In this document: one piece after another, positions 1 to 64,000 of the stretch
How positions within the stretch are numbered: position 1 is the stretch's first letter
Layout: each line of letters begins with the position of its first letter
Assembly (NCBI RefSeq): GCF_020166105.1
Contig: NZ_JAIUJY010000002.1
Coordinates: 62,001-126,000 of the forward strand
Direction of reading: 5' to 3'
Origin: Blastococcus sp. LR1
GTDB lineage: Bacteria > Actinomycetota > Actinomycetes > Mycobacteriales > Geodermatophilaceae
Length of the DNA stretch: 64,000 nucleotides
Made by a program: the position numbers and the translations under genes
Notes under the pieces: generated by a model
What the model saw: the letters and a program-made list of their open reading frames with translations, nothing else
The model's database searches: none
What the model was told of the DNA's origin: nothing

Positions 1-10
1 GGTCCGGCAG

Positions 11-958
11 GTGCTGCGCCGGGTCCTGATCGCGGCGATCGTCCTCGTCGTCGTCGTCCTCATCGTGTACATCGACCGCGACGGCTACGAGGACAGCCGC
101 GGCGACGAGATCTCGCTGCTGGACGCCACCTACTACGCCACCGTCACGCTCTCGACGACCGGCTACGGCGACATCACGCCGGTGACCGCCGAGGCCCGGC
201 TCATCAACATCCTGCTGATCACGCCCCTGCGGATCATGTTCCTGATCGTGCTCATCGGAACCACCCTCGAGGCGCTCACGGCGCGCTCGCGGGAGGAGTT
301 CCGCATCCGACGCTGGAGGTCCCGCGTGCGCCAGCACGTCATCGTGTGCGGCTACGGCACCAAGGGCCGCAGCGCCATCCGCTCGCTCATCGCCAACGGG
401 ACGCCGGCCGACAAGATCGTCGTCGTCGACCCCGAGCCCCGGGCGATCGAGGAGGCGAACTCCCTCGGGCTGACCGGCATCGTCGGCGACGCCGGCCGCA
501 CCGAGGTGCTCCGCCGCGCCGCCGTCGAGCGGGCCCGCGCGGTGATCGTGGCCGCCAACCGTGACGACGCCTCCGTGCTGATCACCCTGACCGTCCGCCA
601 GCTCAACCCGAGCGTGCCGATCACCACGTCGGTGCGCGAGGAGGAGAACGCGAACCTCCTCCGCCAGTCCGGCGCCGACACCGTCATCACGACCTCGGCG
701 ACGTCGGGCCGGCTGCTGGGCCTCTCGACCGATGCACCGCGCGTGGTCGCCGTCGTCGAGGACCTGGTCACCGGTGGCCAGGGTCTCGACCTGCACCAGC
801 GCCCGGTCACCGCCGACGAGGTCGGCCTCGGGCCGCGGCAGCTGCGCGACATCGTGCTGTCGGTGACCCGCAGCGGACGCACCCTGCGCTTCGACGACCA
901 GCTGATCGGCACGCTCCAGGCCGACGACGTCCTGGTGGTCGTGCGCTCCCACCCCTGA
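11..958 (+). CDS. Potassium channel with TrkA-N (RCK) domain, probably 5'-truncated by the window edge
   Basis: A membrane K+ channel subunit with a cytosolic nucleotide-binding regulatory domain. The N-terminal part has a hydrophobic helix, a pore loop with the selectivity filter TTGYGD (about residue 50), a second helix, and then an RCK/TrkA-N Rossmann domain starting HVIVCGYG (GxGxxG-type) near residue 110. A TrkA-C-like tail follows. The GTG at position 11 is the first start in the window, but the frame stays open to base 2. The true start could therefore lie upstream and add residues to the first helix. The two-TM plus RCK layout is that of Kch/MthK-like channels. Confidence 0.85.
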   Translation: MLRRVLIAAIVLVVVVLIVYIDRDGYEDSRGDEISLLDATYYATVTLSTTGYGDITPVTAEARLINILLITPLRIMFLIVLIGTTLEALTARSREEFRIRRWRSRVRQHVIVCGYGTKGRSAIRSLIANGTPADKIVVVDPEPRAIEEANSLGLTGIVGDAGRTEVLRRAAVERARAVIVAANRDDASVLITLTVRQLNPSVPITTSVREEENANLLRQSGADTVITTSATSGRLLGLSTDAPRVVAVVEDLVTGGQGLDLHQRPVTADEVGLGPRQLRDIVLSVTRSGRTLRFDDQLIGTLQADDVLVVVRSHP

Positions 959-1020
959 GTTGTCGCGCCGAGTGGGCCCCGGAGGGGTCCGCGCAGGCGC
1001 GACGCAGCGACTGACTCAGC

Positions 1021-2577
1021 TCAGCGCGGGGACGGCTCCTGGCCGCTGTGCGGTCCGGAGGACCGCAGGATCATGGTCCTCGTGGGCTCGTCGCGGCCGC
1101 GGAGCTCGACCTCGGCGTCGGGCATCCAGTGGTCGCGCTCGTCGGCGCCGGCGCTCATCACCGTGGTCTCGCTGGCCACCGCCCGCCCGGGGTGGTCCTT
1201 GGCCAGGTCGGTGAGCCGGGCGGCCTCGTTCACCGGGTCGCCGATGACCGTGTACTCCAGCCGGCTCGCCGCCCCGACCTGACCCGCCCACACCGGGCCG
1301 CAGGCCACACCCACGCCGACGTCGACCTCGCCGGCTTCCGACACCGCCGCGCAGATCCGCCGCGCAGCCCGCAGCGCCGCACCGAAGGGGTCCGGGTGGT
1401 CGGTCGGGGCGCCGAACACGCAGAGCGCGGCGTCGCCCTCGAACTTGTTCACCAGCCCGCCCTCGGTCTCGATGGTGTCGACGACGATCTCGAAGAAGCG
1501 GTTGAGCAGGCCGACCATCTGCTCCGGGCCGGTCCGGCGGACCAGCGAGGTCGAGCCGGCGATGTCGACGAAGAGCGCCGCGACGGTCCGCTCCTCTCCG
1601 CCGAGCGAGACGCCGGTGGCCAGCGCGCGCTGGGCCACCGTCGTCCCCACGTGCCGGCCGAACAGGTCGCGCATGCGCTCCCGTTCGGCGAGGCCGGCCG
1701 CCATGGCGTTGACGCCCTCCTGCAGCAGGCCGATCTCCCCGGCGTCGTCCACCAGGACGTCGACGTCGTAGTTCCCGGCGCCGACCCGCTGCACCGCGTC
1801 GCGCAGCTCCCGCAGCGGCTGCCCGACCGCACGGGCGATGAGCAGCGTGGCCAGCGCGCCGACGAGCAGCGCGACCACGACGAGGAAGACGACGGGGGCC
1901 TCCCCCGGTCCGCCCGGGTTGCTCGGGTCGACGAACAGCAGCACGACGCCGACCATCGGCACCCCGCTGGTCAGGCCCCAGGTGAGCAGCAGACGGATCC
2001 GCACACCGAGCGCCAGGACGCCCTTGGGCGGGTGCTCGGCCAGCGCGCGGGCGGTGACGGCGCGGGCCGCCCAGGCGACGAGCAGGTAGGTGACGCCGGC
2101 GGTGGCGACGCCACCGAGGAACACCGCGACCCCGATCCGCCACCCCACGCGCGGGTCGGGGAAGGCGAAGGCCGACACCACGCCCATGAGGACGGCGCCG
2201 ATGAACCACACGCTGCCGGCGATGGACGCCGTGTCCAGCGGCAGCCGCAGCGCGCGCGACGCCTCCTCGCTCGTCGGGGGACGGGCGGCCGTCAGCCAGT
2301 GGTTGGTGGCCGCCTGGCGACGGAGCCCGGCGACGGCGCCCAGCGGAAAGGCGAGCACGAGGTAGCCGGCGGTGGCCCAGAGGACGGTGGCCCGCCCGGT
2401 GTTGCCGCTGCCGTCCTCGACGCCGATGAGCAGCAGGACGACGGTGCCGACGCCGATCATGTTGGCCACGATCACCACGGACACGATCAGCGGTACGGCC
2501 AGCCGTCCGCCGGGCATCCACCCGCGGTCGGTGAACCGGCGCCAGAGGCTGGGCCTGGCGGCGTCGGGGGTCGTCAC
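1021..2577 (-). CDS. Membrane class III adenylate/guanylate cyclase with HAMP domain
   Basis: A 518-residue protein. The N-terminal half has about six hydrophobic helices, followed by a HAMP linker (ARAVGQPLRELRDAVQRVG). The C-terminal catalytic domain shows the first metal Asp in FVDIAGSTSL, the second in NKFEGDAALCVFG with a Lys typical of adenylate specificity, the substrate Asp in IGDPVNEAARL and the transition-state Asn/Arg of the same motif. This architecture matches the mycobacterial Rv1318c/Rv3645 group, which makes cAMP from ATP at the inner face of the membrane. The start is GTG at 2577. It stands alone downstream of the metQ terminator, so it probably has its own promoter. Confidence 0.9.
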   Translation of the reverse strand: MTTPDAARPSLWRRFTDRGWMPGGRLAVPLIVSVVIVANMIGVGTVVLLLIGVEDGSGNTGRATVLWATAGYLVLAFPLGAVAGLRRQAATNHWLTAARPPTSEEASRALRLPLDTASIAGSVWFIGAVLMGVVSAFAFPDPRVGWRIGVAVFLGGVATAGVTYLLVAWAARAVTARALAEHPPKGVLALGVRIRLLLTWGLTSGVPMVGVVLLFVDPSNPGGPGEAPVVFLVVVALLVGALATLLIARAVGQPLRELRDAVQRVGAGNYDVDVLVDDAGEIGLLQEGVNAMAAGLAERERMRDLFGRHVGTTVAQRALATGVSLGGEERTVAALFVDIAGSTSLVRRTGPEQMVGLLNRFFEIVVDTIETEGGLVNKFEGDAALCVFGAPTDHPDPFGAALRAARRICAAVSEAGEVDVGVGVACGPVWAGQVGAASRLEYTVIGDPVNEAARLTDLAKDHPGRAVASETTVMSAGADERDHWMPDAEVELRGRDEPTRTMILRSSGPHSGQEPSPR

Positions 2578-2684
2578 GACGGGACCAACGAGCCTCGGGG
2601 CCGATCGGTCTGCGGAGTCACCCGATCATGATCGTCGACCGAAGCCCCGGGCGCTGCCCGGCTCACCCGGACGGCGGAGGGAGA

Positions 2685-2714
2685 GCACGAGAGCCCCGGC
2701 CGGGGCTCTCGTGC
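2685..2714 (-). terminator. Perfect 30-nt palindrome after metQ
   Basis: A 15-bp arm GCACGAGAGCCCCGG is followed immediately by its exact reverse complement, 7 nt past the metQ stop. There is no T-run, as is common in high-GC actinobacteria. The same GAGAGCCCCGG core recurs in the ssrA terminator at 5539-5570. Confidence 0.8.
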
Positions 2715-2721
2715 GGATGGC

Positions 2722-3540
2722 TCAGAAGGCGGCGAGAACCGCACCCTCGTAGGTGTCCTCGATGAACTGGCGGACCTCGTCGGAGTGCAGCAGCTCCTCG
2801 AGCTGCTGGATCCGCTCGTCGTCCTCGTCACCGGTCCGCACCACCAGCAGGTTGGCGTTGGGGTTGCCCTCGCCCTCCTCCAGCGCCAGGGCGTCCTCGG
2901 CGGGCACCAGGTCGGCCTCGATGGCGTAGTTGCCGTTGATCACCGCGATGTCGACGTCGGCGAGCGAGCGGGGCACCTGCGCGGCCTCGACCTCGGAGAT
3001 CTCCAGGTTCTTGGGGTTCTCCTCGATGTCCAGCGACGTCGGGGCGGTGTCCCCGGTGTCGGCGAGGGTGATCAGCTCGTTGGCCTCGAGCAGCCGCAGC
3101 GCCCGGGCGGCGTTGGTCGGGTCGTTGGGGATGGCGACCGTCGCGCCGTCGGCCAGGTCCGCGAGGTCGGTCAGGGTCTCCGCGTAGATGCCGAGGGGCT
3201 CGATGTGCACCGGCTCCAGCGCCTGGAAGTCGTAGCCGGCGCTCTCCTCCTGCTGCTCCAGGTAGGGGATGGTCTGGAAGTAGTTGGCGTCCAGCGAGCC
3301 GTCGTCCAGCGCCACGTTGGGCTGGATGTAGTCGGTGAACTCCTTGATCTCCAGGTCCAGGCCGGCGTCCTCGGCGAGGTTCTCGTCGATGAAGCGCAGG
3401 ATCTCGGCGTGCGGCACCGGGGAGGCGCCCACCCGCAGCGGCTCGTCGGCGCCCGACAGCTCGGCGTCACCGCCGCCGCAGGCGGCGAGCATCGCCGTCA
3501 TCGCCGTGGCGGCCAGGACGGCAGGGAAACGGGTGCGCAT
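2722..3540 (-). CDS. metQ: Methionine ABC transporter substrate-binding lipoprotein (NlpA/MetQ family)
   Basis: A 272-residue NlpA-family lipoprotein that binds methionine outside the membrane and delivers it to MetI/MetN. The start at 3540 was chosen because GAGGAG lies just upstream and the product then begins with a clean lipoprotein signal, MRTRFPAVLAATAMTAMLAAC, with lipobox LAAC. A longer open frame upstream to 3639 has no such signal and overlaps metI. The family signatures RVGASPVPHAEILRF and the tail SDEVRQFIEDTYEGAVLAAF are clear. It is the last gene of metN-metI-metQ and is followed by a perfect palindromic terminator. Confidence 0.92.
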   Translation of the reverse strand: MRTRFPAVLAATAMTAMLAACGGGDAELSGADEPLRVGASPVPHAEILRFIDENLAEDAGLDLEIKEFTDYIQPNVALDDGSLDANYFQTIPYLEQQEESAGYDFQALEPVHIEPLGIYAETLTDLADLADGATVAIPNDPTNAARALRLLEANELITLADTGDTAPTSLDIEENPKNLEISEVEAAQVPRSLADVDIAVINGNYAIEADLVPAEDALALEEGEGNPNANLLVVRTGDEDDERIQQLEELLHSDEVRQFIEDTYEGAVLAAF

Positions 3541-3596
3541 GGTGGAACTTCTCCTCGTGGATGGTGCGGGTTCGGTGGTGCGGTCCGGTAGGGCGA

Positions 3597-4256
3597 TCAG
3601 GCGTGCGAGAGCGAGCGGGCCCAGCGGTCGCCGGCCCACTGCAGGGCCTGGACGACGACGAGCAGCAGCACGACGGTCGCCAGGGTGATGTCAGTGCGGA
3701 ACTGCTGGTAGCCGAAGCGGATGGCGAAGTCGCCCAGTCCCCCGCCGCCGACCGCACCGGCCATGGCCGAGTAGCTGATCAGCGCGACGACGGTGACGGT
3801 GACCCCCGCGACCAGCGACGGAAGGGCCTCCGGCAGCAGCACGGTGCGGACGACGTCACGGCGCCGGGCGCCCATCGACAGCGCCGCCTCGACCTTGCCC
3901 CCGGCGACCTCGCGGAGGCTGGTCTCCACCAGCCGGGCGAGGAACGGGATCGCGCCGATGGTCAGCGGCACGATCGCGGCGGTGGAGCCGATCGTCGTCC
4001 CCACGATTCCTCGGGTGACCGGGGCGACCAGGACCAGCAGGATGATGAACGGCAGGGCGCGGCCGAGGTTGACGACCAGACCCAGGAGCCGGTTCAGGAG
4101 GGGCCGGGGAGCGAGCCCGGCCGGGGCGGTGACGGTGAGCAGCACGCCCAGCGGGATGCCGAGGAGCACGGTCAGCAGGGCCGCGATCCCCACCATGTAG
4201 AGGGTCTCCCCGGTGGCGTCGAGCAGCTGCGGATAGATGCGGTTCCAGTCGCTCAT
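3597..4256 (-). CDS. metI: Methionine ABC transporter permease MetI
   Basis: A 219-residue permease of the MetNIQ transporter with about five transmembrane helices. The EAA-type loop that contacts the ATPase is visible as EAALSMGARRRDVVRTVLLPEALPS. The ATG at 4256 overlaps the metN stop as ATGA, so the two are probably translationally coupled. metQ begins about 57 nt downstream. Confidence 0.92.
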   Translation of the reverse strand: MSDWNRIYPQLLDATGETLYMVGIAALLTVLLGIPLGVLLTVTAPAGLAPRPLLNRLLGLVVNLGRALPFIILLVLVAPVTRGIVGTTIGSTAAIVPLTIGAIPFLARLVETSLREVAGGKVEAALSMGARRRDVVRTVLLPEALPSLVAGVTVTVVALISYSAMAGAVGGGGLGDFAIRFGYQQFRTDITLATVVLLLVVVQALQWAGDRWARSLSHA

Positions 4257-5263
4257 CGGTCCACTCCCGCGGTCACGCGCTCGACGAGGACGCCGTCGGC
4301 GCGCAGGCGCTGCACGGCGTCGTCCAGGCCCTCCACTCCCCCGGTGACCCGCAGCAGCAGCCGGCCGTAGCGGCCGCCGGCGACGGTCTCCACCGAGCCG
4401 CCGGCGATCTCAACGGCCAGGCCCAGCTTCCCGATGAGCGTCTGCAGGACGACGGTCTCCGGCGTGCGGTCGGTGACGGTGACCCGCAGCAGCGCACCGC
4501 CGTGACCGGCTCCGGCGTCGGCCACCGGCGCGGGGAGCAGGGCGTCGCTCAGCGGTGAGCGCTCCCGGGTGAGGACGTCGGCCAGCCGGCCGCTGTCCAC
4601 CACGCGCCCCCGGTCGAGCAGCACGGCGCTGTCGCAGACGGCCTTCACGACCGCCATCTCGTGGGTGATCAGCAGGACGGTGAGGCCGAGCTCGTCGCGC
4701 ACCCGGCGCAGCAGCGCCAGCACGCCGGCGGTGCTGGCCTGGTCGAGCGCCGAGGTGGCCTCGTCGCAGAGCAGGACGTTCGGGCGGACGGCGAGCGCGC
4801 GGGCGATCGCCACGCGCTGCTTCTGCCCGCCGGAGAGCTGGGCGGGCCGGGCGTCCGCGCGGTCACCGAGGCCGACGAGGTCCAGCAGCTCGGTGGCGCG
4901 GCTGCGGCGCTCCGCGCGGCCGACGCCGGCCAGCTCCAGCGGGTGCTCGACGTTGCCGGCGGCGGTGCGCGAGTCGAGCAGCTCGAAGTGCTGGAACACC
5001 ATGCCGATGGAGCGGCGGGCCTTGCGGACCTCGTCGGCGGGCAGCTCGGTGAGCACCCGGCCGTCGACGGTGACCGAGCCCGACGTCGGTCGCTCGAGCA
5101 GGTTCACCAGCCGGACCAGCGTGCTCTTGCCCGAGCCGCTGGGACCCACGACGCCGGCGAACTCGCCGCGCTCCACGCTCAGGCTGACGCCGTCGACGGC
5201 GACGACCTCGCCGGCCCGGCCCCGGGCGGGGAAGACCTTGCGGACGTCCTTCAGCTCGATCAC
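4253..5263 (-). CDS. metN: Methionine ABC transporter ATP-binding protein MetN
   Basis: A 336-residue ATPase that energises methionine uptake. It has Walker A GPSGSGKST, signature LSGGQKQR, Walker B VLLCDEAT and the H-loop in LLITHEMAV. A C-terminal ACT-like NIL domain, about the last 85 residues, is the MetN regulatory domain that binds methionine in trans-inhibition. The GTG at 5263 was preferred because it gives the canonical VIELKDVRKVF beginning. An upstream in-frame extension runs through riboswitch sequence. The start codon overlaps the stop of a 20-codon leader ORF as GTGA. Confidence 0.93.
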   Translation of the reverse strand: MIELKDVRKVFPARGRAGEVVAVDGVSLSVERGEFAGVVGPSGSGKSTLVRLVNLLERPTSGSVTVDGRVLTELPADEVRKARRSIGMVFQHFELLDSRTAAGNVEHPLELAGVGRAERRSRATELLDLVGLGDRADARPAQLSGGQKQRVAIARALAVRPNVLLCDEATSALDQASTAGVLALLRRVRDELGLTVLLITHEMAVVKAVCDSAVLLDRGRVVDSGRLADVLTRERSPLSDALLPAPVADAGAGHGGALLRVTVTDRTPETVVLQTLIGKLGLAVEIAGGSVETVAGGRYGRLLLRVTGGVEGLDDAVQRLRADGVLVERVTAGVDR

Positions 5264-5322
5264 GCGGTCGTCCTCGAGGTGCGCGTGACAGCGAGCGTCA
5301 GCGACACACGGCTGTGCCGCAT
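5260..5322 (-). CDS. 20-codon leader ORF coupled to metN
   Basis: The ORF encodes MRHSRVSLTLAVTRTSRTTA. It is preceded by a strong Shine-Dalgarno GGAGG (5329-5333), and its TGA overlaps the metN GTG. The SD lies in the 3' strand of the riboswitch P1 stem. Ribosomes loaded here would reach metN by termination-reinitiation. The peptide has no methionine run, so it does not look like an attenuator peptide. Its role is inferred from position only. Confidence 0.6.
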   Translation of the reverse strand: MRHSRVSLTLAVTRTSRTTA

Positions 5323-5331
5323 GGTGTTCCT

Positions 5332-5420
5332 CCATCGGTCCTGGCAGTAGCACCCGCGCCCGCCGATGCGGGGGGTTGCTGCGACGTCGACGAGCCAGGT
5401 CTCTCAGTCGCTCCGGATGG
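5332..5420 (-). ncRNA. SAM riboswitch (SAM-I/S-box type) controlling metNIQ
   Basis: Read on the minus strand, the S-box landmarks appear in order: GAGCGACTGAGAGACCTGGC, then GCAACC, a G/C-rich P3-like hairpin, and GGTGCTACTGCC. P1 can form from CCATCCGG (5413-5420) and CCGATGG (5332-5338) with one bulged C. The 3' strand of P1 shares bases with the leader ORF Shine-Dalgarno at 5329-5333. SAM binding should stabilise P1 and hide the ribosome site, which points to translational repression when SAM is abundant. This is known behaviour for the class; the pairing is drawn by eye. Confidence 0.88.
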
Positions 5421-5538
5421 TTGCGGGAGCGATTCTACGGAGCGCGACGGCGGCTCGCCGCGCGGGAGCTGCGAGTTCGCTCACGCACGGGCTGTCGGCG
5501 AACCGGAGGTCGGCGAACGCCGACGTGGCCCGGACGCA

Positions 5539-5570
5539 CGAGAGCCCCGGTCAGCCGACCGGGGCTCTCG
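5539..5570 (-). terminator. ssrA terminator hairpin
   Basis: A perfect 14-bp stem, CGAGAGCCCCGGTC with loop AGCC and the exact complement. It lies 13 nt beyond the encoded CCA end of tmRNA and upstream of the metN riboswitch, so it insulates the two units. There is no T-run. Confidence 0.85.
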
Positions 5571-5583
5571 CACGCAACAGGGG

Positions 5584-5959
5584 TGGTGGAGGTGGCGGGA
5601 ATCGAACCCGCGTCCTTCGACGTACGACCAGGGCTTCTCCGAGCGCAGTTCGCATTGCCTCTGCTCGACCCCGTCGATCATGCGAACAAGTCGACGTGAC
5701 GGGCCCAGTCACTGTTTGATGTCCCGCACGTACCCGCGACCGGTACGTGCAGTGAGTCATCTAGCTGATGCCAGGATCCGGGCCGATGACGAACCCGGGC
5801 TGACAGACTCGCCTAGCTGCCGTCAGGCAGCGAGAGCGAAGTCGCGCTGATTGGAATCGGCGCTTGTGTGTTTTGCAACGCGTGGTTAACGAGCTCATCG
5901 TTGCCTTCCTCGGCTCGCTTCCCCTGGTCACCCGACCGAAGTCGAGACCAATCACCCCC
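5584..5959 (-). ncRNA. ssrA: Transfer-messenger RNA (tmRNA)
   Basis: The 3' tRNA-like end is explicit: GGTTCGATTCCCGCC (T arm) then CACCTCCACCA, with CCA encoded. The 5' end GGGGGTGATTGGTCTCGAC pairs with CACCTCC to close the acceptor stem. The tag reading frame reads (A)KHTSADSNQRDFALAA and stops at TGA; the FALAA end is the usual ClpXP/ClpAP degron. A stem-forming CTGACGGCAGCTAG region follows the tag stop. The RNA rescues stalled ribosomes together with SmpB, encoded here at 21493-21969. Confidence 0.96.
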
Positions 5960-5996
5960 TGTGTAGTTGTGCAGACAGCCTAACGGCACGCGCCAG

Positions 5997-7769
5997 TCAG
6001 GTGTTCCCTCCGCTCCCCGGTTCGCGTGGCGCGCCGCGGCGCAGCCCGCTGGCCCGCACCACCTGCCGGGCGACGGCTGCCCGCACCGACTCCTCGGTGC
6101 CGACGACCCGCACGCGACGCCGGGCGCGCGTGACCCCGGTGTAGAGCAGCTCCCGGGTCAGCAGCGGCGAGGACGCCGGCGGCAGCAGCACCGTCACCTC
6201 GTCGAACTGGCTGCCCTGGCTGCGGTGCACGGTCAGCGCGTGCGCGGGGCCGGCCGAGGACAGCCGGGAGAGCGGGACGAGATCCGGCTCCTGCCCCCGG
6301 AGGAACGCCGCCCGAAGCCCGTCGGGCGTCCGGACGACGACGCCGGTGTCGCCGTTCCACAGCGAGTTCTCGTAGTCGTTGGCGGTGACCAGGAGCGGCA
6401 GCCCGGGCGACCACTCCCCCGGCATCGCGCCGGTGAGCCGGCCGATCCGGTCGTTCCACACCGAGACTCCGAAGGGCCCGTGCCGGTGGGCGCAGAGCAG
6501 CCGGTGCCGACCGAGCAGCGCCAGGCACTCGGCGGCGTCCCCGCGCTCGGCGGCCGCCTGCATCTTCCCGGCCACCGCGCCGATCCGCTCGTCCAGGGCC
6601 TCGGTCCGGGGGTCGAGCACGAGCCCCTCCCCCGACTCGAGCAGCTCCAGGACGAGATCGGCGTCGCCGGTCCGCACCGCCTCCGCGAGCCCGGCGATCG
6701 CCGGGCCGTAGCGCTGGGACACCCGCAGCCGGACGACGCCGTTGCGCAGCTGGCGGCGTGCTTCGTCGTCGAGTTCCGCGCCGTCGGCGGTCGCCTCGGC
6801 GGGAACCGTCGCCTCCGCCGCCGGGGGCGCGGGGCGGTGGACGAGGTCGCTGAGCACCGCGCCCGCGTCGACGGGGGTGAGCTGGTCGGGGTCGCCGACC
6901 AGGACCAGCCGCGTCGTCGGCCGCAGCGCCTCCAGCAGCCGGGCCATCATCGTCAGCGAGACCATCGAGGACTCGTCGACCACGACCACGTCGAAGGGCA
7001 GCCGGTTGCTGGCGTCGTGCCGGAACCGGCTGTTGCTGCCGGGCCGCCAGCCGAGCAGCCGGTGCAGCGTCGAGGCGGTGAGGTCCAGCGGCAGCCCGAC
7101 CGCAGCTGCCTGCTCGAGGACCGACTCCTGGAGGCGGGCGGCGGCCTTGCCGGTCGGCGCGGCGAGCGCGATGCGCGGCCGCGGGCCGGGCTGGTCGAGC
7201 AGCAGCTTGAGCAGCCGGGCGACCGTGTGCGTCTTGCCCGTGCCGGGTCCGCCGGTGATGACGCTGACCCAGCGGCCCGCGGCCACAGCCGTCGCGAACC
7301 GCTGCAGGTCCGGCGCCGGACCGTCGAACAGTGTCGACAACGCTGCCAGGTCCACCGGCGGGGCCGGGCGGGCCGCTCGCTCGTCGAGCTCCCGGCGGAC
7401 CAGCTGCTCCTGCTGCCAGTAGCGGTCCAGGTAGAGCAGGCCGTCGACCAGGCGCAGCGGCCGCCACGGGGCGTCGGCTCCGACGGCGACCAGGGGGCTG
7501 TCGTCGAGGGCGGACCAGTCCTGCGGCCAGGTCAGCTCGACCGGGGGCGCGTCCTCGTCGGGCACCACCGAGTCCGCGACGGTAGCCAGCTCCACGCACA
7601 CCGATCCGGCGCGCACGCCGCGCACCGCGAGCGCCGCCGCCAGGAGCACCGGCTCCCGCTCCTCCCCGCCGAGCCGGGCGAGCCGCAGCGCGACGTGCAC
7701 GTCGGCGGCGGTCAGCACCCCGGCGACGGCGAACTCCCGCAGCAGGCCCTCGGCTCGCACCGGGATCAC
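5997..7769 (-). CDS. recD: Exodeoxyribonuclease V subunit RecD, 5'-3' helicase
   Basis: A 590-residue SF1B helicase of the RecBCD double-strand-break repair machine. It shows Walker A GGPGTGKTHT, motif II VVVDESSM, motif III-like LVLVGDPDQL, and the C-terminal ALTVHRSQGSQFDEV and ELLYTGVTRARRRVRVVG motifs. The start is placed at GTG 7769 (VIPVRAEGLLREF), which overlaps the recB stop as GTGA. The open frame continues upstream only as a shadow of recB. It ends 38 nt from the ssrA 5' end and is the last gene of recC-recB-recD. Confidence 0.93.
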   Translation of the reverse strand: MIPVRAEGLLREFAVAGVLTAADVHVALRLARLGGEEREPVLLAAALAVRGVRAGSVCVELATVADSVVPDEDAPPVELTWPQDWSALDDSPLVAVGADAPWRPLRLVDGLLYLDRYWQQEQLVRRELDERAARPAPPVDLAALSTLFDGPAPDLQRFATAVAAGRWVSVITGGPGTGKTHTVARLLKLLLDQPGPRPRIALAAPTGKAAARLQESVLEQAAAVGLPLDLTASTLHRLLGWRPGSNSRFRHDASNRLPFDVVVVDESSMVSLTMMARLLEALRPTTRLVLVGDPDQLTPVDAGAVLSDLVHRPAPPAAEATVPAEATADGAELDDEARRQLRNGVVRLRVSQRYGPAIAGLAEAVRTGDADLVLELLESGEGLVLDPRTEALDERIGAVAGKMQAAAERGDAAECLALLGRHRLLCAHRHGPFGVSVWNDRIGRLTGAMPGEWSPGLPLLVTANDYENSLWNGDTGVVVRTPDGLRAAFLRGQEPDLVPLSRLSSAGPAHALTVHRSQGSQFDEVTVLLPPASSPLLTRELLYTGVTRARRRVRVVGTEESVRAAVARQVVRASGLRRGAPREPGSGGNT

Positions 7770-10700
7770 GGCCGACCTGCCAGCAGGTCGGACAGCTCGG
7801 CGACCAGACCCGGCGGCGGCGTCCAGGTGAAGACGCCTGCCCCGGCAGGGGTGTCCGGGCCCGCCATGCCCCGGACGAAGAGGTAGAGCACCGGGCCGAT
7901 GTGCTGCTCGGGGTCGTACCCGGGCAGCCGCCAGCGCAGGTAGCGGTGCATGGCGACGCAGTACAGCAACGCCTGGAGCACGTAGTGGGTGCGCCGCATC
8001 TCCTCGGCCATCGCGTCGGCCCGGTAGTGCCAGGTGGTCAGCGGCTCGGTGCCGAGCCGGTTGGTCTTGTAGTCGACGACGGCGAACACCGGCCCCGGGA
8101 GCCGGAGCACGGCGTCGATGCTGCCGGTGAGGAAGCCGCGCAGCGCCTGCGGTTCCAGGGCTGCCATCAGGTCGGGATAGCCGGCCAGCGAACCGAGGTC
8201 GTGGCGGCGGAGCAGCGCAACGACGTCGGCCAGCGTCGCGTGCGGAACGGCGGCGTCGCCACCGGCCAGTGGCAGCTCGAAGTCGAGCTCGGCGAGCCGG
8301 TCGGCCGCCGCCACCTCGGCCAGCGAGATCCCGAGGTCGCCGAGCGGGGTGCTCAGCACCGGACGCAGCGCGTCGGCCAGCGCCTCCGCGGTCACCCCCG
8401 GCACCAGGTGCCGCGCCACCGCGTCGGCGCACCGCTCGTCCAGGTTCGCGGGGTCGAGGTCCTCGAGGACGTCGTGCACGAGCGTGCCGAAGGTCGCGCC
8501 TCCCGGGAGCTCGCTCAGCGGCGAGGGCAGCGCATCGGCGGCCGGCGCCTCGGGCACCGGGAGCTCCGCATCGCGCTCGTCGTCGGTGACCGGCTCGTCG
8601 GGCTCGCTGGCCAGGTGCTGCTCGTGCGCGGCGTCGTGGGCGCTGCGGGTGAGCGCGCTGTAGGAGGTGCGGCGCCAGTCGTCGTCGAGTTCGCGGGTGA
8701 ACCGGCCGACGGAGAGCTCCGGCGACGGCGGCACCGGCGGCTCCCACCGCGGCACCGGCCGGTTGGCGACCTCCGCGACCTCGATCGAGCCCTGCGACCG
8801 GGCCGCGAGCGCAGCGAGGGCTGCCTCGGCGTCGTCGTCACCGGGCGGCGGGATCCGTGCCGGGGGCTCGACCCCGGCCCCCGCGGCGCCGAATAGCAGC
8901 CGGTTCAGGGGCGCGGCGGCGGTGTTGCCGCTCGGTGCCCAGTGCGCGACCACCTGGCAGCGCGCCCGCGTCAGCGCGACGTAGAGCAGCCGGAGGTCCT
9001 CGCCGGACTCCTCCGCCTCGTGGCGGGCGCGCGCCTGCGCGTAGCCGGCTCCCCCGGGTCCGCCGACGTCGATCACCCGGCGGCCCTGGTCGTCGTGCAG
9101 CCGGAGCACCTGCGGGTTGTCGGGCACCCACCGGTCCCAGCCGAACGGCACGTAGACGACGGGGAACTCCAGCCCCTTGCTCACGTGCACGGTCATGACC
9201 TGCACCGCGGCGGCGTCGGACTCCAGCCGCCGGCTGCGCTCGTCGGCGCCCTCCACGGAAGCCTGCGCGATGCGCCGCCGCAGCCACTCCACGAGAGCGG
9301 TGAGACCGAGGGACTCTCGCTGCACGGCGGCGTGCAGCACCTGGCCGATGTGTCGGAGGTCGGTCAGCACCCGCTCGCCGTCCGGACGGGCGAGCACCCG
9401 GGCGGGCAGACCCTCCTCGGCGGTGAGCACCTCGAGGAAGGCGGCCACGCCGCGTTCGGCGAGCAGGTCGGCCCACCGGCGCAGCCGCGGGCCGAGCCGG
9501 TCGGCGAGCTCGTCACCGGCCGCGTCGAGGGTCTCCTCGTCGTGGCCGAGGAAGACCGAGAGCGCGGCCGAGCGCGCCCGGCCCGCCCGGTGCGGCTGCT
9601 CCAGGGCCTCCAGCAGCCGCAGCCACGACCTCGCGCTGGGGGTGGCGAAGACGCTGCCGCCACCGGCGAAGACCGCCGGCACCCCGGCGCGCCCGAGGGT
9701 CTCGCGCACCAGCTGCCCCTGGGCGTTGGTGCGCACGAGCACCGCGATGTCGCCCGGCTGCACCGGCCGCCCGTCGTACTCGGCGGGCCCGGACAGCAGG
9801 TCGACGACGTCGGCCGCCACGTCGCAGGCGACCGCGTCGCGCAGCCGGGCGACCGCCGGGAACCCTCGGAACACCCGGCCGTGGCCGGTCCGGCCCAGCC
9901 GCCGGAGCCGCAGCGGGGCACCCGCACCCGACAGCCGGGCGTCGGGGTGGGCCGCCTCGACGGAGCGCACGACGATGCGCTCGTGCCCGAGCGCGGCACC
10001 GCCGAACACCTGGTCCAGTGCGCCGAGCAGTGCGGCGTCGCTGCGCCAGTTGGTGCCCAGGGTCGCCTCGGTGGTCGCCTCCGCCGCCGCGGCGAGGTAG
10101 GTGGTCACGTCGCCGCCACGGAAGGCGTAGATCGCCTGCTTCGGGTCCCCGATCAGCACCAGGGTCGTGCGGTCGTGGAAGGCCCGGTCGAGGATCTCCC
10201 ACTGCACCGGGTCGGTGTCCTGGAACTCGTCGACCATGACCACCCGGTAGCGGCCAGAGATCCGCTCGCACGCGACAGCGCCGGCCGACGGGTCGGCCAG
10301 GGCGTCGCGGAGCAGCGACAGCCAGTCGTCGTAGTCGACCAGTCCGGCCAGCCGCTTGCGCCGCTCGACCTCGCCCCTGACCGCCTCCGCGGCGCGCCGC
10401 CGCCGTCCGGCGTCGCCGTCCCCGTCCACGGGCCACAGCTCCGCCTGCCGGTCGCTGCCCACGGCGCGCAGGCCCAGTTCGAGCAGCTCGGCGTGGGTGA
10501 GGAACGGCGGATCGGCGGCGCCGGCGAACACCCGCACGTAGAGGTCGTCGACGACCTCCCGCACGAGGTCGCTGATGTCCTCGACGAAGGTGGCGGTGGG
10601 GTCGGCGTCGGCCGCCATGCCCAGCCCGGCCAGCATCTGCGAGCAGAACGAGTGAGTGGTGGCGATCGTCGCCTCGTCGAAGCCGGCGAGCGCCCGCGCC

Positions 10701-11023
10701 AGCCGCTCCCGCCGCCGCTCCACCTCGTCGGGATCGGCGTCGGCCAGCAGCTGGAGCACCGGATCCCGGTCGTCCGCCCGGGCCGCCGCCGGGTCGCGCA
10801 GGCCGCGTTCGGCGGACACCAGCCGCTCCCGCACCCGGTCCCGCAGCTCGCGGGAGGCGGCGTTGCCGAAGGTGACCAGCATGATCTGCGAGAGGTCGGC
10901 CTTCCCCTCGGCCACGTAGCGAGCGGTGAGCGCGGCGATGGTGAACGTCTTCCCGGTGCCGGCGCTGGCCTCCAGGACCGTGGTTCCGGTGGGCAGGTCG
11001 CCGCAGACGTCGAAGGCCTTCAC
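7766..11023 (-). CDS. recB: Exodeoxyribonuclease V subunit RecB, helicase-nuclease
   Basis: About 1085 residues, slightly shorter than the E. coli protein. Walker A is EASAGTGKTFT at residues 19-29. The UvrD-type motifs include VVMVDEFQDTDPVQW, LIGDPKQAIYAFRGGD and LLYVALTRARCQVV. The C-terminal nuclease domain is present, with FGTLVHDVLED and the catalytic AVVDYKTNRLG. The start GTG at 11023 (VKAFDVCGDL) overlaps the recC stop as GTGA; an ATG at 11056 would add eleven residues that lie inside recC. It is the 3'-5' helicase and only nuclease of RecBCD. Confidence 0.94.
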   Translation of the reverse strand: MKAFDVCGDLPTGTTVLEASAGTGKTFTIAALTARYVAEGKADLSQIMLVTFGNAASRELRDRVRERLVSAERGLRDPAAARADDRDPVLQLLADADPDEVERRRERLARALAGFDEATIATTHSFCSQMLAGLGMAADADPTATFVEDISDLVREVVDDLYVRVFAGAADPPFLTHAELLELGLRAVGSDRQAELWPVDGDGDAGRRRRAAEAVRGEVERRKRLAGLVDYDDWLSLLRDALADPSAGAVACERISGRYRVVMVDEFQDTDPVQWEILDRAFHDRTTLVLIGDPKQAIYAFRGGDVTTYLAAAAEATTEATLGTNWRSDAALLGALDQVFGGAALGHERIVVRSVEAAHPDARLSGAGAPLRLRRLGRTGHGRVFRGFPAVARLRDAVACDVAADVVDLLSGPAEYDGRPVQPGDIAVLVRTNAQGQLVRETLGRAGVPAVFAGGGSVFATPSARSWLRLLEALEQPHRAGRARSAALSVFLGHDEETLDAAGDELADRLGPRLRRWADLLAERGVAAFLEVLTAEEGLPARVLARPDGERVLTDLRHIGQVLHAAVQRESLGLTALVEWLRRRIAQASVEGADERSRRLESDAAAVQVMTVHVSKGLEFPVVYVPFGWDRWVPDNPQVLRLHDDQGRRVIDVGGPGGAGYAQARARHEAEESGEDLRLLYVALTRARCQVVAHWAPSGNTAAAPLNRLLFGAAGAGVEPPARIPPPGDDDAEAALAALAARSQGSIEVAEVANRPVPRWEPPVPPSPELSVGRFTRELDDDWRRTSYSALTRSAHDAAHEQHLASEPDEPVTDDERDAELPVPEAPAADALPSPLSELPGGATFGTLVHDVLEDLDPANLDERCADAVARHLVPGVTAEALADALRPVLSTPLGDLGISLAEVAAADRLAELDFELPLAGGDAAVPHATLADVVALLRRHDLGSLAGYPDLMAALEPQALRGFLTGSIDAVLRLPGPVFAVVDYKTNRLGTEPLTTWHYRADAMAEEMRRTHYVLQALLYCVAMHRYLRWRLPGYDPEQHIGPVLYLFVRGMAGPDTPAGAGVFTWTPPPGLVAELSDLLAGRP

Positions 11024-14000
11024 GAGTACTGCTCCCCGTTCCGGACCGGCGCCCACAACCGGCAGGCCAGCGCGCCGAACCGGGTGGTCTCACCCGTCCA
11101 CTGCTCCCCGTCGCCCGGAGGCGCGGCCAGCAGCCCCTCGAACGGCGGCCGGTCACCCCAGGTGTGCTGGTGGGAGCGGTCCTCCCGCTCGCCGCCCGGG
11201 TCGCGGTTCCACTCCTTGCGGGCGGCGTCCAGCGCCTGCTCCGGGGAGTTCCCGCCCAGCCGCGACCCGGCGTAGGCCCACGAGGTCTTCACCGGCAGTG
11301 GCAGCGGCTCGCACATGCCGCGGTCGTAGAGGTCGAGCAGGTCGGCCAGCGCCGCCATCGGGTCGGCGGGGGCGGTCAGGGTGGAGGTCCGCGCGCGGCT
11401 GCCGCTCCGGCCCACGGTCACCGCCCGGCCGGTGCCCTCGGCGGCCGCGAGCGCGAGCGCGTGGACCCAGGCGCGGGCCCGGTGCTTGGCCGAGAGGCTG
11501 GAGTAGGTGACGCTCACGACCGCGCCGTCGCGCACGCCGTTGACGGTGCCGGAGAGCTCGCGGCCGCCCAGGTCGAGGCGCACGTCGACGGTGCGGGGGC
11601 TCGCCGCGACCAGCGGCCGGCCGACGGCGACGAGGGCGTCGACCCGTCCGCCGACCCGCTGCAGCACCTGCTCACCGAGGCCCTTCGGCGGCAGCGTGCC
11701 GCGCAGCCACTCCGCCCGCCGGGCCTCGTCGGGCGAGGCGCCCCGGAGCCCCGCGGCCAGCAGCCGCTCCCCCACGGCCCACTCCTGGAGCGGGTCGAGG
11801 GTCGCGGCGAGGGCGTCGTCCACCTCGTCGTCCTCGCCGGGCAGCGTGATCCGCAGACGCTGCCGGAGGTAGGCCCGGACGGGGTGCTCCACGAACCCGA
11901 CGAGATCGTCCAGCGCCACCGGACCGGTGCGGGGCGGCAGCGGCCGGCGCTCGGGCTCCGGGCTGCGCGGCCGCACCGACCGACGGGCACCGGCCAGGCT
12001 CACCGGGTCGAAGCTGGTCGGGGTCGCACCGGTGAAGCAGCGGACGTCGTAGGGCTGCAGCGGATGCCGGGTGACCGCATCGGACCGGGCCCCGGGCACC
12101 ATCGCGTCCAGCACGTCGAGCAGTTCTCCCAGGGGAACGGCGGGCGGACGCGCGGCACCGCTCACCGGGTCGGCCCCCGTGTAGAGGACGACCACCCGCT
12201 CCCCCGCGGCCATGAGCGCGTCGAGCAGGAGCTGCCGGTCCTCGCTGCGGACGTCGCGCTCCCCGACGCAGGGGTCGCGGGCCAGCACGTCGTCGCCGTC
12301 CATCCCGGCCGTCCGCGGGAAGACGCCGTCGTCCAGCCCGAGCAGCACGACCACGCGGTGCGGCACCGACCGCATCGGCACCAGGGTGCAGACGGTGAGG
12401 TTGCCGGTGCGGAAGTTGGCGCGGGTCGGCCGCCCGCGCAGCCGGTCGGCCAGCATGGCGCGCACGTCGGCCAGCCGGACCGGAGCGACGGCTCCCTCGC
12501 CCGCGCCGGCGAGCTCCCGCCGCGCCTGGGACAGCTGCCAGGCCTCGTCGGGCTCGGTCTCGGTGAGCGACTCCAGCGCGGCCGCCAGCGTCTCCACCCA
12601 GGCGCCGGCCGGACGTTCGCCGCTGAGATCGGTGACCACGTCGCTCAACCGGTCGAGGAACTCCGCCAGCCGTCCCGCCAGGTCGATGTCGCTGCTGTCG
12701 ACGTCGTCGAGAGGCAGCGCGCGGTCCAGCCACACCGGCTCGTCCTCCGACGTCGTGACCCCCAGCAGCACCCGGTCCAGGCCGGCCTGCCAGGTGTTCT
12801 GGGCGACGCCTTCCAGTCCGAAGGGCCGCCGGGTGACCGTGTCGATGCCCCACCGCACGCCGGACTGGGCGACCCAGCCCCGGATCCGCTCCAGCTCGTC
12901 GTCGTCGAACGCGAACCGGCGGCGCACCCCCGGGGTGGCAGCCAGGTCGAGCACCTGGCTGGCGGTGACCCGGCTCTGCGCGAGGTCGAGCAGCGCGGCG
13001 ACGGTGTCCAGCAGCGGGTTGGTCCGGCGCAGGCTCCGGTCTGCCAGCCGGACGCGCAGCGCACCGCCGGGGTGCGGCAGGTCGGATCCGAGCCCGAACG
13101 TGGCGGAGACGAGCGGCGCGAAGGTCTCGACGTCGGGGCACATGACCAGCACGTCGCGCGGCTCGAGCGTCGGGTCGTCCTCGAACAGGCGCAGGAGGAG
13201 CTCCCGCAGCACCTCCACCTGCCGGGCCGGCCCGTGGCAGGCGTGCACCTGCAGGCTGTCGTCGAGCTCCGCGGCGCCCGGGACGGCGTCGTCGCGCAGG
13301 TCGGCCTGCAGCCTGCCCAGCAGGGTGGCGGGACGATCGGCGTCGGCGTGGTGCTCGCCCTTGTGCGCGGGCAGGCGCACCTGCAGCTCGCGCACGTCGC
13401 GGGCGAGGCTGCGCAGCAGCGGGTGGCGCGGCAGCGTGGCGGTGTCGTCGGCGCGGCGCCGGCCGACGGACCGGCCCTCCAGCCGCTGCCACAGGACCGG
13501 ACTGGGGTGCGGCAGCCAGAGGTGGACGTGGCGGCGCGCGGCCAGGGCGTCGAGGACGGCGAGGCCGTCGGCGGTCAGCTGGGTCGGCCCGAAGACGCTG
13601 ATCCGCTCGGGCAGGTCGGAGAGCCCGGGGTCGGCGCGCAGGGCGGCGCAGTCGGCCTCCAGGCGCTCGGCCGGGCTCGCTCCGAGCCGGGCACGCAACC
13701 GGCGCCACAGCTCCGCCTGCCAGGCCAGGTCGGCCGGCAGCGGGGCGTCGCCGTCGGTGTCCCGCCCCGCGGCCCAGTCGCGCAGCATGTGCGGGCGGTG
13801 CGCCCCGTAGGAGCGGAACAGCCCGGCGAGGCGGGCAGCGGCGGCCCAGCGCCGGCCGCGGCGGTGGTCGTCCGCGCCGTGCCCCAGGTGCTGGGCCAGG
13901 ACGGCGCACCACGGTTCACCGAGCGAGGCGTCGATGACCTCGAGCAGCGGCCACACCGGATCGGTCCAGGGGTCGTCCGCCCCGTCAGAGCCGCGCGCCG

Positions 14001-14241
14001 CGGCGAGCGCCTCGCCGACCACGCGGCCCACCGGCGGGAACTCGACCCCGGAGCAGATCCCGTCACCGGCCGGGCCGGCCCCGAGCGCGGTCGAGAGGCG
14101 CTGGGCGAGCCACCGCTCCACACCCTTGGCCGGTACCGCGACGACCTCGGACGCGAAGGGGTCGGCCAGCGGCGTCGCCAGCACGGTCGCGAGACCGTCG
14201 GCGAGGCGCGCGGTCCGTTCGGCGCGGTGGACGTGCAGCAC
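11020..14241 (-). CDS. recC: Exodeoxyribonuclease V subunit RecC
   Basis: A 1073-residue RecC, the scaffold and Chi-recognition subunit of RecBCD. The N-terminus LHVHRAERTARLADGL leads into a degenerate helicase fold, with recognisable blocks such as LDDGVFPR, VVLYTGADPVSG and PLQPYDVRCF near residue 725. The C-terminal inactive nuclease-like domain is also present. First gene of the operon. Its start lies 42 nt upstream (with respect to transcription) of the corA stop at 14284, so it may be expressed with corA or from a promoter inside it. Confidence 0.92.
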   Translation of the reverse strand: MLHVHRAERTARLADGLATVLATPLADPFASEVVAVPAKGVERWLAQRLSTALGAGPAGDGICSGVEFPPVGRVVGEALAAARGSDGADDPWTDPVWPLLEVIDASLGEPWCAVLAQHLGHGADDHRRGRRWAAAARLAGLFRSYGAHRPHMLRDWAAGRDTDGDAPLPADLAWQAELWRRLRARLGASPAERLEADCAALRADPGLSDLPERISVFGPTQLTADGLAVLDALAARRHVHLWLPHPSPVLWQRLEGRSVGRRRADDTATLPRHPLLRSLARDVRELQVRLPAHKGEHHADADRPATLLGRLQADLRDDAVPGAAELDDSLQVHACHGPARQVEVLRELLLRLFEDDPTLEPRDVLVMCPDVETFAPLVSATFGLGSDLPHPGGALRVRLADRSLRRTNPLLDTVAALLDLAQSRVTASQVLDLAATPGVRRRFAFDDDELERIRGWVAQSGVRWGIDTVTRRPFGLEGVAQNTWQAGLDRVLLGVTTSEDEPVWLDRALPLDDVDSSDIDLAGRLAEFLDRLSDVVTDLSGERPAGAWVETLAAALESLTETEPDEAWQLSQARRELAGAGEGAVAPVRLADVRAMLADRLRGRPTRANFRTGNLTVCTLVPMRSVPHRVVVLLGLDDGVFPRTAGMDGDDVLARDPCVGERDVRSEDRQLLLDALMAAGERVVVLYTGADPVSGAARPPAVPLGELLDVLDAMVPGARSDAVTRHPLQPYDVRCFTGATPTSFDPVSLAGARRSVRPRSPEPERRPLPPRTGPVALDDLVGFVEHPVRAYLRQRLRITLPGEDDEVDDALAATLDPLQEWAVGERLLAAGLRGASPDEARRAEWLRGTLPPKGLGEQVLQRVGGRVDALVAVGRPLVAASPRTVDVRLDLGGRELSGTVNGVRDGAVVSVTYSSLSAKHRARAWVHALALAAAEGTGRAVTVGRSGSRARTSTLTAPADPMAALADLLDLYDRGMCEPLPLPVKTSWAYAGSRLGGNSPEQALDAARKEWNRDPGGEREDRSHQHTWGDRPPFEGLLAAPPGDGEQWTGETTRFGALACRLWAPVRNGEQYS

Positions 14242-14283
14242 CCGGTCTGTCTACCGGACCCCGCCGACAGAACCGCGCAGCCG

Positions 14284-15417
14284 TCAGATCCAGTCGCGGC
14301 GCTTGAAGACGACGTACAGCGTGAGACTGACGCCGAACATCAGCAGCAGGGCGAACGGATAGCCCCACCACTCGTCGAGCTCGGGCATGTGGTCGAAGTT
14401 CATGCCGTAGACGCCGCCGACGAGACTGGGCGCGAAGAGGATGGCCGCCCATGCGGAGATCTTCTTGACCTCCTCGCCCTGGGCGATGCTCGTCTCGGTC
14501 AGCTCGCGGATCTCCTCGTTCTGCCGCTGCGCCACCAGGGTCGCGTTGACGGTGAGGATGTCGCGCAGCTGCAGCCGGAAGCCCTCGACCCGCTCGGTCA
14601 CCTGGGCGACGTGGTCGGCGACGTCGCGCAGGTAGCTGCGCAGCTCCTCGTCCACGCCGTACTTGTCGAAGCCTGCGGTGATCGCGACGAGGATCCCGGT
14701 CAGCGGCTGCGCGGCCCGCTGGAACTCCAGGACCTCCTGCGACAGCTCGTAGATGCGCCGGGAGACCCCGGGGTCTCCCCCGAAGACCTGCGTCTCGATC
14801 TCGTCGATGTCGTTCGCCAGCCCGTCGACGACCGGCCGGTACCCGTCGACGACGGCGTCCAGCGTCGCGTAGAGCACCGCCTCGCTGCCCTTGGCCAGCA
14901 GCGCGGGCTCGCTCTCCAACCGACGGCGCACGCGCGAGAGGTCCGGCGACTCGCTGTGCCGGACGGTGATGGCGAAGTCCCGGCCGAGGAACAGGTGCAG
15001 CTCTCCGAACTCGACCTCCTCGGCCGCGTCCAGGTACCGGGCTGCCTTGAGGACGACGAACAGCGTCGATCCGTACCGCTCGAACTTCGGCCGCTGGTGG
15101 GCCTTGATCGCGTCCTCGACCGCCAGCTCGGGCAGGTCGAACAGCTCGGCCAGCGCGCCCAGCTCGCCGGCGTCCGGGCGGTAGAGCCCCAGCCACGCCA
15201 GCCGGCCCTCGCCCAGGCCGAGCTCCTCGCGGCTCTCCTCGGCGGAGTCGGGTGTGGCCACGCGGCGGCCGTCGGAGTAGACGGCGTTGTCGACCATGCG
15301 TGGCCGCGCAACGGGCTCGGCCGGCAGCGGCGTCCGGGGCGCGGCAGGCAGCTCGACCCGCGGACGGCGGGTGAGGGTGGACAGCGCGGACAACGGCGCG
15401 AGACGGCGCTCGGTCAT
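14284..15417 (-). CDS. corA: CorA-family magnesium/cobalt transporter
   Basis: A 377-residue 2-TM-GxN channel. The long N-terminal cytosolic domain is followed by two C-terminal helices joined by the signature YGMNFDHMPE, and the protein ends with the basic tail FKRRDWI. The ATG at 15417 has GGGAG a few bases upstream. The 75 nt before it follow a 19-codon proline-rich ORF with a perfect Shine-Dalgarno (15492-15551), which may be a leader peptide. It takes up Mg2+ through a homopentamer in the cytoplasmic membrane. Confidence 0.94.
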   Translation of the reverse strand: MTERRLAPLSALSTLTRRPRVELPAAPRTPLPAEPVARPRMVDNAVYSDGRRVATPDSAEESREELGLGEGRLAWLGLYRPDAGELGALAELFDLPELAVEDAIKAHQRPKFERYGSTLFVVLKAARYLDAAEEVEFGELHLFLGRDFAITVRHSESPDLSRVRRRLESEPALLAKGSEAVLYATLDAVVDGYRPVVDGLANDIDEIETQVFGGDPGVSRRIYELSQEVLEFQRAAQPLTGILVAITAGFDKYGVDEELRSYLRDVADHVAQVTERVEGFRLQLRDILTVNATLVAQRQNEEIRELTETSIAQGEEVKKISAWAAILFAPSLVGGVYGMNFDHMPELDEWWGYPFALLLMFGVSLTLYVVFKRRDWI

Positions 15418-15491
15418 GACGGACTCCCGGAACGGCGGGGACGGTGGTGGACACCGGAGCGGCCCCCACCCGCCGACGACTGCCGGAGCTG

Positions 15492-15551
15492 TTACGCGGG
15501 GAGGGCCTCGGGAGCGGTACTGGGAGGCTCGGTACGCGAGGTGCTGCGCAT
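15492..15551 (-). CDS. Candidate corA leader peptide (19 codons, Pro-rich)
   Basis: The ORF MRSTSRTEPPSTAPEALPA is preceded by AAGGAGG, a perfect Shine-Dalgarno, 7 nt before ATG. It lies between the SLC13 gene and corA on the same strand and ends 75 nt before corA. Acidic residues are interspersed with prolines (EPP, PE), as in MgtL, a leader that responds to Mg2+ through ribosome destabilisation. After the stop, GGCGGG and CCCGCC could form a hairpin before the corA ribosome site. The regulatory role is inference; the ORF and its SD are directly visible. Confidence 0.5.
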   Translation of the reverse strand: MRSTSRTEPPSTAPEALPA

Positions 15552-15649
15552 CGGTCGACCTCCTTCCGCTCCGGAGCCGTCGTCCGTCGAACGGCCGTCG
15601 TCCATGGTGTCACGCCGCCCGGGCGGCCGGACTCGCCCAGCCGGGTGAG

Positions 15650-17272
15650 TCAGCCCACCGAGCCGAGGACCACCTCGACCATCACCGGGAGCAGCAGCAC
15701 GATCAGCAGCGCGCCCAGGACGTCGAACGAGGCGCCCGACCGGATCATCTTCGTGATCGGCACGACGCCGGACCCGTAGGCGATCGCGTTCTGCGGCGTG
15801 GAGACCGGCAGCATGAACCCGAACGACGCCGCGAAGGTGGCCGCCAGCGCCGGCACGAACGGGTTGATTCCCGCCGCCATCGCCACCGGGATGATGATCG
15901 GGACGACGACCGCCGCCGAGGCGGTGTTCGACGTCGTCTCGCTGATGATGATCGCGAGGATGACCGCGAAGATCGTGATCGCGAAAGTGCTGGTCAGGCC
16001 GAGGGAGTCCGCCGAGGCCTGGCCGATCGTCTCGGCGAGGCCGGTGCTGGCCAGCAGCGAGCCGAAGATGATGCCGGTGCCGAACAGCAGGATCGTGCCC
16101 CAGTCGATGGTGGCGGCGTCGCTCCAGCGGAGCGTGAACTCGCGGCTCTTCCAGTCGGTCGGCAGCAGAAAGAGGAGCGAGGCGCCGAGGACGGCGATGA
16201 TGCCCTCGTCCATCCGGTCGCTGATGGTCGCGTAGAGGTCGGAGTCGGTGCCCGCGGTCAGCGCGATGATGCCGGGGAAGATCCAGCAGGCGACGGTGAC
16301 GGCGAAGGCGATCAGCGTGTTCTTCTCGGCACGGGAGAACTTCCCGAGCTCGGCCCGCTCCTTCTGCACGTACTCGCTGACGCCCTCGATGCGGCGGATC
16401 TCCGGCTTGTTCAGCAGCAGCAGGACGGCGGCCAGCGCGACGAACATCAGCAGGCAGATCGGCGCCGCCATGATCATCCAGTCGAGGAAGCCGATCCGCT
16501 CTCCCGTCGCCTCCTCGATCAGCCCGCGGCCGATCAGGTTGGGCGGCGTACCGACCGGCGTCAGCAGCCCGCCGACGCTGGCGCCGTAGGCGAGCATCAG
16601 CATGATGGCGACGCCGACCCGCAGCCGGAGCGGATCGAAATCGGGCTTCACCAGCTCCTTGTCCTGCAGGAGCTTGGCGATCACCGAGATGATGCCGAGC
16701 GCGGTGGGCAGCAGCATCGCGACGGTGGCGGTGTTGGAGACGAACGCCGAGAGCAGCGCGGTGATGGCGCCGAACGCGATCGCCACCCGGTAGGTCGAGG
16801 TGCCGACCCACTTCAGCGACAGCACGAACATCGCGAACCGCCGGGCCAGCCCGTGCTTGAGCATCGCCGCGGCCAGGATGAAGGCGCCGATGAAGGTGAA
16901 CACCGTCGTCGACCCGAACGGGGCCAGCGCGTCGTCGGCCGGCACCACGCCCAGGACGACGATCGCCGCGATGCCGATGAGGCCACCGATCGGGATCGGC
17001 ACGGGCTCGGTGATCCACAGGACGATGACGCCGAGCAGGATCGCCGCGAGCAGGTGCTGGTCGCGCGGCAGGTCGATCGGCAGCAGCGCGAAGACGATCG
17101 TCACCGCCGGGGCGAGGAACAGCCCGATGGTGCGGCGGCCCTTCTCGAACCGCTCCTCGGCCGGGCTCAGCTCCTGCTCGCCGAGGCTGCGGTAGGTCGC
17201 GCTACCGCGGAACGCGGCGTCGACGTCGGTCCGCTTGCCCTGCTGTCCTGGTGCCCGCTCCGTTGCGGTCAT
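15650..17272 (-). CDS. SLC13/DASS-family Na+/anion symporter
   Basis: A 540-residue membrane protein with about 11-12 helices. Both halves carry the DASS hallmark SNT: FVSNTATVAMLLP and SETTSNTASAAVVVP. TPVGTPPNLIGRGL and the C-terminal LPVSTPQNAIAYGSG are also typical. Such carriers take up dicarboxylates, citrate or sulfate with sodium, and sequence alone does not tell which. The first 45 residues are hydrophilic and cytosolic. The GCCGCCCGGGCGGC palindrome at 15614-15627, just past the stop, may terminate it. Confidence 0.88.
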   Translation of the reverse strand: MTATERAPGQQGKRTDVDAAFRGSATYRSLGEQELSPAEERFEKGRRTIGLFLAPAVTIVFALLPIDLPRDQHLLAAILLGVIVLWITEPVPIPIGGLIGIAAIVVLGVVPADDALAPFGSTTVFTFIGAFILAAAMLKHGLARRFAMFVLSLKWVGTSTYRVAIAFGAITALLSAFVSNTATVAMLLPTALGIISVIAKLLQDKELVKPDFDPLRLRVGVAIMLMLAYGASVGGLLTPVGTPPNLIGRGLIEEATGERIGFLDWMIMAAPICLLMFVALAAVLLLLNKPEIRRIEGVSEYVQKERAELGKFSRAEKNTLIAFAVTVACWIFPGIIALTAGTDSDLYATISDRMDEGIIAVLGASLLFLLPTDWKSREFTLRWSDAATIDWGTILLFGTGIIFGSLLASTGLAETIGQASADSLGLTSTFAITIFAVILAIIISETTSNTASAAVVVPIIIPVAMAAGINPFVPALAATFAASFGFMLPVSTPQNAIAYGSGVVPITKMIRSGASFDVLGALLIVLLLPVMVEVVLGSVG

Positions 17273-17356
17273 GGCGTCTCCCGGTGCTGAGTGGAAGGAC
17301 CCTACTGCCCCCCGCCACTCGCAGGCTCGTGTCGGGACCCTGCAGCAGGGCCGTTG

Positions 17357-18229
17357 TCAGCGGCCGAAGACTCCCTGGCCGAACGCGCCGTTGGCGGTGA
17401 TCGTCCGGGACAGCCCCTTGCCGAGCTCCACCACGCGGGCGGTCTTCTCCGCGCCCAGTGAGAGCCACGGGTCGGCGGCGAGCGCGTCGGTCTGCACCTC
17501 GATGTGCGCGCGCAGCTCCTCGCCCTCCGCGGTGAGCCCGGCGTCGTCCAGGAGCCCGCGGTCGGCCAGCGCGGCGGAGGCGGCGCTCCACTGCTCGTCG
17601 TTCCAGCCACGGGTGGCCTTGGCCGCCGGCACGGTGAAGCCGCGGCCGGTGGCCGAGTGCGTGATCAGCGCCTCCAGCCCGGTGAGGCCGGCGTGCACGA
17701 GGACGGCGATGTGCCCGTCGCCGCGGTGCTCGCGCAGCAGCGTGGCGCCGTGCCACACCACCAGCAGCGGGTCCTCGGGCCACGGCTGGTCGGCGTGCCC
17801 GGCGAAGAGTGCGCGGCCCTCGGCGCTGAGCCCGTCGCAGGCCTCGCGGAGCAGCCCGCCGAGCTCGGTGATCTCCGGCGAGGCCGCGACGTCGTCGCCC
17901 AGCAGCCGGGTGAGCGAGGCGCGGGCCGCGTCCAGCCGCGCGGCGAGCACCTGCTCCGGGGAGGCCAGCGTCCAGCACCGCGGGACCATGTGCGCGACCA
18001 GCGACGGCGAGAAGTTGTAGAAGGTCGCCGTCACCACGCCGGCCCCGACGGCGCCCATGGCGGCGGCCCGGCCGGCGAAGTAGACCATCCGGCCCGGCTT
18101 CAGCCCGAGGGCGGCGAGGTGCTCGTCCTGCTCCGGTGCGAAGTACAGCTGCGAGTGCAGCGGGTCGATCGCGCGGTGGGCGCGTCCGACGAGAGCAGGA
18201 TCGAAGACGGGGTGATCGGCGCTGACCAT
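17357..18229 (-). CDS. SCO6745-family protein (helix-rich, function unknown)
   Basis: A 290-residue protein matching the actinobacterial SCO6745 family, with the diagnostic beginning DPALVGRAHRAIDPLHSQLYF and GRMVYFAGRAAAMGAVGAGVVTATFYNF. The C-terminal half resembles a winged-helix fold (WNDEQWSAASAALADRG, LTAEGEELRAHIEV). The start ATG 18229 was chosen because upstream residues are an unrelated Arg/Ser-rich extension. No catalytic motif is apparent. It is separated by 10 nt from the upstream acetyltransferase gene, so the two probably share a transcript. Confidence 0.8.
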   Translation of the reverse strand: MVSADHPVFDPALVGRAHRAIDPLHSQLYFAPEQDEHLAALGLKPGRMVYFAGRAAAMGAVGAGVVTATFYNFSPSLVAHMVPRCWTLASPEQVLAARLDAARASLTRLLGDDVAASPEITELGGLLREACDGLSAEGRALFAGHADQPWPEDPLLVVWHGATLLREHRGDGHIAVLVHAGLTGLEALITHSATGRGFTVPAAKATRGWNDEQWSAASAALADRGLLDDAGLTAEGEELRAHIEVQTDALAADPWLSLGAEKTARVVELGKGLSRTITANGAFGQGVFGR

Positions 18230-18239
18230 GCGCCGCACC

Positions 18240-19238
18240 CTAGTCAGCCCTGACCGGCGGCAGCGAGAGCGACCAGGAGACCCGGGTGCGGACCGTGCCG
18301 AAGCCCAGCGCCTCGTAGAGCCGAAGCGCACCGGTCACGTTCTCGCTGTCGACGTCGAGCGCGGCCCGCGCGCAGCCGCCCTCCGCCGCGAGGCGCAGGG
18401 CCCGGGCGATCAGAGCCGACGCGACGCCGCGACCGCGAGCCTCGGGCAGGACGCCGATCTGGCCGTAGTGCGCCTCGCGGTAGCCCCGCACCGCGGCGTC
18501 CGCCTCGTAGACGTAGGCCAGCACGTAACCGACGACGACGTCGTCGCGCAGGGCGAGGACCGAGAGGTCGGGCCGGAAGGCGCGCTGGCCGGTGTAGAGC
18601 CGCTCCCACGTCCCGGGGTCGCGCTCGCTCGAGCCGTGGTGCTCGGTGAACGCGGCGTTGTGCGCCCGCCGGACCTCGTCGTCGCGATCGGCGGCGAACC
18701 CGGCCAGCCGCACGCCGTCGAGCTCGCGGACCTCGGGCAGATCGGTGAGCGGGCGCTCCATCGACCGGTACCACCGCTCCGCCGCCATCCCGGCGCCGGC
18801 GGCCAGCCGCTCCAGCGGCGGCAGGGACCCGGGCACCTCGACGACCAGCCGGGCCGGCGCCTCGGGGTGCCGCTCGACGTGGACCTCCCGGCCACGGGCG
18901 AGCTGCCAGTCCAGCAGCGCCCGGCCGATGCCGCGGCCGCGCTCGTCGGGGTGGATCCGCCCCTCGAGGTGGATCCGGTAGGCGTCGCGGAACGTCGGCG
19001 AGGCCAGCACGGTGGCGAACCCGGCGAGCCGCCCGTCCGCCCCGAGGACGGCGACGCCGTCCCGCTCGAACTCGAGGCCCCAGCCGCTCCACCACTCGTG
19101 GAGGTCCTCGGCGTCGGGGTACTCACCGGTGTCGTCCTGCGGCTCGGCGGAGACCAGCAGGGCGGCGACGGCCGCGGCGTCGTCGGCGGTCAGCGGGCGG
19201 ACGTCGAAGCCGTCGGGAACGGCAGGCAGCGGAGGCAC
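18240..19238 (-). CDS. Tandem GNAT N-acetyltransferase
   Basis: 332 residues with two GNAT domains. The first has the acetyl-CoA loop HPDERGRGIGRALLDW near residue 97. The second has VLPEARGRGVASALIARAL and the tail LDVDSENVTGALRLYEALGF near 285-320. This double-GNAT layout is that of mycothiol synthase (MshD), but the protein is not obviously MshD itself and the substrate is unknown. It is the first gene of a two-gene unit with the SCO6745-family gene. Confidence 0.85.
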   Translation of the reverse strand: MPPLPAVPDGFDVRPLTADDAAAVAALLVSAEPQDDTGEYPDAEDLHEWWSGWGLEFERDGVAVLGADGRLAGFATVLASPTFRDAYRIHLEGRIHPDERGRGIGRALLDWQLARGREVHVERHPEAPARLVVEVPGSLPPLERLAAGAGMAAERWYRSMERPLTDLPEVRELDGVRLAGFAADRDDEVRRAHNAAFTEHHGSSERDPGTWERLYTGQRAFRPDLSVLALRDDVVVGYVLAYVYEADAAVRGYREAHYGQIGVLPEARGRGVASALIARALRLAAEGGCARAALDVDSENVTGALRLYEALGFGTVRTRVSWSLSLPPVRAD

Positions 19239-19281
19239 GAGTGGTCAGGCTAGGCAGCCCGCGGCGGGGCAGCCACCGGTT

Positions 19282-19677
19282 TCAGGTCTGGGTGAAGATG
19301 CAGAACGGATGGCCGTCCGGGTCGGCGTAGGTGCGGACGTCCTCGTGCGGATCGGTGTAGGCGTTCAGCAGCCGCGCGCCGGCGGCCTCCGCGACCGCTG
19401 CCGCGGCGTCGAGGTCGTCGACCAGGAAGTCCAGGTGCTGCTGCATCTGCTGGGTGCCGGGCTCGGGCGGCCACACCGGCGGGACGTGGTCGGCCTCCAG
19501 CTGGAACGACAGCCCCGGACCGCCGTCGTCGGGTTGCAGGGCCGCCCACTCCGGCTCGTCGTCGCGGAGCGGCCAGCCGAGCAGCCGCTGGTAGAAGCGG
19601 GCGAGGGCCTGCGGATCGGGGCTGCCGAGGACCGGTGCCCGGAGTCGGATGCCGGGCGTTCGGGGACTGGAGGTCAC
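19282..19677 (-). CDS. VOC-family (glyoxalase/bleomycin-resistance fold) protein
   Basis: A 131-residue single VOC protein. Segments SPDPQALARFYQRLLGWPL, QMQQHLDFLVDDLDAA and YADPDGHPFCIF define the paired beta-alpha-beta-beta-beta units and likely metal ligands (His in QHLDF, Glu/Asp positions). The GTG start at 19677 overlaps the amidohydrolase stop as GTGA. The substrate is unknown. It is the last of a run that starts at smpB. Confidence 0.85.
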   Translation of the reverse strand: MTSSPRTPGIRLRAPVLGSPDPQALARFYQRLLGWPLRDDEPEWAALQPDDGGPGLSFQLEADHVPPVWPPEPGTQQMQQHLDFLVDDLDAAAAVAEAAGARLLNAYTDPHEDVRTYADPDGHPFCIFTQT

Positions 19678-20567
19678 GCTTCGATCGTGAACATCCGTGC
19701 CCCGTTGTGCCACAGGACGGCGCGCAGCCAGTCCTCCCCCAGGCCGAGCCGGTGCAGCGCCTGCAGCTGGTGGGCGTAGGGGTACGGGATCGACGGGAAA
19801 TCGCTGCCGAGGAGCACCTTGTCCTTCAGCGCGGCCAGCCTCGGCAGGTCGGCCGGATCGAACGGCATCAGCTGCTCGGTGAAGTCGGTGGCGAACATCG
19901 TGGTGTCCAGGTGCACCCCCTCGTACCGCTCGGCGAGGTCGAGGAACTCCCGGTACTCCGGCATGCCGAGGTGCGCGATGACCAGCTGCAGCATCGGGAA
20001 GACCTCGAGCAGGCCGGCCATCGGCTCGGGCCCGGTGTGCTCCCCGGCCAGCGGACCTGAACCGCAGTGGATGACGACGGGGGTTCCGGCCTCCTGCAGC
20101 CGCGCCCAGACCGGCTCCAGCAGCGGGTCGCGGGGGTCGAAGCCACCCACCTGGACGTGCACCTTGAACACGCGGGCGCCGGCGTCGAGGGCCTTCTCGA
20201 CGTACTCCTGCGCGTCCGGCTCCGGGAAGAACGTGGCCGACTGCAGCACCTGCGGGCGGCCGGCCGCGAACGCGGCCGACCACTCGTTCAGCCACTCCGC
20301 CATGCCCGCCTTGTGCGGGTACGGCAGCGTCGAGGAGGCGCGCACGCCCAGTTGGTCGAGGACGGCGAGCCGCTCCTCCTCCGGCATCCGGTAGGTCACC
20401 GGCCAGGCGGGCCCGTAGTGCGTCTCGGCCGCCTCGAAGTACTGCCAGACCTTGGCCTGGACCCGCTCGGGCAGGAAGTGCACGTGCACGTCGACCAGCC
20501 CGGGCAGGCCCAGCTCCCGCCAGTAGCGCGGCACGTCGGCGTCGTCCACCGGCGGGAGCAGAGTCAT
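19674..20567 (-). CDS. Amidohydrolase-2 family metal-dependent hydrolase
   Basis: A 297-residue TIM-barrel hydrolase of the amidohydrolase_2 (ACMSD-like) family. Metal ligands are visible: HxH in VDVHVHFLP near residue 29, His in VVIHCGSGP, His in LVIAHLGMPEY and the catalytic Asp in LLGSDFPSIPYPYA. The ATG at 20567 overlaps the oxidoreductase stop as TGATG. The substrate cannot be named. It shares a transcript with the quinone-reductase-like gene upstream and the VOC gene downstream, a set that could form a small catabolic route. Confidence 0.87.
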   Translation of the reverse strand: MTLLPPVDDADVPRYWRELGLPGLVDVHVHFLPERVQAKVWQYFEAAETHYGPAWPVTYRMPEEERLAVLDQLGVRASSTLPYPHKAGMAEWLNEWSAAFAAGRPQVLQSATFFPEPDAQEYVEKALDAGARVFKVHVQVGGFDPRDPLLEPVWARLQEAGTPVVIHCGSGPLAGEHTGPEPMAGLLEVFPMLQLVIAHLGMPEYREFLDLAERYEGVHLDTTMFATDFTEQLMPFDPADLPRLAALKDKVLLGSDFPSIPYPYAHQLQALHRLGLGEDWLRAVLWHNGARMFTIEA

Positions 20568-21487
20568 CAGAGCGTGACGACGACCTTGCCACGCACGTGG
20601 CCGCCGGCCAGAAGCTCGTGCGCCTCGGCGGTCTTCTCCAGCGGGAACGCCTTGGCGACGGCGACCCGCAGCTGGCCGGCGTCGGCCATGCGCGCCAGCT
20701 CCTCCAGGTCGTGCCGCTCGGGGCGGACGAAGACGTAGCGCCCGCCCATCTCGTTCACCGACGGGTCCACGACGCTGGCGATGCGGGAGACGTCGCGGAC
20801 CTGGTTCGGGGCGTCGGCCAGCGAGTCGCCGCCGTTGAGGTCGAGCACCGCGTCGACCTTCTCCGACAGCTGCTCGCTGATCGGGCCGGCCGAGTAGTCG
20901 AGCACTTCGGCGGCGCCGGCCTCGAGCAGAAAGCCGTGGTTGCGCGGGCTGGCCGTGCCGATCACGTGCGCGCCCAGGGCGACAGCGATCTGCACGGCGA
21001 AGAAGCCGACGCCGCCGGCCGCGCGGTGCACCAGCACCCGGTCGCCCTCGTTGACGTTCAGCGCCTCGGTCAGCGCCTGGTAGGCGGTCAGGCCGGCCAG
21101 CGGCAGCGCGCCGGCCTCGGTGAACGACAGCGACTCCGGCTTGTGCGCGAGGCACCGCTGCGGGGCGGGCACGAGCTCGGCGGCCGTCCCCCACTGGACG
21201 TCGTCGCGGCGCAGGTAGCCGAACACCTCGTCGCCGGGCGTGAAGTCGACGATCGCGGGGCCCACCGCCTCGACGACGCCGGAGAGGTCCCAGCCCGGGA
21301 TGATCGGGAAGTTGTGCGGGAAGAAGGCGGCCAGGCCTCCCGCGCGGATGCCGATGTCGACCGGGTTCACGCCCGCTGCGCGGGTGCGCACGAGCACCGT
21401 GTCCGGGCCGACGGGCGGTTCCGGCAGGTCGTCGCGCAGGTGCAGGACCTCGGTCCCGCCGAACTGGTCGTAGGCAATTCCTCGCAC
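20567..21487 (-). CDS. NADP-dependent MDR oxidoreductase (quinone-reductase type)
   Basis: A 306-residue zinc-independent medium-chain dehydrogenase/reductase. The start VRGIAYDQFGGTEVLHLRD is typical; the Rossmann loop is VLVHRAAGGVGFFAVQIA near residue 145; the C-terminus HELLAGGHVRGKVVVTL is the family ending. GTG 21487 lies 5 nt after the smpB stop. It is one of three related MDR genes in the window (also 43562-44500 and 60966-61901). Confidence 0.88.
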   Translation of the reverse strand: MRGIAYDQFGGTEVLHLRDDLPEPPVGPDTVLVRTRAAGVNPVDIGIRAGGLAAFFPHNFPIIPGWDLSGVVEAVGPAIVDFTPGDEVFGYLRRDDVQWGTAAELVPAPQRCLAHKPESLSFTEAGALPLAGLTAYQALTEALNVNEGDRVLVHRAAGGVGFFAVQIAVALGAHVIGTASPRNHGFLLEAGAAEVLDYSAGPISEQLSEKVDAVLDLNGGDSLADAPNQVRDVSRIASVVDPSVNEMGGRYVFVRPERHDLEELARMADAGQLRVAVAKAFPLEKTAEAHELLAGGHVRGKVVVTL

Positions 21488-21492
21488 GAGGC

Positions 21493-21969
21493 TCAGCGCC
21501 GTCCCTTCACGTACCGCCCGAAGGCCTTCTGGATCTCCCGGCGCGAATCGCGCTCGGCGAGGTCGTGCCGCTTGTCGTAGGACTTCTTGCCCTTCGCCAG
21601 CGCGAGGGTGGCCTTGACCTTGCCGTCCTTGAAGTACAGGTCCAGCGGGACGAGCGTGAGCCCGCCCTCCTTGGTCTTGCTCAGGAGCTTGTCGATCTCG
21701 GCCCGGTGCATGAGCACCTTCCGCTTGCGGCGGGGGGTGTGGTTCGTCCAGGTGCCCTGCACGTACTCGGGGATGTGGACGTGCTGGAGCCACACCTCGC
21801 CGTCGTCGATCGAGGCGAAGCCGTCGACGAGCGAGGCGCGACCGGCACGCAGGCTCTTCACCTCGGTGCCGGTGAGCACCAGGCCCACCTCGTACGTGTC
21901 GAGGATCGAGTAGTCGTGCCGCGCCTTCTTGTTCTGGGCGATGTACTTCTGGCCCTTTTCGCGCGGCAT
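21493..21969 (-). CDS. smpB: SsrA-binding protein SmpB
   Basis: A 158-residue SmpB, which binds tmRNA and is needed for trans-translation. Markers include [32 protein letters not shown] at the N-terminus, split here by typical helices, and [17 protein letters not shown] followed by the basic C-terminal tail that enters the decoding site. ftsX lies upstream on the same strand with a hairpin between them. Its RNA partner ssrA is 15 kb away at 5584-5959. Confidence 0.97.
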
Positions 21970-22010
21970 GGCTAGAGGTTACTGCGCCCCGAGACCTGGC
22001 CCTCTGGAAC

Positions 22011-22064
22011 GGCCCCGTTCAGAGGCTCGCCCCGAGCGTGCGAGGGGTGAGGAGAACGGGGTCC
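22011..22064 (-). terminator. Long hairpin between ftsX and smpB
   Basis: On the minus strand, ACCCCGTTC just after the ftsX stop pairs with GAACGGGGCC about 30 nt further on, and an inner CCCCTCGC/GCTCGGGGCGAG region can extend it. It probably ends or attenuates the ftsEX message before smpB. There is no T-run. Confidence 0.55.
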
Positions 22065-22069
22065 TTCTG

Positions 22070-22954
22070 CTACAGGCGGACGTAGAGCCGCAGCGTCACG
22101 TACGAGGCGACGCCGGCCAGCAGCACGCCCGCGGCGGTGATGATCCCGCCGGTCCAGGCGATCTGGCCCCAGTCGATGCCGGTGATGATGCCCGCCTTGA
22201 TCGGCCCGGCCAGCGTGCGGTCGACGAAGAGGATCTTGGTGAGCACCAGCCCGCCGACGGCGAGCAGACCACCGATGAGGCCGGCCAGCGCGGCCTCCAG
22301 GATGAACGGCAGCTGCGTGTACCAGCGCGAGGCGCCCACCAGCCGCATGATGTTCGTTTCGTTGCGCCGGTTGAACGCGGCCAGCTGGATCGTGTTGGAG
22401 ATCAGCAGCAGCGCGGCGGCGGCCTGGACACCGGCGACGGCGATGGTCGCGTTCCGGGCGCCGTTGAGCAGGCTGAACAACCGATCGAGGAAGTCGCCCT
22501 CGTCGCGCACCTGGTCCACGCCGTTCTCCCCGTTCGGGAAGGCGGCGGCGATGACCTGGTAGCGCTCCGGGTTCTTCAACTCGACGCGGAAGCTCTCCGG
22601 CAGGGCGTCCGGCGGGGTGTTCTCCACCAGCTCGGGCTGCTGGGCGAACTGCTGCCGGAAGCGCTCGTAGGCCTCGTCGCGCGACTCGTAGATGAAGCCC
22701 GCGACCTCGTCGGAGGACTCCAGCTCGGTCTGGATCGTCTGCCGCTGCTCCTCGGTGACGTCGTCGGCCAGGAAGATGGAGACCTGGACCTTGTCGTAGT
22801 AGATCTCCTTCATCTCGGAGATCATCGAGGCGATGAGCAGGCCGGTGCCCATGAGGCCGAGCGAGATGGCCGTCGTGAGGATCATCGCGACCGTCATGGT
22901 CAGGTTGCGACGCAGCCCGGAGGCCACCTCGGAGAGCACGAAGTTGACGCGCAT
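22070..22954 (-). CDS. ftsX: Cell division protein FtsX
   Basis: A 294-residue permease-like subunit with four transmembrane helices: one after residue 20, an extracellular domain of about 125 residues, and three C-terminal. Sequence blocks MRVNFVLSEVASGLRRNLTMT and NETNIMRLVGASRWYTQLPFILEAALAG are characteristic. It works with FtsE to activate septal peptidoglycan hydrolysis from outside. The start is 82 nt downstream of the ftsE stop. Confidence 0.95.
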   Translation of the reverse strand: MRVNFVLSEVASGLRRNLTMTVAMILTTAISLGLMGTGLLIASMISEMKEIYYDKVQVSIFLADDVTEEQRQTIQTELESSDEVAGFIYESRDEAYERFRQQFAQQPELVENTPPDALPESFRVELKNPERYQVIAAAFPNGENGVDQVRDEGDFLDRLFSLLNGARNATIAVAGVQAAAALLLISNTIQLAAFNRRNETNIMRLVGASRWYTQLPFILEAALAGLIGGLLAVGGLVLTKILFVDRTLAGPIKAGIITGIDWGQIAWTGGIITAAGVLLAGVASYVTLRLYVRL

Positions 22955-23036
22955 GGATTCCCTATCTGGATTCGCTCACGGGGCGAGGCGATCGCCTCGA
23001 CGTCAGCGGCACGTGGTCGTGACGACTTGCGGTGGC

Positions 23037-23726
23037 CTAGCGGCCGACCCCGTACACACCGCGCGACTGGTCGCGGGTCAGGACTCCCCCGTTGAGCTCG
23101 ATGACGCGGCGGCGCATGGAGTCCACGATGTGGTAGTCGTGCGTCGCCATGATCACCGTGGTGCCGGTCCGGTTGATCCGCTCGAGCAGCAGCATGATGC
23201 CCTCGCTCGTCTCCGGGTCCAGGTTTCCGGTCGGCTCGTCGGCCAGCAGCACCAGCGGCCGGTTGACGAACGCGCGGGCGATCGCCACCCGCTGCTGCTC
23301 ACCACCGGAGAGCTCGCCGGGCAGCCGGTTGGCCTTGCCCTCCAGCCCGACCATCTCCAGCACCTCCGGGACGACGCGCTTGATCGTCCGGTGCGGCTTG
23401 TTGATGACCTCGAGGGCGAAGGCGACGTTCTGCGCCACCGTGCGGTTGCTCAGCAGGCGGAAGTCCTGGAAGACGCAGCCCATGGTCCGGCGGAGCTTGG
23501 GCACGTTCCACTTGCTCATGGTGTTGAGCGTCTTGCCGTTCACGGAGACGGTGCCCGAGGTCGGGTCGTCCTCCTTGAGCAGCAGCCGCAGGAACGTCGA
23601 CTTGCCCGAACCGGAGGAGCCGATGAGGAAGACGAACTCCCCCTTGTCGATCTCGGTGGTCACGTCGTCCAGCGCCGGCCGGCCACTCGCCGGGTAGAGC
23701 TTGGTGACGTGTTGCATTTCGATCAC
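23037..23726 (-). CDS. ftsE: Cell division ATP-binding protein FtsE
   Basis: A 229-residue ABC ATPase. Walker A is GSSGSGKST, the signature [14 protein letters not shown], Walker [13 protein letters not shown] and the H-loop MATHDYHIV. The GTG start at 23726 ([12 protein letters not shown]) was chosen over an upstream ATG at 23852 because family members begin here. It forms the FtsEX complex with the next gene. prfB lies upstream on the same strand, the normal actinobacterial order. Confidence 0.95.
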
Positions 23727-23908
23727 GAGGGACCACGCTACTAGCCCGAGGCCCCGCTCTTGCGCCTTTGGCCGCGACCTGCCGGGAGACGTTCTCGCGG
23801 ACTGTGACGACGCCGCCGCATCCGCCGGGTCGGATGTCACACAGGGTGGCATCCGGCTCCCCGGGGCGCCGGATCAGTGACGTCCGCGACAGGCGGCGCC
23901 GAGGGGTC

Positions 23909-25021
23909 TCAGTTGGCGGGCACTGCTTCCTGCTGACGGCGCCACCGGATGCCGGCCTCGATGAAGGAGTCGATCCCGCCGTCCAGCACGTCCCCGGGGT
24001 TGCCGCTCTCCTGCTCGGTCCGCAGGTCCTTCACCATCTGGTACGGGTGCAGCACGTAGGAGCGCATCTGGTTGCCCCAGCTGCTGCCCTCGCCCTTGAG
24101 CGCGTCCATCTCGGCGCGCTGCTCGGCCTGGCGGACGACGAGGAGCCGCGCCTGGAGCACGCGCAGGGCGGCGGCGCGGTTCTGGATCTGGCTCTTCTCG
24201 TTCTGGCAGGACACCACGATGCCGGTCGGGATGTGGGTCATCCGGACGGCGGAGTCGGTGGTGTTCACGCTCTGCCCACCGGGGCCCGAGGAGCGGAAGA
24301 CGTCGACCCGGATCTCGTTCTCGGGGATGTCGACGTGGTCGGTCTGCTCGACCACCGGCAGCACCTCCACACCGGCGAACGACGTCTGGCGCCGGCCCTG
24401 GTTGTCGAACGGCGAGATGCGCACCAGCCGGTGCGTGCCCTGCTCGACCGAGAGGGTGCCGTAGGCGTAGGGCACCTTCACCGAGAAGGTGGCCGACTTG
24501 ATGCCGGCCTCCTCCGCGTAGCTGATGTCGAGGACCTCGGTCGGGTACTTGTGGCGCTCGGCCCAGCGCAGGTACATGCGCATGAGCATCTCGGCGAAGT
24601 CCGCGGCGTCGACACCGCCGGCCTCCGACCGGATGGTCACCAGCGCCTCGCGCGAGTCGTACTCCCCCGACAGCAGGGTGCGGACCTCGAGCTCGTCGAG
24701 CTGCTTGCGCAGCGCCACCAGCTCCCGCTCGGCCTCGGCGGCCGTGCCCTCGTCGTCCTCCTCCACCGCCATCTCGTGCAGGACCGCGACGTCGTCGAGC
24801 CGGCTGCGCAGCTCCTCGACGCGGCGCAGGTCGCCCTGCATGTAGGAGAGCTTGGAGGTGAGCGCCTGGGCGGCCTCGACGTCGTCCCAGAGGTCGGGCG
24901 CGGCGGCCTGCTGCTCGAGCTCGGCCACCTCCCGGCGCAGCCGGTCGACGTCGAGGACGGCCTCGATCGACTTCAGGGTCGTGTCGAGTTCGTCCAGGAC
25001 GACGGAGAAGTCAGCAGCCAC
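23909..25021 (-). CDS. prfB: Peptide chain release factor 2
   Basis: A 370-residue class I release factor for UGA/UAA. The peptidyl-tRNA hydrolysis loop [17 protein letters not shown] holds the GGQ motif. The frame is continuous from ATG 25021, so the programmed +1 frameshift known from many bacteria is absent, as usual in actinobacteria. An extended coiled N-terminal domain (residues 10-100) is present. Confidence 0.97.
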
Positions 25022-25066
25022 AGCGACCCAGGGTAGTGCGCGGACGCCGGGAGCCGTCGGGTGCGC

Positions 25067-26883
25067 TCACGCCTGGGGCGTCAGCCGCTCCGCGGCCTGT
25101 CCGGCGGGGAGGACCGACCCGGGGCGCGGCCGCCGGCCGCCGCCGCGCGCGGCCATCCAGCCGGGGATCTCGGACGCGGGCATCGGCCGGGCGAGGTGGT
25201 AGCCCTGCGCGAAGGTGCAGCCGAGCTCGACGGCCAGCCCAGCTGCTCCGCCGTCTCGACGCCCTCGGCCAGGGTCTGGGTGCCGCAGGCGCTGCCCAGG
25301 GCCACGATCGCTGCGATCGCCGCCGCCGCGTGGGCCTCGCGGCCCTCCCTGAACGCGATGAGGCTGCGGTCGATCTTCAGGACGCCGGTGGGCAGGTTGA
25401 CCAGCTGCCCGAGGGAGGAGAAGCCGCTGCCGAAGTCGTCGATGGACACCTCGATGCCGAGGTCGCGCAGCTGCGCCAGCTGGACCGCGGCGAACTCGGG
25501 GTCCTCGGCCACGGACGTCTCGGTCAGCTCGCAGACCAGATGGTTCGGCGGCATCTCGAACTCGGCCAGCGCGGCGAGGACGTCGTCGACCAGGGTTCCC
25601 GTGGACAGGTGCCGCGCGTGGATGTTCACGCCGACGACCAGGTTGATCCCCTGCCCGCGCCACACGGCGTTCTCCCGGGCCACGTCCCGCAGCACCCACC
25701 GGGTGAGCGGCATCAGCAGGTCGTACTGCTCGGCGACGGGCAGGAACTCACCCGGGAACAGCAGTCCGCGCTCGGGGTGCTGCCAGCGCACCAGCGCCTC
25801 GGTGCCGTTGTACTCGTTGCTCGGCACGTGGAGGATCGGCTGGTAGTGCAGCACAAGCTGCCCGTCCGCGATGGCGTCGCGCAGCTCACCGGCCAGCTGC
25901 ATCTTGCCCTGGACATGAGCCCTCAGCTCCGGGCTGAACACCCGGACCCGGTTGCGCCCGGCGGCCTTGGCGTCGTACATCGCCAGGTCGGCGTCGCGCA
26001 CCAGGTCGGTGGAGCGCAGGCCGGCGGCCCCGGCCGGCGCCGCCGCGATGCCGATGCTCGCGCTGAGCCGGTGGGTGCGGCCACCGAGCACGAAGGGCTG
26101 GTCGAAGGCCGCCTGACAGCGCTGGGCGAGCATCGCCGCGCCGTCGACGTCGCAGTCGCGGCTCAGCACCACGAACTCGTCGCCACCGAGCCGGCCCACC
26201 GTGTCCTGGGCGCGGGTGACGGCGAGCAGCCGCCCGGCCAGCTGGCGCAACAGGTCGTCGCCGATGTCGTGGCCCAGGGAGTCGTTGACGTCCTTGAACC
26301 CGTCGACGTCGAGGAAGAGAACGGCGACCGCCGGAGCATCGGCGCGGGCGAGCTCGAGGTCGATGAGCTCGTGCAGATGGGCCCGGTTGGGCAGCTCGGT
26401 GAGCGAGTCGTGGCGCGCCTGCCAGGCGGAGGTGCGCTCGGCCTGCACGCGCGAGGTGACGTCGGTGTGCGTGACGACGATGTGGCCGGCCTGGTCGACG
26501 CGCGACGCCACGAGGTGGAACCAGTAGGTGCCGGTGTCCGTGGGCAGTGCGTAGTCGGCCGAGACGCTGTCGCGGGCACCGCGGGAGAGCTCGCGGAAGT
26601 CCTCGATGAGGGCGCGGGTGGCCTGCTCGTCGCGCATGACCCGCAGCGCCGAGGCGAAGTAGTCCCCGCCGACCCCGAACTGGAAGCGGGGGTCACCGAT
26701 GGAGTCCGACCAGACACGCCACGAGAGATTGGTCAGCAGCACGATCCCGTCGGGATCGATGAGCAGCGTCGGCGACGGGAGGGCATCGAGCACTGCAGCC
26801 ACCAGGGCTCCGTCGGCGGACTCCCCGGTCCGCGGGCGCCGGGCATCCATGGGCAGCTCGTGATGCCGTGGCTCATCGCCCAC
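25067..26883 (-). CDS. PAS-GGDEF-EAL c-di-GMP enzyme, frameshifted near its 3' end
   Basis: The protein has a PAS-like sensor at the N-terminus (about residues 15-130), then a GGDEF domain with an intact RLGGDEFVVL active site and a product-inhibition site RAQD exactly five residues before it, and an EAL domain with GTEALVRW, CELTETSV, SIDDFGSGFSSL and AEGVETAEQL. After AEQLG the frame becomes nonsense. The expected ending, LAVELGCTFAQGYHLARP, continues in another frame and stops at 25067. One base is missing around 25238-25240. GTG 26883 is preferred because GGAGGG lies 5 nt upstream; ATG 26850 is the alternative. The frameshift removes the conserved QGY segment of EAL, so phosphodiesterase activity may be lost unless this is a sequencing error. 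Confidence 0.85.
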
Positions 26884-27107
26884 GTGTGCCCTCCGCTCTT
26901 CTCGCGGACCCAGGATCCGGCGCCCGGGGCTCACCCGTCCCATCGACAGCGGCCCCATGGCGCCGGAGAACCGCTGCGTCCGGAACTACCCGGATTGAGG
27001 ATGCCGACGCGCCAGCGCTCGGTGACCGGAAGGCAACGCAGAGTCCGCGCGGTCCGGCGGAGAACCGCCTGCGTGGAACCGGGGTCCTCGCGGGTAGGGG
27101 TGCGGGC

Positions 27108-27344
27108 ATGACCGACGAGATGACGATCCAGGTGGACGGCGACGAGTACGTGGTGGGCCCCGACGGCGATGGCTTCCGGGTGGGGCGACGCGTCGGGGGT
27201 GAGCTGACCTGGCTCGAGACGGTGGACGGCAGCCTGGTGAGCGACCAGGCACGTACCGCCCTGGCGAACGGTGACACCTCGGAGGACTCGCTGCTGCAGG
27301 CGGTCCGGGGCGTGGTGCAGGCCGAGGTCGAGCGGGGAGCCTGA
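27108..27344 (+). CDS. Small conserved-looking protein of unknown function (78 aa)
   Basis: A 78-residue acidic soluble protein with alternating short strands (TIQVDGDEYVVGPDGDGF, VGGELTWLETVDGSL) and a C-terminal helix. It has no signal peptide, TM segment or motif I recognise. The ATG at 27108 is the one that leaves a compact domain; a longer open frame starts upstream at 26868 through low-complexity sequence. It is divergent from the GGDEF-EAL gene. Confidence 0.5.
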   Translation: MTDEMTIQVDGDEYVVGPDGDGFRVGRRVGGELTWLETVDGSLVSDQARTALANGDTSEDSLLQAVRGVVQAEVERGA

Positions 27345-27392
27345 CTCCGACGGCGGGTCGCGGCGCACCGCCGTCGTGACCCGCCGGGTCGC

Positions 27393-28436
27393 TCACCTGC
27401 CCCCGCGACCTCCGCGGTCGTGGTTCTTCTGCTCCTCACGGACGGCCTCGCGGGCGCGCTCTGCGCGCTCGGCCAACTCCCGGAGCCAGCGCTCGGCCTC
27501 TTCCCGGAGGTCCACCCGCGGCGGCGCCGGCAGCGGAACAGGCGGAGCCGGAAGCGGAACAGGGGCGGGGAGCGGCACGGGCAGCGGCCCAGGAACCGGG
27601 CTGGGCGCCGGCGCGGTCCGCTCAGGACCGGGAACCGGCGCAGGTCCCGGAGCCGGCGCAGGGCGCGGAGCCGGCGCGGAGCCCGGAGCCGGCGCCGCGA
27701 CGGGCGGCGGAGGCGGGGGCGGGGGCGCCTCGGTCTGGACCAGGCGCCGCTGACCGGCGTCGACCTGCGGGGCGGCCTCGGCGGCGGCCGCGATCCACGC
27801 CTCCCACCGAGCGGGGTCGAGCACCCGGTCGACGACCGCGGGAACGGCGTCCGCGGGGACCTGCCCGGCGACGGCGGTGCCGATCGCGTCGGCGGCGCGC
27901 AGGTCGCACGCGACCCGTTCGATGACGCTCCGGCCCTCGATGCAGTCGGTCCGGGCGGCGACCGCCGAACCGACGGCCGCCACCAGACCGGTCAGGTCCT
28001 GGTGCCCGGCCAGGCGCGGGGCCAGTGGCTCGAGCTCGGACATCACCGGCAGCGAGAAAGCCCGGTCGAGCACGTCGACGACGAGCTCACCGGCGCCCGG
28101 TCCACGGCTCCAGCGCACGACATCGCCGGGAGCGAGCACCGGCGCGTCGACTGTGCCCCGGCCGACCGCGGCGCTCGCGCCGCCGGCGGTGACGCGCCGC
28201 TCCGGCGCCCCCAGGTCGCCGCTGACCCGCACGCTGACGGGCACGTCGAGCGGATTCCGCAGCGTGATCGCGCCGGTCTCCACGCAGGCGTCGAGGACGA
28301 AACCGTCCGGCACCACCCCGCGGGTCCCGTCGACGAGACACGGCTCCGGGGCGGGGTCGGCGGCGGCTCCGGAGGGCACACCGAGGACGACGGCGGCCAC
28401 GAGCACGGCGCACGCACCGATCCGGGCGGCTCTCAC
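27393..28436 (-). CDS. Secreted protein with Pro/Ala-rich linker, unknown function
   Basis: 347 residues. A Sec signal (MRAARIGACAVLVAAVVLGVPSGAAA) is followed by a domain of about 200 residues with a few Cys pairs, a strongly repetitive PAPGP/PVPLPAP tract of about 75 residues, and a charged C-terminal helix ending in KNHDRGGRGGR. The Pro/Ala tract suggests a spacer crossing the cell wall. Function unknown. The GTG start at 28436 overlaps the stop of the upstream lipoprotein gene as GTGA, so the two are translationally coupled. Confidence 0.75.
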   Translation of the reverse strand: MRAARIGACAVLVAAVVLGVPSGAAADPAPEPCLVDGTRGVVPDGFVLDACVETGAITLRNPLDVPVSVRVSGDLGAPERRVTAGGASAAVGRGTVDAPVLAPGDVVRWSRGPGAGELVVDVLDRAFSLPVMSELEPLAPRLAGHQDLTGLVAAVGSAVAARTDCIEGRSVIERVACDLRAADAIGTAVAGQVPADAVPAVVDRVLDPARWEAWIAAAAEAAPQVDAGQRRLVQTEAPPPPPPPPVAAPAPGSAPAPRPAPAPGPAPVPGPERTAPAPSPVPGPLPVPLPAPVPLPAPPVPLPAPPRVDLREEAERWLRELAERAERAREAVREEQKNHDRGGRGGR

Positions 28437-28879
28437 GCGGGGAACCCGCAGGCCGGCTGCAGCTCGGCCACGAAGTCGTCCATGCTCGACAGCACGGCTG
28501 TCCGGGTGTCGTCGGTCAACGTGGGTCCGAGCAGCTCGAGGAGCGCGGCGACGACGCGGTCCCCGGCGGCGCGCAGTTCGGGGTGCTCGTCCGCGGGCAG
28601 CTCGGCGACCAGGCCACGGAGCTCGCCCCGGGCCGCGGCCAGGCGGCTGCGCCCGTCGACACCGCCGATGCCGGCAGTCAGCTCACCCATGGCCGCGGGG
28701 ATGTCCAGGAAGTGGGTCGACCCGGCCAGACCTGCGCACAGGGACGGCGCCCCCGCGGGTGGCGCGTAGTCCGGCAGCGCCGCCCGCGTCTCGCGCTCGG
28801 GTGACGGGTCTGCGCTGCACGCCGAGAGGCAGACGAGTGCGGTCAGCAAGCCGAGGAGAACGGACCTGCCGGAGTTCAC
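28433..28879 (-). CDS. Small lipoprotein, unknown function
   Basis: 148 residues with a lipoprotein signal, VNSGRSVLLGLLTALVCLSAC, lipobox LSAC. The mature part is helical and rich in Ala/Leu. GTG 28879 fits the signal; the frame continues upstream to 29248 without one. It is the first gene of a two-gene unit with the secreted Pro/Ala-rich protein, so they may form one envelope-associated complex. Confidence 0.75.
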   Translation of the reverse strand: MNSGRSVLLGLLTALVCLSACSADPSPERETRAALPDYAPPAGAPSLCAGLAGSTHFLDIPAAMGELTAGIGGVDGRSRLAAARGELRGLVAELPADEHPELRAAGDRVVAALLELLGPTLTDDTRTAVLSSMDDFVAELQPACGFPA

Positions 28880-29052
28880 GTCGCTCAACGTAGGTGCCGG
28901 CGGGCCGTCGACGACAGCACGCGTCACCTGTACGAGCGACCCGGTACGCCCTCCCGTGACTCCCCGTGCAGCTGTCCACGGGGCTCCGGAGCCCGAGACC
29001 AGGACGGGCCGTATCCCGGTTATGGTTTCCGCCGACCGATCGAGGAGTGGAC

Positions 29053-29082
29053 ATGAGCGTGCTCGCCGACGGCGCCGCATGA
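29053..29082 (+). CDS. 9-codon leader ORF (MSVLADGAA)
   Basis: This tiny frame has a good ribosome site (GAGGAGTGGAC before ATG), and its TGA overlaps the ATG of the next gene as ATGA. The next gene lacks its own strong Shine-Dalgarno, so its translation probably depends on this leader. A possible -10, TATGGT, lies at 29021-29026. Function beyond coupling is unknown. Confidence 0.4.
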   Translation: MSVLADGAA

Positions 29083-29645
29083 GCCGTCTCCAGGAGGTCC
29101 TGGTCGCCGCGCCGGTGGAGAGCGACTCGGCCCGTCTGCCCGACCTGCTGGCCAGCAACTGCTGGCGTGGACCCGGCGGGACGTGGTGGGCCGGCGTGCT
29201 CTCGAGCACGCGCGTCCGCGTCGTGGACGCGCCGGCAGGCAGGCTCACGCTGACCGGACCGCTTCCGGCCGTCCAGGATCCTCAGTACCGGTACCGGTTC
29301 CACTTCAACGGCCGGCTCACCGTGGACGGCACCGTCGACGGCGTGCCCGTGCGGGGAGTCGTCGACCGGCCTGGCCTGGAGGGCTGGTGGAAGAACGTCA
29401 CCGGCTTCTCGCGGGAGCGCAAGCGCGCCCGCGTCGTCCTGGAGGACGGACGCACCTGGTGGCTGCGGGCGACGGGGCCCTCCGCCGTCACCGTCACCAC
29501 CACGGAAGGTCGGGTCGTCGCCCGTCGCGGCGCGCAGCGCGGCGTGCATCTGGACACCGCTGCGGGGAACGTCGACCAGCTCGTCGCCCTGCTCCTGCTC
29601 ACCAGCATCGACCGCGAGGACCTGCTCGCCATCGGGAGCCTGTGA
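29079..29645 (+). CDS. Hypothetical beta-rich protein, 188 aa
   Basis: 188 residues with no signal peptide. The pattern is alternating beta strands (GVLSSTRVRVVDAPAGRLTL, YRFHFNGRLTVDGTVDGVPV), Trp-rich turns (GPGGTWWAG, LEGWWKN) and a helical C-terminus. I do not recognise a family. It is the first main gene of three consecutive overlapping genes (29079, 29645, 29788), which suggests a small membrane-linked complex. Confidence 0.6.
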   Translation: MSRLQEVLVAAPVESDSARLPDLLASNCWRGPGGTWWAGVLSSTRVRVVDAPAGRLTLTGPLPAVQDPQYRYRFHFNGRLTVDGTVDGVPVRGVVDRPGLEGWWKNVTGFSRERKRARVVLEDGRTWWLRATGPSAVTVTTTEGRVVARRGAQRGVHLDTAAGNVDQLVALLLLTSIDREDLLAIGSL

Positions 29646-29791
29646 TGAACCCGCGCTACGTCGAACGCCCCTCCGCCCGAGGCGGCGACGGGCGCCTGTG
29701 GCGCGTGGCCACCCGGCAGCCCGAGGAGTTCACCCGCGCGGTCGAGCAGCTCGCGAGCCCCGGTCCGCCGGCCTCCCGACGACACCGGTGA
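29645..29791 (+). CDS. Very small hypothetical protein, 48 aa
   Basis: 48 residues, basic, with a short central helix (PEEFTRAVEQLASPG). Its ATG overlaps the previous stop as TGATG, and its stop overlaps the next GTG. The double overlap is the main reason to think it is translated. No known motif. Confidence 0.45.
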   Translation: MNPRYVERPSARGGDGRLWRVATRQPEEFTRAVEQLASPGPPASRRHR

Positions 29792-31203
29792 GCCGCGTGA
29801 CCGACCGCAAGAAGTGGCAGCGGCGCAGCCCGCGCGCGCATCGGCCGGCCCTGCCGTCCGTTCCCACCCCGTCCTCGAGCGGGCCGGCTCGGGCCCGCGC
29901 CGGACTGCAGCGGGCCGCACTGCTGCTGGTGCTGCTGATCTTCCCGGCTGTCCTGGCGATGCTGCTGGCCGCCGGTAGCAACGCCCCCTCGGACAGCGTG
30001 GGCTTCCGCATCCAGGAGAAGTGGGGCCCGCTGCTCCCCGTGGTGCTGGGTGTGCCGGCCGCGATCCTCTTCGTCGCGGCGTGGGCGGTGCGCTTCCTGC
30101 CCGGAGGCGCGGAGGCGGCGGCGACCGCGCCCCTGTTCCGCCCGAGCCGTGGCGGTGGACCCAAGCGGATCTCCGTCGCCGCGGTGGCGGGCCTGGTCAC
30201 CCTGCTGGTGTTCACGCCGGGCATGGCCGTCGAGGCCTACAAGGGGGTGCGCGCCCTGAGCGGCGGCGGCCTCGTGCTCACCGTCGGCGAGGACACCTAC
30301 GTCACGCGCGAGGAGGAGAGCTCGGGCCGCGGTGGCGGGACGAACTACTACCTGGACACCCCATACGGCGAGGCGATCGCCGAGGGCGACCCGTCCGATG
30401 GCGACCGCTACGGCGTCTACCCGGCGTCAGCCCACCGCGCCTGGAAGATGAGCGCGACGGGGTGGCTCCTCTCCGCGGTCACCTGGCTGCTCGTGCTCGC
30501 CGCGGCCGCCGGGACCTTCTTTCTGGCCCGCTCTCAGCTGCGCCGCCACCACGAGCGGCGACGCCGGTTCGGCCCCGGGCGCCGGCCGGCGGGCGCGCTC
30601 GTGGTGGCGTACACCTCGGTCGCCGCCCTCCTCGCGGTCTCCTCCGCCGTCTGGGTGGTGGTGGATGAGGCCAACGCAGGCGGCACCCGCGCGCCGCTCG
30701 CCCTTCCGGGGGCGGAGGAGTTCGAGCTCTCCTCGTTCTGGGTCTCCGACGGAGAGGGGCGGGACCCCTTCTTCTCCTACGACGACGACGTCGCCGCTCC
30801 TCTGCAGTCCCGGCGGCTGAACGAGAACCGCGACGACGACCTCGGGCAGCTGGACATCTGGGCCACGGTGACGCGCTATCCCACCGCGGAGGACGCCGAG
30901 GCGGCTGCGCGCTTGTGGCTGGAGGAGGAAGCGACCACCGTCCGCACCCTGTACGAGGGGAACGGCGGCGTGCTGGCGCTGGACGACGGCACCTCCGCCG
31001 TCTGGAACGAGGCGCTGACCCAGATGCTCTCCGCCTCGAACCGGGGCGGCGTGCTGGTGACCGTGGAGGTCGATGACCACGGCTGGGAGGACGAACCCGA
31101 CGAGGTCGAGGCGCGGCTGCAGCGGGACGCACCTCGGATCCGCGACCTCCTGGCCGACCACAGCGAGGCAATCCTGGACGTCGAGATGCCCTGGTGGGGC
31201 TGA
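29788..31203 (+). CDS. Multi-pass membrane protein, unknown function
   Basis: 471 residues. A basic, proline-rich N-terminus of about 40 residues is followed by hydrophobic helices near 41-64, 80-100 and 128-148, a short extracytoplasmic loop with a Tyr-rich part, further helices near 225-250 and 275-300, and a soluble C-terminal domain of about 170 residues (EFELSSFWVSDGEGRDPFF). GTG 29788 overlaps the preceding stop. The domain may sense or bind something outside the cell; no family is recognised. An imperfect hairpin (31241-31272) ends the unit. Confidence 0.65.
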   Translation: MSRVTDRKKWQRRSPRAHRPALPSVPTPSSSGPARARAGLQRAALLLVLLIFPAVLAMLLAAGSNAPSDSVGFRIQEKWGPLLPVVLGVPAAILFVAAWAVRFLPGGAEAAATAPLFRPSRGGGPKRISVAAVAGLVTLLVFTPGMAVEAYKGVRALSGGGLVLTVGEDTYVTREEESSGRGGGTNYYLDTPYGEAIAEGDPSDGDRYGVYPASAHRAWKMSATGWLLSAVTWLLVLAAAAGTFFLARSQLRRHHERRRRFGPGRRPAGALVVAYTSVAALLAVSSAVWVVVDEANAGGTRAPLALPGAEEFELSSFWVSDGEGRDPFFSYDDDVAAPLQSRRLNENRDDDLGQLDIWATVTRYPTAEDAEAAARLWLEEEATTVRTLYEGNGGVLALDDGTSAVWNEALTQMLSASNRGGVLVTVEVDDHGWEDEPDEVEARLQRDAPRIRDLLADHSEAILDVEMPWWG

Positions 31204-31240
31204 CGCCCCGTTCGCAGCGCCTGACGGCCCCGACCGCAGA

Positions 31241-31272
31241 GCGAAGGCCCCGTCCGACGACGGAGCCTTCGC
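31241..31272 (+). terminator. Hairpin terminator after the membrane-protein gene
   Basis: GCGAAGGC with CCGTC is complementary, with one mismatch, to GACGG and GCCTTCGC. It lies between two convergent genes and may serve both. Confidence 0.6.
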
Positions 31273-31286
31273 CGTGCACGCCGCCC

Positions 31287-31466
31287 CTACCGGGGCCAGA
31301 CCTCCCCGATGACGACCCCCGTCCCGGCGACGTGATCGCCGTCGTGGCCGGGCTCCATCGTGCAGACGAAGCCCCAGCCCTCGGGGTCGCCGGCCTCGCA
31401 GCACGGCGTGGCGTCCGTGCGGTCGGGACGCGGGTCGGGGTCGTTGATGCGGTAGCGCTTGGTCAC
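31287..31466 (-). CDS. Small Cys/His-rich protein (59 aa)
   Basis: 59 residues starting at GTG 31466, chosen because AGGAGG lies 6 nt upstream. The sequence contains TPCCEAGD, WGFVCTMEPGHDGDHVAG: three Cys and two His in a spacing (C..C..C, HxxxH) that suggests zinc binding. Small proteins with a CTxxxGHxGxH motif are scattered in actinobacteria. Function unknown. Confidence 0.6.
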   Translation of the reverse strand: MTKRYRINDPDPRPDRTDATPCCEAGDPEGWGFVCTMEPGHDGDHVAGTGVVIGEVWPR

Positions 31467-31627
31467 GGAAACCTCCTGCGGGAGGCGCCCGGCGGACGTG
31501 GTCATCCGCCGACTAGGACGCATTGCTCCCCGGGGGCGTGGAAGCTGCGCCGTGCCTGTGCTGCGATCCGGAACATGCGGTCATGGTCGCATCAGTTCCG
31601 CTGGTTCGTCGTCGCCGTGGCCGGCAC

Positions 31628-32662
31628 TCAGTCGCCGGCCAGCTCCAGGGCTGCCTGCGGCCACCACTGGCCGGCAGGCGGAGCGCCGCGGCACGTGCCG
31701 TCCGAGTCGCCGGGCTGCTTGATCCACAGCAGCGCATCGACCCGCGGGAGGCCCGCGGACGTCGTCGGCGCCTCGCCCAGGCGGCGGCCCGGCGGATTGC
31801 ACCAGTGGTCGGGGCTGCCGTCCTCCGGTGGCGGGCCGGCACCGTTGCGGCTGGTGTCGATGACGAAGTGGACGCCCGGCAGGCCGTCCCGCTCCAGCTG
31901 CTCGGAGAGCGCCGCCCCGAACTCGGCGCTCTCGTCAGTGGCCCGGAAGTTCGCCACGTTCAGCGAGAAGCCGTCCGCGTCCGCCAGACCACTGCGCCGC
32001 AGCGCGTCCGACAGCGCCGGGAGGTCGGTGACCCAGGTGGAGTTGCCGGCGTCGACGTAGATGCGGGTCTCCGGCTGCCGGTCGAGGATCTGGACCGCCT
32101 CGGAGAGCCACTCGTACCGCTCCGCGGGGTCCACGCCGGCGCAGCCCTCGATCGCCTGGGCGACCGCGTCCGGCTCCAGGACGACGACGGCCGGGCGGTC
32201 GCCCAGGGCCGCGGCGAAACTGCCGACCCACGAGAGGTAGGCGTCGACGCCGGGGGCGCCGCCTGCCGAGTAGGAGCCGCAGTCCCGGTTCGGCACGTAG
32301 TAGGCGACCAGGACCGGCATCTCCCCCGCCTCGGCGGCCGCGAGCGAGAGCCGCTCCACCTCGACGTAGGGGTCGCCCGGGTTGGTGAACCAGGTCGCGG
32401 TGGGCTGCTCGCCCAGCGGGGCCAGTGCGGCGGCCTCGTCGTCCCGCCCCTGCGCCTCCGCCTCCCGGACGGCGACCGGACCGTGCCCGTCGGGGTTCGT
32501 CCAGAGCTCCCCGGAGAGCCGCCCCTGCTCTTCGGTGGGCGCGCTCGCGGGGGCGGACGAGGGGCCGCCGCTCTGCGGGTCCCCGGACGTGCCGCACGCG
32601 ACCAGACCCACGGCGGCCAACGCGACCGCTCCGGCCCGGGCCCTGGGGAGGAACCGGCTCAT
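31628..32662 (-). CDS. Glycoside hydrolase family 6 lipoprotein (endoglucanase-like)
   Basis: 344 residues. The lipoprotein signal MSRFLPRARAGAVALAAVGLVAC has lipobox LVAC. GH6 signatures include MPVLVAYYVPNRDCGSYS, AVVVLEPDAVAQ, FVIDTSRNG and the C-terminal WIKQPGDSDGTC with catalytic Asp. The ATG at 32662 overlaps the glxA stop as ATGA. In Streptomyces the corresponding enzyme CslZ trims the beta-glucan made by CslA. It is last in the cslA-glxA-GH6 operon and is exported and lipid-anchored, so it acts on the polymer at the cell surface. Confidence 0.9.
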   Translation of the reverse strand: MSRFLPRARAGAVALAAVGLVACGTSGDPQSGGPSSAPASAPTEEQGRLSGELWTNPDGHGPVAVREAEAQGRDDEAAALAPLGEQPTATWFTNPGDPYVEVERLSLAAAEAGEMPVLVAYYVPNRDCGSYSAGGAPGVDAYLSWVGSFAAALGDRPAVVVLEPDAVAQAIEGCAGVDPAERYEWLSEAVQILDRQPETRIYVDAGNSTWVTDLPALSDALRRSGLADADGFSLNVANFRATDESAEFGAALSEQLERDGLPGVHFVIDTSRNGAGPPPEDGSPDHWCNPPGRRLGEAPTTSAGLPRVDALLWIKQPGDSDGTCRGAPPAGQWWPQAALELAGD

Positions 32663-34578
32663 CCGACGTGCACCCAGCGGGCGGGTGAGGGGACGTTCCG
32701 GTCGTCGAGCACGACCAACATGTACCAGCCGGCGGGCGTCAGGCCCTCCTCGGCGGGGACGGTGAGCTCGTACGAGCCGCCGCGGCCCGGCGCGACGTCG
32801 AGGGCGACCGAGCGCTGCTCGGTGTCGGTCTGGTGGGTCACGGCGCTCGGGCGCAGCAACCTGGCCTCGGTGACCGCACCGTCCGCTTCGACGGCGAAGG
32901 ACCCGCCCCGGTCGACCTCCTCGGGTGCGTCGGTGAGCTCGGGACGGTCGCCGGCGAACAGGTACGGCGGTGAGTAGATCTCGAGCCGGGTGTCGAAGGT
33001 GCCGGACTTCGTCCCCTCCGCGTTCGCGAACAGCGGGTCCGAGCCCATGGTCATGACCCGGCCGTCGGGCAGGAGCAGCGCCGTCGCGTGGTAGTTGCGA
33101 CCCACCTGGTTCGGCGCGGCCTCGTGCAGCGTGTGGGAGTCCGGGTCGTACATCGTCGTCAGGTGGAGGTCGCTCTCGCCGTTCCCCCGGTAGCCCCCGG
33201 ATCCACCGGTCAGCAGGGTGGTGTCGTCCGGCAGCGTGACGGCGTTGATGTACCGGGCCGGGCTCGGGTGGTCCGGCGCGGGCTCGTACCGCGGGTCGTC
33301 ACGGCTCAGGTCCACCACGTTGAACCGGGCGGTCGCCTCGTCGCTGTCCCCGACCAGTCCGCCGCCGACGATGCCCACGCGCTGGTCCTGGACGGGCGCG
33401 AGGAAGAAGGAGGAGCTGGTCTCGTTGTACTCGGGGTCCTCCAGCCCGGGCACGTCCACCCAGCTGTTGTCCGACAGGTCCCAGATGCCCGGCTGCCGCC
33501 CCTCGTCGGCCGGGCCGTAGCCGGTGTTGGAGCCGCTGTAGAAGACGCGCTGGCCGTCGGCCAGCCGGAACAGCGCCGGGTAGGTCGGGAAGTAGCGGAA
33601 GAGCTCGGGCTGGTCGGTCCACGTGCGCGAGCCCGGGTCGTAGATCTCGTTGTCGCCGGGCAGGACGCGGCCGTACTCGTCGAGCCCGGACACCGCGAGG
33701 ATCCGGCCGTCCTGCAGGTTGATCAGCGTCGGGTACCAGCGCGGCTCGTCGAGCCGGCCGGTGCGCCGGTACGTCGAGGTGGCGACGTCGAACTCGTAGG
33801 AGGCGTCGAGCCCCTGGAAGTTCTGCTTCTCCTTGGTCACTGTGCCGGCCTCGGCGTGCACCTGCCCCATGTGGTCCCCGGTCAGGCCGCGGACTCCGAA
33901 CTTGCGGGCCTCGTCCATGACGTACTCGTCGCCGGTGCCCTCGGCCTCGATCCACACCTCGCCGACACCGCCCATCGCGGAGCCGTCGGCCATCCGGTGC
34001 GCGGCCGGGAGCGTGACGTCCTCGGTGGAGCGGTACATCAGGCGCCCGGAGACGAACTCCGTGCCGGCGGGCAGGGTGAGCGGCTGGTCGTGGTCGTTGG
34101 TGAGGGACAGGACACCCGCGGCACGGTCCACCTGCTCCTCGAGCTGCTCGTACTCCTGGGTGCCACCGGCGATGAGCAGGTTGCCGTTGGGCAGGTAGGC
34201 GTGCCCGGCGCAGAAGAGGTCCTCGGGGGTCGGGATCTCCTCGACCTCGCCGGTGACCGGATCCCAGAGGACCGAGCTGAAGGTGCCTGCCTCGAACCGC
34301 GCGGCGTTGTTGCCCGAGCCGGCGATGAGCAGCACCTTGCCGGTGTGGAGCAGCGCCGCGTGGACGGCGGACAGCCGGTACTCCTCCGGCAGCTCGACGG
34401 TCTCCCAGAAGCCGTGCTGCGCCTGGTAGTCCGCCTGCCGGCGCTCGTACTCGGTCCAGGCGTAGTTGGCGGCGTCGGCGACGACCGGCGCGTTGGCCGC
34501 TGTCACGCCTGCGACGGTGACGCAGACCAGCGCCGCGTTGCGGAGCCGCCGCATCGGTGAGGGCTTGGCTCGGATCAC
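32659..34578 (-). CDS. glxA: GlxA-like radical copper oxidase (galactose-oxidase/Kelch family)
   Basis: About 639 residues with an N-terminal membrane anchor or signal (about 10-36), a seven-bladed Kelch propeller and a C-terminal DUF1929-type beta domain. The mononuclear Cu and Tyr-Cys radical residues can be read off: Cys in LFCAGHA (residue 123), Tyr in EPRWYPTL (about 282), Tyr-His in GRNYHATALLLPDG (496-497) and His in VTHQTDTEQR (582). They match galactose oxidase FCPG, RGYQ, YHS and THT. GTG 34578 overlaps the cslA stop as GTGA. GlxA modifies the CslA glycan at the surface in Streptomyces. Confidence 0.9.
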   Translation of the reverse strand: MIRAKPSPMRRLRNAALVCVTVAGVTAANAPVVADAANYAWTEYERRQADYQAQHGFWETVELPEEYRLSAVHAALLHTGKVLLIAGSGNNAARFEAGTFSSVLWDPVTGEVEEIPTPEDLFCAGHAYLPNGNLLIAGGTQEYEQLEEQVDRAAGVLSLTNDHDQPLTLPAGTEFVSGRLMYRSTEDVTLPAAHRMADGSAMGGVGEVWIEAEGTGDEYVMDEARKFGVRGLTGDHMGQVHAEAGTVTKEKQNFQGLDASYEFDVATSTYRRTGRLDEPRWYPTLINLQDGRILAVSGLDEYGRVLPGDNEIYDPGSRTWTDQPELFRYFPTYPALFRLADGQRVFYSGSNTGYGPADEGRQPGIWDLSDNSWVDVPGLEDPEYNETSSSFFLAPVQDQRVGIVGGGLVGDSDEATARFNVVDLSRDDPRYEPAPDHPSPARYINAVTLPDDTTLLTGGSGGYRGNGESDLHLTTMYDPDSHTLHEAAPNQVGRNYHATALLLPDGRVMTMGSDPLFANAEGTKSGTFDTRLEIYSPPYLFAGDRPELTDAPEEVDRGGSFAVEADGAVTEARLLRPSAVTHQTDTEQRSVALDVAPGRGGSYELTVPAEEGLTPAGWYMLVVLDDRNVPSPARWVHVG

Positions 34579-36371
34579 GGGTGGCTCTCCTGCGTCTGGG
34601 TCGTCGCACGGACGGTGGGCGCCGCAGCCGCGGGAGCGGGGGCGGGCAGGGGCTGGACGACGTTCGACTCGAAGCGGTACTGCGGTGTGGCCACCGCGAC
34701 CGGGAGCGGTACCGGCCGGCGCGCGGCCGCGCCGATCCACAGGACGACCGGCGCGAGGCACGTGACGGCGCCGAGGACCGCCCAGCTCTGGATCGCCGGG
34801 TGCACGAACCCGAGGGGCACCGAGGCGATCAAGGCGCCGCCGATCAGCACCCCCCAGACCAGGTGCCGGCGGAAGACGCCGACGTGGTCCCCGGAGACCG
34901 CGCCCTTGCGGGTCACGACGAAGCCGGGCTGCTGCCGCAGCACCGCCTGCTTGAGCGCCTGGACGTAGACCGGCGCGGACATCGCCGACATCGCCATGCC
35001 GGCGAGGCCGGAGGAACCCTCCTGCTCGTGCGGGCTCACGTTGTGCTTGCGGTTCCAGAAGTAGACGCCGATGTGCAGCACCGCGGAGTTGACGTAGAGC
35101 ATCAGCCACAGGTCGGCCGTCACGTCCAGCCCGCCCACGCCCAGGAGGAGGAACGAGGTCAGGTTCAGCGCGCCGAGCACCCAGCTGATCGCCGCCGACG
35201 GGTAGTAGGCGAGCAGGGTGACGTAGTGGGCCTTGCCCGCGAGCGACAGCTTCCAGAAGGACCGCCGGAACTGCCGCAGGATCGTGTGGTCCGCGCCGCA
35301 GGCCCACCGGTGCTGCTGGGTGAAGAAGTCCCGCCAGGTGGTCGGCCCCTCCCCCACCGCCAGCACGTCCGGCGTGTAGACCGACTTCCAGCGCGCGCCC
35401 GTCTCCGGGTTGCGGTTGGCGTGCCAGACCACGCTCGTCGCGGCGTCCTCGGTGATCGAGTCCTGCAGCCCACCGATGGCCTTGAGCGCGGGAATGCGGA
35501 CGGCGTTGCTGGTGCCCACGAACATGGCCGACGCCAGCCGGTTGCCGGCCCGCTGCAGGACGCTGTGGAACATGTACTGCTGCGACTCCGCGCCGCGGGT
35601 GACGACGTTGTCGTAGTTGCCGTACACCTGCGGTCCGACGACGAAGGCGACGTCGGGGTCGCGGAAGTAGCCGACGAGCCGCTCGACCATGTTCGGCAGC
35701 GGGGCGTGGTCGGTGTCGACCGAGACCCAGAAGTCGTAGTCGTCGCCGTGCGCGTCGAGCCAGGCGTTGTAGTTGCCGTGCTTGGTGCGCGCCCGGTGCG
35801 GACCGCTCTCCTGGTTCCAGCGCGCCACGCCCTTGCGGCTGAAGTGGCGGACCCCCAGCTCGGTGCACATCGCCCGCACGGCCGGGTCGTCGCCCTCGTC
35901 GAGCAGCCACAGGTGCAGCGGGCCGTCGTAGCGCATCCGCTGCGCGGCCTCGAGCGTGCCGCGGACCATCTCCAGCGGTTCCTTGCCCGGGACGAAGGTG
36001 GTCAGGAACGCGACCCGGCGGCCGGGCAGCGGCGCCATGGGGATCGGGTCCCGGGCGTTCAGCGTGCCGACGGCCAGGGTCGTGACGTTGAGGATCTGCA
36101 GGGCGCCGACGATGCCGATGCTCACCAGCAGCACGCGGGCCAGGACGGAGCGCCAATCGCCGAGGAACTCCGGGTAGTGGGCCGGCTGCAGGAGCCAGAT
36201 AAGGAAGGCCAGCTCGAAGACGAAGGCGCCGACGACCAGCAGCCAGGCACGGACGCGGGCCCAGCCGGTGGTGACCGGACGGAAGCGGACGCGGCCGTCC
36301 GCGGGCGGCTCCTCCATCGGACCGGCGAGCTCGCTGAACGCCTCATAGGGGTAAGGAGCCCGATCAGCCAC
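34575..36371 (-). CDS. cslA: Cellulose-synthase-like glycosyltransferase 2
   Basis: 598 residues with two N-terminal and several C-terminal transmembrane helices around a GT2 domain. Catalytic residues are visible: DE/DD in WLLDEGDDP, DTD at 219-221 (VSVDTDHAPL), TED at 307-309 and QQHRW at 352-356 (Q-x-x-R-W). It polymerises UDP-glucose into a beta-1,4-glucan and threads it out of the cell. I see no PilZ domain, so c-di-GMP binding by the enzyme itself is not shown. The GTG start at 36371 has only a weak Shine-Dalgarno and follows a structured leader. Confidence 0.93.
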   Translation of the reverse strand: MADRAPYPYEAFSELAGPMEEPPADGRVRFRPVTTGWARVRAWLLVVGAFVFELAFLIWLLQPAHYPEFLGDWRSVLARVLLVSIGIVGALQILNVTTLAVGTLNARDPIPMAPLPGRRVAFLTTFVPGKEPLEMVRGTLEAAQRMRYDGPLHLWLLDEGDDPAVRAMCTELGVRHFSRKGVARWNQESGPHRARTKHGNYNAWLDAHGDDYDFWVSVDTDHAPLPNMVERLVGYFRDPDVAFVVGPQVYGNYDNVVTRGAESQQYMFHSVLQRAGNRLASAMFVGTSNAVRIPALKAIGGLQDSITEDAATSVVWHANRNPETGARWKSVYTPDVLAVGEGPTTWRDFFTQQHRWACGADHTILRQFRRSFWKLSLAGKAHYVTLLAYYPSAAISWVLGALNLTSFLLLGVGGLDVTADLWLMLYVNSAVLHIGVYFWNRKHNVSPHEQEGSSGLAGMAMSAMSAPVYVQALKQAVLRQQPGFVVTRKGAVSGDHVGVFRRHLVWGVLIGGALIASVPLGFVHPAIQSWAVLGAVTCLAPVVLWIGAAARRPVPLPVAVATPQYRFESNVVQPLPAPAPAAAAPTVRATTQTQESHP

Positions 36372-36734
36372 GCCGGCACGTGACCGGGGGGCTGCCTCCT
36401 TCCCTCTCGAGCGGGAAGGCGGGCGTCATCGACGGAAGCGCGAGGCGCACAGGCAGGCTCCTGTTCCGGGTGTCGCAGATCCCCAGTCGGGACACCCGCT
36501 CCTCGGGGGAGGAGCTTGCTTCCCGCTCGACTTTCGGACGCCCTCGGCAACTTATGGGCGCTCGTCACTGAGAGCCATCACTACGGGACACCGGAACAGC
36601 ACGTTCACCCAGGTGGGTGAGGAGATACTTCAAGCGTTACGTACGCTGCGTAATCTGCCCGGTCAGCCACACCCGAACCGTGAAGGCTGTCACACATTCG
36701 TCGTGCGCAATTGGATGTCCGTGACGCGGTGGCG
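36372..36734 (-). other. Structured leader/promoter region of cslA; no gene
   Basis: A 363-base gap upstream of cslA without a gene. On the minus strand it can fold into a GCTCCTC/GAGGAGC hairpin (36498-36515), an 8-bp CGGGTGTC/GACACCCG pairing (36467-36474 with 36491-36498) and an AGTCG/CGACT helix (36485-36489 with 36528-36532). The last two interlock as a pseudoknot. A CCTTCCC/GGGAAGG hairpin lies at 36398-36419. Further upstream are the palindromes TCACCCAGGTGGGTGA (36605-36620) and TTACG-N7-CGTAA (36637-36653). No known riboswitch class matches by eye. Confidence 0.5.
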
Positions 36735-37202
36735 TCAGCCGTCGACGTAGCGGTCCCGCTCGACGACGAACTGGCCGGTCGCGGTGTTGGACTCGATGAA
36801 CTCCGGCAGCATCGGGATCCGCACGGTCACGACCACGCACACGGAGAACTCCTCCCCCGGCGCCAGCGTGGGCTGATAGCTCCCGGCCGCGTCGCAGTCG
36901 GCACCGGCCGGCGCGTACGCCAGCCGCATGTCGGTGACCTCCACCGACTGGTCCTCCATCGCCAGCTGCGCCGCCCGCAGCGCACGCTGCTGCCCCGTCG
37001 CCACGTCCGGCGCGGTGCCCATCGCCCGGCCGGCCTCCCGCGCCGCGGCCTGCGAGGCGAACACCCCGCGCTGCACCGCCGAGAACCCGGCGATGATGTA
37101 GACCAGCGGCACGAACACCACCAGCGCGATGAAGACGAACTCCACCAGCGCCGATCCGGTCTCGTCCGCGATCATCCCGAGCCGCCGCCGCAACCAGGTC
37201 AC
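36735..37202 (-). CDS. TadE-family pilus assembly protein
   Basis: 155 residues. The TadE-like start is ETGSALVEFVFIALVVFVP: a short basic segment, a conserved Glu and a hydrophobic helix, as in pilin-like proteins processed by a prepilin peptidase. The rest is exported. It is last in the Tad operon and its ATG overlaps the stop of the previous gene. Likely a minor pilin of the Tad/Flp pilus. Confidence 0.8.
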   Translation of the reverse strand: MTWLRRRLGMIADETGSALVEFVFIALVVFVPLVYIIAGFSAVQRGVFASQAAAREAGRAMGTAPDVATGQQRALRAAQLAMEDQSVEVTDMRLAYAPAGADCDAAGSYQPTLAPGEEFSVCVVVTVRIPMLPEFIESNTATGQFVVERDRYVDG

Positions 37203-37642
37203 GAGCCCTCCTTGAGAGCCCGGCCGGTGACCTCCAGCGGCAGCAGGTTCCCCAGCGCCGCCAGCAGCGAGGGCACCGAGCCCGAGCAGCGCACGACGAC
37301 CACCGTCGACCCACTGGGGTCCGGCTCCTCGACCGACGTGCAGTCGAGCCCCTGCGCCGTCTGCACCGAGGTCGCGCGGGCGACGACCTGCACGGTGCGG
37401 TCGGCGCCGATCGAGGAGTCGATGTCGGCGTTCGCCGCGTACCGGGCGCCGTCCTGCGCGCTGGCGGTGACGACGTTCCGCACGTGCACGTAGACCGCCA
37501 CCTGCAGCACCGCCATCAGCAGCGCGACGATCAGCATCGAGACCATCACGAAGTCGACGACGGCACTCCCCCGCTCCGAGCGAGCGCCCTCGTCCCCCGC
37601 CGGATCCGCCCCGGCGGCGGGAACGTGCAGGGCGGCCGTCAT
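37199..37642 (-). CDS. TadE/TadF-like minor pilin
   Basis: 147 residues with the TadE-type helix ERGSAVVDFVMVSMLIVALL followed by a globular domain containing two Cys that may pair. Overlaps both its neighbours by four bases. With the previous protein it makes the usual pair of minor pilins. Confidence 0.78.
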   Translation of the reverse strand: MTAALHVPAAGADPAGDEGARSERGSAVVDFVMVSMLIVALLMAVLQVAVYVHVRNVVTASAQDGARYAANADIDSSIGADRTVQVVARATSVQTAQGLDCTSVEEPDPSGSTVVVVRCSGSVPSLLAALGNLLPLEVTGRALKEGS

Positions 37643-37836
37643 CCGCGGGTGGTGACCGAGTTCAGCGCGTTCTGCACCGCGTTCACGATGGCGTCCTGGA
37701 ACACCCCCAGGATGGCGAGCACCAGGGCCGCGGTCATGACCGTGACCATGACCCAGCCGGGGACGTCCCCGCGCTCGGGGTCCTCCCCGCGGATCCGGTC
37801 CACGAGGGCGAGAAGGGTGCTCGGAACGCGACGCAT
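37639..37836 (-). CDS. Flp-like pilin candidate (65 aa)
   Basis: A 65-residue protein with one hydrophobic helix (GDVPGWVMVTVMTAALVLAIL) after a charged N-terminus, and a short C-terminal tail (NAVQNALNSVTTRG). It occupies the position of the Flp major pilin in actinobacterial Tad loci. The usual G/xxxxEY processing site is not clear. ATG 37836 is the start with the compact, pilin-like product. Confidence 0.6.
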   Translation of the reverse strand: MRRVPSTLLALVDRIRGEDPERGDVPGWVMVTVMTAALVLAILGVFQDAIVNAVQNALNSVTTRG

Positions 37837-37865
37837 GGCGTCGTCCTTTCTCCAGGTCCGCCGGC

Positions 37866-38807
37866 TCATTGCGCCAGCGAGACGATGCTGATCAGCCCCG
37901 GGAACAGGGCGAAGAGAACGGTGACCGGCAGCACCAGGAAGACGACCGGCACCATCATGGCGATCTCCTTGCGGCCGCCGGCCTCGAGCAGCCGGCGCTT
38001 GCCGGCCTCCCGGACGTCGGCGGCCTGGGCGCGCAGCACCTCGGCCAGCGGGGTGCCGCGCTCGATGGCCACGAGCAGGCCGTCGATGAAGCGGGCCAGC
38101 GGCTCCAGCGAGGTGCGGTCGGCGACGTGCTGCAGCGCGTCGACCAGGGGTACCCCGGCCCGCGCCCGACCGAGTGCCGCACCCAGCTCGCGGGCCAGCT
38201 CGCCGCCCGACAGCCGGGTGACCCGGGCGATCGCCGCCGCGGGGCTCTCCCCCGCCGTCACCGCCAGGGCCAGCAGCTCGGCGACCACCGGGAACTCGGC
38301 GAGCAGCAGCTCCTCGCGCCGGTTGACCTGCTGGGTGAGCCACCAGTCCCGGCCGAGCACGCCACCGACGAGGCCGGAGACGCAGAGCATCCCGGCCGTC
38401 AGCACGTTGACGTTCCCGGCGGCGATCGAGCCGACGGTCGCGACGACGGCGGTGCCGAGCAGCCCGACCCCGCCCCAGATGACCTGCTCGATGCGCAAGT
38501 CCTCGACCGTCAGATCACCGCCGAGGGCGTCCAGGCGACGGCGCACCGCGGCCCGGCCCCCGACGAAGCGGTCGACGATGCGCGCGCCGTTGCTGATCGA
38601 CGGGCCGACGATCCGGCGGACGGCGGTGAGCATCCCGGGCTCGGTCGCGGTGCCCAGCAGCCGCGACGGCGGTGGGGTGTCGTGGACGTAGGGCGCGAGC
38701 CGGTCGACCAGCCGCACCGCGCGGAACGGCGGCGCGTACGTCAGGACGAGCAGCAGACCGGTGGCCGCGAGGAGCCCGATCAGCATGCCGAGCAGGCCGG
38801 CGCTCAC
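37866..38807 (-). CDS. tadC: Tad secretion inner-membrane protein TadC
   Basis: 313 residues with helices near both termini and a T2SF-type cytosolic domain (EFPVVAELLALAVTAGESPAAAIARV and an RKEIAMMVPVVFLVLPVTVLFALFPG end). GTG 38807 overlaps the tadB stop. It forms the membrane platform for pilus assembly together with TadB. Confidence 0.87.
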   Translation of the reverse strand: MSAGLLGMLIGLLAATGLLLVLTYAPPFRAVRLVDRLAPYVHDTPPPSRLLGTATEPGMLTAVRRIVGPSISNGARIVDRFVGGRAAVRRRLDALGGDLTVEDLRIEQVIWGGVGLLGTAVVATVGSIAAGNVNVLTAGMLCVSGLVGGVLGRDWWLTQQVNRREELLLAEFPVVAELLALAVTAGESPAAAIARVTRLSGGELARELGAALGRARAGVPLVDALQHVADRTSLEPLARFIDGLLVAIERGTPLAEVLRAQAADVREAGKRRLLEAGGRKEIAMMVPVVFLVLPVTVLFALFPGLISIVSLAQ

Positions 38808-39667
38808 TGGAGCACCCGCACGTCCTCGGGCAGTCGCCCGATCCGCAGCATCAGCCGGTAGGCCACCAGGCACACCGCGCCGCCGCCGAGCAGGATCGCG
38901 GTGCCCGTCGCCGAGTCGTAGGCGGCGATCGTCGTCGACTGGGTGGCGAGCAGCAGCAGCACGACCCACGGGGCGGCGACCGCCAGCCGCGCGGCCGAGA
39001 CCACCCAGCCCTGCCGGGTCTCCAGTTCAGCGCGCGCCCGCGCGTCCTCCCGCAGGAAGGTCGCCAGCGTCCGCAGCACCCGCCCGAGGTCGGTGCCGCC
39101 GACCTCGCGGGCCACCCGCAGCGTCTCCACGATGCGGTCCCCGACAGGGTCGGCGAGGTCGCTCTTGAGCCGGTCGAGGCACGGCCCGAACCGGCCGCTC
39201 GAGCGGTAGTCGGAGGCGAACCGGGCGAACGGCGGCCGCAGCACCTCGGGCCCACGGGTGGAGAGCGCGCCGAGCGCCTCGGGCAGCGAGAGGCCGGCTC
39301 GCACCGCCGAGGCCAGGTTGTCGACGACCTCCGGCCACACCTCGCGCAGGTCGGCGCGGCGCTTGCCGGCCATCCGGCGGACCTGCAGATAGGGCAGGAA
39401 GAAGCCGAAGATCCCGAACACCAGGCTCACGGTCACCGTGGCGGTGGTGAGCAGGACGACGACGGTCACGAGCAGCGCGGCGCCCACCTGGAGCGCGAGC
39501 AGCTGGGCGCCGTTGATGCCGGTCAGCCCGGCGGCGTGCAGCAGTTCCTGCCGCTTTCCGGGACGGCGGGGATCGGTGCGCGGCTTCGGCGCCCGGGTGC
39601 CGCTGCGCCAGATCAGCAGCAGTCCGACGCCGAGCAGCAGCCCGAGGAACGCGCCGGACTCCGTCAC
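38804..39667 (-). CDS. tadB: Tad secretion inner-membrane protein TadB
   Basis: 287 residues with a T2SF domain: WPEVVDNLASAVRAGLSLPEAL and DRIVETLRVAREVGGTDLGRVLRTL. Several hydrophobic helices lie at both ends. GTG 39667 overlaps the tadA stop as GTGA. Partner of TadC. Confidence 0.87.
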   Translation of the reverse strand: MTESGAFLGLLLGVGLLLIWRSGTRAPKPRTDPRRPGKRQELLHAAGLTGINGAQLLALQVGAALLVTVVVLLTTATVTVSLVFGIFGFFLPYLQVRRMAGKRRADLREVWPEVVDNLASAVRAGLSLPEALGALSTRGPEVLRPPFARFASDYRSSGRFGPCLDRLKSDLADPVGDRIVETLRVAREVGGTDLGRVLRTLATFLREDARARAELETRQGWVVSAARLAVAAPWVVLLLLATQSTTIAAYDSATGTAILLGGGAVCLVAYRLMLRIGRLPEDVRVLQ

Positions 39668-40893
39668 ACCGACCCGCCGAGCAGGGCCGGCAGGTCGAAG
39701 CCCGCCGCGGCGAACCGATCGGCGTGCGGCGGATAGCCCGAGGCCCGGACCAGGCGGCCCTCGCGGCTGGTGAAGACGTCGGCGGTCTCGATTACGCCGT
39801 TCTCGGCCCGCCCCGGCAACGCGACGATCTCGCGCACCCGGCGGCGCCCGTCGGCGTCGGTGCCGACGTGCACGACGAGGTCGACGCTCGAGGCGACGGT
39901 GGGGACGACGAACGACGTCCCGATGTTCTCCCCGGCCAGCAGCGGCAGGGTGCACATCTTCACCACGGCCTCGCGGGCGCTGTTCGCGTGCAGCGTGCAC
40001 ATGCCGGGCAGCCCGGAGTTCAGCGCGATGAGCAGGTCCAGGCACTCCTCCTGCCGCACCTCGCCCACCACGATGCGGGAGGGCCGCATGCGCAGCGCCT
40101 CCTTCACCAGCCGGCGCAGCGGGATCTCCCCGGCGCCCTCGAGGTTGGGCTGGCGGGTCTGCATGGAGACGACGTCGGGCAGCGGGACGCGCAGTTCGAA
40201 GACCTCCTCGCAGGTGATGACCCGCTCGCGGGCCGGCACCGAGGCGCAGAGGCAGTTCAGCAGCGTCGTCTTGCCGGCCTGGGTGCCGCCGGAGACGAGG
40301 ATGTTCAGGCCCGAGGCGACCGCGGCCTCGAGGAAGCGGGCCGCCTGGGCGGTGATCGTGTCGAGCGCGACCAGTTCGTCGAGCGAGTGCGCCTGCAGCA
40401 CGAACTTCCGGATGTTGACCGCCATGTGGCGCCGGGTGATGTCGGGGATGACGACGTGGAGCCGTGAGCCGTCGGGCATCATCGCGTCGACGAACGGGGT
40501 CGACATGTCGATGCGTCGACCCGAGGTGCGCAGCATCCGCTCCACCAGGTCGGCGAGCTCCCCCGGCGCGAGGATCGTCGTCGTGAGTTCGCTGCGGCCG
40601 CGCTTGGCGATGAACACCCGGCCGGGCTCGTTGACCCAGATCTCCTCGATCTCGGGGTCGTCGAGGTAGCGCTGCAGGGGCCCGAAGCCGGCCACGCGGT
40701 CCAGCACGTCGCGGACGACGGACTCGACGTCGCCGATCGGGGGCAGCGCGGAGCTCAGCGAGCGCTCGGAGTAGTCGGCGACGACGTCGCGCACCAGCAG
40801 CCGCACCGGGCCCGGGTCCAGGAACGGATCGAGCCCACGCCGGCGGATCAGCTCGCGGACCTCACCGTCCACGACATCCAGAGCAGTCGGCAC
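39664..40893 (-). CDS. tadA: Tad pilus ATPase TadA (CpaF family)
   Basis: 409 residues. Walker A SGGTQAGKTT at 201-210, His box and Walker B-like segment PSRIVVGEVRQEECLDLL are characteristic of the secretion ATPase superfamily. It drives pilus polymerisation at the inner membrane. First gene of the operon tadA-tadB-tadC-flp-tadE-tadE-like, all overlapping or close. No tadZ, tadG or prepilin peptidase is present here, so these must be elsewhere. Confidence 0.92.
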   Translation of the reverse strand: MPTALDVVDGEVRELIRRRGLDPFLDPGPVRLLVRDVVADYSERSLSSALPPIGDVESVVRDVLDRVAGFGPLQRYLDDPEIEEIWVNEPGRVFIAKRGRSELTTTILAPGELADLVERMLRTSGRRIDMSTPFVDAMMPDGSRLHVVIPDITRRHMAVNIRKFVLQAHSLDELVALDTITAQAARFLEAAVASGLNILVSGGTQAGKTTLLNCLCASVPARERVITCEEVFELRVPLPDVVSMQTRQPNLEGAGEIPLRRLVKEALRMRPSRIVVGEVRQEECLDLLIALNSGLPGMCTLHANSAREAVVKMCTLPLLAGENIGTSFVVPTVASSVDLVVHVGTDADGRRRVREIVALPGRAENGVIETADVFTSREGRLVRASGYPPHADRFAAAGFDLPALLGGSV

Positions 40894-40925
40894 GCCATCC
40901 CCCGTCGAGCCTGATGATCAACGGT

Positions 40926-40952
40926 CGGACTGTAAGGAAACGAATCAGTCCG
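40926..40952 (-). promoter_or_regulatory. Inverted repeat upstream of the tad operon
   Basis: CGGACTG and CAGTCCG, 7-bp arms with a 13-nt AT-richer spacer, about 35 nt upstream of tadA. The spacing fits an operator. No known regulator is implied. Confidence 0.35.
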
Positions 40953-41113
40953 CGGGCCGCCGTTCACGGGTTCTGTGGACAAGCAGGGGGCCATCTCCAC
41001 CCGCGCGGGTGAACCAGGGACGGTGGCCGGCCCTCGCTCAACATCGGCGCCGGCCGGCCGAACTCAGATGTACTGGGCGGACCGTCTCCGACCGCCGCAC
41101 TCCCGGAGGACCG

Positions 41114-42088
41114 ATGCGCCGCCACTGGACCCGTGCAGTTCCCCTCACCGCGGCACTCCTGGCGGTGGCCGTGCTGAGCGGCTGCTCCGAGGAGCGCCTC
41201 GACGCGGATCAGCTCGAGGAGCTCCTCACCCTCCCGACCACGACGGCACTCCCCGAGCTGTCCCAGACGGAGTGGAAGGAACTGGCCTACGGGCCCGCCG
41301 GCTGCGAGTCCCGTGAGAGCTGGACCGCTGACGGCCTGGGCGCCGCGACGTGGGACGAGGCCACCGTCGAGGTGCACGCCGGCGATCTCACCGGGGACGA
41401 GCAACCCGAAGCCGTCATCCAGCTGGTCTGCCCGTACATCACCTCCACCTGGCCGCAGACGCTCGTGGTGTTCGACGTCCAGGAGGAGACCCCGCAGCTC
41501 CTGGACGTCGTGGGCGACGAGTTCTACTTCGTGGGTGCCGCCGTGACCATCGACGACTCCCTGCTGACCGTCGAGGGCAGAACCACCGGTGAGGACGACG
41601 CGAACTGCTGCCCGAGCCACTGGGGACAGGTGACCTATGAGTGGGCGTACGGCCGCTTCACGCCCACCGAGCAGGTCGAGGTGCTGAGCACGCAACCGAT
41701 CTCCGCCGAGCCGCTCGAGGACGGCGAGCACGTGGGAATCATCCGCGGCGTCACCGACGACTCCGTCTACGTCGACCTGCTCGACTGGATCACCGGCCCG
41801 GCCGCCGTGAAGGAGGCCTGCCTCGCCGACGGGCTGGAGCTGGGCGGCGCGGGCGGCTGGTGCACCGAGTACTACGGACGCAACCCCAGCGACGAGGTGC
41901 GGAAGGTGCCGACCGCGGAGGGCGCGGGCGCCTCCTACTGGGACGACAGCCAGGGGCGGAACGTGACCGTGGACGACATCGCCGACCTGGCCGGTACCGG
42001 CGTGGTCGCGACGCGGGCCGACAGCTACTCCTACTTCGGCTTCCGGGTGCGCGACGGCGAAGTGCTGGACATGCAGCGCATCAACTGA
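41114..42088 (+). CDS. Lipoprotein of unknown function, acidic
   Basis: 324 residues. Signal MRRHWTRAVPLTAALLAVAVLSGC has lipobox LSGC, and CGGAGGACCG precedes ATG 41114. The mature protein is rich in Asp/Glu, with Tyr/Trp-rich strands (PQTLVVFDVQEETPQLLDVV), and contains several Cys pairs, for example DANCCPSHWGQ. It resembles actinobacterial lipoproteins of unknown function. It is not in an obvious operon; a YihY gene follows after 51 nt. Confidence 0.75.
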   Translation: MRRHWTRAVPLTAALLAVAVLSGCSEERLDADQLEELLTLPTTTALPELSQTEWKELAYGPAGCESRESWTADGLGAATWDEATVEVHAGDLTGDEQPEAVIQLVCPYITSTWPQTLVVFDVQEETPQLLDVVGDEFYFVGAAVTIDDSLLTVEGRTTGEDDANCCPSHWGQVTYEWAYGRFTPTEQVEVLSTQPISAEPLEDGEHVGIIRGVTDDSVYVDLLDWITGPAAVKEACLADGLELGGAGGWCTEYYGRNPSDEVRKVPTAEGAGASYWDDSQGRNVTVDDIADLAGTGVVATRADSYSYFGFRVRDGEVLDMQRIN

Positions 42089-42139
42089 GCCGCGAGCCGG
42101 CCGGGCGCAGGCCTGCGCCGGACGTGATCGACTGCGCGC

Positions 42140-43117
42140 GTGGCTCTCACGGACCGGCTCGACCGTCTGCAGCGCCGTCATCCGGTCGCCGGGTTCCCGA
42201 TCGCCGTCGTCTACAAGTACGTCGACGACTCCGGCCCGTTCCTCGCCGCGCTGATCACCTACTACGCGTTCGTCTCGCTGTTCCCGCTGCTGCTGCTCTC
42301 CACGACGATCCTCGGCACGGTGCTGGCCGGGAACCCGGAGCTGCAGGAGCGGCTGATCGACTCCGCACTCAGCCAGCTCCCCGTCGTCGGTGATCAGCTG
42401 GGCGAGCCGCAGGGCCTCGGCGGCGGCACCCTGGGCGTCGTGGTCGGCATCCTCGGCGCGCTCTACGGCGCGCTCGGGGTCGCCCAGGCGGTGCAGCACA
42501 CCATGAACACCGCGTGGAACGTGCCGCGGAACAACCGCCCCAACCCGTTCCTGGCCCGCGGCCGCAGCCTGCTACTGCTGGCCACCGCCGGGGTGGCGGT
42601 GATCGGCACGACCGCGCTCTCCACGCTCGGAGCGGGTGCCGCGGGCTCCCTCGGCATGCTCGTCCGGGCGCTGGTCCTCGTCGCCTCCGTCCTGGTCAAC
42701 GCGCTGGTCTTCACCTTCGCCTTCCGGCTGGCCACCACCCGGCGGCTGACCGTGCGCGACGTGCTGCCCGGAGCACTGCTCGCCGCCGTCCTCTGGCAGC
42801 TGCTCCAGACCTTCGGGGTGACGTACGTCAGCCGCGTGATGGACAGCGCCAGCGCCGTCAACGGGGTGTTCGCCCTCGTGCTCGGCCTGCTGGCCTTCCT
42901 CTACCTGGCCGCGGTGTTCGGCGTGCTGTGCGTGGAAGTCAACGTGGTGCGCGTCGACAAGCTCTACCCGCGCGCGCTGCTCACCCCCTTCACCGACGAC
43001 GTCGACCTCACCCCCGGCGACCGCCGCAGCTACACCGGCAAGGCGAAGGCCGAGCGGCTCAAGGGCTTCGAGACCGTGCACGTCACCTTCGACCCTCCGG
43101 ACCGCACCGGCGACTGA
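42140..43117 (+). CDS. YihY/BrkB-family membrane protein
   Basis: 325 residues with six predicted transmembrane helices. YKYVDDSGPFLAALITYYAFVSLFPLLLL and YLAAVFGVLCVEVNV are signatures of the YihY/UPF0761 family. A C-terminal tail of about 45 residues is hydrophilic. Biochemical function is not established for the family; older names (RNase BN) are wrong. The GTG start at 42140 lacks a strong ribosome site. Confidence 0.87.
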   Translation: MALTDRLDRLQRRHPVAGFPIAVVYKYVDDSGPFLAALITYYAFVSLFPLLLLSTTILGTVLAGNPELQERLIDSALSQLPVVGDQLGEPQGLGGGTLGVVVGILGALYGALGVAQAVQHTMNTAWNVPRNNRPNPFLARGRSLLLLATAGVAVIGTTALSTLGAGAAGSLGMLVRALVLVASVLVNALVFTFAFRLATTRRLTVRDVLPGALLAAVLWQLLQTFGVTYVSRVMDSASAVNGVFALVLGLLAFLYLAAVFGVLCVEVNVVRVDKLYPRALLTPFTDDVDLTPGDRRSYTGKAKAERLKGFETVHVTFDPPDRTGD

Positions 43118-43139
43118 GCGCCCCCTCTGCGGTCGGCTC

Positions 43140-43565
43140 CTACTCCCACGGTGCCAGCCGGAAGACCGGAAGACGACGAGCGCCGGCCCGGCGCTGGTAG
43201 TTCGCGAAGGCCGAGGACCGGCGCACGAAGCGGGCGAACGCCGTCTCGTAGTCCTCGCCGTCGAGCTCGGTGGCGGTCACCGGCACCGTCTGCGCCTCCC
43301 CGTGCGCCGTCGCGACCTCGATCTCGGTGTGCGGGTGCGCGCGGAGGTTGACCGCCCACGCCGGGTCCTTCTCCGCGCCGGCCGCCGAGGCCACCACCAG
43401 CCAGGCGTCGCCGTCGCGCAGCGACATCGCCGGGTTCACCCGCGGCTGCCCCGTCCGGGCACCGACGGTGTGCAGCAGCACCAGGTGGGTGCCGAAGCCG
43501 GCCGAGTCCACCCGCCCGCCGTTCGCGCGGAACTCGGCGATGATCGTCGCGTTGTAGTCGCTCAC
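43140..43565 (-). CDS. Deazaflavin (F420)-dependent nitroreductase-family protein
   Basis: 141 residues matching the Ddn/nitroreductase family of actinobacteria: split-barrel core with LVLLHTVGARTGQPRVNPAM and LVVASAAGAEKDPAWAVNLRAHP. It probably uses reduced F420 for quinone or nitro reduction. The ATG at 43565 overlaps the stop of the previous gene. Confidence 0.87.
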   Translation of the reverse strand: MSDYNATIIAEFRANGGRVDSAGFGTHLVLLHTVGARTGQPRVNPAMSLRDGDAWLVVASAAGAEKDPAWAVNLRAHPHTEIEVATAHGEAQTVPVTATELDGEDYETAFARFVRRSSAFANYQRRAGARRLPVFRLAPWE

Positions 43566-44500
43566 CGCTCCTCCACCGTGATCACGACCTTGCCGCGCAG
43601 CTCGCCCGCCTCGCCCCGCGCGTGCACCTCGGCGAGCTGCTCGAGCGGGTACCGGACGCTGACGTCCAGCCGGAGCGTGCCGGCGTCGACCCGGTCGACG
43701 AGCGAGGCCAGCTGGGCGGCGTCGCTCCGGACGAAGACGCTGCTCGCCCGCACTCCCCGCTCGGCGTCGGCCTCCCCCGGCGTCGTGGTGGAGACGAACA
43801 CCCCACCGCGCCGCACGAGCCCGATCAGCGCAGCGGTCTCCTCCGGCGAGGTGCGCACCAGGTTCAGCACGACGTCGACCGGCTCGGTCACCGCCTCGGT
43901 CACCGGCGTACGGGTGTGGTCGACCACCTGGTGCGCGCCGGCCGCGGTGACGGCGGCGGCGCTGCGCGGGCTCGCCGTGGCGATCACCGTCGCGCCGAGC
44001 TCGGCGGCGAGCTGGACGGCGTAGCCGCCGACCCCGCCCCCGGCACCGTTGACGAGCAGCCGCTGCCCGGCTGCGAGCCCGGCGTGCTCGACCAGCGCCT
44101 GCCAGGCGGTGAGCCCGGCCGAGGGCAGCGCGGCGGCGTCGGCGAGCGGCACCGACCGCGGAGCACGGGTCAGCAGCTCGACCGGTGCGAGCACGTACTC
44201 GGCCGCGGCGCCGGGCTCGGTCATCGGGAGGAACGCGACGACGTCGGCACCGATGAGCTCCTCCGGCCCGCCCGGCCCGACGGCCGTCACGGTGCCGGCG
44301 AGGTCGAACCCGGGCACGTGCGGCAGCCGCAGCGGGAGGACCTGCTGCAGGTACCCGGCCCGGATGGTGCCGTCGACGGGGTTGAACGAGGTGGCCGCGA
44401 CCCGGACCAGGGCCTGACCGGGGCCCGGAACCGGGCGGTCGAGGTCGGCGGGCTCGAGGACCTCGGGTCCGCCGTAGGACGAGAACGTGATGGCGCGCAT
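43562..44500 (-). CDS. NADP-dependent MDR oxidoreductase (quinone-reductase type)
   Basis: 312 residues. N-terminus MRAITFSSYGGPEVLEPADL, Rossmann loop LLVNGAGGGVGGYAVQLAAEL near 150, catalytic-domain helices intact. It probably reduces quinones or enals with NADPH. Starts 24 nt downstream of the OYE gene and overlaps the Ddn gene, so the three make a redox operon under the MarR-type regulator. Confidence 0.88.
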   Translation of the reverse strand: MRAITFSSYGGPEVLEPADLDRPVPGPGQALVRVAATSFNPVDGTIRAGYLQQVLPLRLPHVPGFDLAGTVTAVGPGGPEELIGADVVAFLPMTEPGAAAEYVLAPVELLTRAPRSVPLADAAALPSAGLTAWQALVEHAGLAAGQRLLVNGAGGGVGGYAVQLAAELGATVIATASPRSAAAVTAAGAHQVVDHTRTPVTEAVTEPVDVVLNLVRTSPEETAALIGLVRRGGVFVSTTTPGEADAERGVRASSVFVRSDAAQLASLVDRVDAGTLRLDVSVRYPLEQLAEVHARGEAGELRGKVVITVEER

Positions 44501-44524
44501 GGGGATCTCCTCAGGAGGGCGCGG

Positions 44525-45607
44525 TCAGGCGCCGAGTCGGGGGTAGTCGGTGTAGCCGTGCTCGTCGCCGCCGTAGAAGCTGGCGCCGTCGGGGGCGTTG
44601 AGCGGAGCGCCGGTGCGCACCCGCTCGACCAGGTCGGGGTTGGCCAGGGCCAGGACGCCGACGGTGACGACGTCGGCCAGCCCGTCCTCGACGTCCTGGA
44701 CACGGCTGGCGAGGTCGGCGCCGCTGCGGTTGACGACCAGCCCACCGGGCCAGCGGTCGCGCAGGGTGCGCAGCAGCGCGTCGTCCTCGCCCTGCACGAC
44801 GTGCAGGTAGGCCAGGCCCAGCGGGGCCAGCGCGTCGACGAGCGCCGGGTACACCGCGGCGACGTCGTCCTCGACGATGTCGTTGAACGGGTTGCCGGGG
44901 GCGATGCGGAAGCCCACCCGGTCCGCGCCGATCTCCTCGGCCACCGCGGCCGCGACCTCGACGGGGAACCGGATCCGCCCCTCCACCGAGCCGCCGTAGG
45001 CGTCGGTGCGCCGGTTGGCGTTGGTGCTGAGGAACTGGTGCAGCAGGTAGCCGTTGGCGCCATGGAGCTCCACGCCGTCGGCGCCGGCCTCGACGGCGAG
45101 GCGGGCGGCCCGGCGGAAGTCGGCGACCGTCTGCGCGAGGTCCTCGGTGGTCATCTCCCGCGGCACCGGCATCGGCTGCGGGCCGGAGGCGGTGAACATC
45201 TGCGCCTGCGCGGCGACCGCCGAGGGCGCCACCGGCGGCCGTCCGTGCGGGGTGTTGGAGGGGTGCGCGACCCGGCCGACGTGCATCAGCTGGATCACCA
45301 GGCTGGAGCCGGCGGCGTGCACGGAGTCGGCGATCGCCCGCCAGGCCTGCGCCTGCTCCTCCGTGTGGATGCCGGGCGTCGTCAGGTAGCCCTGCCCGTC
45401 CTCCGAGGGCTGGGTGCCCTCGGTGATCAGCATCGCCAGCGACGCGCGCTGCGTGTAGTAGGTCGCCGTCAGGTCGGTGACCCGGCCGTCGGCGGTCGCC
45501 CGGCTCCGGGTCATCGGCGCCATGGCCAGCCGGTGCGGCAGGGCGATGCGGCCCAGCGTGGTCGGCGACCACATGGCCTCGTGGTGCAGGGTCTCGGTGA
45601 TGGTCAT
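44525..45607 (-). CDS. Old Yellow Enzyme-type alkene reductase
   Basis: A 360-residue FMN-binding TIM barrel. VELHGANGYLLHQFLS and NRRTDAYGGSVEGRIRFP are OYE signatures; LVIQLMHVGRVAHPSN holds the conserved His/Arg environment. It reduces activated C=C bonds with NADPH. First gene of a three-gene redox operon; the promoter region is shared with the divergent marR gene and contains a clear inverted repeat. Confidence 0.92.
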   Translation of the reverse strand: MTITETLHHEAMWSPTTLGRIALPHRLAMAPMTRSRATADGRVTDLTATYYTQRASLAMLITEGTQPSEDGQGYLTTPGIHTEEQAQAWRAIADSVHAAGSSLVIQLMHVGRVAHPSNTPHGRPPVAPSAVAAQAQMFTASGPQPMPVPREMTTEDLAQTVADFRRAARLAVEAGADGVELHGANGYLLHQFLSTNANRRTDAYGGSVEGRIRFPVEVAAAVAEEIGADRVGFRIAPGNPFNDIVEDDVAAVYPALVDALAPLGLAYLHVVQGEDDALLRTLRDRWPGGLVVNRSGADLASRVQDVEDGLADVVTVGVLALANPDLVERVRTGAPLNAPDGASFYGGDEHGYTDYPRLGA

Positions 45608-45624
45608 CGTCGTTCCTCTCGTCC

Positions 45625-45680
45625 GTTGCTTCGAATTCGAAGGTAGACCCGGACGGAGGATGTGTCAAATTCGAAGCAAC
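45625..45680. promoter_or_regulatory. Divergent promoter with inverted-repeat operator
   Basis: GTTGCTTCGAATTCGAA (45625-45641) and CAAATTCGAAGCAAC (45666-45680) form an almost perfect long inverted repeat, with TTCGAATTCGAA being a palindrome itself. It lies between the OYE gene and marR, starting 18 nt from the OYE start and ending 15 nt before marR, so it is almost surely the MarR operator for both directions. Confidence 0.8.
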
Positions 45681-45694
45681 TCTAGGATGAGGGC

Positions 45695-46195
45695 ATGACG
45701 GACAGCACCGGCCACGGCGGACCACCGGCGGAGTTCGCGCCGTACTTCGCGCTGCTGGAGGCCGGGGCGCTGGTCCAGCACGGCGTCGAGGCGCAGCTGC
45801 GCGAGTCAGGCGACCTGAGCTTCGTGCAGTTCCAGATCCTGGCGATCCTCTCCGAGGACGCCGCCGGGACGCAGACGATGACCGCCATCGCCGACCGGCT
45901 CGTGCACAGTCGCAGTGGCCTGACCTACCAGGTGCAGCAGCTGGAGAAGCGGGGTCTGCTCACCCGCGCACCCTCGCCGGAGGACGAGCGCAGCACGGTG
46001 GTCGCGCTGACCCCGTCCGGCACCACGCTCATCCAGGCGATCCTGCCGGGGCACATGGCGGTCGTCCGCGAGATCCTCCTCGATGCCCTCGACCCCGGGG
46101 ACGGCGCCGAGCTCACCCGCCTGCTGGAGAAGGTCCGCCAGCACATGCGCGCCCGACCGCCTCGATCGGCCACCCGTGCCCGCCCCCGCGGCTGA
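45695..46195 (+). CDS. MarR-family transcriptional regulator
   Basis: 166 residues with a winged helix-turn-helix: HSRSGLTYQVQQLEKRGLLTRA and the wing SPEDERSTVVALT. It probably represses the divergent OYE operon and itself through the TTCGAAGCAAC operator, and is released by electrophiles or another ligand. Followed 43 nt later by a flavodoxin-fold reductase. Confidence 0.9.
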   Translation: MTDSTGHGGPPAEFAPYFALLEAGALVQHGVEAQLRESGDLSFVQFQILAILSEDAAGTQTMTAIADRLVHSRSGLTYQVQQLEKRGLLTRAPSPEDERSTVVALTPSGTTLIQAILPGHMAVVREILLDALDPGDGAELTRLLEKVRQHMRARPPRSATRARPRG

Positions 46196-46237
46196 CCGGA
46201 CGCCGCCGGTCCACGAGCCCTCTGGAGGACCAGGAGC

Positions 46238-46978
46238 ATGAGCACGCTCATCGTGACCGCCCATCCCGACCCCGACTCGCTCACGCACTCCGCCGCCCGA
46301 CGGCTGCGCGAGCTGATCGGCACCGAGGGGTCGGCTCTCGCGCACCTCGCGCAGGAGGGCTTCGATCCGAGGTTCAGCCCCGGCGACCGGCGCACCTACG
46401 TCACCCGGGGCGTACCAGACCCCGCCGTCACCGCCGAGCAGCGGCGCATCGACGCCGCCGACCACCTCGTGCTCGTCTTCCCGGTGTACTGGTGGTCCGT
46501 GCCGGCGCTGCTCAAGGGGTGGATCGACCGGGTGTTCATCGCAGGATGGGCCTTCACCTACGACGACGACGACCGCGTCGTCCCGCAGCTGGGCCGGGTG
46601 ACGGCGCACCTGCTGCCCATCTCCGGCACCGCCGCGGAGTCGTTCGCGCGGCACGGGTACACGCAGTCCTTCGCCACGCAGATCGAGCGCGGCGTCGTCG
46701 ACTTCTGCGGCATGCGACGCGGCGTGACCGCCTTCGTCCACGACTCCGAGTCCGAGGACGGGGCCAGGGTCGCCCGCGACGTGGAGGCCGCCGTGACGGC
46801 GATCGCGTCGGCGATCACCGGCTCCGCTCCCGACGTCCCCGCAAACCTCCGGGACCAGGTGCAGGCAGTTCCGGGGTCAGCCCAGGAAGGTGTCCCCGCC
46901 CGCGAGCGCGGTGAGCAGCACCATGGCGGTGAAGGCGAGCAGGATGAAGCCGATCACCCCGAGGGCGAGCAGGCCTGA
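46238..46978 (+). CDS. NAD(P)H-dependent flavodoxin-fold oxidoreductase (NQO1/KefF-like)
   Basis: 246 residues. The N-terminal STLIVTAHPDPDSLTHS and FPVYWWSVPALLKGWIDRVF motifs bind FAD/FMN and define the family. The family is usually about 190-200 residues; the last 45 here (from about 200 on) are low-complexity, Glu/His-rich and overlap the convergent small membrane-protein gene. The real stop may have been lost by mutation, or the tail may be dispensable. It probably works with the MarR-OYE set. Confidence 0.82.
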   Translation: MSTLIVTAHPDPDSLTHSAARRLRELIGTEGSALAHLAQEGFDPRFSPGDRRTYVTRGVPDPAVTAEQRRIDAADHLVLVFPVYWWSVPALLKGWIDRVFIAGWAFTYDDDDRVVPQLGRVTAHLLPISGTAAESFARHGYTQSFATQIERGVVDFCGMRRGVTAFVHDSESEDGARVARDVEAAVTAIASAITGSAPDVPANLRDQVQAVPGSAQEGVPARERGEQHHGGEGEQDEADHPEGEQA

Positions 46979-47125
46979 CCGGAGCTCGCTGCCCCGCTTC
47001 CCCACCGGCCGGCCGGGAGCCGGCTCGCCGGGCCCGGCAGCCGGGGGTGCGCTGCTCCGCACGTGCCGCTGATGGCCCTCGGGCTGGTGCACGGTCCTCG
47101 GTCCCTGCTGGAGCTTGACGCTCAT
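46877..47125 (-). CDS. Small membrane protein, 82 aa
   Basis: 82 residues with a charged, His/Gln-rich N-terminus and one C-terminal helix (GLLALGVIGFILLAFTAMVLLTAL). ATG 47125 is preceded by GAGGAG. Its 3' 102 bases overlap the 3' end of the convergent NQO-type gene. Function unknown. Confidence 0.55.
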   Translation of the reverse strand: MSVKLQQGPRTVHQPEGHQRHVRSSAPPAAGPGEPAPGRPVGKRGSELRSGLLALGVIGFILLAFTAMVLLTALAGGDTFLG

Positions 47126-47246
47126 GACGGCTCCTCGTGCCGGGTCGCGCCCGGGCACCGTCCGGCACCCGGACCGGGTCCTGGTGGACCCGGTCCGATG
47201 CTGATCCCCGCCGCGCGGCCGGGACAGGGCCCGAGGGCCCGGATCC

Positions 47247-48788
47247 TCAGCTCAGGACGGCGTCGATCAGGTGCGGCCCCGGCTCGGCCAGCGCCTTCCG
47301 CAACTGCTCGGCCAGCTCCTCCGCGGTCGTCGCGCGGGAGGCGGGCACCCCCAGCCCCTGCGCGATCGACACGAAGTCCAGGCCCGGACCGCCGAGGTCG
47401 AGCAGCTTGCGCGCCCGCTCACCGTCGGAGGCCGCGCCCACCTTCTCCAGCTCGTGCTCGAGGATCGCGTAGGAGCCGTTGTCGCAGATGATCGTGGTGA
47501 CGTTCGCCTGCTCGCGGGCGTAGCTCCACAGCGCCTGGATCGTGTACATCGCGCTGCCGTCCGCCTGGATCCCGATCACCGGCCGGTCCGGGCAGGCCAC
47601 CGCCGCACCGAGCGCCATGGGCAGCCCGTCGCCGATCGCCCCGCCGGTCAGCGAGAGGACGTCGTGCCGCGGTCCGGCCGAGGTCATCTCGGTCAGCCCG
47701 ACACCGGAGGTGAGCGCCTCGTCGACGATGATCGCGTTCTCCGGCAGCAGGGCGCCGACGACCGCCGACATCGTGCGCGGGTCCAACTTCCCGGTGGGCA
47801 GCTCGGGGCGCTCGAACTCGGCGACCTCGGGCTTGGCGTCCGGCGCGACGGCGTCGGCCAGTGCCTGCATCGCGGCGACGCCGTCCTCCCCCGGCTTGCT
47901 GAGCACGTGCACCGTGCAGCCCTCCGGCACCGGGTGCCCGGGCACGCCCGGGTAGCCGAAGAAGTGCACCGGCGCGGTCGTGCCGGCCAGCACCAGGTGG
48001 GTGGTCCCGGCGAGCGCGGCCATCGCCATCTCCGGCGGATAGGGCAGCCGGTGCACCTCGGGCAGGCCGGCGCCACGAGCCGCCCGGGCCGGGAAGGTCT
48101 CGGCCACCAGGCGCGCGCCGGTTCCGGCGGCGACCTGGGCGGCGGCGAGCTGGCCGGCCTCGTTCGCCATGACGTCGCCTCCGAGGAAGAGGACGACCGT
48201 CTCCCCGGTGCGCACCACCTCGGCGACGTCGTCGATGACCGACGGCGCCACGTGCGGCACGGGCCGGACGGCCTGCGCGTCGGCGACCTCGGCGCCGTCC
48301 TCCCAGGAGACGTCGGCCGGGAGCACGAGCGTGGCGATCCCGCCGGTCGCGATGGCGGCGACCGCCTCGGCCGCGTCGGCGGCGACGTCGGCCGGCGACA
48401 ACGAGCGGCGCACCCAGGTGGAGACGGTGCCGGCGACCGAGTCGATGTCGGACTCCAGCGGCGCGTCCAGCCGCTTGTGCGAGCGCGCGTGGTCGCCCAC
48501 GACGTTGAGCAGCGGCGCCTTGCCCCGCCGGGCGTTGTGCAGGTTGGCCATCCCGTTGGCCATGCCCGGCCCGAGGTGCAGCAGCGTCACCGCCGGCCGC
48601 CCGGCCATGCGCGCGTAGCCGTCGGCCGCGCCGGTGGCCACGCCCTCGAAGAGGGTCAGCACGGCGCGCATCTCGGGGACGTCGTCCAGCGCGGCGACGA
48701 AGTGCATCTCCGAGGTGCCCGGGTTGGCGAAGCAGACGTCGACGCCCGCGCCGACCAGCGTGCGGATGAGTGCCTGTGCACCGTTCAC
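47247..48788 (-). CDS. Thiamine-diphosphate-dependent enzyme (acetolactate synthase/benzoylformate decarboxylase-like)
   Basis: 513 residues. ThDP-activating Glu in LTLFEGVATGAADGYARMAG near 48, Mg-ThDP motif IQADGSAMYTIQALWSYARE ending in CDN near 415-440. The sequence looks like actinobacterial large-subunit-like proteins (MdlC/IlvB-type) of unassigned substrate. It follows the EthD-like gene by 3 nt, so the two are one unit. Confidence 0.88.
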   Translation of the reverse strand: MNGAQALIRTLVGAGVDVCFANPGTSEMHFVAALDDVPEMRAVLTLFEGVATGAADGYARMAGRPAVTLLHLGPGMANGMANLHNARRGKAPLLNVVGDHARSHKRLDAPLESDIDSVAGTVSTWVRRSLSPADVAADAAEAVAAIATGGIATLVLPADVSWEDGAEVADAQAVRPVPHVAPSVIDDVAEVVRTGETVVLFLGGDVMANEAGQLAAAQVAAGTGARLVAETFPARAARGAGLPEVHRLPYPPEMAMAALAGTTHLVLAGTTAPVHFFGYPGVPGHPVPEGCTVHVLSKPGEDGVAAMQALADAVAPDAKPEVAEFERPELPTGKLDPRTMSAVVGALLPENAIIVDEALTSGVGLTEMTSAGPRHDVLSLTGGAIGDGLPMALGAAVACPDRPVIGIQADGSAMYTIQALWSYAREQANVTTIICDNGSYAILEHELEKVGAASDGERARKLLDLGGPGLDFVSIAQGLGVPASRATTAEELAEQLRKALAEPGPHLIDAVLS

Positions 48789-48791
48789 GGC

Positions 48792-49103
48792 TCAGACCAC
48801 CGTCTGCACGTCGTAGTGGGTCATGGTGGCGCCGCCGGTCGCGAAGCCCGGGACGTCGGCTGCCGCGGCCTGTCCCTCGGGCGAGCCGAACGCCTCGCCC
48901 ATCGCCGCCTCGGAGTCGAAGTCGAGCTCGGCGACGAGGTACGGCGCCGGCTGCGAGGGATCCATGGCGCTCGCGTGGCCGATGGTGAACCGCACGAGGC
49001 CGGGCATCTGCCGGGCCAGTGGCGCGTGCACGTCGCGGTAGTGCGCGTCGAAGGCGGCTGGATCCTCCGGCGGTCCGTAGCTGACGACGAGCCTGTGCAC
49101 CAT
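48792..49103 (-). CDS. EthD-family small protein
   Basis: 103 residues with the dimeric alpha/beta barrel signature MVHRLVVSYGPPEDPAAFDAHY and RDVHAPLARQMPGL. EthD-like proteins assist ether or ring-cleavage metabolism; the exact role is unknown. ATG 49103 gives the canonical N-terminus. Confidence 0.85.
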   Translation of the reverse strand: MVHRLVVSYGPPEDPAAFDAHYRDVHAPLARQMPGLVRFTIGHASAMDPSQPAPYLVAELDFDSEAAMGEAFGSPEGQAAAADVPGFATGGATMTHYDVQTVV

Positions 49104-49381
49104 TGCGCGCTCCGCTTCCGGCAGGTCCGGCGCCTGCCCGTCGTCCAGCAAACAGGTCGTGGGCGCGGGCCGCGACTCCGATCGGCCGCGCCCCCGCCGC
49201 CCGGCCGGCAGCCGCGGACGCAGTTCGGGGGCACGGCGGACAGCAGTGCTCGTGCCCGCGCCGTCGTCCCCATTCTCGGCGAGGCGGTCGAGGGCGTCGC
49301 CCCTGCGATGTGTCGTCTCCCAGCGCTCCCAGCAGGTGATCACGTGCGTGCAGGATGCGCGCCACCGGTTGCGCTTTCCCC

Positions 49382-49426
49382 GGCCCGCGCGCCTGTCCAC
49401 AGGCATTCGGGGAGGGGGCGCGGGCC
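49382..49426 (+). other. Nested hairpin in the 405-base gap upstream of the WXG100 gene
   Basis: GGCCCGCGC (49382-49390) pairs with GCGCGGGCC (49418-49426), and inside it GCCTGT/ACAGGC (49391-49404) forms a second hairpin. The rest of 49104-49508 shows no gene. It lies 82 nt upstream of the WXG100 start, so it could be a terminator for an upstream transcript or a leader element. Confidence 0.45.
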
Positions 49427-49508
49427 GCCATTTCCGCTGTTACGGTCCCAGACGTATCCGATCCACCGGTGCTCGGTTGCACCCCCGACCTCCCCGATAG
49501 GAATCACC

Positions 49509-49805
49509 ATGGCGAATGTCAACGTCACCTACCAGCAGATGGAAGAAGCGGCCGGTCGGCTGACCAACGGGCGCACCGAGATCGACGGCATGCTGGGGCA
49601 GCTCCAGAGCCTCGTCGAGCAGCTCGTCGCCGACGGCTACGTCACGGACAGCTCCAGCCAGGCCTTCCGGTCCTCCTACGAGGAGTTCACGCTCGGCGCC
49701 AAGAAGACCATCGAGGGTCTCGACGGCATGGCCTCCTACCTGAACCAGGCCGCCGCGACCTTCCGCGACGCCGACGCCCAGCTGTCCAGCGCGCTCGGTC
49801 GCTGA
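49509..49805 (+). CDS. WXG100-family (EsxA-like) type VII secretion substrate
   Basis: 98 residues, two helices joined by a turn, as in WXG100 proteins. The central turn normally holds W-x-G; here the region reads LVADGYVTDSSSQAF, so the Trp is replaced by Tyr (GYVTDSSS). The second helix contains TLGAKKTIEGLDGMASYLNQA. No C-terminal YxxxD/E motif is seen. It is convergent with and 72 nt from the EssC-type operon, and is its likely substrate. Confidence 0.85.
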   Translation: MANVNVTYQQMEEAAGRLTNGRTEIDGMLGQLQSLVEQLVADGYVTDSSSQAFRSSYEEFTLGAKKTIEGLDGMASYLNQAAATFRDADAQLSSALGR

Positions 49806-49821
49806 CCACGCCGCATCCCCA

Positions 49822-49855
49822 CTGAGGCCGCCTCGCTGCTGCGAGGCGGCCTCAG
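49822..49855. terminator. Bidirectional terminator between WXG100 and EssC-operon genes
   Basis: A perfect 15-bp stem CTGAGGCCGCCTCGC, loop TGCT, and exact complement. Separates convergent genes, 17 nt beyond the WXG100 stop. Confidence 0.9.
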
Positions 49856-49876
49856 TCGCGTCCGGGTCAGGGCCCG

Positions 49877-50215
49877 TCAGCGCCGGGCAGCCGACTCCGC
49901 GGCGGGGACGCCCGAGTCGCGGATCAGCTGGAGGGCCACGCGGCGCATACGGAGCGAGTAGCGCGAGACGCCCGCGGCCGCGATAGGGCACACGGCGAGC
50001 ACGACCGCACCGGTGATCGCCGCGCCGATCGTGAAGGTGCTGCCATCTGTGGCGACCCCCGCGAGAAGCAGCACCAGGCCCAGGCCCACTCCGAGCCCGG
50101 AGACCACCGCGCGGACCCGGATCGTCCGCCGGGTGGCCCGGTGGAGAGCCGAGACGGCAGCGCTGAAGACGGCGGCTACCGAGAGCCCGGGGCGCCGCGC
50201 ACCGGAACTCGTCAC
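49877..50215 (-). CDS. Small two-TM protein at the end of the T7SS-like operon
   Basis: 112 residues with two transmembrane helices (VVSGLGVGLGLVLLLAGVAT and ITGAVVLAVCPIAAAGV) and basic ends. The GTG start overlaps the EssC-type stop as GTGA. It may be a small secretion-complex subunit comparable in size and position to EssA, which is inference only. Confidence 0.6.
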   Translation of the reverse strand: MTSSGARRPGLSVAAVFSAAVSALHRATRRTIRVRAVVSGLGVGLGLVLLLAGVATDGSTFTIGAAITGAVVLAVCPIAAAGVSRYSLRMRRVALQLIRDSGVPAAESAARR

Positions 50216-53200
50216 GGCGTCGGAGGTGCCGGGATCGCGACCGTGAGCAGGGAGCTGTCGCCCAGGTGGAGCAGCCCGCGCCCGGGCTGGACCGGGGTGC
50301 CGATCGCGCCGCGCGGCACCCGCACGCCGATCAGGTCGCCGTCGGTGCTGCCCTGCGGGGAGAGCAGCACGCCCTGCCGCGACTTCTTGGCGTCCACCTG
50401 CCAGCCCGAGAGGCCGGTGCAGATGCTGTCGGCGTTCCCGGCCAGCACCAGGCTGCGGCCGGGGCCCGCATAACCCTTCACGACCTCGCGGAAGACCTCC
50501 GACGCCGGGCAGTCCCGCAGCACGTCGCCGTCGTCGAGCAGCAGCACCAGCGGCAGGTTCGGGTCGGCGTTGAGCAGCTCCTTCCAGCGGTCCGCCGGCG
50601 TCGACGCCTCCTCGATCACCTCGAGCACGCCCTCGCGCCCGGCCAGCCCGCGCAGCGGTGAGGCCTTCGGCGCGCAGACGACGACGGAGGTGCCCTGCCG
50701 GAGCAGCGACTCCGCCATCGCCATCAGGACGCTGCTCTTCCCCGACCGCCCGGGGCCGGCCACCACGAACCCCGAGGAGCCGCTGCCGATCAGGTCCGGG
50801 CCGGTGGCCGTCAGCTCATCGCCCCCGACCCCGACGAGGGCGAAGCCTGCACCGGCCTCGGGCGGCCGCATCTCCCAGGCGGCCTCGAAGGTGATCCGCG
50901 AGGGCAGGACGTCGACCCGGAACGGTCGGGCCGAGCGGGGCACGAGCGCGTCACGGACGTGCGCGGCCTTGGCGATCTCCGCGATGGCGGCCGCCTGGCC
51001 CTGGCCCGACTCGTCCTCCGACAGCAGTGCCACCTGGGTCTCCAGGGTGCCGTCGACGGTGACCGCGCGGCCCGGCGGCATCTGGTCGGGCACCTGCCTG
51101 GTCGGCACACCGATGAGCGGGTAGTCGCCCCGGTCGGCCAGGCGCATGACCAGCTTGTTGTCGGTGAGCGACGCCAGCCGGGAGGTGCCCAGCGACCGGT
51201 CGCCGGTGATCACGACGGAGATCCCGGCGGAGGCGCCCTCGCGGACGATCGCCATGAGGATGTCGGTGAGCCGGCCGCCGTCGACCTCGCCGAGGGTCGG
51301 CGTGTAGCCCTCCCAGCGGTCGAGGAACAGCAGGATGTGCGGCAGCCGCTCCTCGGTGGGCGCCGACCGGCGCTGCTCGGCGATGTCGGCGTAACCACTC
51401 TCGGCCAGCACCTGCTGCCGGTGCTCCAGCTCGCGCTTCAGCCGGTCGAGCAGCCGGGCGGCGCGCTCGGTCTGCGTCCGGGTGACGACCGCGCCGCACT
51501 GCGGCAGGTCGGCCAGGGGCAGCAGCGCACCGTTGCCGCAGTCGAGCGCGAAGAGGTGCACGTCGTTGGTCGAGCAGCGCGCGCCGGCCGAGCCGGCCAG
51601 CGTGCGCAGCAACTGGGAGCGGCCGCTCTTCGGCGAGCCGATGACCAGGAGGTGCCCGTCGGTGGCCGGGTCGAAGGCGGCCACCTGCTGTTCCTGCAGC
51701 GCGGGCAGGTCGCGCAGACCGAAGGGCAGCCGGGCCGACGACGCGGCGCCGGCCGCGGGGGCGTCGAGCTCGGAGACCAGCACGCGGGAGGACAACGCCT
51801 CCAGCCACGGACTGCGCTGGGCCGGCACGTCCTCCGCGACGGCCGCGCCGCGCACCGCCTCGACCAGCACGGAGAGGTCGGTGATCTCGACGTCGGACTG
51901 ACGGGTCGCCGTCTTCGGCTTCTGGGGGGCCGCGTATCCGACCTGGTGCCATCCCAGGGGGACGACGAACGGCACCGCGGCGGCGACTGCGCCCTGCCCG
52001 GGGCGGCGGCCCCCGATCCGGCCGGCCTGGAACGGGACCAGTGCGCCGTGCCCGAGCCGGGCGAAGCCGCGGCCGGGGGCGGACTTGGGGAGGCGGGCGG
52101 CGTCGGGGGCGTCGAGCACGTCGCTGCTGTCGGCACCGTCGGTGACCCGCAGCGAGATGCGCAGGTTGGTGTTGGCCCTGATCTCGGGCGACACCACCCC
52201 GCTGGGCCGCTGGGTGGCCAGGATGAGGTGGATGCCGAGCGACCGGCCCCGCTGGGCGATGTTGACCAGACCGGTCACGAAGTCGGGCAGCTCCCGGGCC
52301 ATCGAGGCGAACTCGTCGATGACGATGAGCAGCCGCGGGAGCGGTGGGCGGCCGGGCTCGCGGGCCTGCAGGTCGATGTAGTCGTCGATGTCCTTGACGC
52401 CGGCCCGTGCGAGCCAGTGCTCGCGGTACTTCAGCTCGGCACCGAGAGAGGTGAGCGCCCGCTCGACCAGGTGCGCGTCGAGGTCGGTGACCATGCCGAC
52501 GGTGTGCGGGAGGTGGACGCAGTCCTTGAACGCGCTGCCGCCCTTGTAGTCGACCAGCACGAAGTTCAGCGCGTCCGGCCGGTTCGCCACCGCCAGCGAC
52601 GCGATCATCGTCTGCAGCAGTTCGGACTTGCCGGCGCCGGTGGTGCCCGCGATCAGGCCGTGCGGACCGTCGGTGCGCAGGTCGAGGCTGAACGGGCCGT
52701 GCAGCCCGGAGCCGACCACGAGGCGGGTGGTCCGCCCCTCCATCTGCCAGCGGGCGCGGATGCCGTCGACGCTGGGCGGCTCCATGCCGAGCACGTCGAG
52801 CAGCCGCACGCTGTCGGGCAGGACGGCGTCGTCCTCCTCCAGGCTGACGTCGCGCAGCGGCGCCAGCGCCCGGGCCGCGCGCTCGGCGAGCTCGGCGGAG
52901 ATCGGCTCGGCGAGCACCGCCGGCACCGGGTCGTGGCCGCTGCGCCGGACGACGAGCTGGGCCTCCTCCGCCGGGTCGAACACGGCGGTGGCCGTGGCCG
53001 CCTCGGGCAGGAACCGCTCCTCCTCGTCGGCGCAGATGGCGTAGACGCCGACCGCCGGCCCGTCCTGCAGCACCTGGGCCAGCCCTGGGGTCGCGCGCAG
53101 CGGGCGGTAGCCGTGGACGACGAGGACCTGCGCGGGGAACGACTCGGCCTGCAGGCGACTGCCGCTGCCGGCCGCCTCCCGGCGGGCCTTGATCAGTGCG

Positions 53201-54588
53201 GTGAGCTCCCCGACCCGGGCGGTCACCGTCTCCGGGTCGTTGCCGACGAAGGCGACCGGCCCTTCGCCGTCGGCCGCGCGCAGGTGCGGCAGCCAGCGGA
53301 CCCAGTTCCAGTCGGTGCGCCCGCGCGGCGCGAGCACGGTGAGCGCGAGGTCGCGCGTCGGGTGGTGCACCGCGAGCTGGAGGACCACCCACCGCAGCAG
53401 CCCGGCCAGCGGTTCGGCCGGACCGGCCAGGCCCACGACCCCGGCCTCGCGCAGCGGGACGACCGCGGGCACCGCCCGCACGACGCGCTGCTCCGGTGGC
53501 TCGTCGCTGCCCGAGCGATCGGTCACCACGACCCGCGCCGGCAGGTCCGCCGACCCCAGCCGCAGGTCGAGGGCGTCGGGGTCGGTGCGGCGCCGTTCCC
53601 ACAGCCGCCGGCCCGGCAGCACGGCGGTGAGCAACGCGCTGCCCGGATCGGGGTGGGCGTCCCGACGACGGAGCGTCTCCTCGGCCACCGCGGTCTCGAT
53701 CCGCTCGTGCGCGCGGGCGAGGTCCTGCTCGTACTCCTCGCGGGCGCGACGGTTCTCGCGCGCGCTGTGCCGGCGATCGGCCACGGTGTTGCTGATCATC
53801 ATCACCGGGCTGGCGATGGCGAACATGAGGTAGATCGGCGAGTTCAGCACGGTCGCCAGGACGATGCCGATGACCAGCGGCGCGATGATCATGACCATCG
53901 GGAACCGGCGCGGTTCGCGCGCCTGCGGCTCCTTGGGCAGCTGGATGCGCGCCTCCCGGGTGGAGGGCAGCAGACGCGGGGCGCGCACGAAGGCCCGCGT
54001 GCCCGGGGCCATCGGCTCGATCGCGGCGTCGGAGACCGCTGCCGGGCCGATGACCAGTTGGGTGTCGCCGAGCTGCACGATCTGCCCGGGCGCCACCTCC
54101 ACGCCGTCGTCGTCCTCGGGCACGGGCTCGCCCTCGAGCGTGGTGCCGTTGGCCGAGCCGAGGTCGCGCAGGGTCGCGCCGTCGGCGGTGACGCGGAGCA
54201 GGGCGTGCCGGCGCGACATGGACCGGTCGGCGAACCCGAAGGCACTGCTGCGGCCGAGCTCGTGGTCGCCCATCGGCAACTCGGCGACCAGCCCGCTGCT
54301 GGGCCCGCTGAGCACTCGCAGCTGCCAGCCGCGGGTGGGCGGCCCGGCGGGCGCCGCCAGGGCGGCCGCCTCGGACAGGTGCACCACGCTGCCGTCGACG
54401 AGGGCGCTCTCCCCCACGGGCAGGTCGTCCTCGAGCCGCTCGCCGCCGATCCAGAGCCCCTCGGCGGGCATCCCGGAGACCCGGCTCAGCTCCGCGCAGA
54501 CGCGGCTGACCGGAAGGTCGTCGTCGACGTCGAGGGCGACGTCGAGCAGCGTGCCGTCGACCTCCCCGACGCTCACCTGGACGCGCAC
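50212..54588 (-). CDS. EssC/EccC-type FtsK-SpoIIIE ATPase with N-terminal ubiquitin-like and FHA domains
   Basis: 1458 residues. Residues 1-75 look ubiquitin-like (MRVQVSVGEVDGTLLDVALD..., as in EsaB/YukD). Residues about 88-180 are an FHA domain (GRSSAFGFADRSMSRRHALL, DLGSANGTTLEGEPV). Two helices follow near 230-275, then three ATPase domains: D1 with Walker A GTTGAGKSE (about 648) and Walker B LLIVIDEFASM, D2 with GSPKSGRSQ in which the Lys is Arg, and D3 with AGPGRSGKSS. It drives export of WXG100 proteins. UBL, FHA and ATPases on one chain resemble Firmicutes EssC plus EsaB, whereas mycobacterial EccC has no FHA domain. Confidence 0.9.
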   Translation of the reverse strand: MRVQVSVGEVDGTLLDVALDVDDDLPVSRVCAELSRVSGMPAEGLWIGGERLEDDLPVGESALVDGSVVHLSEAAALAAPAGPPTRGWQLRVLSGPSSGLVAELPMGDHELGRSSAFGFADRSMSRRHALLRVTADGATLRDLGSANGTTLEGEPVPEDDDGVEVAPGQIVQLGDTQLVIGPAAVSDAAIEPMAPGTRAFVRAPRLLPSTREARIQLPKEPQAREPRRFPMVMIIAPLVIGIVLATVLNSPIYLMFAIASPVMMISNTVADRRHSARENRRAREEYEQDLARAHERIETAVAEETLRRRDAHPDPGSALLTAVLPGRRLWERRRTDPDALDLRLGSADLPARVVVTDRSGSDEPPEQRVVRAVPAVVPLREAGVVGLAGPAEPLAGLLRWVVLQLAVHHPTRDLALTVLAPRGRTDWNWVRWLPHLRAADGEGPVAFVGNDPETVTARVGELTALIKARREAAGSGSRLQAESFPAQVLVVHGYRPLRATPGLAQVLQDGPAVGVYAICADEEERFLPEAATATAVFDPAEEAQLVVRRSGHDPVPAVLAEPISAELAERAARALAPLRDVSLEEDDAVLPDSVRLLDVLGMEPPSVDGIRARWQMEGRTTRLVVGSGLHGPFSLDLRTDGPHGLIAGTTGAGKSELLQTMIASLAVANRPDALNFVLVDYKGGSAFKDCVHLPHTVGMVTDLDAHLVERALTSLGAELKYREHWLARAGVKDIDDYIDLQAREPGRPPLPRLLIVIDEFASMARELPDFVTGLVNIAQRGRSLGIHLILATQRPSGVVSPEIRANTNLRISLRVTDGADSSDVLDAPDAARLPKSAPGRGFARLGHGALVPFQAGRIGGRRPGQGAVAAAVPFVVPLGWHQVGYAAPQKPKTATRQSDVEITDLSVLVEAVRGAAVAEDVPAQRSPWLEALSSRVLVSELDAPAAGAASSARLPFGLRDLPALQEQQVAAFDPATDGHLLVIGSPKSGRSQLLRTLAGSAGARCSTNDVHLFALDCGNGALLPLADLPQCGAVVTRTQTERAARLLDRLKRELEHRQQVLAESGYADIAEQRRSAPTEERLPHILLFLDRWEGYTPTLGEVDGGRLTDILMAIVREGASAGISVVITGDRSLGTSRLASLTDNKLVMRLADRGDYPLIGVPTRQVPDQMPPGRAVTVDGTLETQVALLSEDESGQGQAAAIAEIAKAAHVRDALVPRSARPFRVDVLPSRITFEAAWEMRPPEAGAGFALVGVGGDELTATGPDLIGSGSSGFVVAGPGRSGKSSVLMAMAESLLRQGTSVVVCAPKASPLRGLAGREGVLEVIEEASTPADRWKELLNADPNLPLVLLLDDGDVLRDCPASEVFREVVKGYAGPGRSLVLAGNADSICTGLSGWQVDAKKSRQGVLLSPQGSTDGDLIGVRVPRGAIGTPVQPGRGLLHLGDSSLLTVAIPAPPTP

Positions 54589-54605
54589 GGCACTTCCTCT
54601 CGGAT

Positions 54606-56630
54606 TCAGCCCGCGCTGTTCTGCAGGACGTCGAAGCTGCGGCTGCGGGCCTCGATCTCACCAAGGCGCACCGACACCGTGCACGCGGACCCCACCGTGT
54701 TGGCGTACGGCACCCGGTCGGTGAACGCGAGGGAGCCCGTGCAGTCGTCCGTGCCGACCTCGAGCTCGCCGCCGAGCTGCTGGAGCAGCAGGCTCGACTG
54801 CGGGTTGCGGCTGCTGAACAGCACGGAGATGTTGTCGGCCTGGTTCGTGCCCCGCCACACCGGCACGACGACCATGCCGACCGGCGCGCTCACCCGTACG
54901 AGGCCGTCGATCTGCACCTCCAGGTCCTCCAGCCGCTGGGCGGCGTAGACCGGGGTCGCGACCAGGCCGTCGAGCGCGTCGCCGGTGGCGGTGCCGGCGT
55001 CGACGAGACGCTGCCGCAGGCCCTGGACGTCGCCGTCGTCCTCCAGCTCGAACGGCGCCGTGTAGCTGGCGGTGACCTCGGAGCCGGCGGGGACGTCGAC
55101 CGGCACCTCCCACCCGCAGGCGGTGACCGGGACGCCGGGCGTCACGTCCCGGACGGCGCCCACCGACCAGGAGACGTCCGGGCACGCCTCGCCATCCTCG
55201 GCGGCGGGGACCGACTCGAACAGCGGGCCGGCCAGCGCGGTCTCGGCCGACCACGTGACGGTCGTCGTCAGAGTTCCGGTCCCGGCGTCGTAGGAGCCCT
55301 CGCGGACGACGGTCAGCCCGGACGGCAGCTGCTCCGACGGGCCGACGACGACGAGCGCCTCAGCGGCGGCGCCGCCCCCTCCACCGACGGAGCCGCGGGG
55401 ATCGTCGGAGCTGTCCGAGCCCGTCAGCGCGACGACACCCACCACCGCGCCCACGGTGACCAGCGAGCCGGCCGCGACCAGCCAGGTGCGGCGGTCGCGC
55501 AGCCAGCCGCGGGGAGCCTCGGGTTCCTCGACGACCGCCGGAGCGGCGTGCGCGGGAGCCTTCCGCTGGCGCAGCTGGGTCTCGGCGGAGGCCAGCTCCC
55601 CGTCGGAGTTCGCGCCCAGCCAGGCTGCCGCCTCACCGGTCGTGGGTGCGGGCAGCTCCGGGGCGGACTCGGCGGCCGCCGCCTTGACGTTGGTGCGGCC
55701 GGGGTCGAGTTCGTCGACCGGCCGGTGCCCGAGGACGCCGAAAGCGGGCGCGGGACCGGTTCCGGCTGCCTTCCAGGTGGTCGGCTCGGGCGCGACGGGC
55801 AGGGCAGGGAGCTCCTGGAGCGCGGGCAGCAGGTCGCGCAGTGAGGCGGCGGCGTCCTCGGCCGTCGGCCGGCGGGCGGGATCCTTCGCGAGCATCGCGT
55901 GCAGCACGGCGTCGAGCTCCCGCGGCAGCCCGGCGATGGGCGGCGGCTCGGCGGTGACGTGCCGGTTGGCGACCGCGTACCCGGTGCCTCCGCCCGCGAA
56001 CGGTGCCCGGCCGGCGAGCAGCTCGTAGAGCAGGACGCCGGTCGCGTAGACGTCGGAGGCCGCGCTGACGGTCTCGGCGGTGAAGATCTCCGGCGCCATG
56101 TAGTCGGGCGTGCCGAGGACCCCGGTCATCCGGACGGTCGTCTCCTGCGCGAGCCGCGCGATGCTGAAGTCACCGAGGCGGACGCCGGGCGGCTCCTCGG
56201 CGGTGAGCAGCACGTTGTCCGGCTTGACGTCGCGGTGCAGCACGCCGCCGGTGTGGGCGGCGGCGAGCGCCTCGAGGACGTCGGCGGTGATCCGTGCGGC
56301 CTCCCCGGGTGCCAGGGTGCCGGCCGTCCGGAGCCGGGCGCGCAGGTCGGCGCCCTGCACCAGGTCCATGACGATGGCGAGGTCCTCGCCCTCGACCACC
56401 AGGTCCCGGACCCGGACCACGTTGGGGTGGACGAGGTCGAGCAGGATCGAGCGCTCCTGGACGAACCTGGTCAGGATCTCCGGGTCGCGGGCGAACTCGG
56501 GGCGCAGCAGTTTCGCCGCGACCTCTTCGCCGGTCCGCTGGTCGACGGCGGCCCACACCGTGCCCATCGCACCGGACCCGAGCTGCCGCTCGAGGACGTA
56601 ACGGCTCCCGAGCGCGCGGGTGGTCTGCAT
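54606..56630 (-). CDS. Transmembrane Ser/Thr protein kinase with extracellular domain
   Basis: 674 residues. Kinase domain 1-270: ATP loop GSGAMGTVWAAVD, Lys in VAAKLL, catalytic HRDVKPDN, the DFG position reads DFS (LGDFSIARL), and YMAPEI. After a Pro/Glu-rich linker one helix (WLVAAGSLVTVGAVVGVVAL, about 380-400) leads to a 270-residue outside domain. Position in the operon and single TM with an outer domain recall EssB/YukC, a kinase-fold protein of type VIIb systems, but this one seems catalytically competent. It may phosphorylate partners such as the FHA ligand of the neighbouring ATPase. Confidence 0.88.
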   Translation of the reverse strand: MQTTRALGSRYVLERQLGSGAMGTVWAAVDQRTGEEVAAKLLRPEFARDPEILTRFVQERSILLDLVHPNVVRVRDLVVEGEDLAIVMDLVQGADLRARLRTAGTLAPGEAARITADVLEALAAAHTGGVLHRDVKPDNVLLTAEEPPGVRLGDFSIARLAQETTVRMTGVLGTPDYMAPEIFTAETVSAASDVYATGVLLYELLAGRAPFAGGGTGYAVANRHVTAEPPPIAGLPRELDAVLHAMLAKDPARRPTAEDAAASLRDLLPALQELPALPVAPEPTTWKAAGTGPAPAFGVLGHRPVDELDPGRTNVKAAAAESAPELPAPTTGEAAAWLGANSDGELASAETQLRQRKAPAHAAPAVVEEPEAPRGWLRDRRTWLVAAGSLVTVGAVVGVVALTGSDSSDDPRGSVGGGGGAAAEALVVVGPSEQLPSGLTVVREGSYDAGTGTLTTTVTWSAETALAGPLFESVPAAEDGEACPDVSWSVGAVRDVTPGVPVTACGWEVPVDVPAGSEVTASYTAPFELEDDGDVQGLRQRLVDAGTATGDALDGLVATPVYAAQRLEDLEVQIDGLVRVSAPVGMVVVPVWRGTNQADNISVLFSSRNPQSSLLLQQLGGELEVGTDDCTGSLAFTDRVPYANTVGSACTVSVRLGEIEARSRSFDVLQNSAG

Positions 56631-56642
56631 GGGTCGGTCCTA

Positions 56643-57923
56643 TCAGCCCTCGCCGTCGGGCAGCACGAACCACGACAGCGCGGGCGCGTCCTGCTCGACG
56701 CCGCGGTCGGCGCCGCGGGTGGTCGCCTGGAGCACGGCCACTCCCTCGTCCGGGAGCGCCTGCTGGTCGGCGAAGGCGAGCTCCGGACCGGCCAGACCTT
56801 CGTCGGCTCCCAGCTGGAGGCCGGCGAGGGCGGCGAGCACGGCCGAGGGCTCGGTGGAGCCGGCGGCGGCGGCCGCGGCGGCCAGCGCGACGACCGCATC
56901 GTGGCTGCGGACGTCGGCGGTCGCGGCCCCCAGGCGACCGAAGCCGTCGGTCCCGGACAGCGACTGGAGGTCGCCGTCCTGGGCGGAGAGGCGGACGGCG
57001 TCCAGGAAGCGGACCACGCCCTGGTCGGTGGAGGCGTCGGTGGCCGCCGGGCCGACGGCGAAGAACTGCCCGGCGGTGGTGGCGCCACCGCTGGAGCCGA
57101 GGTCGGTGAGGCGCGCGGAGAAGGCCGGCGTCAGGGCCGAGGGCCCGAGGACGACCGGTGCGCTGGGCACCCGACCCTGGAGAGCGGCGACCGTCTCGGC
57201 CGAGGTCTCCGCGGAGGCCGACACGAGGACGGCGTCCGCGGCGCCGTCGACGAGCGGCTGGGCGGCGGCCGCGACCTGGCCGGCGAGCGCGTCGCCCGCG
57301 GCGATGGTCACCCGGCGGTCGGGCTGCGCGAGGGCGGCGAAGCCCTCCCCCGTGCCTTCACCGGTGAACGCGACCGGCGCGCGCTGTCCGCGACCGGCCA
57401 GCATCGCGCCGACGACGTCGGCGACCTGCTCGTCGCTCGGGCCGGTGCGCCAGGCGTTGTCGCCGGCCGGGGCGTCGCGGCCGTCGTAGGGCAGCAGAAC
57501 CGCGGTGCTCGCTCCGGCGGCGAGCTCCAGGGCGGGGTCGAGGTGCGCTCCGGCGGAGGCGTAGACGATGCCGGCGACCCCGGCGTCCAGCAGCTGCTGG
57601 GTGGCGGCGACGGCACCCTCCGGAGTGCCGCGATCGTCGATGACCTGCAGCTGGAGCCGGTCCTCGTCTGCGCCGTCGAGCCGGAACTCCGCCACGCGGG
57701 CGCCGGCCGCCGGGGCGGCGAACTCGGCTCCCTCACCGCGTGCGCCGGACCCGGTGACGACGAGGCCCACGCTGAGCCCCGACTCGAGGCCTTCCAGCAC
57801 CGAGAGCTCGACCGTGGGCGCCGGCGCCGGCTCGAAGTTCTCCTCGTCGGGAGCCGCTTCGTCCGACGTGCAACCGCTGGTGACGACCGCGACGGCGGCG
57901 AGGCAGATCACCGATCGCCGCAC
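56643..57923 (-). CDS. Periplasmic-binding-protein type 1-like lipoprotein
   Basis: 426 residues starting at GTG 57923, one base after the upstream stop. Signal VRRSVICLAAVAVVTSGC has lipobox TSGC. The mature part shows the LivJ-like pattern: two Rossmann lobes with RTGPSDEQVADVVGAMLAGR and SSGGATTAGQFFAVGPAATD. It is located between a kinase and a helical secreted protein, with no permease or ABC ATPase near, so it may act as a sensor or surface component rather than an importer part. Confidence 0.78.
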   Translation of the reverse strand: MRRSVICLAAVAVVTSGCTSDEAAPDEENFEPAPAPTVELSVLEGLESGLSVGLVVTGSGARGEGAEFAAPAAGARVAEFRLDGADEDRLQLQVIDDRGTPEGAVAATQQLLDAGVAGIVYASAGAHLDPALELAAGASTAVLLPYDGRDAPAGDNAWRTGPSDEQVADVVGAMLAGRGQRAPVAFTGEGTGEGFAALAQPDRRVTIAAGDALAGQVAAAAQPLVDGAADAVLVSASAETSAETVAALQGRVPSAPVVLGPSALTPAFSARLTDLGSSGGATTAGQFFAVGPAATDASTDQGVVRFLDAVRLSAQDGDLQSLSGTDGFGRLGAATADVRSHDAVVALAAAAAAAGSTEPSAVLAALAGLQLGADEGLAGPELAFADQQALPDEGVAVLQATTRGADRGVEQDAPALSWFVLPDGEG

Positions 57924-57924
57924 G

Positions 57925-60738
57925 TCAGTTCTCCCCACCGATGCGGAAGCAGAAGACCGTGGCCGAGACCGAGCCCTTGGGGAGCTGCTCGGCGAACGGC
58001 TCGAGCCGCTGCGCGGCCTGCAGCGAGCGGGCGAATTGCTGCTGCTCCAGCTGTGCGTCGGCGACCTCTGCCTGCCGGACACCCCGGAAGCTGGCGGCGC
58101 TCTCGCTGGTCTGGGTGACCTGGTCGGTGCGGACGCCGGTCTGCCCGGCGCTGTTCTGGATCACGCCGAGCAGACCGCGGCCCTCGGTCGCCGAGCCCAG
58201 GTCCAGCAGCACCTTCTGCAGCTGGTCCTGCAGCGCCTGCGAGGCATCCGACTGGGACACGGTCGCCAGCGAGATCTGCTCGGCGAGACGTCCGATGGCC
58301 TCCTGCGCGGCGGCGTCGAGCTCCTGCTCGGCGGCGGCCTGCACGGCCTGGAGTCGCTGCGTCTGGACCTCGACGACGACCCGCCCCTGCTCCAGCTGCT
58401 GCGCCGCGGCGGTCGTCAGCTGGGTGCCGATGTCTCCGCCCAGCTCCTCGAGCGAGGCGTCGGCGCCGGTACCGGCTTCCTTGGCCTTGTCACGCGCCTC
58501 GTTCACCGGACCGGCCGCTGCCTTGTCGACGTCGTCGGCGGCCTTGTTGATCAGCCGCTCGAGAGCCCCCTCGGTGTCCTCACGAGCGCAGTAGAGCTGC
58601 TTGAAGCTCTCGTGCAGCGCATTGAGACGCTTGGAAGCCGCCACCGGAGGGACGGCGCAGTTGAGGTCCGACGAGACAGCGGAGTCGTAGAGGGTGGCCA
58701 CTTCGGCCACGAGGGCGTCCAGCTCCGTGCTCAGTTGCGTGGTGATCGCACCATCGACGAGGCCGCTCAGATTTGCGGCCTGAGTCTTCACCGCGGCGAG
58801 GTCCTCTGCCGTGTCGGCCGACTGGTCGGCGGCCTGGATGAGGGAAGTCGCCAGGTCGTCCCAGTCGCTGGACTGCGCCCGCACACGCTCGGCGATCGAG
58901 TCTGCATCGGCACCGCTGACCGCGTCGAGGCTTCCGCAGTCGAGTCCCACGAGCTGCTCGCTCAAGGTGTCAAGCCGCTCCAGTTCGGGGTCGTCGGCGA
59001 GCAGCGTGGAAGCGGGGGCGCAGATCTCCACCGCGAGAGCCTTGCTCTGCGCGATGATCTGAGCATCCGCAGTTACCAGCGCGCCTTGCTGAAGCTCGGC
59101 CTGGTCGGCCAGCTCGGTCAGCGCGGTCGTCCACTCGGTGCTACCAGGCGAGGGCTCGACGGCCCCCAGCAGCGACAGGAGGCCGTCGATCTTGTCGGTG
59201 AGGGGATCGAGAAGGTCGTCGAGACCCTTGAGCGCGCCCCCGCCTTGCGTCTTCATGTTTCCGGCCTTGGCCTGCAGAGCGGCGACTGCACCCTGCAGGC
59301 CGGTGATGCCGTCAAGGACCGCGTCCACCGTGTCGTCCGGGTCGAGCGTGGCGGCGACTGTCGCCCGGTCCGTTCGTACACCCTCGGCGATCGTGTCGAG
59401 CTGCTTACCTGCGCCCATCAGCTTGCAGACCAGCGATTCGCTCCTGTCACCGGCGCACTGCTCGGTGCCGGCCTGCGGATCGATGTCGAAGCCGATGTCC
59501 TCGAGGAGCGTGCCGCGGAGGGCGTCGACGCAGTCGGTCGAGGCGTCGGCCAGTCCGTTCAGCTGGCGGCTCACCGCCGACAGCTGACCGAGCAGCGTCG
59601 AGGAAGGCGCCTCGGCGACGGCCTCGGTGCCACAGCCGACCGGCTGCGTCGGGCCGCTCGCGGGGGTCGGCGAGCCGAAGAACTGGAGAACGCCGCGCAC
59701 GCTCTCGTCGAGTGCGCTGGTCGCGGTGCTGTTGGCCCCCTGAACGGTCGACCCGACCGAGTTGTCGAGCGCCTGCAGGTCGGCGATCAGGGACGCCATC
59801 GAGGAGTCCACCGAGGCGGCGGTCGACCGCAGCGCGCTCGTGGCGGCCGAACCGACCTGGCCGGCGTTGACCGCGAGCGTCTCGCGCACCGTCTGGAGGC
59901 TGTCGGTCACCTGCGCGAGCGTGGCGTTGACGTTGGCGATCAGGCCGATCGTGTGGTTCTCCGACCCCACCATGCGGGAGGAGCCACCGAAGATGTCGCC
60001 GACGAGGCGGGCGACGGAGTCATCGGTGGCCACACCCGGCTGCACGGCCAGGTTGATGGCCGGCAGCTCGAAGTCCTCGGCGTCCTGGACCAGCGTGAAG
60101 GTGGTGCTCGGCTGCAGTCGCGGCGGAGCGAGGATCGAGGCCCACTGGACCGTCGTCGCGTCGTCCTCGGTGGTGATCACGCCGTTCGTGGTGCCCGGCT
60201 CCGTGGCCGCGGCCTGCGGGCGGACCAGCGTCGCGGCGCCGTCGCCGGGGAGGACGGCGCTGGCCACGACGGTCATCGGCGTCGTCACCAGCTCGTAGCT
60301 CTCGCGGGCCACGCCGTTGGCGTCGTACTGGAAGCGCTCCGGGCGGCCGGTCAGGTTCTGGACGGTCACGTTGATCTCGACCCGCCCGTCGGCACCCTCG
60401 ATGTCGGCGAGGTCGGTGCCGACACGGCCGTCGTGCCGCCACGAAGTGGTCACGCGGACCGGGAGATCGCCGGCGTGCTCGGCGGGGTTCAGCGCGGTGG
60501 TGCTGGTGGTCGGGTCCTCCCCGTCCTCGCCGCGGCTCACCAGCGCGGAGGTGAGCCCGGTGACCGCACCGTTCGAGGCGAGGTCGATCGTCACCGCCTG
60601 CAGCGCCCGCCGCGGTGCCTCCTCGGCGAAGACGACCGGCGCCATGACGGCGCCACTCCCGAGCAGCACCACCGCCGCCCCGGCCGTCACCCCCCATCGG
60701 CGTCCGCTACCGGAACCGACCAGGCGTGTGCTGCCCAC
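57925..60738 (-). CDS. Large secreted/anchored helical protein, EsaA-ectodomain-like candidate
   Basis: 937 residues. One N-terminal hydrophobic segment (WGVTAGAAVVLLGSGAVMAPVV, 15-38) is a signal or anchor. A beta-rich region (about 40-230) is followed by about 650 residues of mostly helical, coiled-coil-like sequence rich in Ala, Asp, Gln and Ser, with six or so scattered Cys. No C-terminal TM helices are seen. First gene of the operon. In type VIIb systems EsaA has a long coiled extracellular domain, so a similar role is plausible; the missing TM helices are the main argument against. Confidence 0.65.
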   Translation of the reverse strand: MGSTRLVGSGSGRRWGVTAGAAVVLLGSGAVMAPVVFAEEAPRRALQAVTIDLASNGAVTGLTSALVSRGEDGEDPTTSTTALNPAEHAGDLPVRVTTSWRHDGRVGTDLADIEGADGRVEINVTVQNLTGRPERFQYDANGVARESYELVTTPMTVVASAVLPGDGAATLVRPQAAATEPGTTNGVITTEDDATTVQWASILAPPRLQPSTTFTLVQDAEDFELPAINLAVQPGVATDDSVARLVGDIFGGSSRMVGSENHTIGLIANVNATLAQVTDSLQTVRETLAVNAGQVGSAATSALRSTAASVDSSMASLIADLQALDNSVGSTVQGANSTATSALDESVRGVLQFFGSPTPASGPTQPVGCGTEAVAEAPSSTLLGQLSAVSRQLNGLADASTDCVDALRGTLLEDIGFDIDPQAGTEQCAGDRSESLVCKLMGAGKQLDTIAEGVRTDRATVAATLDPDDTVDAVLDGITGLQGAVAALQAKAGNMKTQGGGALKGLDDLLDPLTDKIDGLLSLLGAVEPSPGSTEWTTALTELADQAELQQGALVTADAQIIAQSKALAVEICAPASTLLADDPELERLDTLSEQLVGLDCGSLDAVSGADADSIAERVRAQSSDWDDLATSLIQAADQSADTAEDLAAVKTQAANLSGLVDGAITTQLSTELDALVAEVATLYDSAVSSDLNCAVPPVAASKRLNALHESFKQLYCAREDTEGALERLINKAADDVDKAAAGPVNEARDKAKEAGTGADASLEELGGDIGTQLTTAAAQQLEQGRVVVEVQTQRLQAVQAAAEQELDAAAQEAIGRLAEQISLATVSQSDASQALQDQLQKVLLDLGSATEGRGLLGVIQNSAGQTGVRTDQVTQTSESAASFRGVRQAEVADAQLEQQQFARSLQAAQRLEPFAEQLPKGSVSATVFCFRIGGEN

Positions 60739-60965
60739 GAACGTTCTCCCCGCGCTCAGTCCGTCACCGCACCCCTCCGGACAGCGGTCCGGGACGTCAC
60801 CAGGGCGACGGGGCGGGCATTCGCCGAGACACTAGACGGACCGGTCCGTATCGGTCCAGCCAGGTCCGCCCGGCTGTGGAGAGAGGACGGCGTGCACAGC
60901 GGCCACTCGTCACGCTGCTCGCCGCCAGCCACGATCGCACGGGTCCGCCGATCCCGCGACGCGGC

Positions 60966-61901
60966 TCAGAAGGTCAGCACCAGCCGCCCACGCACCCCGC
61001 CGGCCTCGAGCACACGGTGCGCCTCGGCCGCCTGCTCCGCCGGGAACGTCCGCGCCACCCGGAGCGTCAGCACGCCGTCCTCGACCTGCTGCCGCAGCGT
61101 GTCCAGCCAGGCCCGCTCCTCCGCCACCTTGCGCACGAGCGTGGGGAAGAACCGCAGGCCCCGCTCACCGTTGCCCCGGTAACCGCGGACCGTCGCGACA
61201 GCTCCTCCGTCACGCACCGCGGGCAGCACCAGCTCGTCCTGCACCGACCCGTCGGCCAGCCCGTGCACGCCCTCCGGGAAGTGCTCGCGGATCCGCTCGG
61301 CGACGTCGTCCCCGCGCCGGACGACGACGTCGGCACCGAGCCCGCGCACCAGCTCCTCGTCGGCCTCCGACGCATCGGCGACGACGGTGAGCCCCTCGGC
61401 CTTGGCCAGCTGGATGACGTAGCCGCCGTACGCGCCGGCCGCACCTGTCACCGCCAGCACCTCACCCGGCTGCAGCGCCATCAGGTTCAGGGAGAACCGG
61501 GCGGTCAGGCCGTTCATCGGCAGCGTCGCGGCCTCCACGGCGGTGGCGCCCGCCGGTGCCCGCACGACGGAGTTGCCCGGCAGCACCTTGTCCTCCCGGT
61601 AGGCGCCGTACGGGCCGAACGGGACGACGACGCCCATGGCGAGGTCGCCGACGGAGAGGTGGTCGACCCCCTCGCCCACCTCGGCGACGGTTCCGGCGAC
61701 GTCCATGCCGGGCACCCACGGCGGCGTCTTGACGGGGTCACGCTCGGCGTAGGCGCCGGAGCGGGCGTGCGTGTCGGTCGGGCTGACCGCGGCCGCCTCG
61801 ACCGTCAGCCGCACCTGGCCCGGGCCCAGCGGCTCCTGCTCGACGTCGACGATGTGCAGGGCCTCCGGCCCACCGAACTCGGTCACTCCCGCAGCACGCA
61901 T
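60966..61901 (-). CDS. NADPH:quinone reductase-type MDR oxidoreductase
   Basis: 311 residues. MRAAGVTEFGGPEALHIVDVEQ start, Rossmann loop LAVTGAAGAYGGYVIQLAKAE near 150 and ending LEAGGVRGRLVLTF. It stands alone, separated by 228 nt without a gene from the T7SS-like operon on one side and by 116 nt from the divergent RHH gene on the other. Confidence 0.88.
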   Translation of the reverse strand: MRAAGVTEFGGPEALHIVDVEQEPLGPGQVRLTVEAAAVSPTDTHARSGAYAERDPVKTPPWVPGMDVAGTVAEVGEGVDHLSVGDLAMGVVVPFGPYGAYREDKVLPGNSVVRAPAGATAVEAATLPMNGLTARFSLNLMALQPGEVLAVTGAAGAYGGYVIQLAKAEGLTVVADASEADEELVRGLGADVVVRRGDDVAERIREHFPEGVHGLADGSVQDELVLPAVRDGGAVATVRGYRGNGERGLRFFPTLVRKVAEERAWLDTLRQQVEDGVLTLRVARTFPAEQAAEAHRVLEAGGVRGRLVLTF

Positions 61902-61950
61902 GCGCCGTGCTTACACGGACGCCGCCCGGCCCGCTCCAGCAGGCCCTTCA

Positions 61951-62018
61951 TCCGGTGGTGTCACGCGACATCACATCGGCCCTTGCGCTGACGTCATAGT
62001 GGTGTCACAGTGACGTCA
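61951..62018. promoter_or_regulatory. Repeat-rich operator/promoter in front of the RHH gene
   Basis: Two TGACGTCA palindromes (61989-61996 and 62011-62018) flank GGTGTCAC (62001-62008), and GGTGTCAC occurs again at 61957-61964 followed by TCACATCG. The second palindrome overlaps the RHH start codon. The spacing of about 22 nt places the two palindromes on the same DNA face, suiting binding by a dimeric RHH protein. Confidence 0.65.
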
Positions 62019-62530
62019 TGGACCTGACGCCCTTCGTCGAACAACTCCGACGCGAACTCACGGTCGCCGCCGAGGCCGGCGGCGAGGACGCCCGCGCTCT
62101 CGCCGAACGACTGGTCGCGCCGCTGGAGTCCTCGGTGCGGCTGGCCCTGCTCAACGCACTCTCCGTGGCCGCCGAGGAGCTGACCGGCCAGCTGGCTCCC
62201 GGCTCCGTCGACGTCCGGCTGCGCGGCGGCGACATCGGCTTCGCCGTCACCCAGCCGCCCGCTCCCGAGCCGGCCGCGCAGCCGGCCGCCGTGGCTGCGC
62301 CCGCTCCCGACACGGACGACGGAAGCACGATCCGGATCACCCTCCGACTGCCCGAGGCGCTCAAGTCCCGGGTGGAGGACGCCGCCGCCGCGAGCGGCTC
62401 CTCGGTCAACACCTGGCTCGTCCGTGCGGTGTCCGGCGCTCTGGACACCGGCTCCCGCACTGCCCCGAGCGAACCCCGGCGCAGCAGCCGGTGGTCTCCC
62501 GGAGAGCACGTCACGGGCTGGGCCCGCTAG
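62018..62530 (+). CDS. Ribbon-helix-helix protein (HicB/Arc type)
   Basis: 170 residues. An N-terminal helical part (MDLTPFVEQLRRELTVAAEA) and a Pro/Ala linker lead to a RHH domain: strand IRITLRLPEALKSRVEDAA and helix SGSSVNTWLVRAVSGAL. Proteins of this build usually precede a DUF4097 protein and an ABC transporter in actinobacteria, as here. It probably binds the repeats in front of its own gene. Confidence 0.8.
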   Translation: MDLTPFVEQLRRELTVAAEAGGEDARALAERLVAPLESSVRLALLNALSVAAEELTGQLAPGSVDVRLRGGDIGFAVTQPPAPEPAAQPAAVAAPAPDTDDGSTIRITLRLPEALKSRVEDAAAASGSSVNTWLVRAVSGALDTGSRTAPSEPRRSSRWSPGEHVTGWAR

Positions 62531-62618
62531 CCCCCGCTCCTCCCCCAGCTCGCACAGCACCTCCACCCCGGCCGCCCGGCCGCGGGTGTCCCATCCGCGC
62601 CCTCAGGAGGGCACCGCC

Positions 62619-63410
62619 ATGCCTGTGTTCGACACCCCCGACCCGATCACCACCCGCATCGACGTCGCCGCCGGGAACGCCCGGGTCAGCGCGACTCGGC
62701 GCACCACCACCGAGGTCGACGTCCGCCCCGCCAACCCGAAGAAGGCCGGCGACGTCGAGGCCGCGCAGCAGACCCGCGTCGAGTTCGCCGACGGGCGGCT
62801 GCTGATCAGCACTCCCCGCAAGCTCCGGCTGGCCCTGTTCGGCCCCTCCGCCGTCGTCGACATCGACGTCCGGCTGCCCGAGGGCTCCGAGCTGCACGCC
62901 GACTCCGGCTTCGGCAACGTCGACTGCGAGGGCCGGCTCGGCGACGTGCGCGTCACCAGCAAGGCCGGCGACGTCCGGATCGACCGGGCCGGCACGGTCA
63001 CCGCCCGCAGCTCCGCCGGCGACGTCGAGGTCCGCGAGGCCCACGGCAGCGTCGATGCCGGCACCGCCTACGGCCAGGTGCGGGTCGGCTCCGCCCGCGG
63101 CGACGTGCGACTGGACTCCTCGAGCGGCGACATCTGGGTCGACCGGGCGTCGGGCTCGGTGCACGCGACCACGAAGTACGGCCAGGTGCGGGTGACCGAG
63201 GCCGTTCGCGGCGAGCTGGTCCTGGAGACGTCCTACGGGACCGTCGAGGCCGGCGTCCGCGAGGGAACGGCCGCCTGGCTCGACCTCCAGGCCTCCGCCG
63301 GGCGCGTGCGCAACCTGCTCGACGCCGCCGACGGTCCCGACGACGCCGTCGAGATCGTCGAGATCCACGCCCGGACCGCCTACGGCGACGTCGTCGTCCG
63401 CCGCGCCTGA
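62619..63410 (+). CDS. DUF4097 beta-strand-repeat protein
   Basis: 263 residues forming a repeated-strand beta-solenoid: GDVRVTSKAGDVRIDRAG, SSAGDVEVREAHGSVDAG, SSGDIWVDRASGSVHA. No signal peptide; function unknown but commonly linked to export or envelope-stress ABC transporters. ATG 62619 is preceded by CAGGAGG. The upstream RHH gene and the downstream ABC gene are co-directional. Confidence 0.85.
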   Translation: MPVFDTPDPITTRIDVAAGNARVSATRRTTTEVDVRPANPKKAGDVEAAQQTRVEFADGRLLISTPRKLRLALFGPSAVVDIDVRLPEGSELHADSGFGNVDCEGRLGDVRVTSKAGDVRIDRAGTVTARSSAGDVEVREAHGSVDAGTAYGQVRVGSARGDVRLDSSSGDIWVDRASGSVHATTKYGQVRVTEAVRGELVLETSYGTVEAGVREGTAAWLDLQASAGRVRNLLDAADGPDDAVEIVEIHARTAYGDVVVRRA

Positions 63411-63436
63411 TCCGCCACCACCCGAGAGGAAGCGAC

Positions 63437-64000
63437 ATGAATTCCGCCATCTCCGTCCGGGGACTGCGCAAGTCCTTCGGCGAGCAGGTCGTGCTCGACG
63501 GCCTGGACCTGACCGTTCCCGAGGGCTCGGTCTTCGCCCTGCTGGGCCCCAACGGGTCCGGCAAGACCACCACCGTCGACATCCTGTCCACGCTCACCCC
63601 CGGCGACTCCGGCGAGGTCCGGGTGGCCGGGTACGACGTGGCGAAGGACCCCCGTGCCGTTCGTGCGTCCATCGCGGTCACCGGCCAGTTCACCGCCGTC
63701 GACAACCTGCTGACCGGTGCCGAGAACCTCCGCCTGATGGCCGACCTGCTCCACCTCGGCCGGCAGGAGGGGCAGGCCCGCGCCGCGGACCTGCTCGAGC
63801 GGTTCGACCTGGTCGAGGCCGCCACCACCAACCCGTCGACCTACTCCGGCGGCATGCGCCGCAAGCTCGATCTCGCCATGGGCCTGATGGGTGACCCCCG
63901 GATCGTCTTCCTCGACGAGCCGACCACCGGCCTCGACCCGCGCAGCCGGCGGGCGGTCTGGGACGTCGTGCGCGGCCTCGTCGCCGACGGAGTCACGGTG
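63437..64000 (+). CDS. ABC transporter ATP-binding protein, DrrA/daunorubicin-resistance type (partial)
   Basis: 188 residues visible, cut at the window end. Walker A GPNGSGKTTT, Q-loop region, signature YSGGMRRKLDLAM and Walker B IVFLDEPTTGLDPRSRR are all present. ATG 63437 is preceded by GAGAGGAAGC. It is probably followed by a permease outside the window, forming a multidrug or lipid exporter. Confidence 0.9.
   Translation, partial: MNSAISVRGLRKSFGEQVVLDGLDLTVPEGSVFALLGPNGSGKTTTVDILSTLTPGDSGEVRVAGYDVAKDPRAVRASIAVTGQFTAVDNLLTGAENLRLMADLLHLGRQEGQARAADLLERFDLVEAATTNPSTYSGGMRRKLDLAMGLMGDPRIVFLDEPTTGLDPRSRRAVWDVVRGLVADGVTV

Follow-up and report, generated by a model that had tools for sequence, protein, structure and literature searches.

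A ubiquitin-like–FHA–ATPase motor and a sporadic kinase cassette at a candidate non-ESX type VII secretion locus of Blastococcus sp. LR1

Gene content of the locus

We analysed a window of 64,000 nt from Blastococcus sp. LR1 (GCF_020166105.1, NZ_JAIUJY010000002.1, positions 62,001–126,000 of the forward strand). A minus-strand operon running from 60738 to 50212, with gaps of fewer than 20 bases, encodes a 937-aa protein, a lipoprotein, a kinase and a 1458-aa ATPase, here called the motor (Table 1). Genes were called with a home-made GC-position caller and start positions are approximate; for the lipoprotein, the most likely start is 57923 (426 aa, with a lipobox) rather than that of a longer open frame. 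The operon and the convergent WXG100 gene described in an initial annotation of this DNA are real genes, judging by the gene calls and the Pfam match of the WXG100 protein.

That annotation had also counted a small two-TM protein as a component. The four operon genes and the WXG100 gene of its list stand, and the small protein does not: the product of 49877–50215 corresponds to no more than the C-terminal half of a variable-region protein of 237–249 aa that is full length in three relatives (L021, L027 and L032), so we read it as a remnant and not as a conserved component. The WXG100 gene is convergent with the motor gene in 12/12 Blastococcus loci and in loci L158, L160 and L161; none was found in the Rothia, G847 and L149 stretches.

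Table 1. Features of the window
Feature	Position	Strand	Remarks
937-aa secreted protein	57925..60738	-	Signal-like N-terminus; without Pfam/NCBIfam match
Lipoprotein, relative of type I periplasmic binding proteins of the amino-acid/amide family	56643..57923	-	Lipobox by eye, alignment, profile match 4nqr
Predicted membrane Ser/Thr kinase, PknA/PknB type	54606..56630	-	One membrane helix 384–402; outer domain; juxtamembrane Thr313
Motor	50212..54588	-	Ubiquitin-like ~1–75, FHA ~91–182, two membrane helices, FtsK/EssC-class ATPase domains
Truncated remnant of membrane gene, variable substrate region (C-terminal half)	49877..50215	-	Overlaps motor gene end
WXG100 protein, 98 aa	49509..49805	+	Convergent with motor gene; PF06013 65 bits
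Tad pilus genes (TadE-like, pilin-like, TadC, TadB, CpaF)	36735..40872	-	Pfam for 4/6; other 2 without match

The motor and its group

Pfam identified an FHA domain (40 bits) and an FtsK domain (194 bits) in the motor. Single-sequence Pfam matches of its ubiquitin-like N-terminus were weak and below cut-off, and a 32-sequence profile of this region matched ubiquitin-fold PDB chains with a best E of 4.3e-9. Hence, the fusion of ubiquitin-like and FHA modules to the ATPase, as initially annotated, is well founded. The best NCBIfam models were EssC (TIGR03928, 551 bits) and EccC (TIGR03924, 414 bits), both below their curated cut-offs of 778 and 509; the best PDB matches were EccC and YukB, and Walker A and B are intact in D1. 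By these matches the motor is predicted to be an FtsK ATPase of the EssC/EccC class, the class of type VII motors. It is the only such motor in the genome, where FtsK/SpoIIIE domains occur at two loci, this one and another that is FtsK-sized.

In a D1 tree of 79 motors, a branch with 99/96 support sets 68 actinobacterial rows apart from eight EccC rows and two Bacillota references, of which one is annotated EssC and both were flagged for odd letter make-up. The EccC rows form their own 100/100 group without the window motor, and a 19-row group (100/99) unites all Blastococcus rows with the other cassette-bearing motors, Rothia excepted. Of 396 actinobacterial genomes sampled, at least 36 have motors of the ubiquitin-like–FHA fusion group. 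The window motor thus appears, from its sequence, to belong to a large and supported actinobacterial group of ubiquitin-like–FHA–FtsK fusions.

A genome-wide search for EccB gave no match, and the 7 further genomes or records run alongside it all scored positive. The mycosin model TIGR03921 matched five subtilases in the genome, none over cut-off and none in the window, and we did not count these as mycosins. With EccB absent from the genome and the window D1 outside both EccC and the EssC-class references in the phylogeny that the initial annotation had proposed, its view that the layout is not that of ESX, and that the locus may be a distinct type VII subclass, gains ground.

Proteins of the cassette

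The kinase carries K40, HRD at 132–134 and D154 (DFG reads DFS in the window); these catalytic residues are invariant across six aligned kinases, and the best PDB profile matches are PknA and PknB. It is therefore predicted to be a Hanks-type Ser/Thr kinase of the PknA/PknB type that retains the catalytic Lys, HRD and DFG Asp, and it looks active, as first annotated. Within a weakly conserved linker, the alignment column of Thr313 is identical in 20/20 rows (the Rothia row being loosely aligned there) and that of Thr351 in 18/20. The outer domain has homologues of its own. A role as a phage-defence kinase was dropped, the PADLOC matches lying mostly in the kinase domain.

The lipoprotein profile had 4nqr as its best PDB match (E 2.3e-5, partial length) and matched 7 distinct PDB sequences at E ≤0.01, which places the protein among relatives of the type I periplasmic binding proteins. 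The 937-aa protein consists of a conserved N-terminal region (~45–240), a fast-changing coiled-coil middle and a conserved C-terminal end. Hydropathy indicates a signal-like N-terminus and no further membrane helix, including at the C-terminus. The protein had no match in Pfam or NCBIfam, the 60 PDB profile matches shown all fall within the coiled-coil part, and dN/dS was 0.48 and 0.66 in two pairs.

Weak matches to its N-terminal part were seen in 10 f36 genomes of the phylum sample and in 11 class-sample genomes, 8 of them f105. We did not accept these as the same system: a motor-profile search of four f36 genomes gave only an FtsK-sized match (623–833), and G662, an f105 genome, has its motor on a different contig and was not counted.

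Distribution of the cassette

The three genes for the 937-aa protein, the lipoprotein and the kinase, here called the cassette, are absent at the site in 9/14 Blastococcus-type genomes that keep the motor and the WXG100 gene. Absence was scored at the site, and in the nine cassette-less genomes the 937-aa protein was also sought genome-wide. Hence, the cassette looks accessory: the constant Blastococcus core is motor plus WXG100, and some genomes have the cassette next to it while others do not. The cassette is also rare, with strong hits for the 937-aa protein in 5/150 order-sample, 4/394 class-sample and 1/396 phylum-sample genomes, counting its own genome each time.

The order 937-aa protein, lipoprotein, kinase, motor recurs in Nocardioides-type genomes; locus L149 shares it, as does L147, which has a convergent WXG100 gene. 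In G005, the first two genes are on one contig and kinase, motor and WXG100 on another. All four protein families also occur together on a plasmid of Rothia terrae, adjoining an Rhs gene. Locus L025 has a substrate module and no cassette, and G883 keeps the cassette with a ubiquitin-like–FHA stub that lacks the ATPase.

The locus had initially been called type VIIb-like, with the 937-aa protein described as EsaA-sized and the kinase in the EssB position. A Bacillota Ess system, acquired or converged upon, would be alike in gene count, in protein sizes and in the FHA domain on the motor. When the suggested profile comparisons were made with hhalign, against one Limosilactobacillus sequence as target for each protein, the 937-aa family reached a probability of 0.2% with EsaA and the kinase family 0.1% with EssB, and both identifications were rejected; the 937-aa protein has no NCBIfam match and, with no helix beyond its signal-like N-terminus, a topology that we take to be unlike that of EsaA, and the kinase is instead of the PknA/PknB type with its catalytic residues. 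Three genes absent from 9/14 genomes are not what is expected of core EssB and EsaA counterparts, and D1 lies outside the two Bacillota references, with their odd letter make-up. The type VIIb assignment was not supported by these comparisons, and we regard it as highly improbable.

Control of the motor by the cassette kinase

The phosphothreonine-binding residues of the FHA domain (GR/SxxH/NG) are intact in 10/10 aligned cassette-bearing rows (seven from Blastococcus, two genomes counted twice, one row being the ATPase-less stub), as they are in the Rothia motor. With these residues and those of the kinase active site in place, signalling by phosphorylation, raised in the initial annotation, is kept as a possibility. 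The residues are equally intact in 8/8 aligned cassette-less Blastococcus motors; hence, the FHA domain need not serve the cassette kinase, and the proposed phospho-control is weakened. As aligned, Actinomadura and Streptomyces-type motors have a degenerate motif, which counts against the proposal too, as do the rarity of the cassette and the loose alignment of the Rothia row at Thr313.

Motor and WXG100 could accordingly form a complete minimal exporter, with the cassette as a separate surface sensor or adhesin unit that travels along without acting on the motor. The many genomes that keep the motor without the cassette fit this explanation, as do the purifying selection on cassette-less motors (dN/dS 0.18–0.28, three pairs), the L025 module and the cassette of G883 beside a stub. 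However, the order of cassette and motor is kept outside the family, and the G883 stub retains exactly the ubiquitin-like and FHA parts, which speaks, in one case, for kinase–FHA coupling. Selection also appears somewhat relaxed without the cassette, since dN/dS is 0.13–0.14 in two cassette-bearing pairs, and Arg replaces the D3 Walker lysine in 5/8 cassette-less rows but 0/7 cassette-bearing Blastococcus rows (it does so in L147 and L149 as well). We consider an independent cassette unlikely.

On balance we favour a non-ESX type VII locus in which ubiquitin-like and phosphothreonine-type FHA domains, fused to an EssC/EccC-class ATPase, would be under the control of the cassette kinase. Candidate substrates are three T7SS_signal loci elsewhere in the genome, two of them over cut-off, and T7SS_signal-type genes adjoin several motors of the group. 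The presence or absence of the cassette beside the core comes from genome comparison; the steps of sensing, kinase relay, phosphorylation, docking and export we infer as follows. The lipoprotein and the 937-aa protein would sense a ligand, the state of the wall or a neighbour outside the membrane, and the outer domain of the kinase would relay this signal. The kinase might then phosphorylate its own juxtamembrane Thr313 and Thr351, which could dock on the FHA domain of the motor, as in the T6SS threonine-phosphorylation pathway with its kinase PpkA and Fha. Docking would allow the motor to export WXG100 as well as T7SS_signal-type proteins, whose genes lie next to it in some strains or at other places in the genome.

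More tentative, and doubtful as a whole, is the joint reading of a ligand-gated T7SS in which a PknB-type kinase takes its input from the binding-protein lipoprotein and the long secreted protein and docks by its juxtamembrane phosphothreonines on the motor, the cassette is a plug-in unit repeatedly lost or moved between motors and carried also by a plasmid alongside Rhs, and the fused ubiquitin-like domain is the part 'missing' from T7SSd. Blastococcus offers a natural experiment, since its strains retain the motor with or without the cassette, in which phospho-control of type VII secretion is directly testable in soil bacteria.

Tad pilus genes near the locus

In the window, Tad genes lie 8.6 kb from the WXG100 gene. 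They occur in 4/38 phylum-sample loci of the motor group versus 0/6 EccC loci, in 5/6 non-Blastococcus loci (four of these five from Actinomadura) and in 5/12 Blastococcus loci; in L110 and L067, tadC adjoins the motor gene on the same strand. Such proximity would suit a motor that works for the Tad pilus, or is regulated together with it, instead of exporting toxins. However, in 34/38 sampled loci the 6–20 kb that were fetched show no Tad gene, loci that are related do not count as independent, and T7SS_signal-type genes stand beside several motors. We hold this role to be very unlikely and treat the Tad genes as a genomic neighbour of the type VII locus.

Comparison with known systems

ESX (T7SSa; EccBCDE-MycP) shares the motor class and WXG100 with the window locus and differs in that here EccB is missing from the genome, FHA and ubiquitin-like domains sit on the motor and D1 lies outside EccC. 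Ess/Yuk (T7SSb; EsaA-EssA-EsaB-EssB-EssC) has in common an FHA domain on the motor, a single WXG100 gene by the operon and a kinase-domain membrane protein in it. The latter is a pseudokinase there, whereas here catalytic residues are present; no EsaA or EssB relation was found here, and the ubiquitin-like part is fused to the motor.

Types T7SSc–j, with kinases and FHA motors, have already been published (Garrett, Higginson and Palmer 2024, PMC11217815). T7SSg and T7SSh of Bacillota lie next to Tad pilus genes, as do some loci of the present motor group, but their motors lack FHA (PMC11217815) and the phylum is another. The T6SS threonine-phosphorylation pathway resembles the proposed logic of membrane kinase and FHA docking; its secretion machine is unrelated and the likeness an analogy only, one drawn also by Garrett et al. 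The same authors called the plasmid occurrence of newer T7SS variants unclear, and the Rothia terrae plasmid provides a copy with the cassette on a plasmid from Actinomycetota.

As far as literature searches show, non-ESX type VII systems in Actinomycetota have been published only as T7SSd, which comprises WXG100, an FHA motor with phosphothreonine motif, a membrane kinase (TsdD, its outer part largely helical), single-helix TsdH and the large TsdI (1654 aa, several Ig-like domains, C-terminal helix); a ubiquitin-like protein is reported missing in T7SSd and is a separate protein in T7SSe (PMC11217815). The window locus could be a T7SSd member, in which case the 937-aa protein would be TsdI in a shortened form and the kinase would be TsdD: by the published description, phylum, FHA motor with the motif, WXG100, active-looking membrane Ser/Thr kinase and very large secreted protein agree, and Rhs genes occur near O. 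uli T7SSd (PMC11217815) as near the Rothia plasmid copy. However, by description and not by comparison of sequences, the window locus is set apart by the ubiquitin-like N-terminus fused to its motor, by an operon in which no TsdH-like gene was seen, by a 937-aa coiled-coil protein without a C-terminal helix by hydropathy, by the added binding-protein lipoprotein and by a cassette missing in many strains; the published helical outer part of TsdD also weighs against membership, which we judge unlikely. The window locus looks like a variant of the systems with kinases and FHA motors already described, marked by a fused ubiquitin-like domain and an added binding protein.

Gene order and distribution of the cassette

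The operon lies in a genome of 10 contigs (4.02 Mb), most closely related to Blastococcus, and places a cassette, made up of a 937-aa secreted protein, a binding-protein-like lipoprotein and a PknB-like membrane kinase, beside an ATPase, the motor (table). The 937-aa protein has a signal-like N-terminus, and in two pairs its dN/dS was 0.48 and 0.66, compared with 0.13-0.21 for the motor, kinase and lipoprotein of the same pairs. Hence, it changes much faster than the rest of the operon, which fits an exposed surface protein. In L021, L027 and L032, three related loci, the variable region ends with a membrane gene, and a 112-aa gene of the window corresponds to its C-terminal half.

Coordinates of the operon and of features at other loci
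Feature	Positions	Strand	Remark
Window, genes for 937-aa protein, lipoprotein, membrane kinase and 1458-aa ATPase	60738 to 50212	-	intergenic gaps below 20 bases
Window, 937-aa protein gene	57925-60738	-	dN/dS compared with operon
Window, WXG100 gene	49509-49805	+	convergent with four-gene run
Window, GH6 glycosidase, GlxA-like galactose oxidase and family-2 glycosyltransferase genes	31628-36317		consecutive; Tad genes adjoin
L148, 502-aa UBL-FHA stub	3685-5193		no FtsK domains
L121, locus with EssC-type motor	370-7255		no FHA
L198, T7SS_signal-type locus	1341-3899		consecutive 457-, 260- and 139-aa genes
L019, ~200-aa family	9021-9632		
L197, ~200-aa family	6758-7336		
L026, ~200-aa family	14374-14967		
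L110, motor and tadC end	8374-13469		family f30, same strand
L067, motor and tadC end	1202-6252		family f30, same strand

The 937-aa protein is uncommon: strong matches occurred in 5/150 genomes of the order sample, 4/394 of the class sample and 1/396 of the phylum sample, with the genome holding the window included in each count and alone in the last, and 59 database proteins match it strongly. The gene order is conserved in two other genomes, G876 (L147) and G847 (L149); a convergent WXG100 gene follows the run in G876, and none was found within the fetched stretches of G847. G005 has the set divided between two contigs, one of which carries the kinase, motor and convergent WXG100 gene, and in G114 the three cassette genes share one contig, with motors on others. 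G883 keeps the cassette next to the stub of L148. On plasmid p1 of Rothia terrae we found homologues of the 937-aa protein (675 bits) and the lipoprotein (150 bits), a motor and then an Rhs gene, with an adjoining divergent kinase gene whose outer domain is homologous (86 bits); the fetched stretch yielded no WXG100 gene.

The locus is outside ESX

The initial annotation had reported that EccB was missing, and this extends to the whole genome, in which EccB was not found, while all 7 other genomes or records of the same search were positive. The mycosin model matched five subtilases of the genome, all below cut-off and none within the window, and the one further locus with an FtsK/SpoIIIE domain is FtsK-sized. 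The window locus is not ESX. EccB is also carried by the cassette-bearing G876, G847 and G883 of the class sample; hence, ESX and cassette-type systems can coexist.

The motor scored 551 bits against the EssC model and 414 bits against the EccC model, both below the curated cut-offs. Over residues 1-75 the motor is ubiquitin-like: a profile built on 32 motor N-termini, from 64 listed, matched ubiquitin-fold PDB chains (best E 4.3e-9; EccD1, E 0.036), and at E <=0.1 the Pfam models YukD and ubiquitin matched 8/32 and 5/32 of its members. With the FHA domain at residues 112-174, the proposed fusion of both modules to the ATPase is confirmed.

In an unrooted tree of the D1 ATPase domain of 79 motors, with T7SSc-j motors not among the references, the eight EccC rows formed one group (support 100/100). 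The window D1 falls outside it, contrary to one part of what had been named as the refuting outcome, and sits in a group of 68 rows (99/96) that also takes in motors of Actinomadura, Nocardioides, Acidimicrobiia, Rothia, Curtobacterium, Streptomyces and Blastococcus. L121 is joined by two Bacillota EssC-class rows (99/94), a position that is less sure because all three drew a warning on letter composition from the program. The label type VIIb-like is not supported, since the window D1 lies in this actinobacterial group, apart from the two flagged Bacillota rows. In the phylum sample, 72/396 genomes had a motor match, the genome of the window counted; among 45 loci fetched, mostly picked for matches extending to the N-terminus, 38 (36 genomes) belonged to the window's D1 group, 6 to EccC and 1 was L121.

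All Blastococcus rows and the cassette-bearing motors except that of Rothia form a 19-row subgroup (100/99). The Rothia motor lies elsewhere among the 68 rows, though cassette proteins accompany it; therefore, the cassette either is of old origin or has moved.

Two other loci are recorded here. The small genes of L121, which is actinobacterial, include one ubiquitin-like and one PP2C-like (both by eye) and two WXG-like, and L183, from an Enterococcus sp. PLM3 plasmid that was typed as conjugative, is a locus with an EssC-class motor.

The motor is retained where the cassette is absent

Fourteen Blastococcus-type genomes carry the motor (the window, 12 Blastococcus loci and G140; G016 of the order sample is the genome of L022). 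The cassette is present in five (window, L021, L026, L027, L032) and absent at the site in nine, as read at the site for eight and, for G140, from no kinase outer domain adjoining the motor. The 937-aa protein was not found genome-wide in any of these nine, the lipoprotein and kinase being checked at the site only.

Cassette-less genomes still have the motor and WXG100, and all 8 cassette-less rows aligned (G140 outside the alignment) retain the FHA and D1 Walker residues. Every Blastococcus row has GR for GK in the D2 motif. Arg replaces the D3 Walker lysine in 5/8 cassette-less and 0/7 cassette-bearing Blastococcus rows, and also in the cassette-bearing L147 and L149. Motor dN/dS was 0.18-0.28 in three cassette-less pairs versus 0.13-0.14 in two cassette-bearing pairs; hence, selection is retained without the cassette but somewhat relaxed. 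Over motor codons 1-185 it reached 0.51 in one cassette-less pair (L035/L036). Cassette state changes at least three times on the motor tree, which gives no direction; losses are the simpler reading because the outgroups used have the cassette.

Kinase linker and FHA

PknA and PknB were the top PDB matches of the kinase. Its catalytic residues are intact, as first annotated for HRD and Lys: K40, HRD and D154 are invariant across 6 aligned kinases, and HRD and D154 across 19. The linker between kinase domain and membrane (275-383) has a mean conservation of 0.58, compared with 0.82 for the kinase domain. Six linker columns are common to at least 19/20 sequences, including Asp309, Gly311 and Thr313, and Thr351 to 18/20, in an alignment where the Rothia row is loose at the linker and 16/20 come from close relatives, counting one that is slightly more distant. 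The conserved threonines of this otherwise loose linker, together with the intact FHA of the motor, suggest that they may dock on that domain. Against docking, the FHA is also intact where the cassette is gone.

Candidate substrates and neighbouring genes

Between motor and WXG100 gene, L021, L025, L026 and L032 carry a module of a ~98-aa partner, a 390-490-aa protein and small genes. Two of the large proteins were scanned, one from L010 (same genome as L021) and one from L011 (same genome as L026), and scored 21 bits (under the 27-bit cut-off) and 41 bits for T7SS_signal. The genome of the window has three T7SS_signal loci away from the operon, two above cut-off, and the neighbours of the C5 locus (below cut-off) and the C2 locus are module-like; L198 is the third locus of this type. 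A ~200-aa family recurs in substrate modules (also L079 and L081); its L019 copy had no Pfam match, and it is possibly an immunity protein or chaperone.

In the window, Tad genes lie 8.6 kb from the WXG100 gene. They occur within the fetched stretch of 5/12 Blastococcus loci, 5/6 non-Blastococcus loci of the same set (four Actinomadura), 4/38 phylum-sample loci of the window's D1 group and 0/6 EccC loci. In L110 and L067 an FHA-type motor gene meets the tadC end, and the motor seems to lie inside the Tad operon. The GH6 gene row of the window resembles the Streptomyces cslZ-glxA-cslA set.

Comparison with known systems

Garrett et al. 2024 (PMC11217815) describe kinases and FHA motors in T7SSc-j, propose phosphorylation and already draw the T6SS comparison. 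Tad genes adjoin T7SSg/h there, with chance and function not distinguishable to those authors, and likewise occur near some loci of the window's motor group. T7SSd, the sole new actinobacterial type of these authors, is without a ubiquitin-like part as published, whereas the window motor has a ubiquitin-like N-terminus. Extracts of Iyer et al. 2006 (PMC1779556) describe an actinobacterial YukD-like domain fused to a 12-helix membrane protein, and those of Zhang et al. 2012 (PMC3482391) leave the UBL-FHA-motor fusion unmentioned; titles and abstract openings in the open-licence PMC literature gave no other paper on the fusion or the cassette. The window system is a variant, itself new, of already known type VII secretion, and is interesting mainly because the presence or absence of the cassette beside a retained motor makes phospho-control of such secretion testable.
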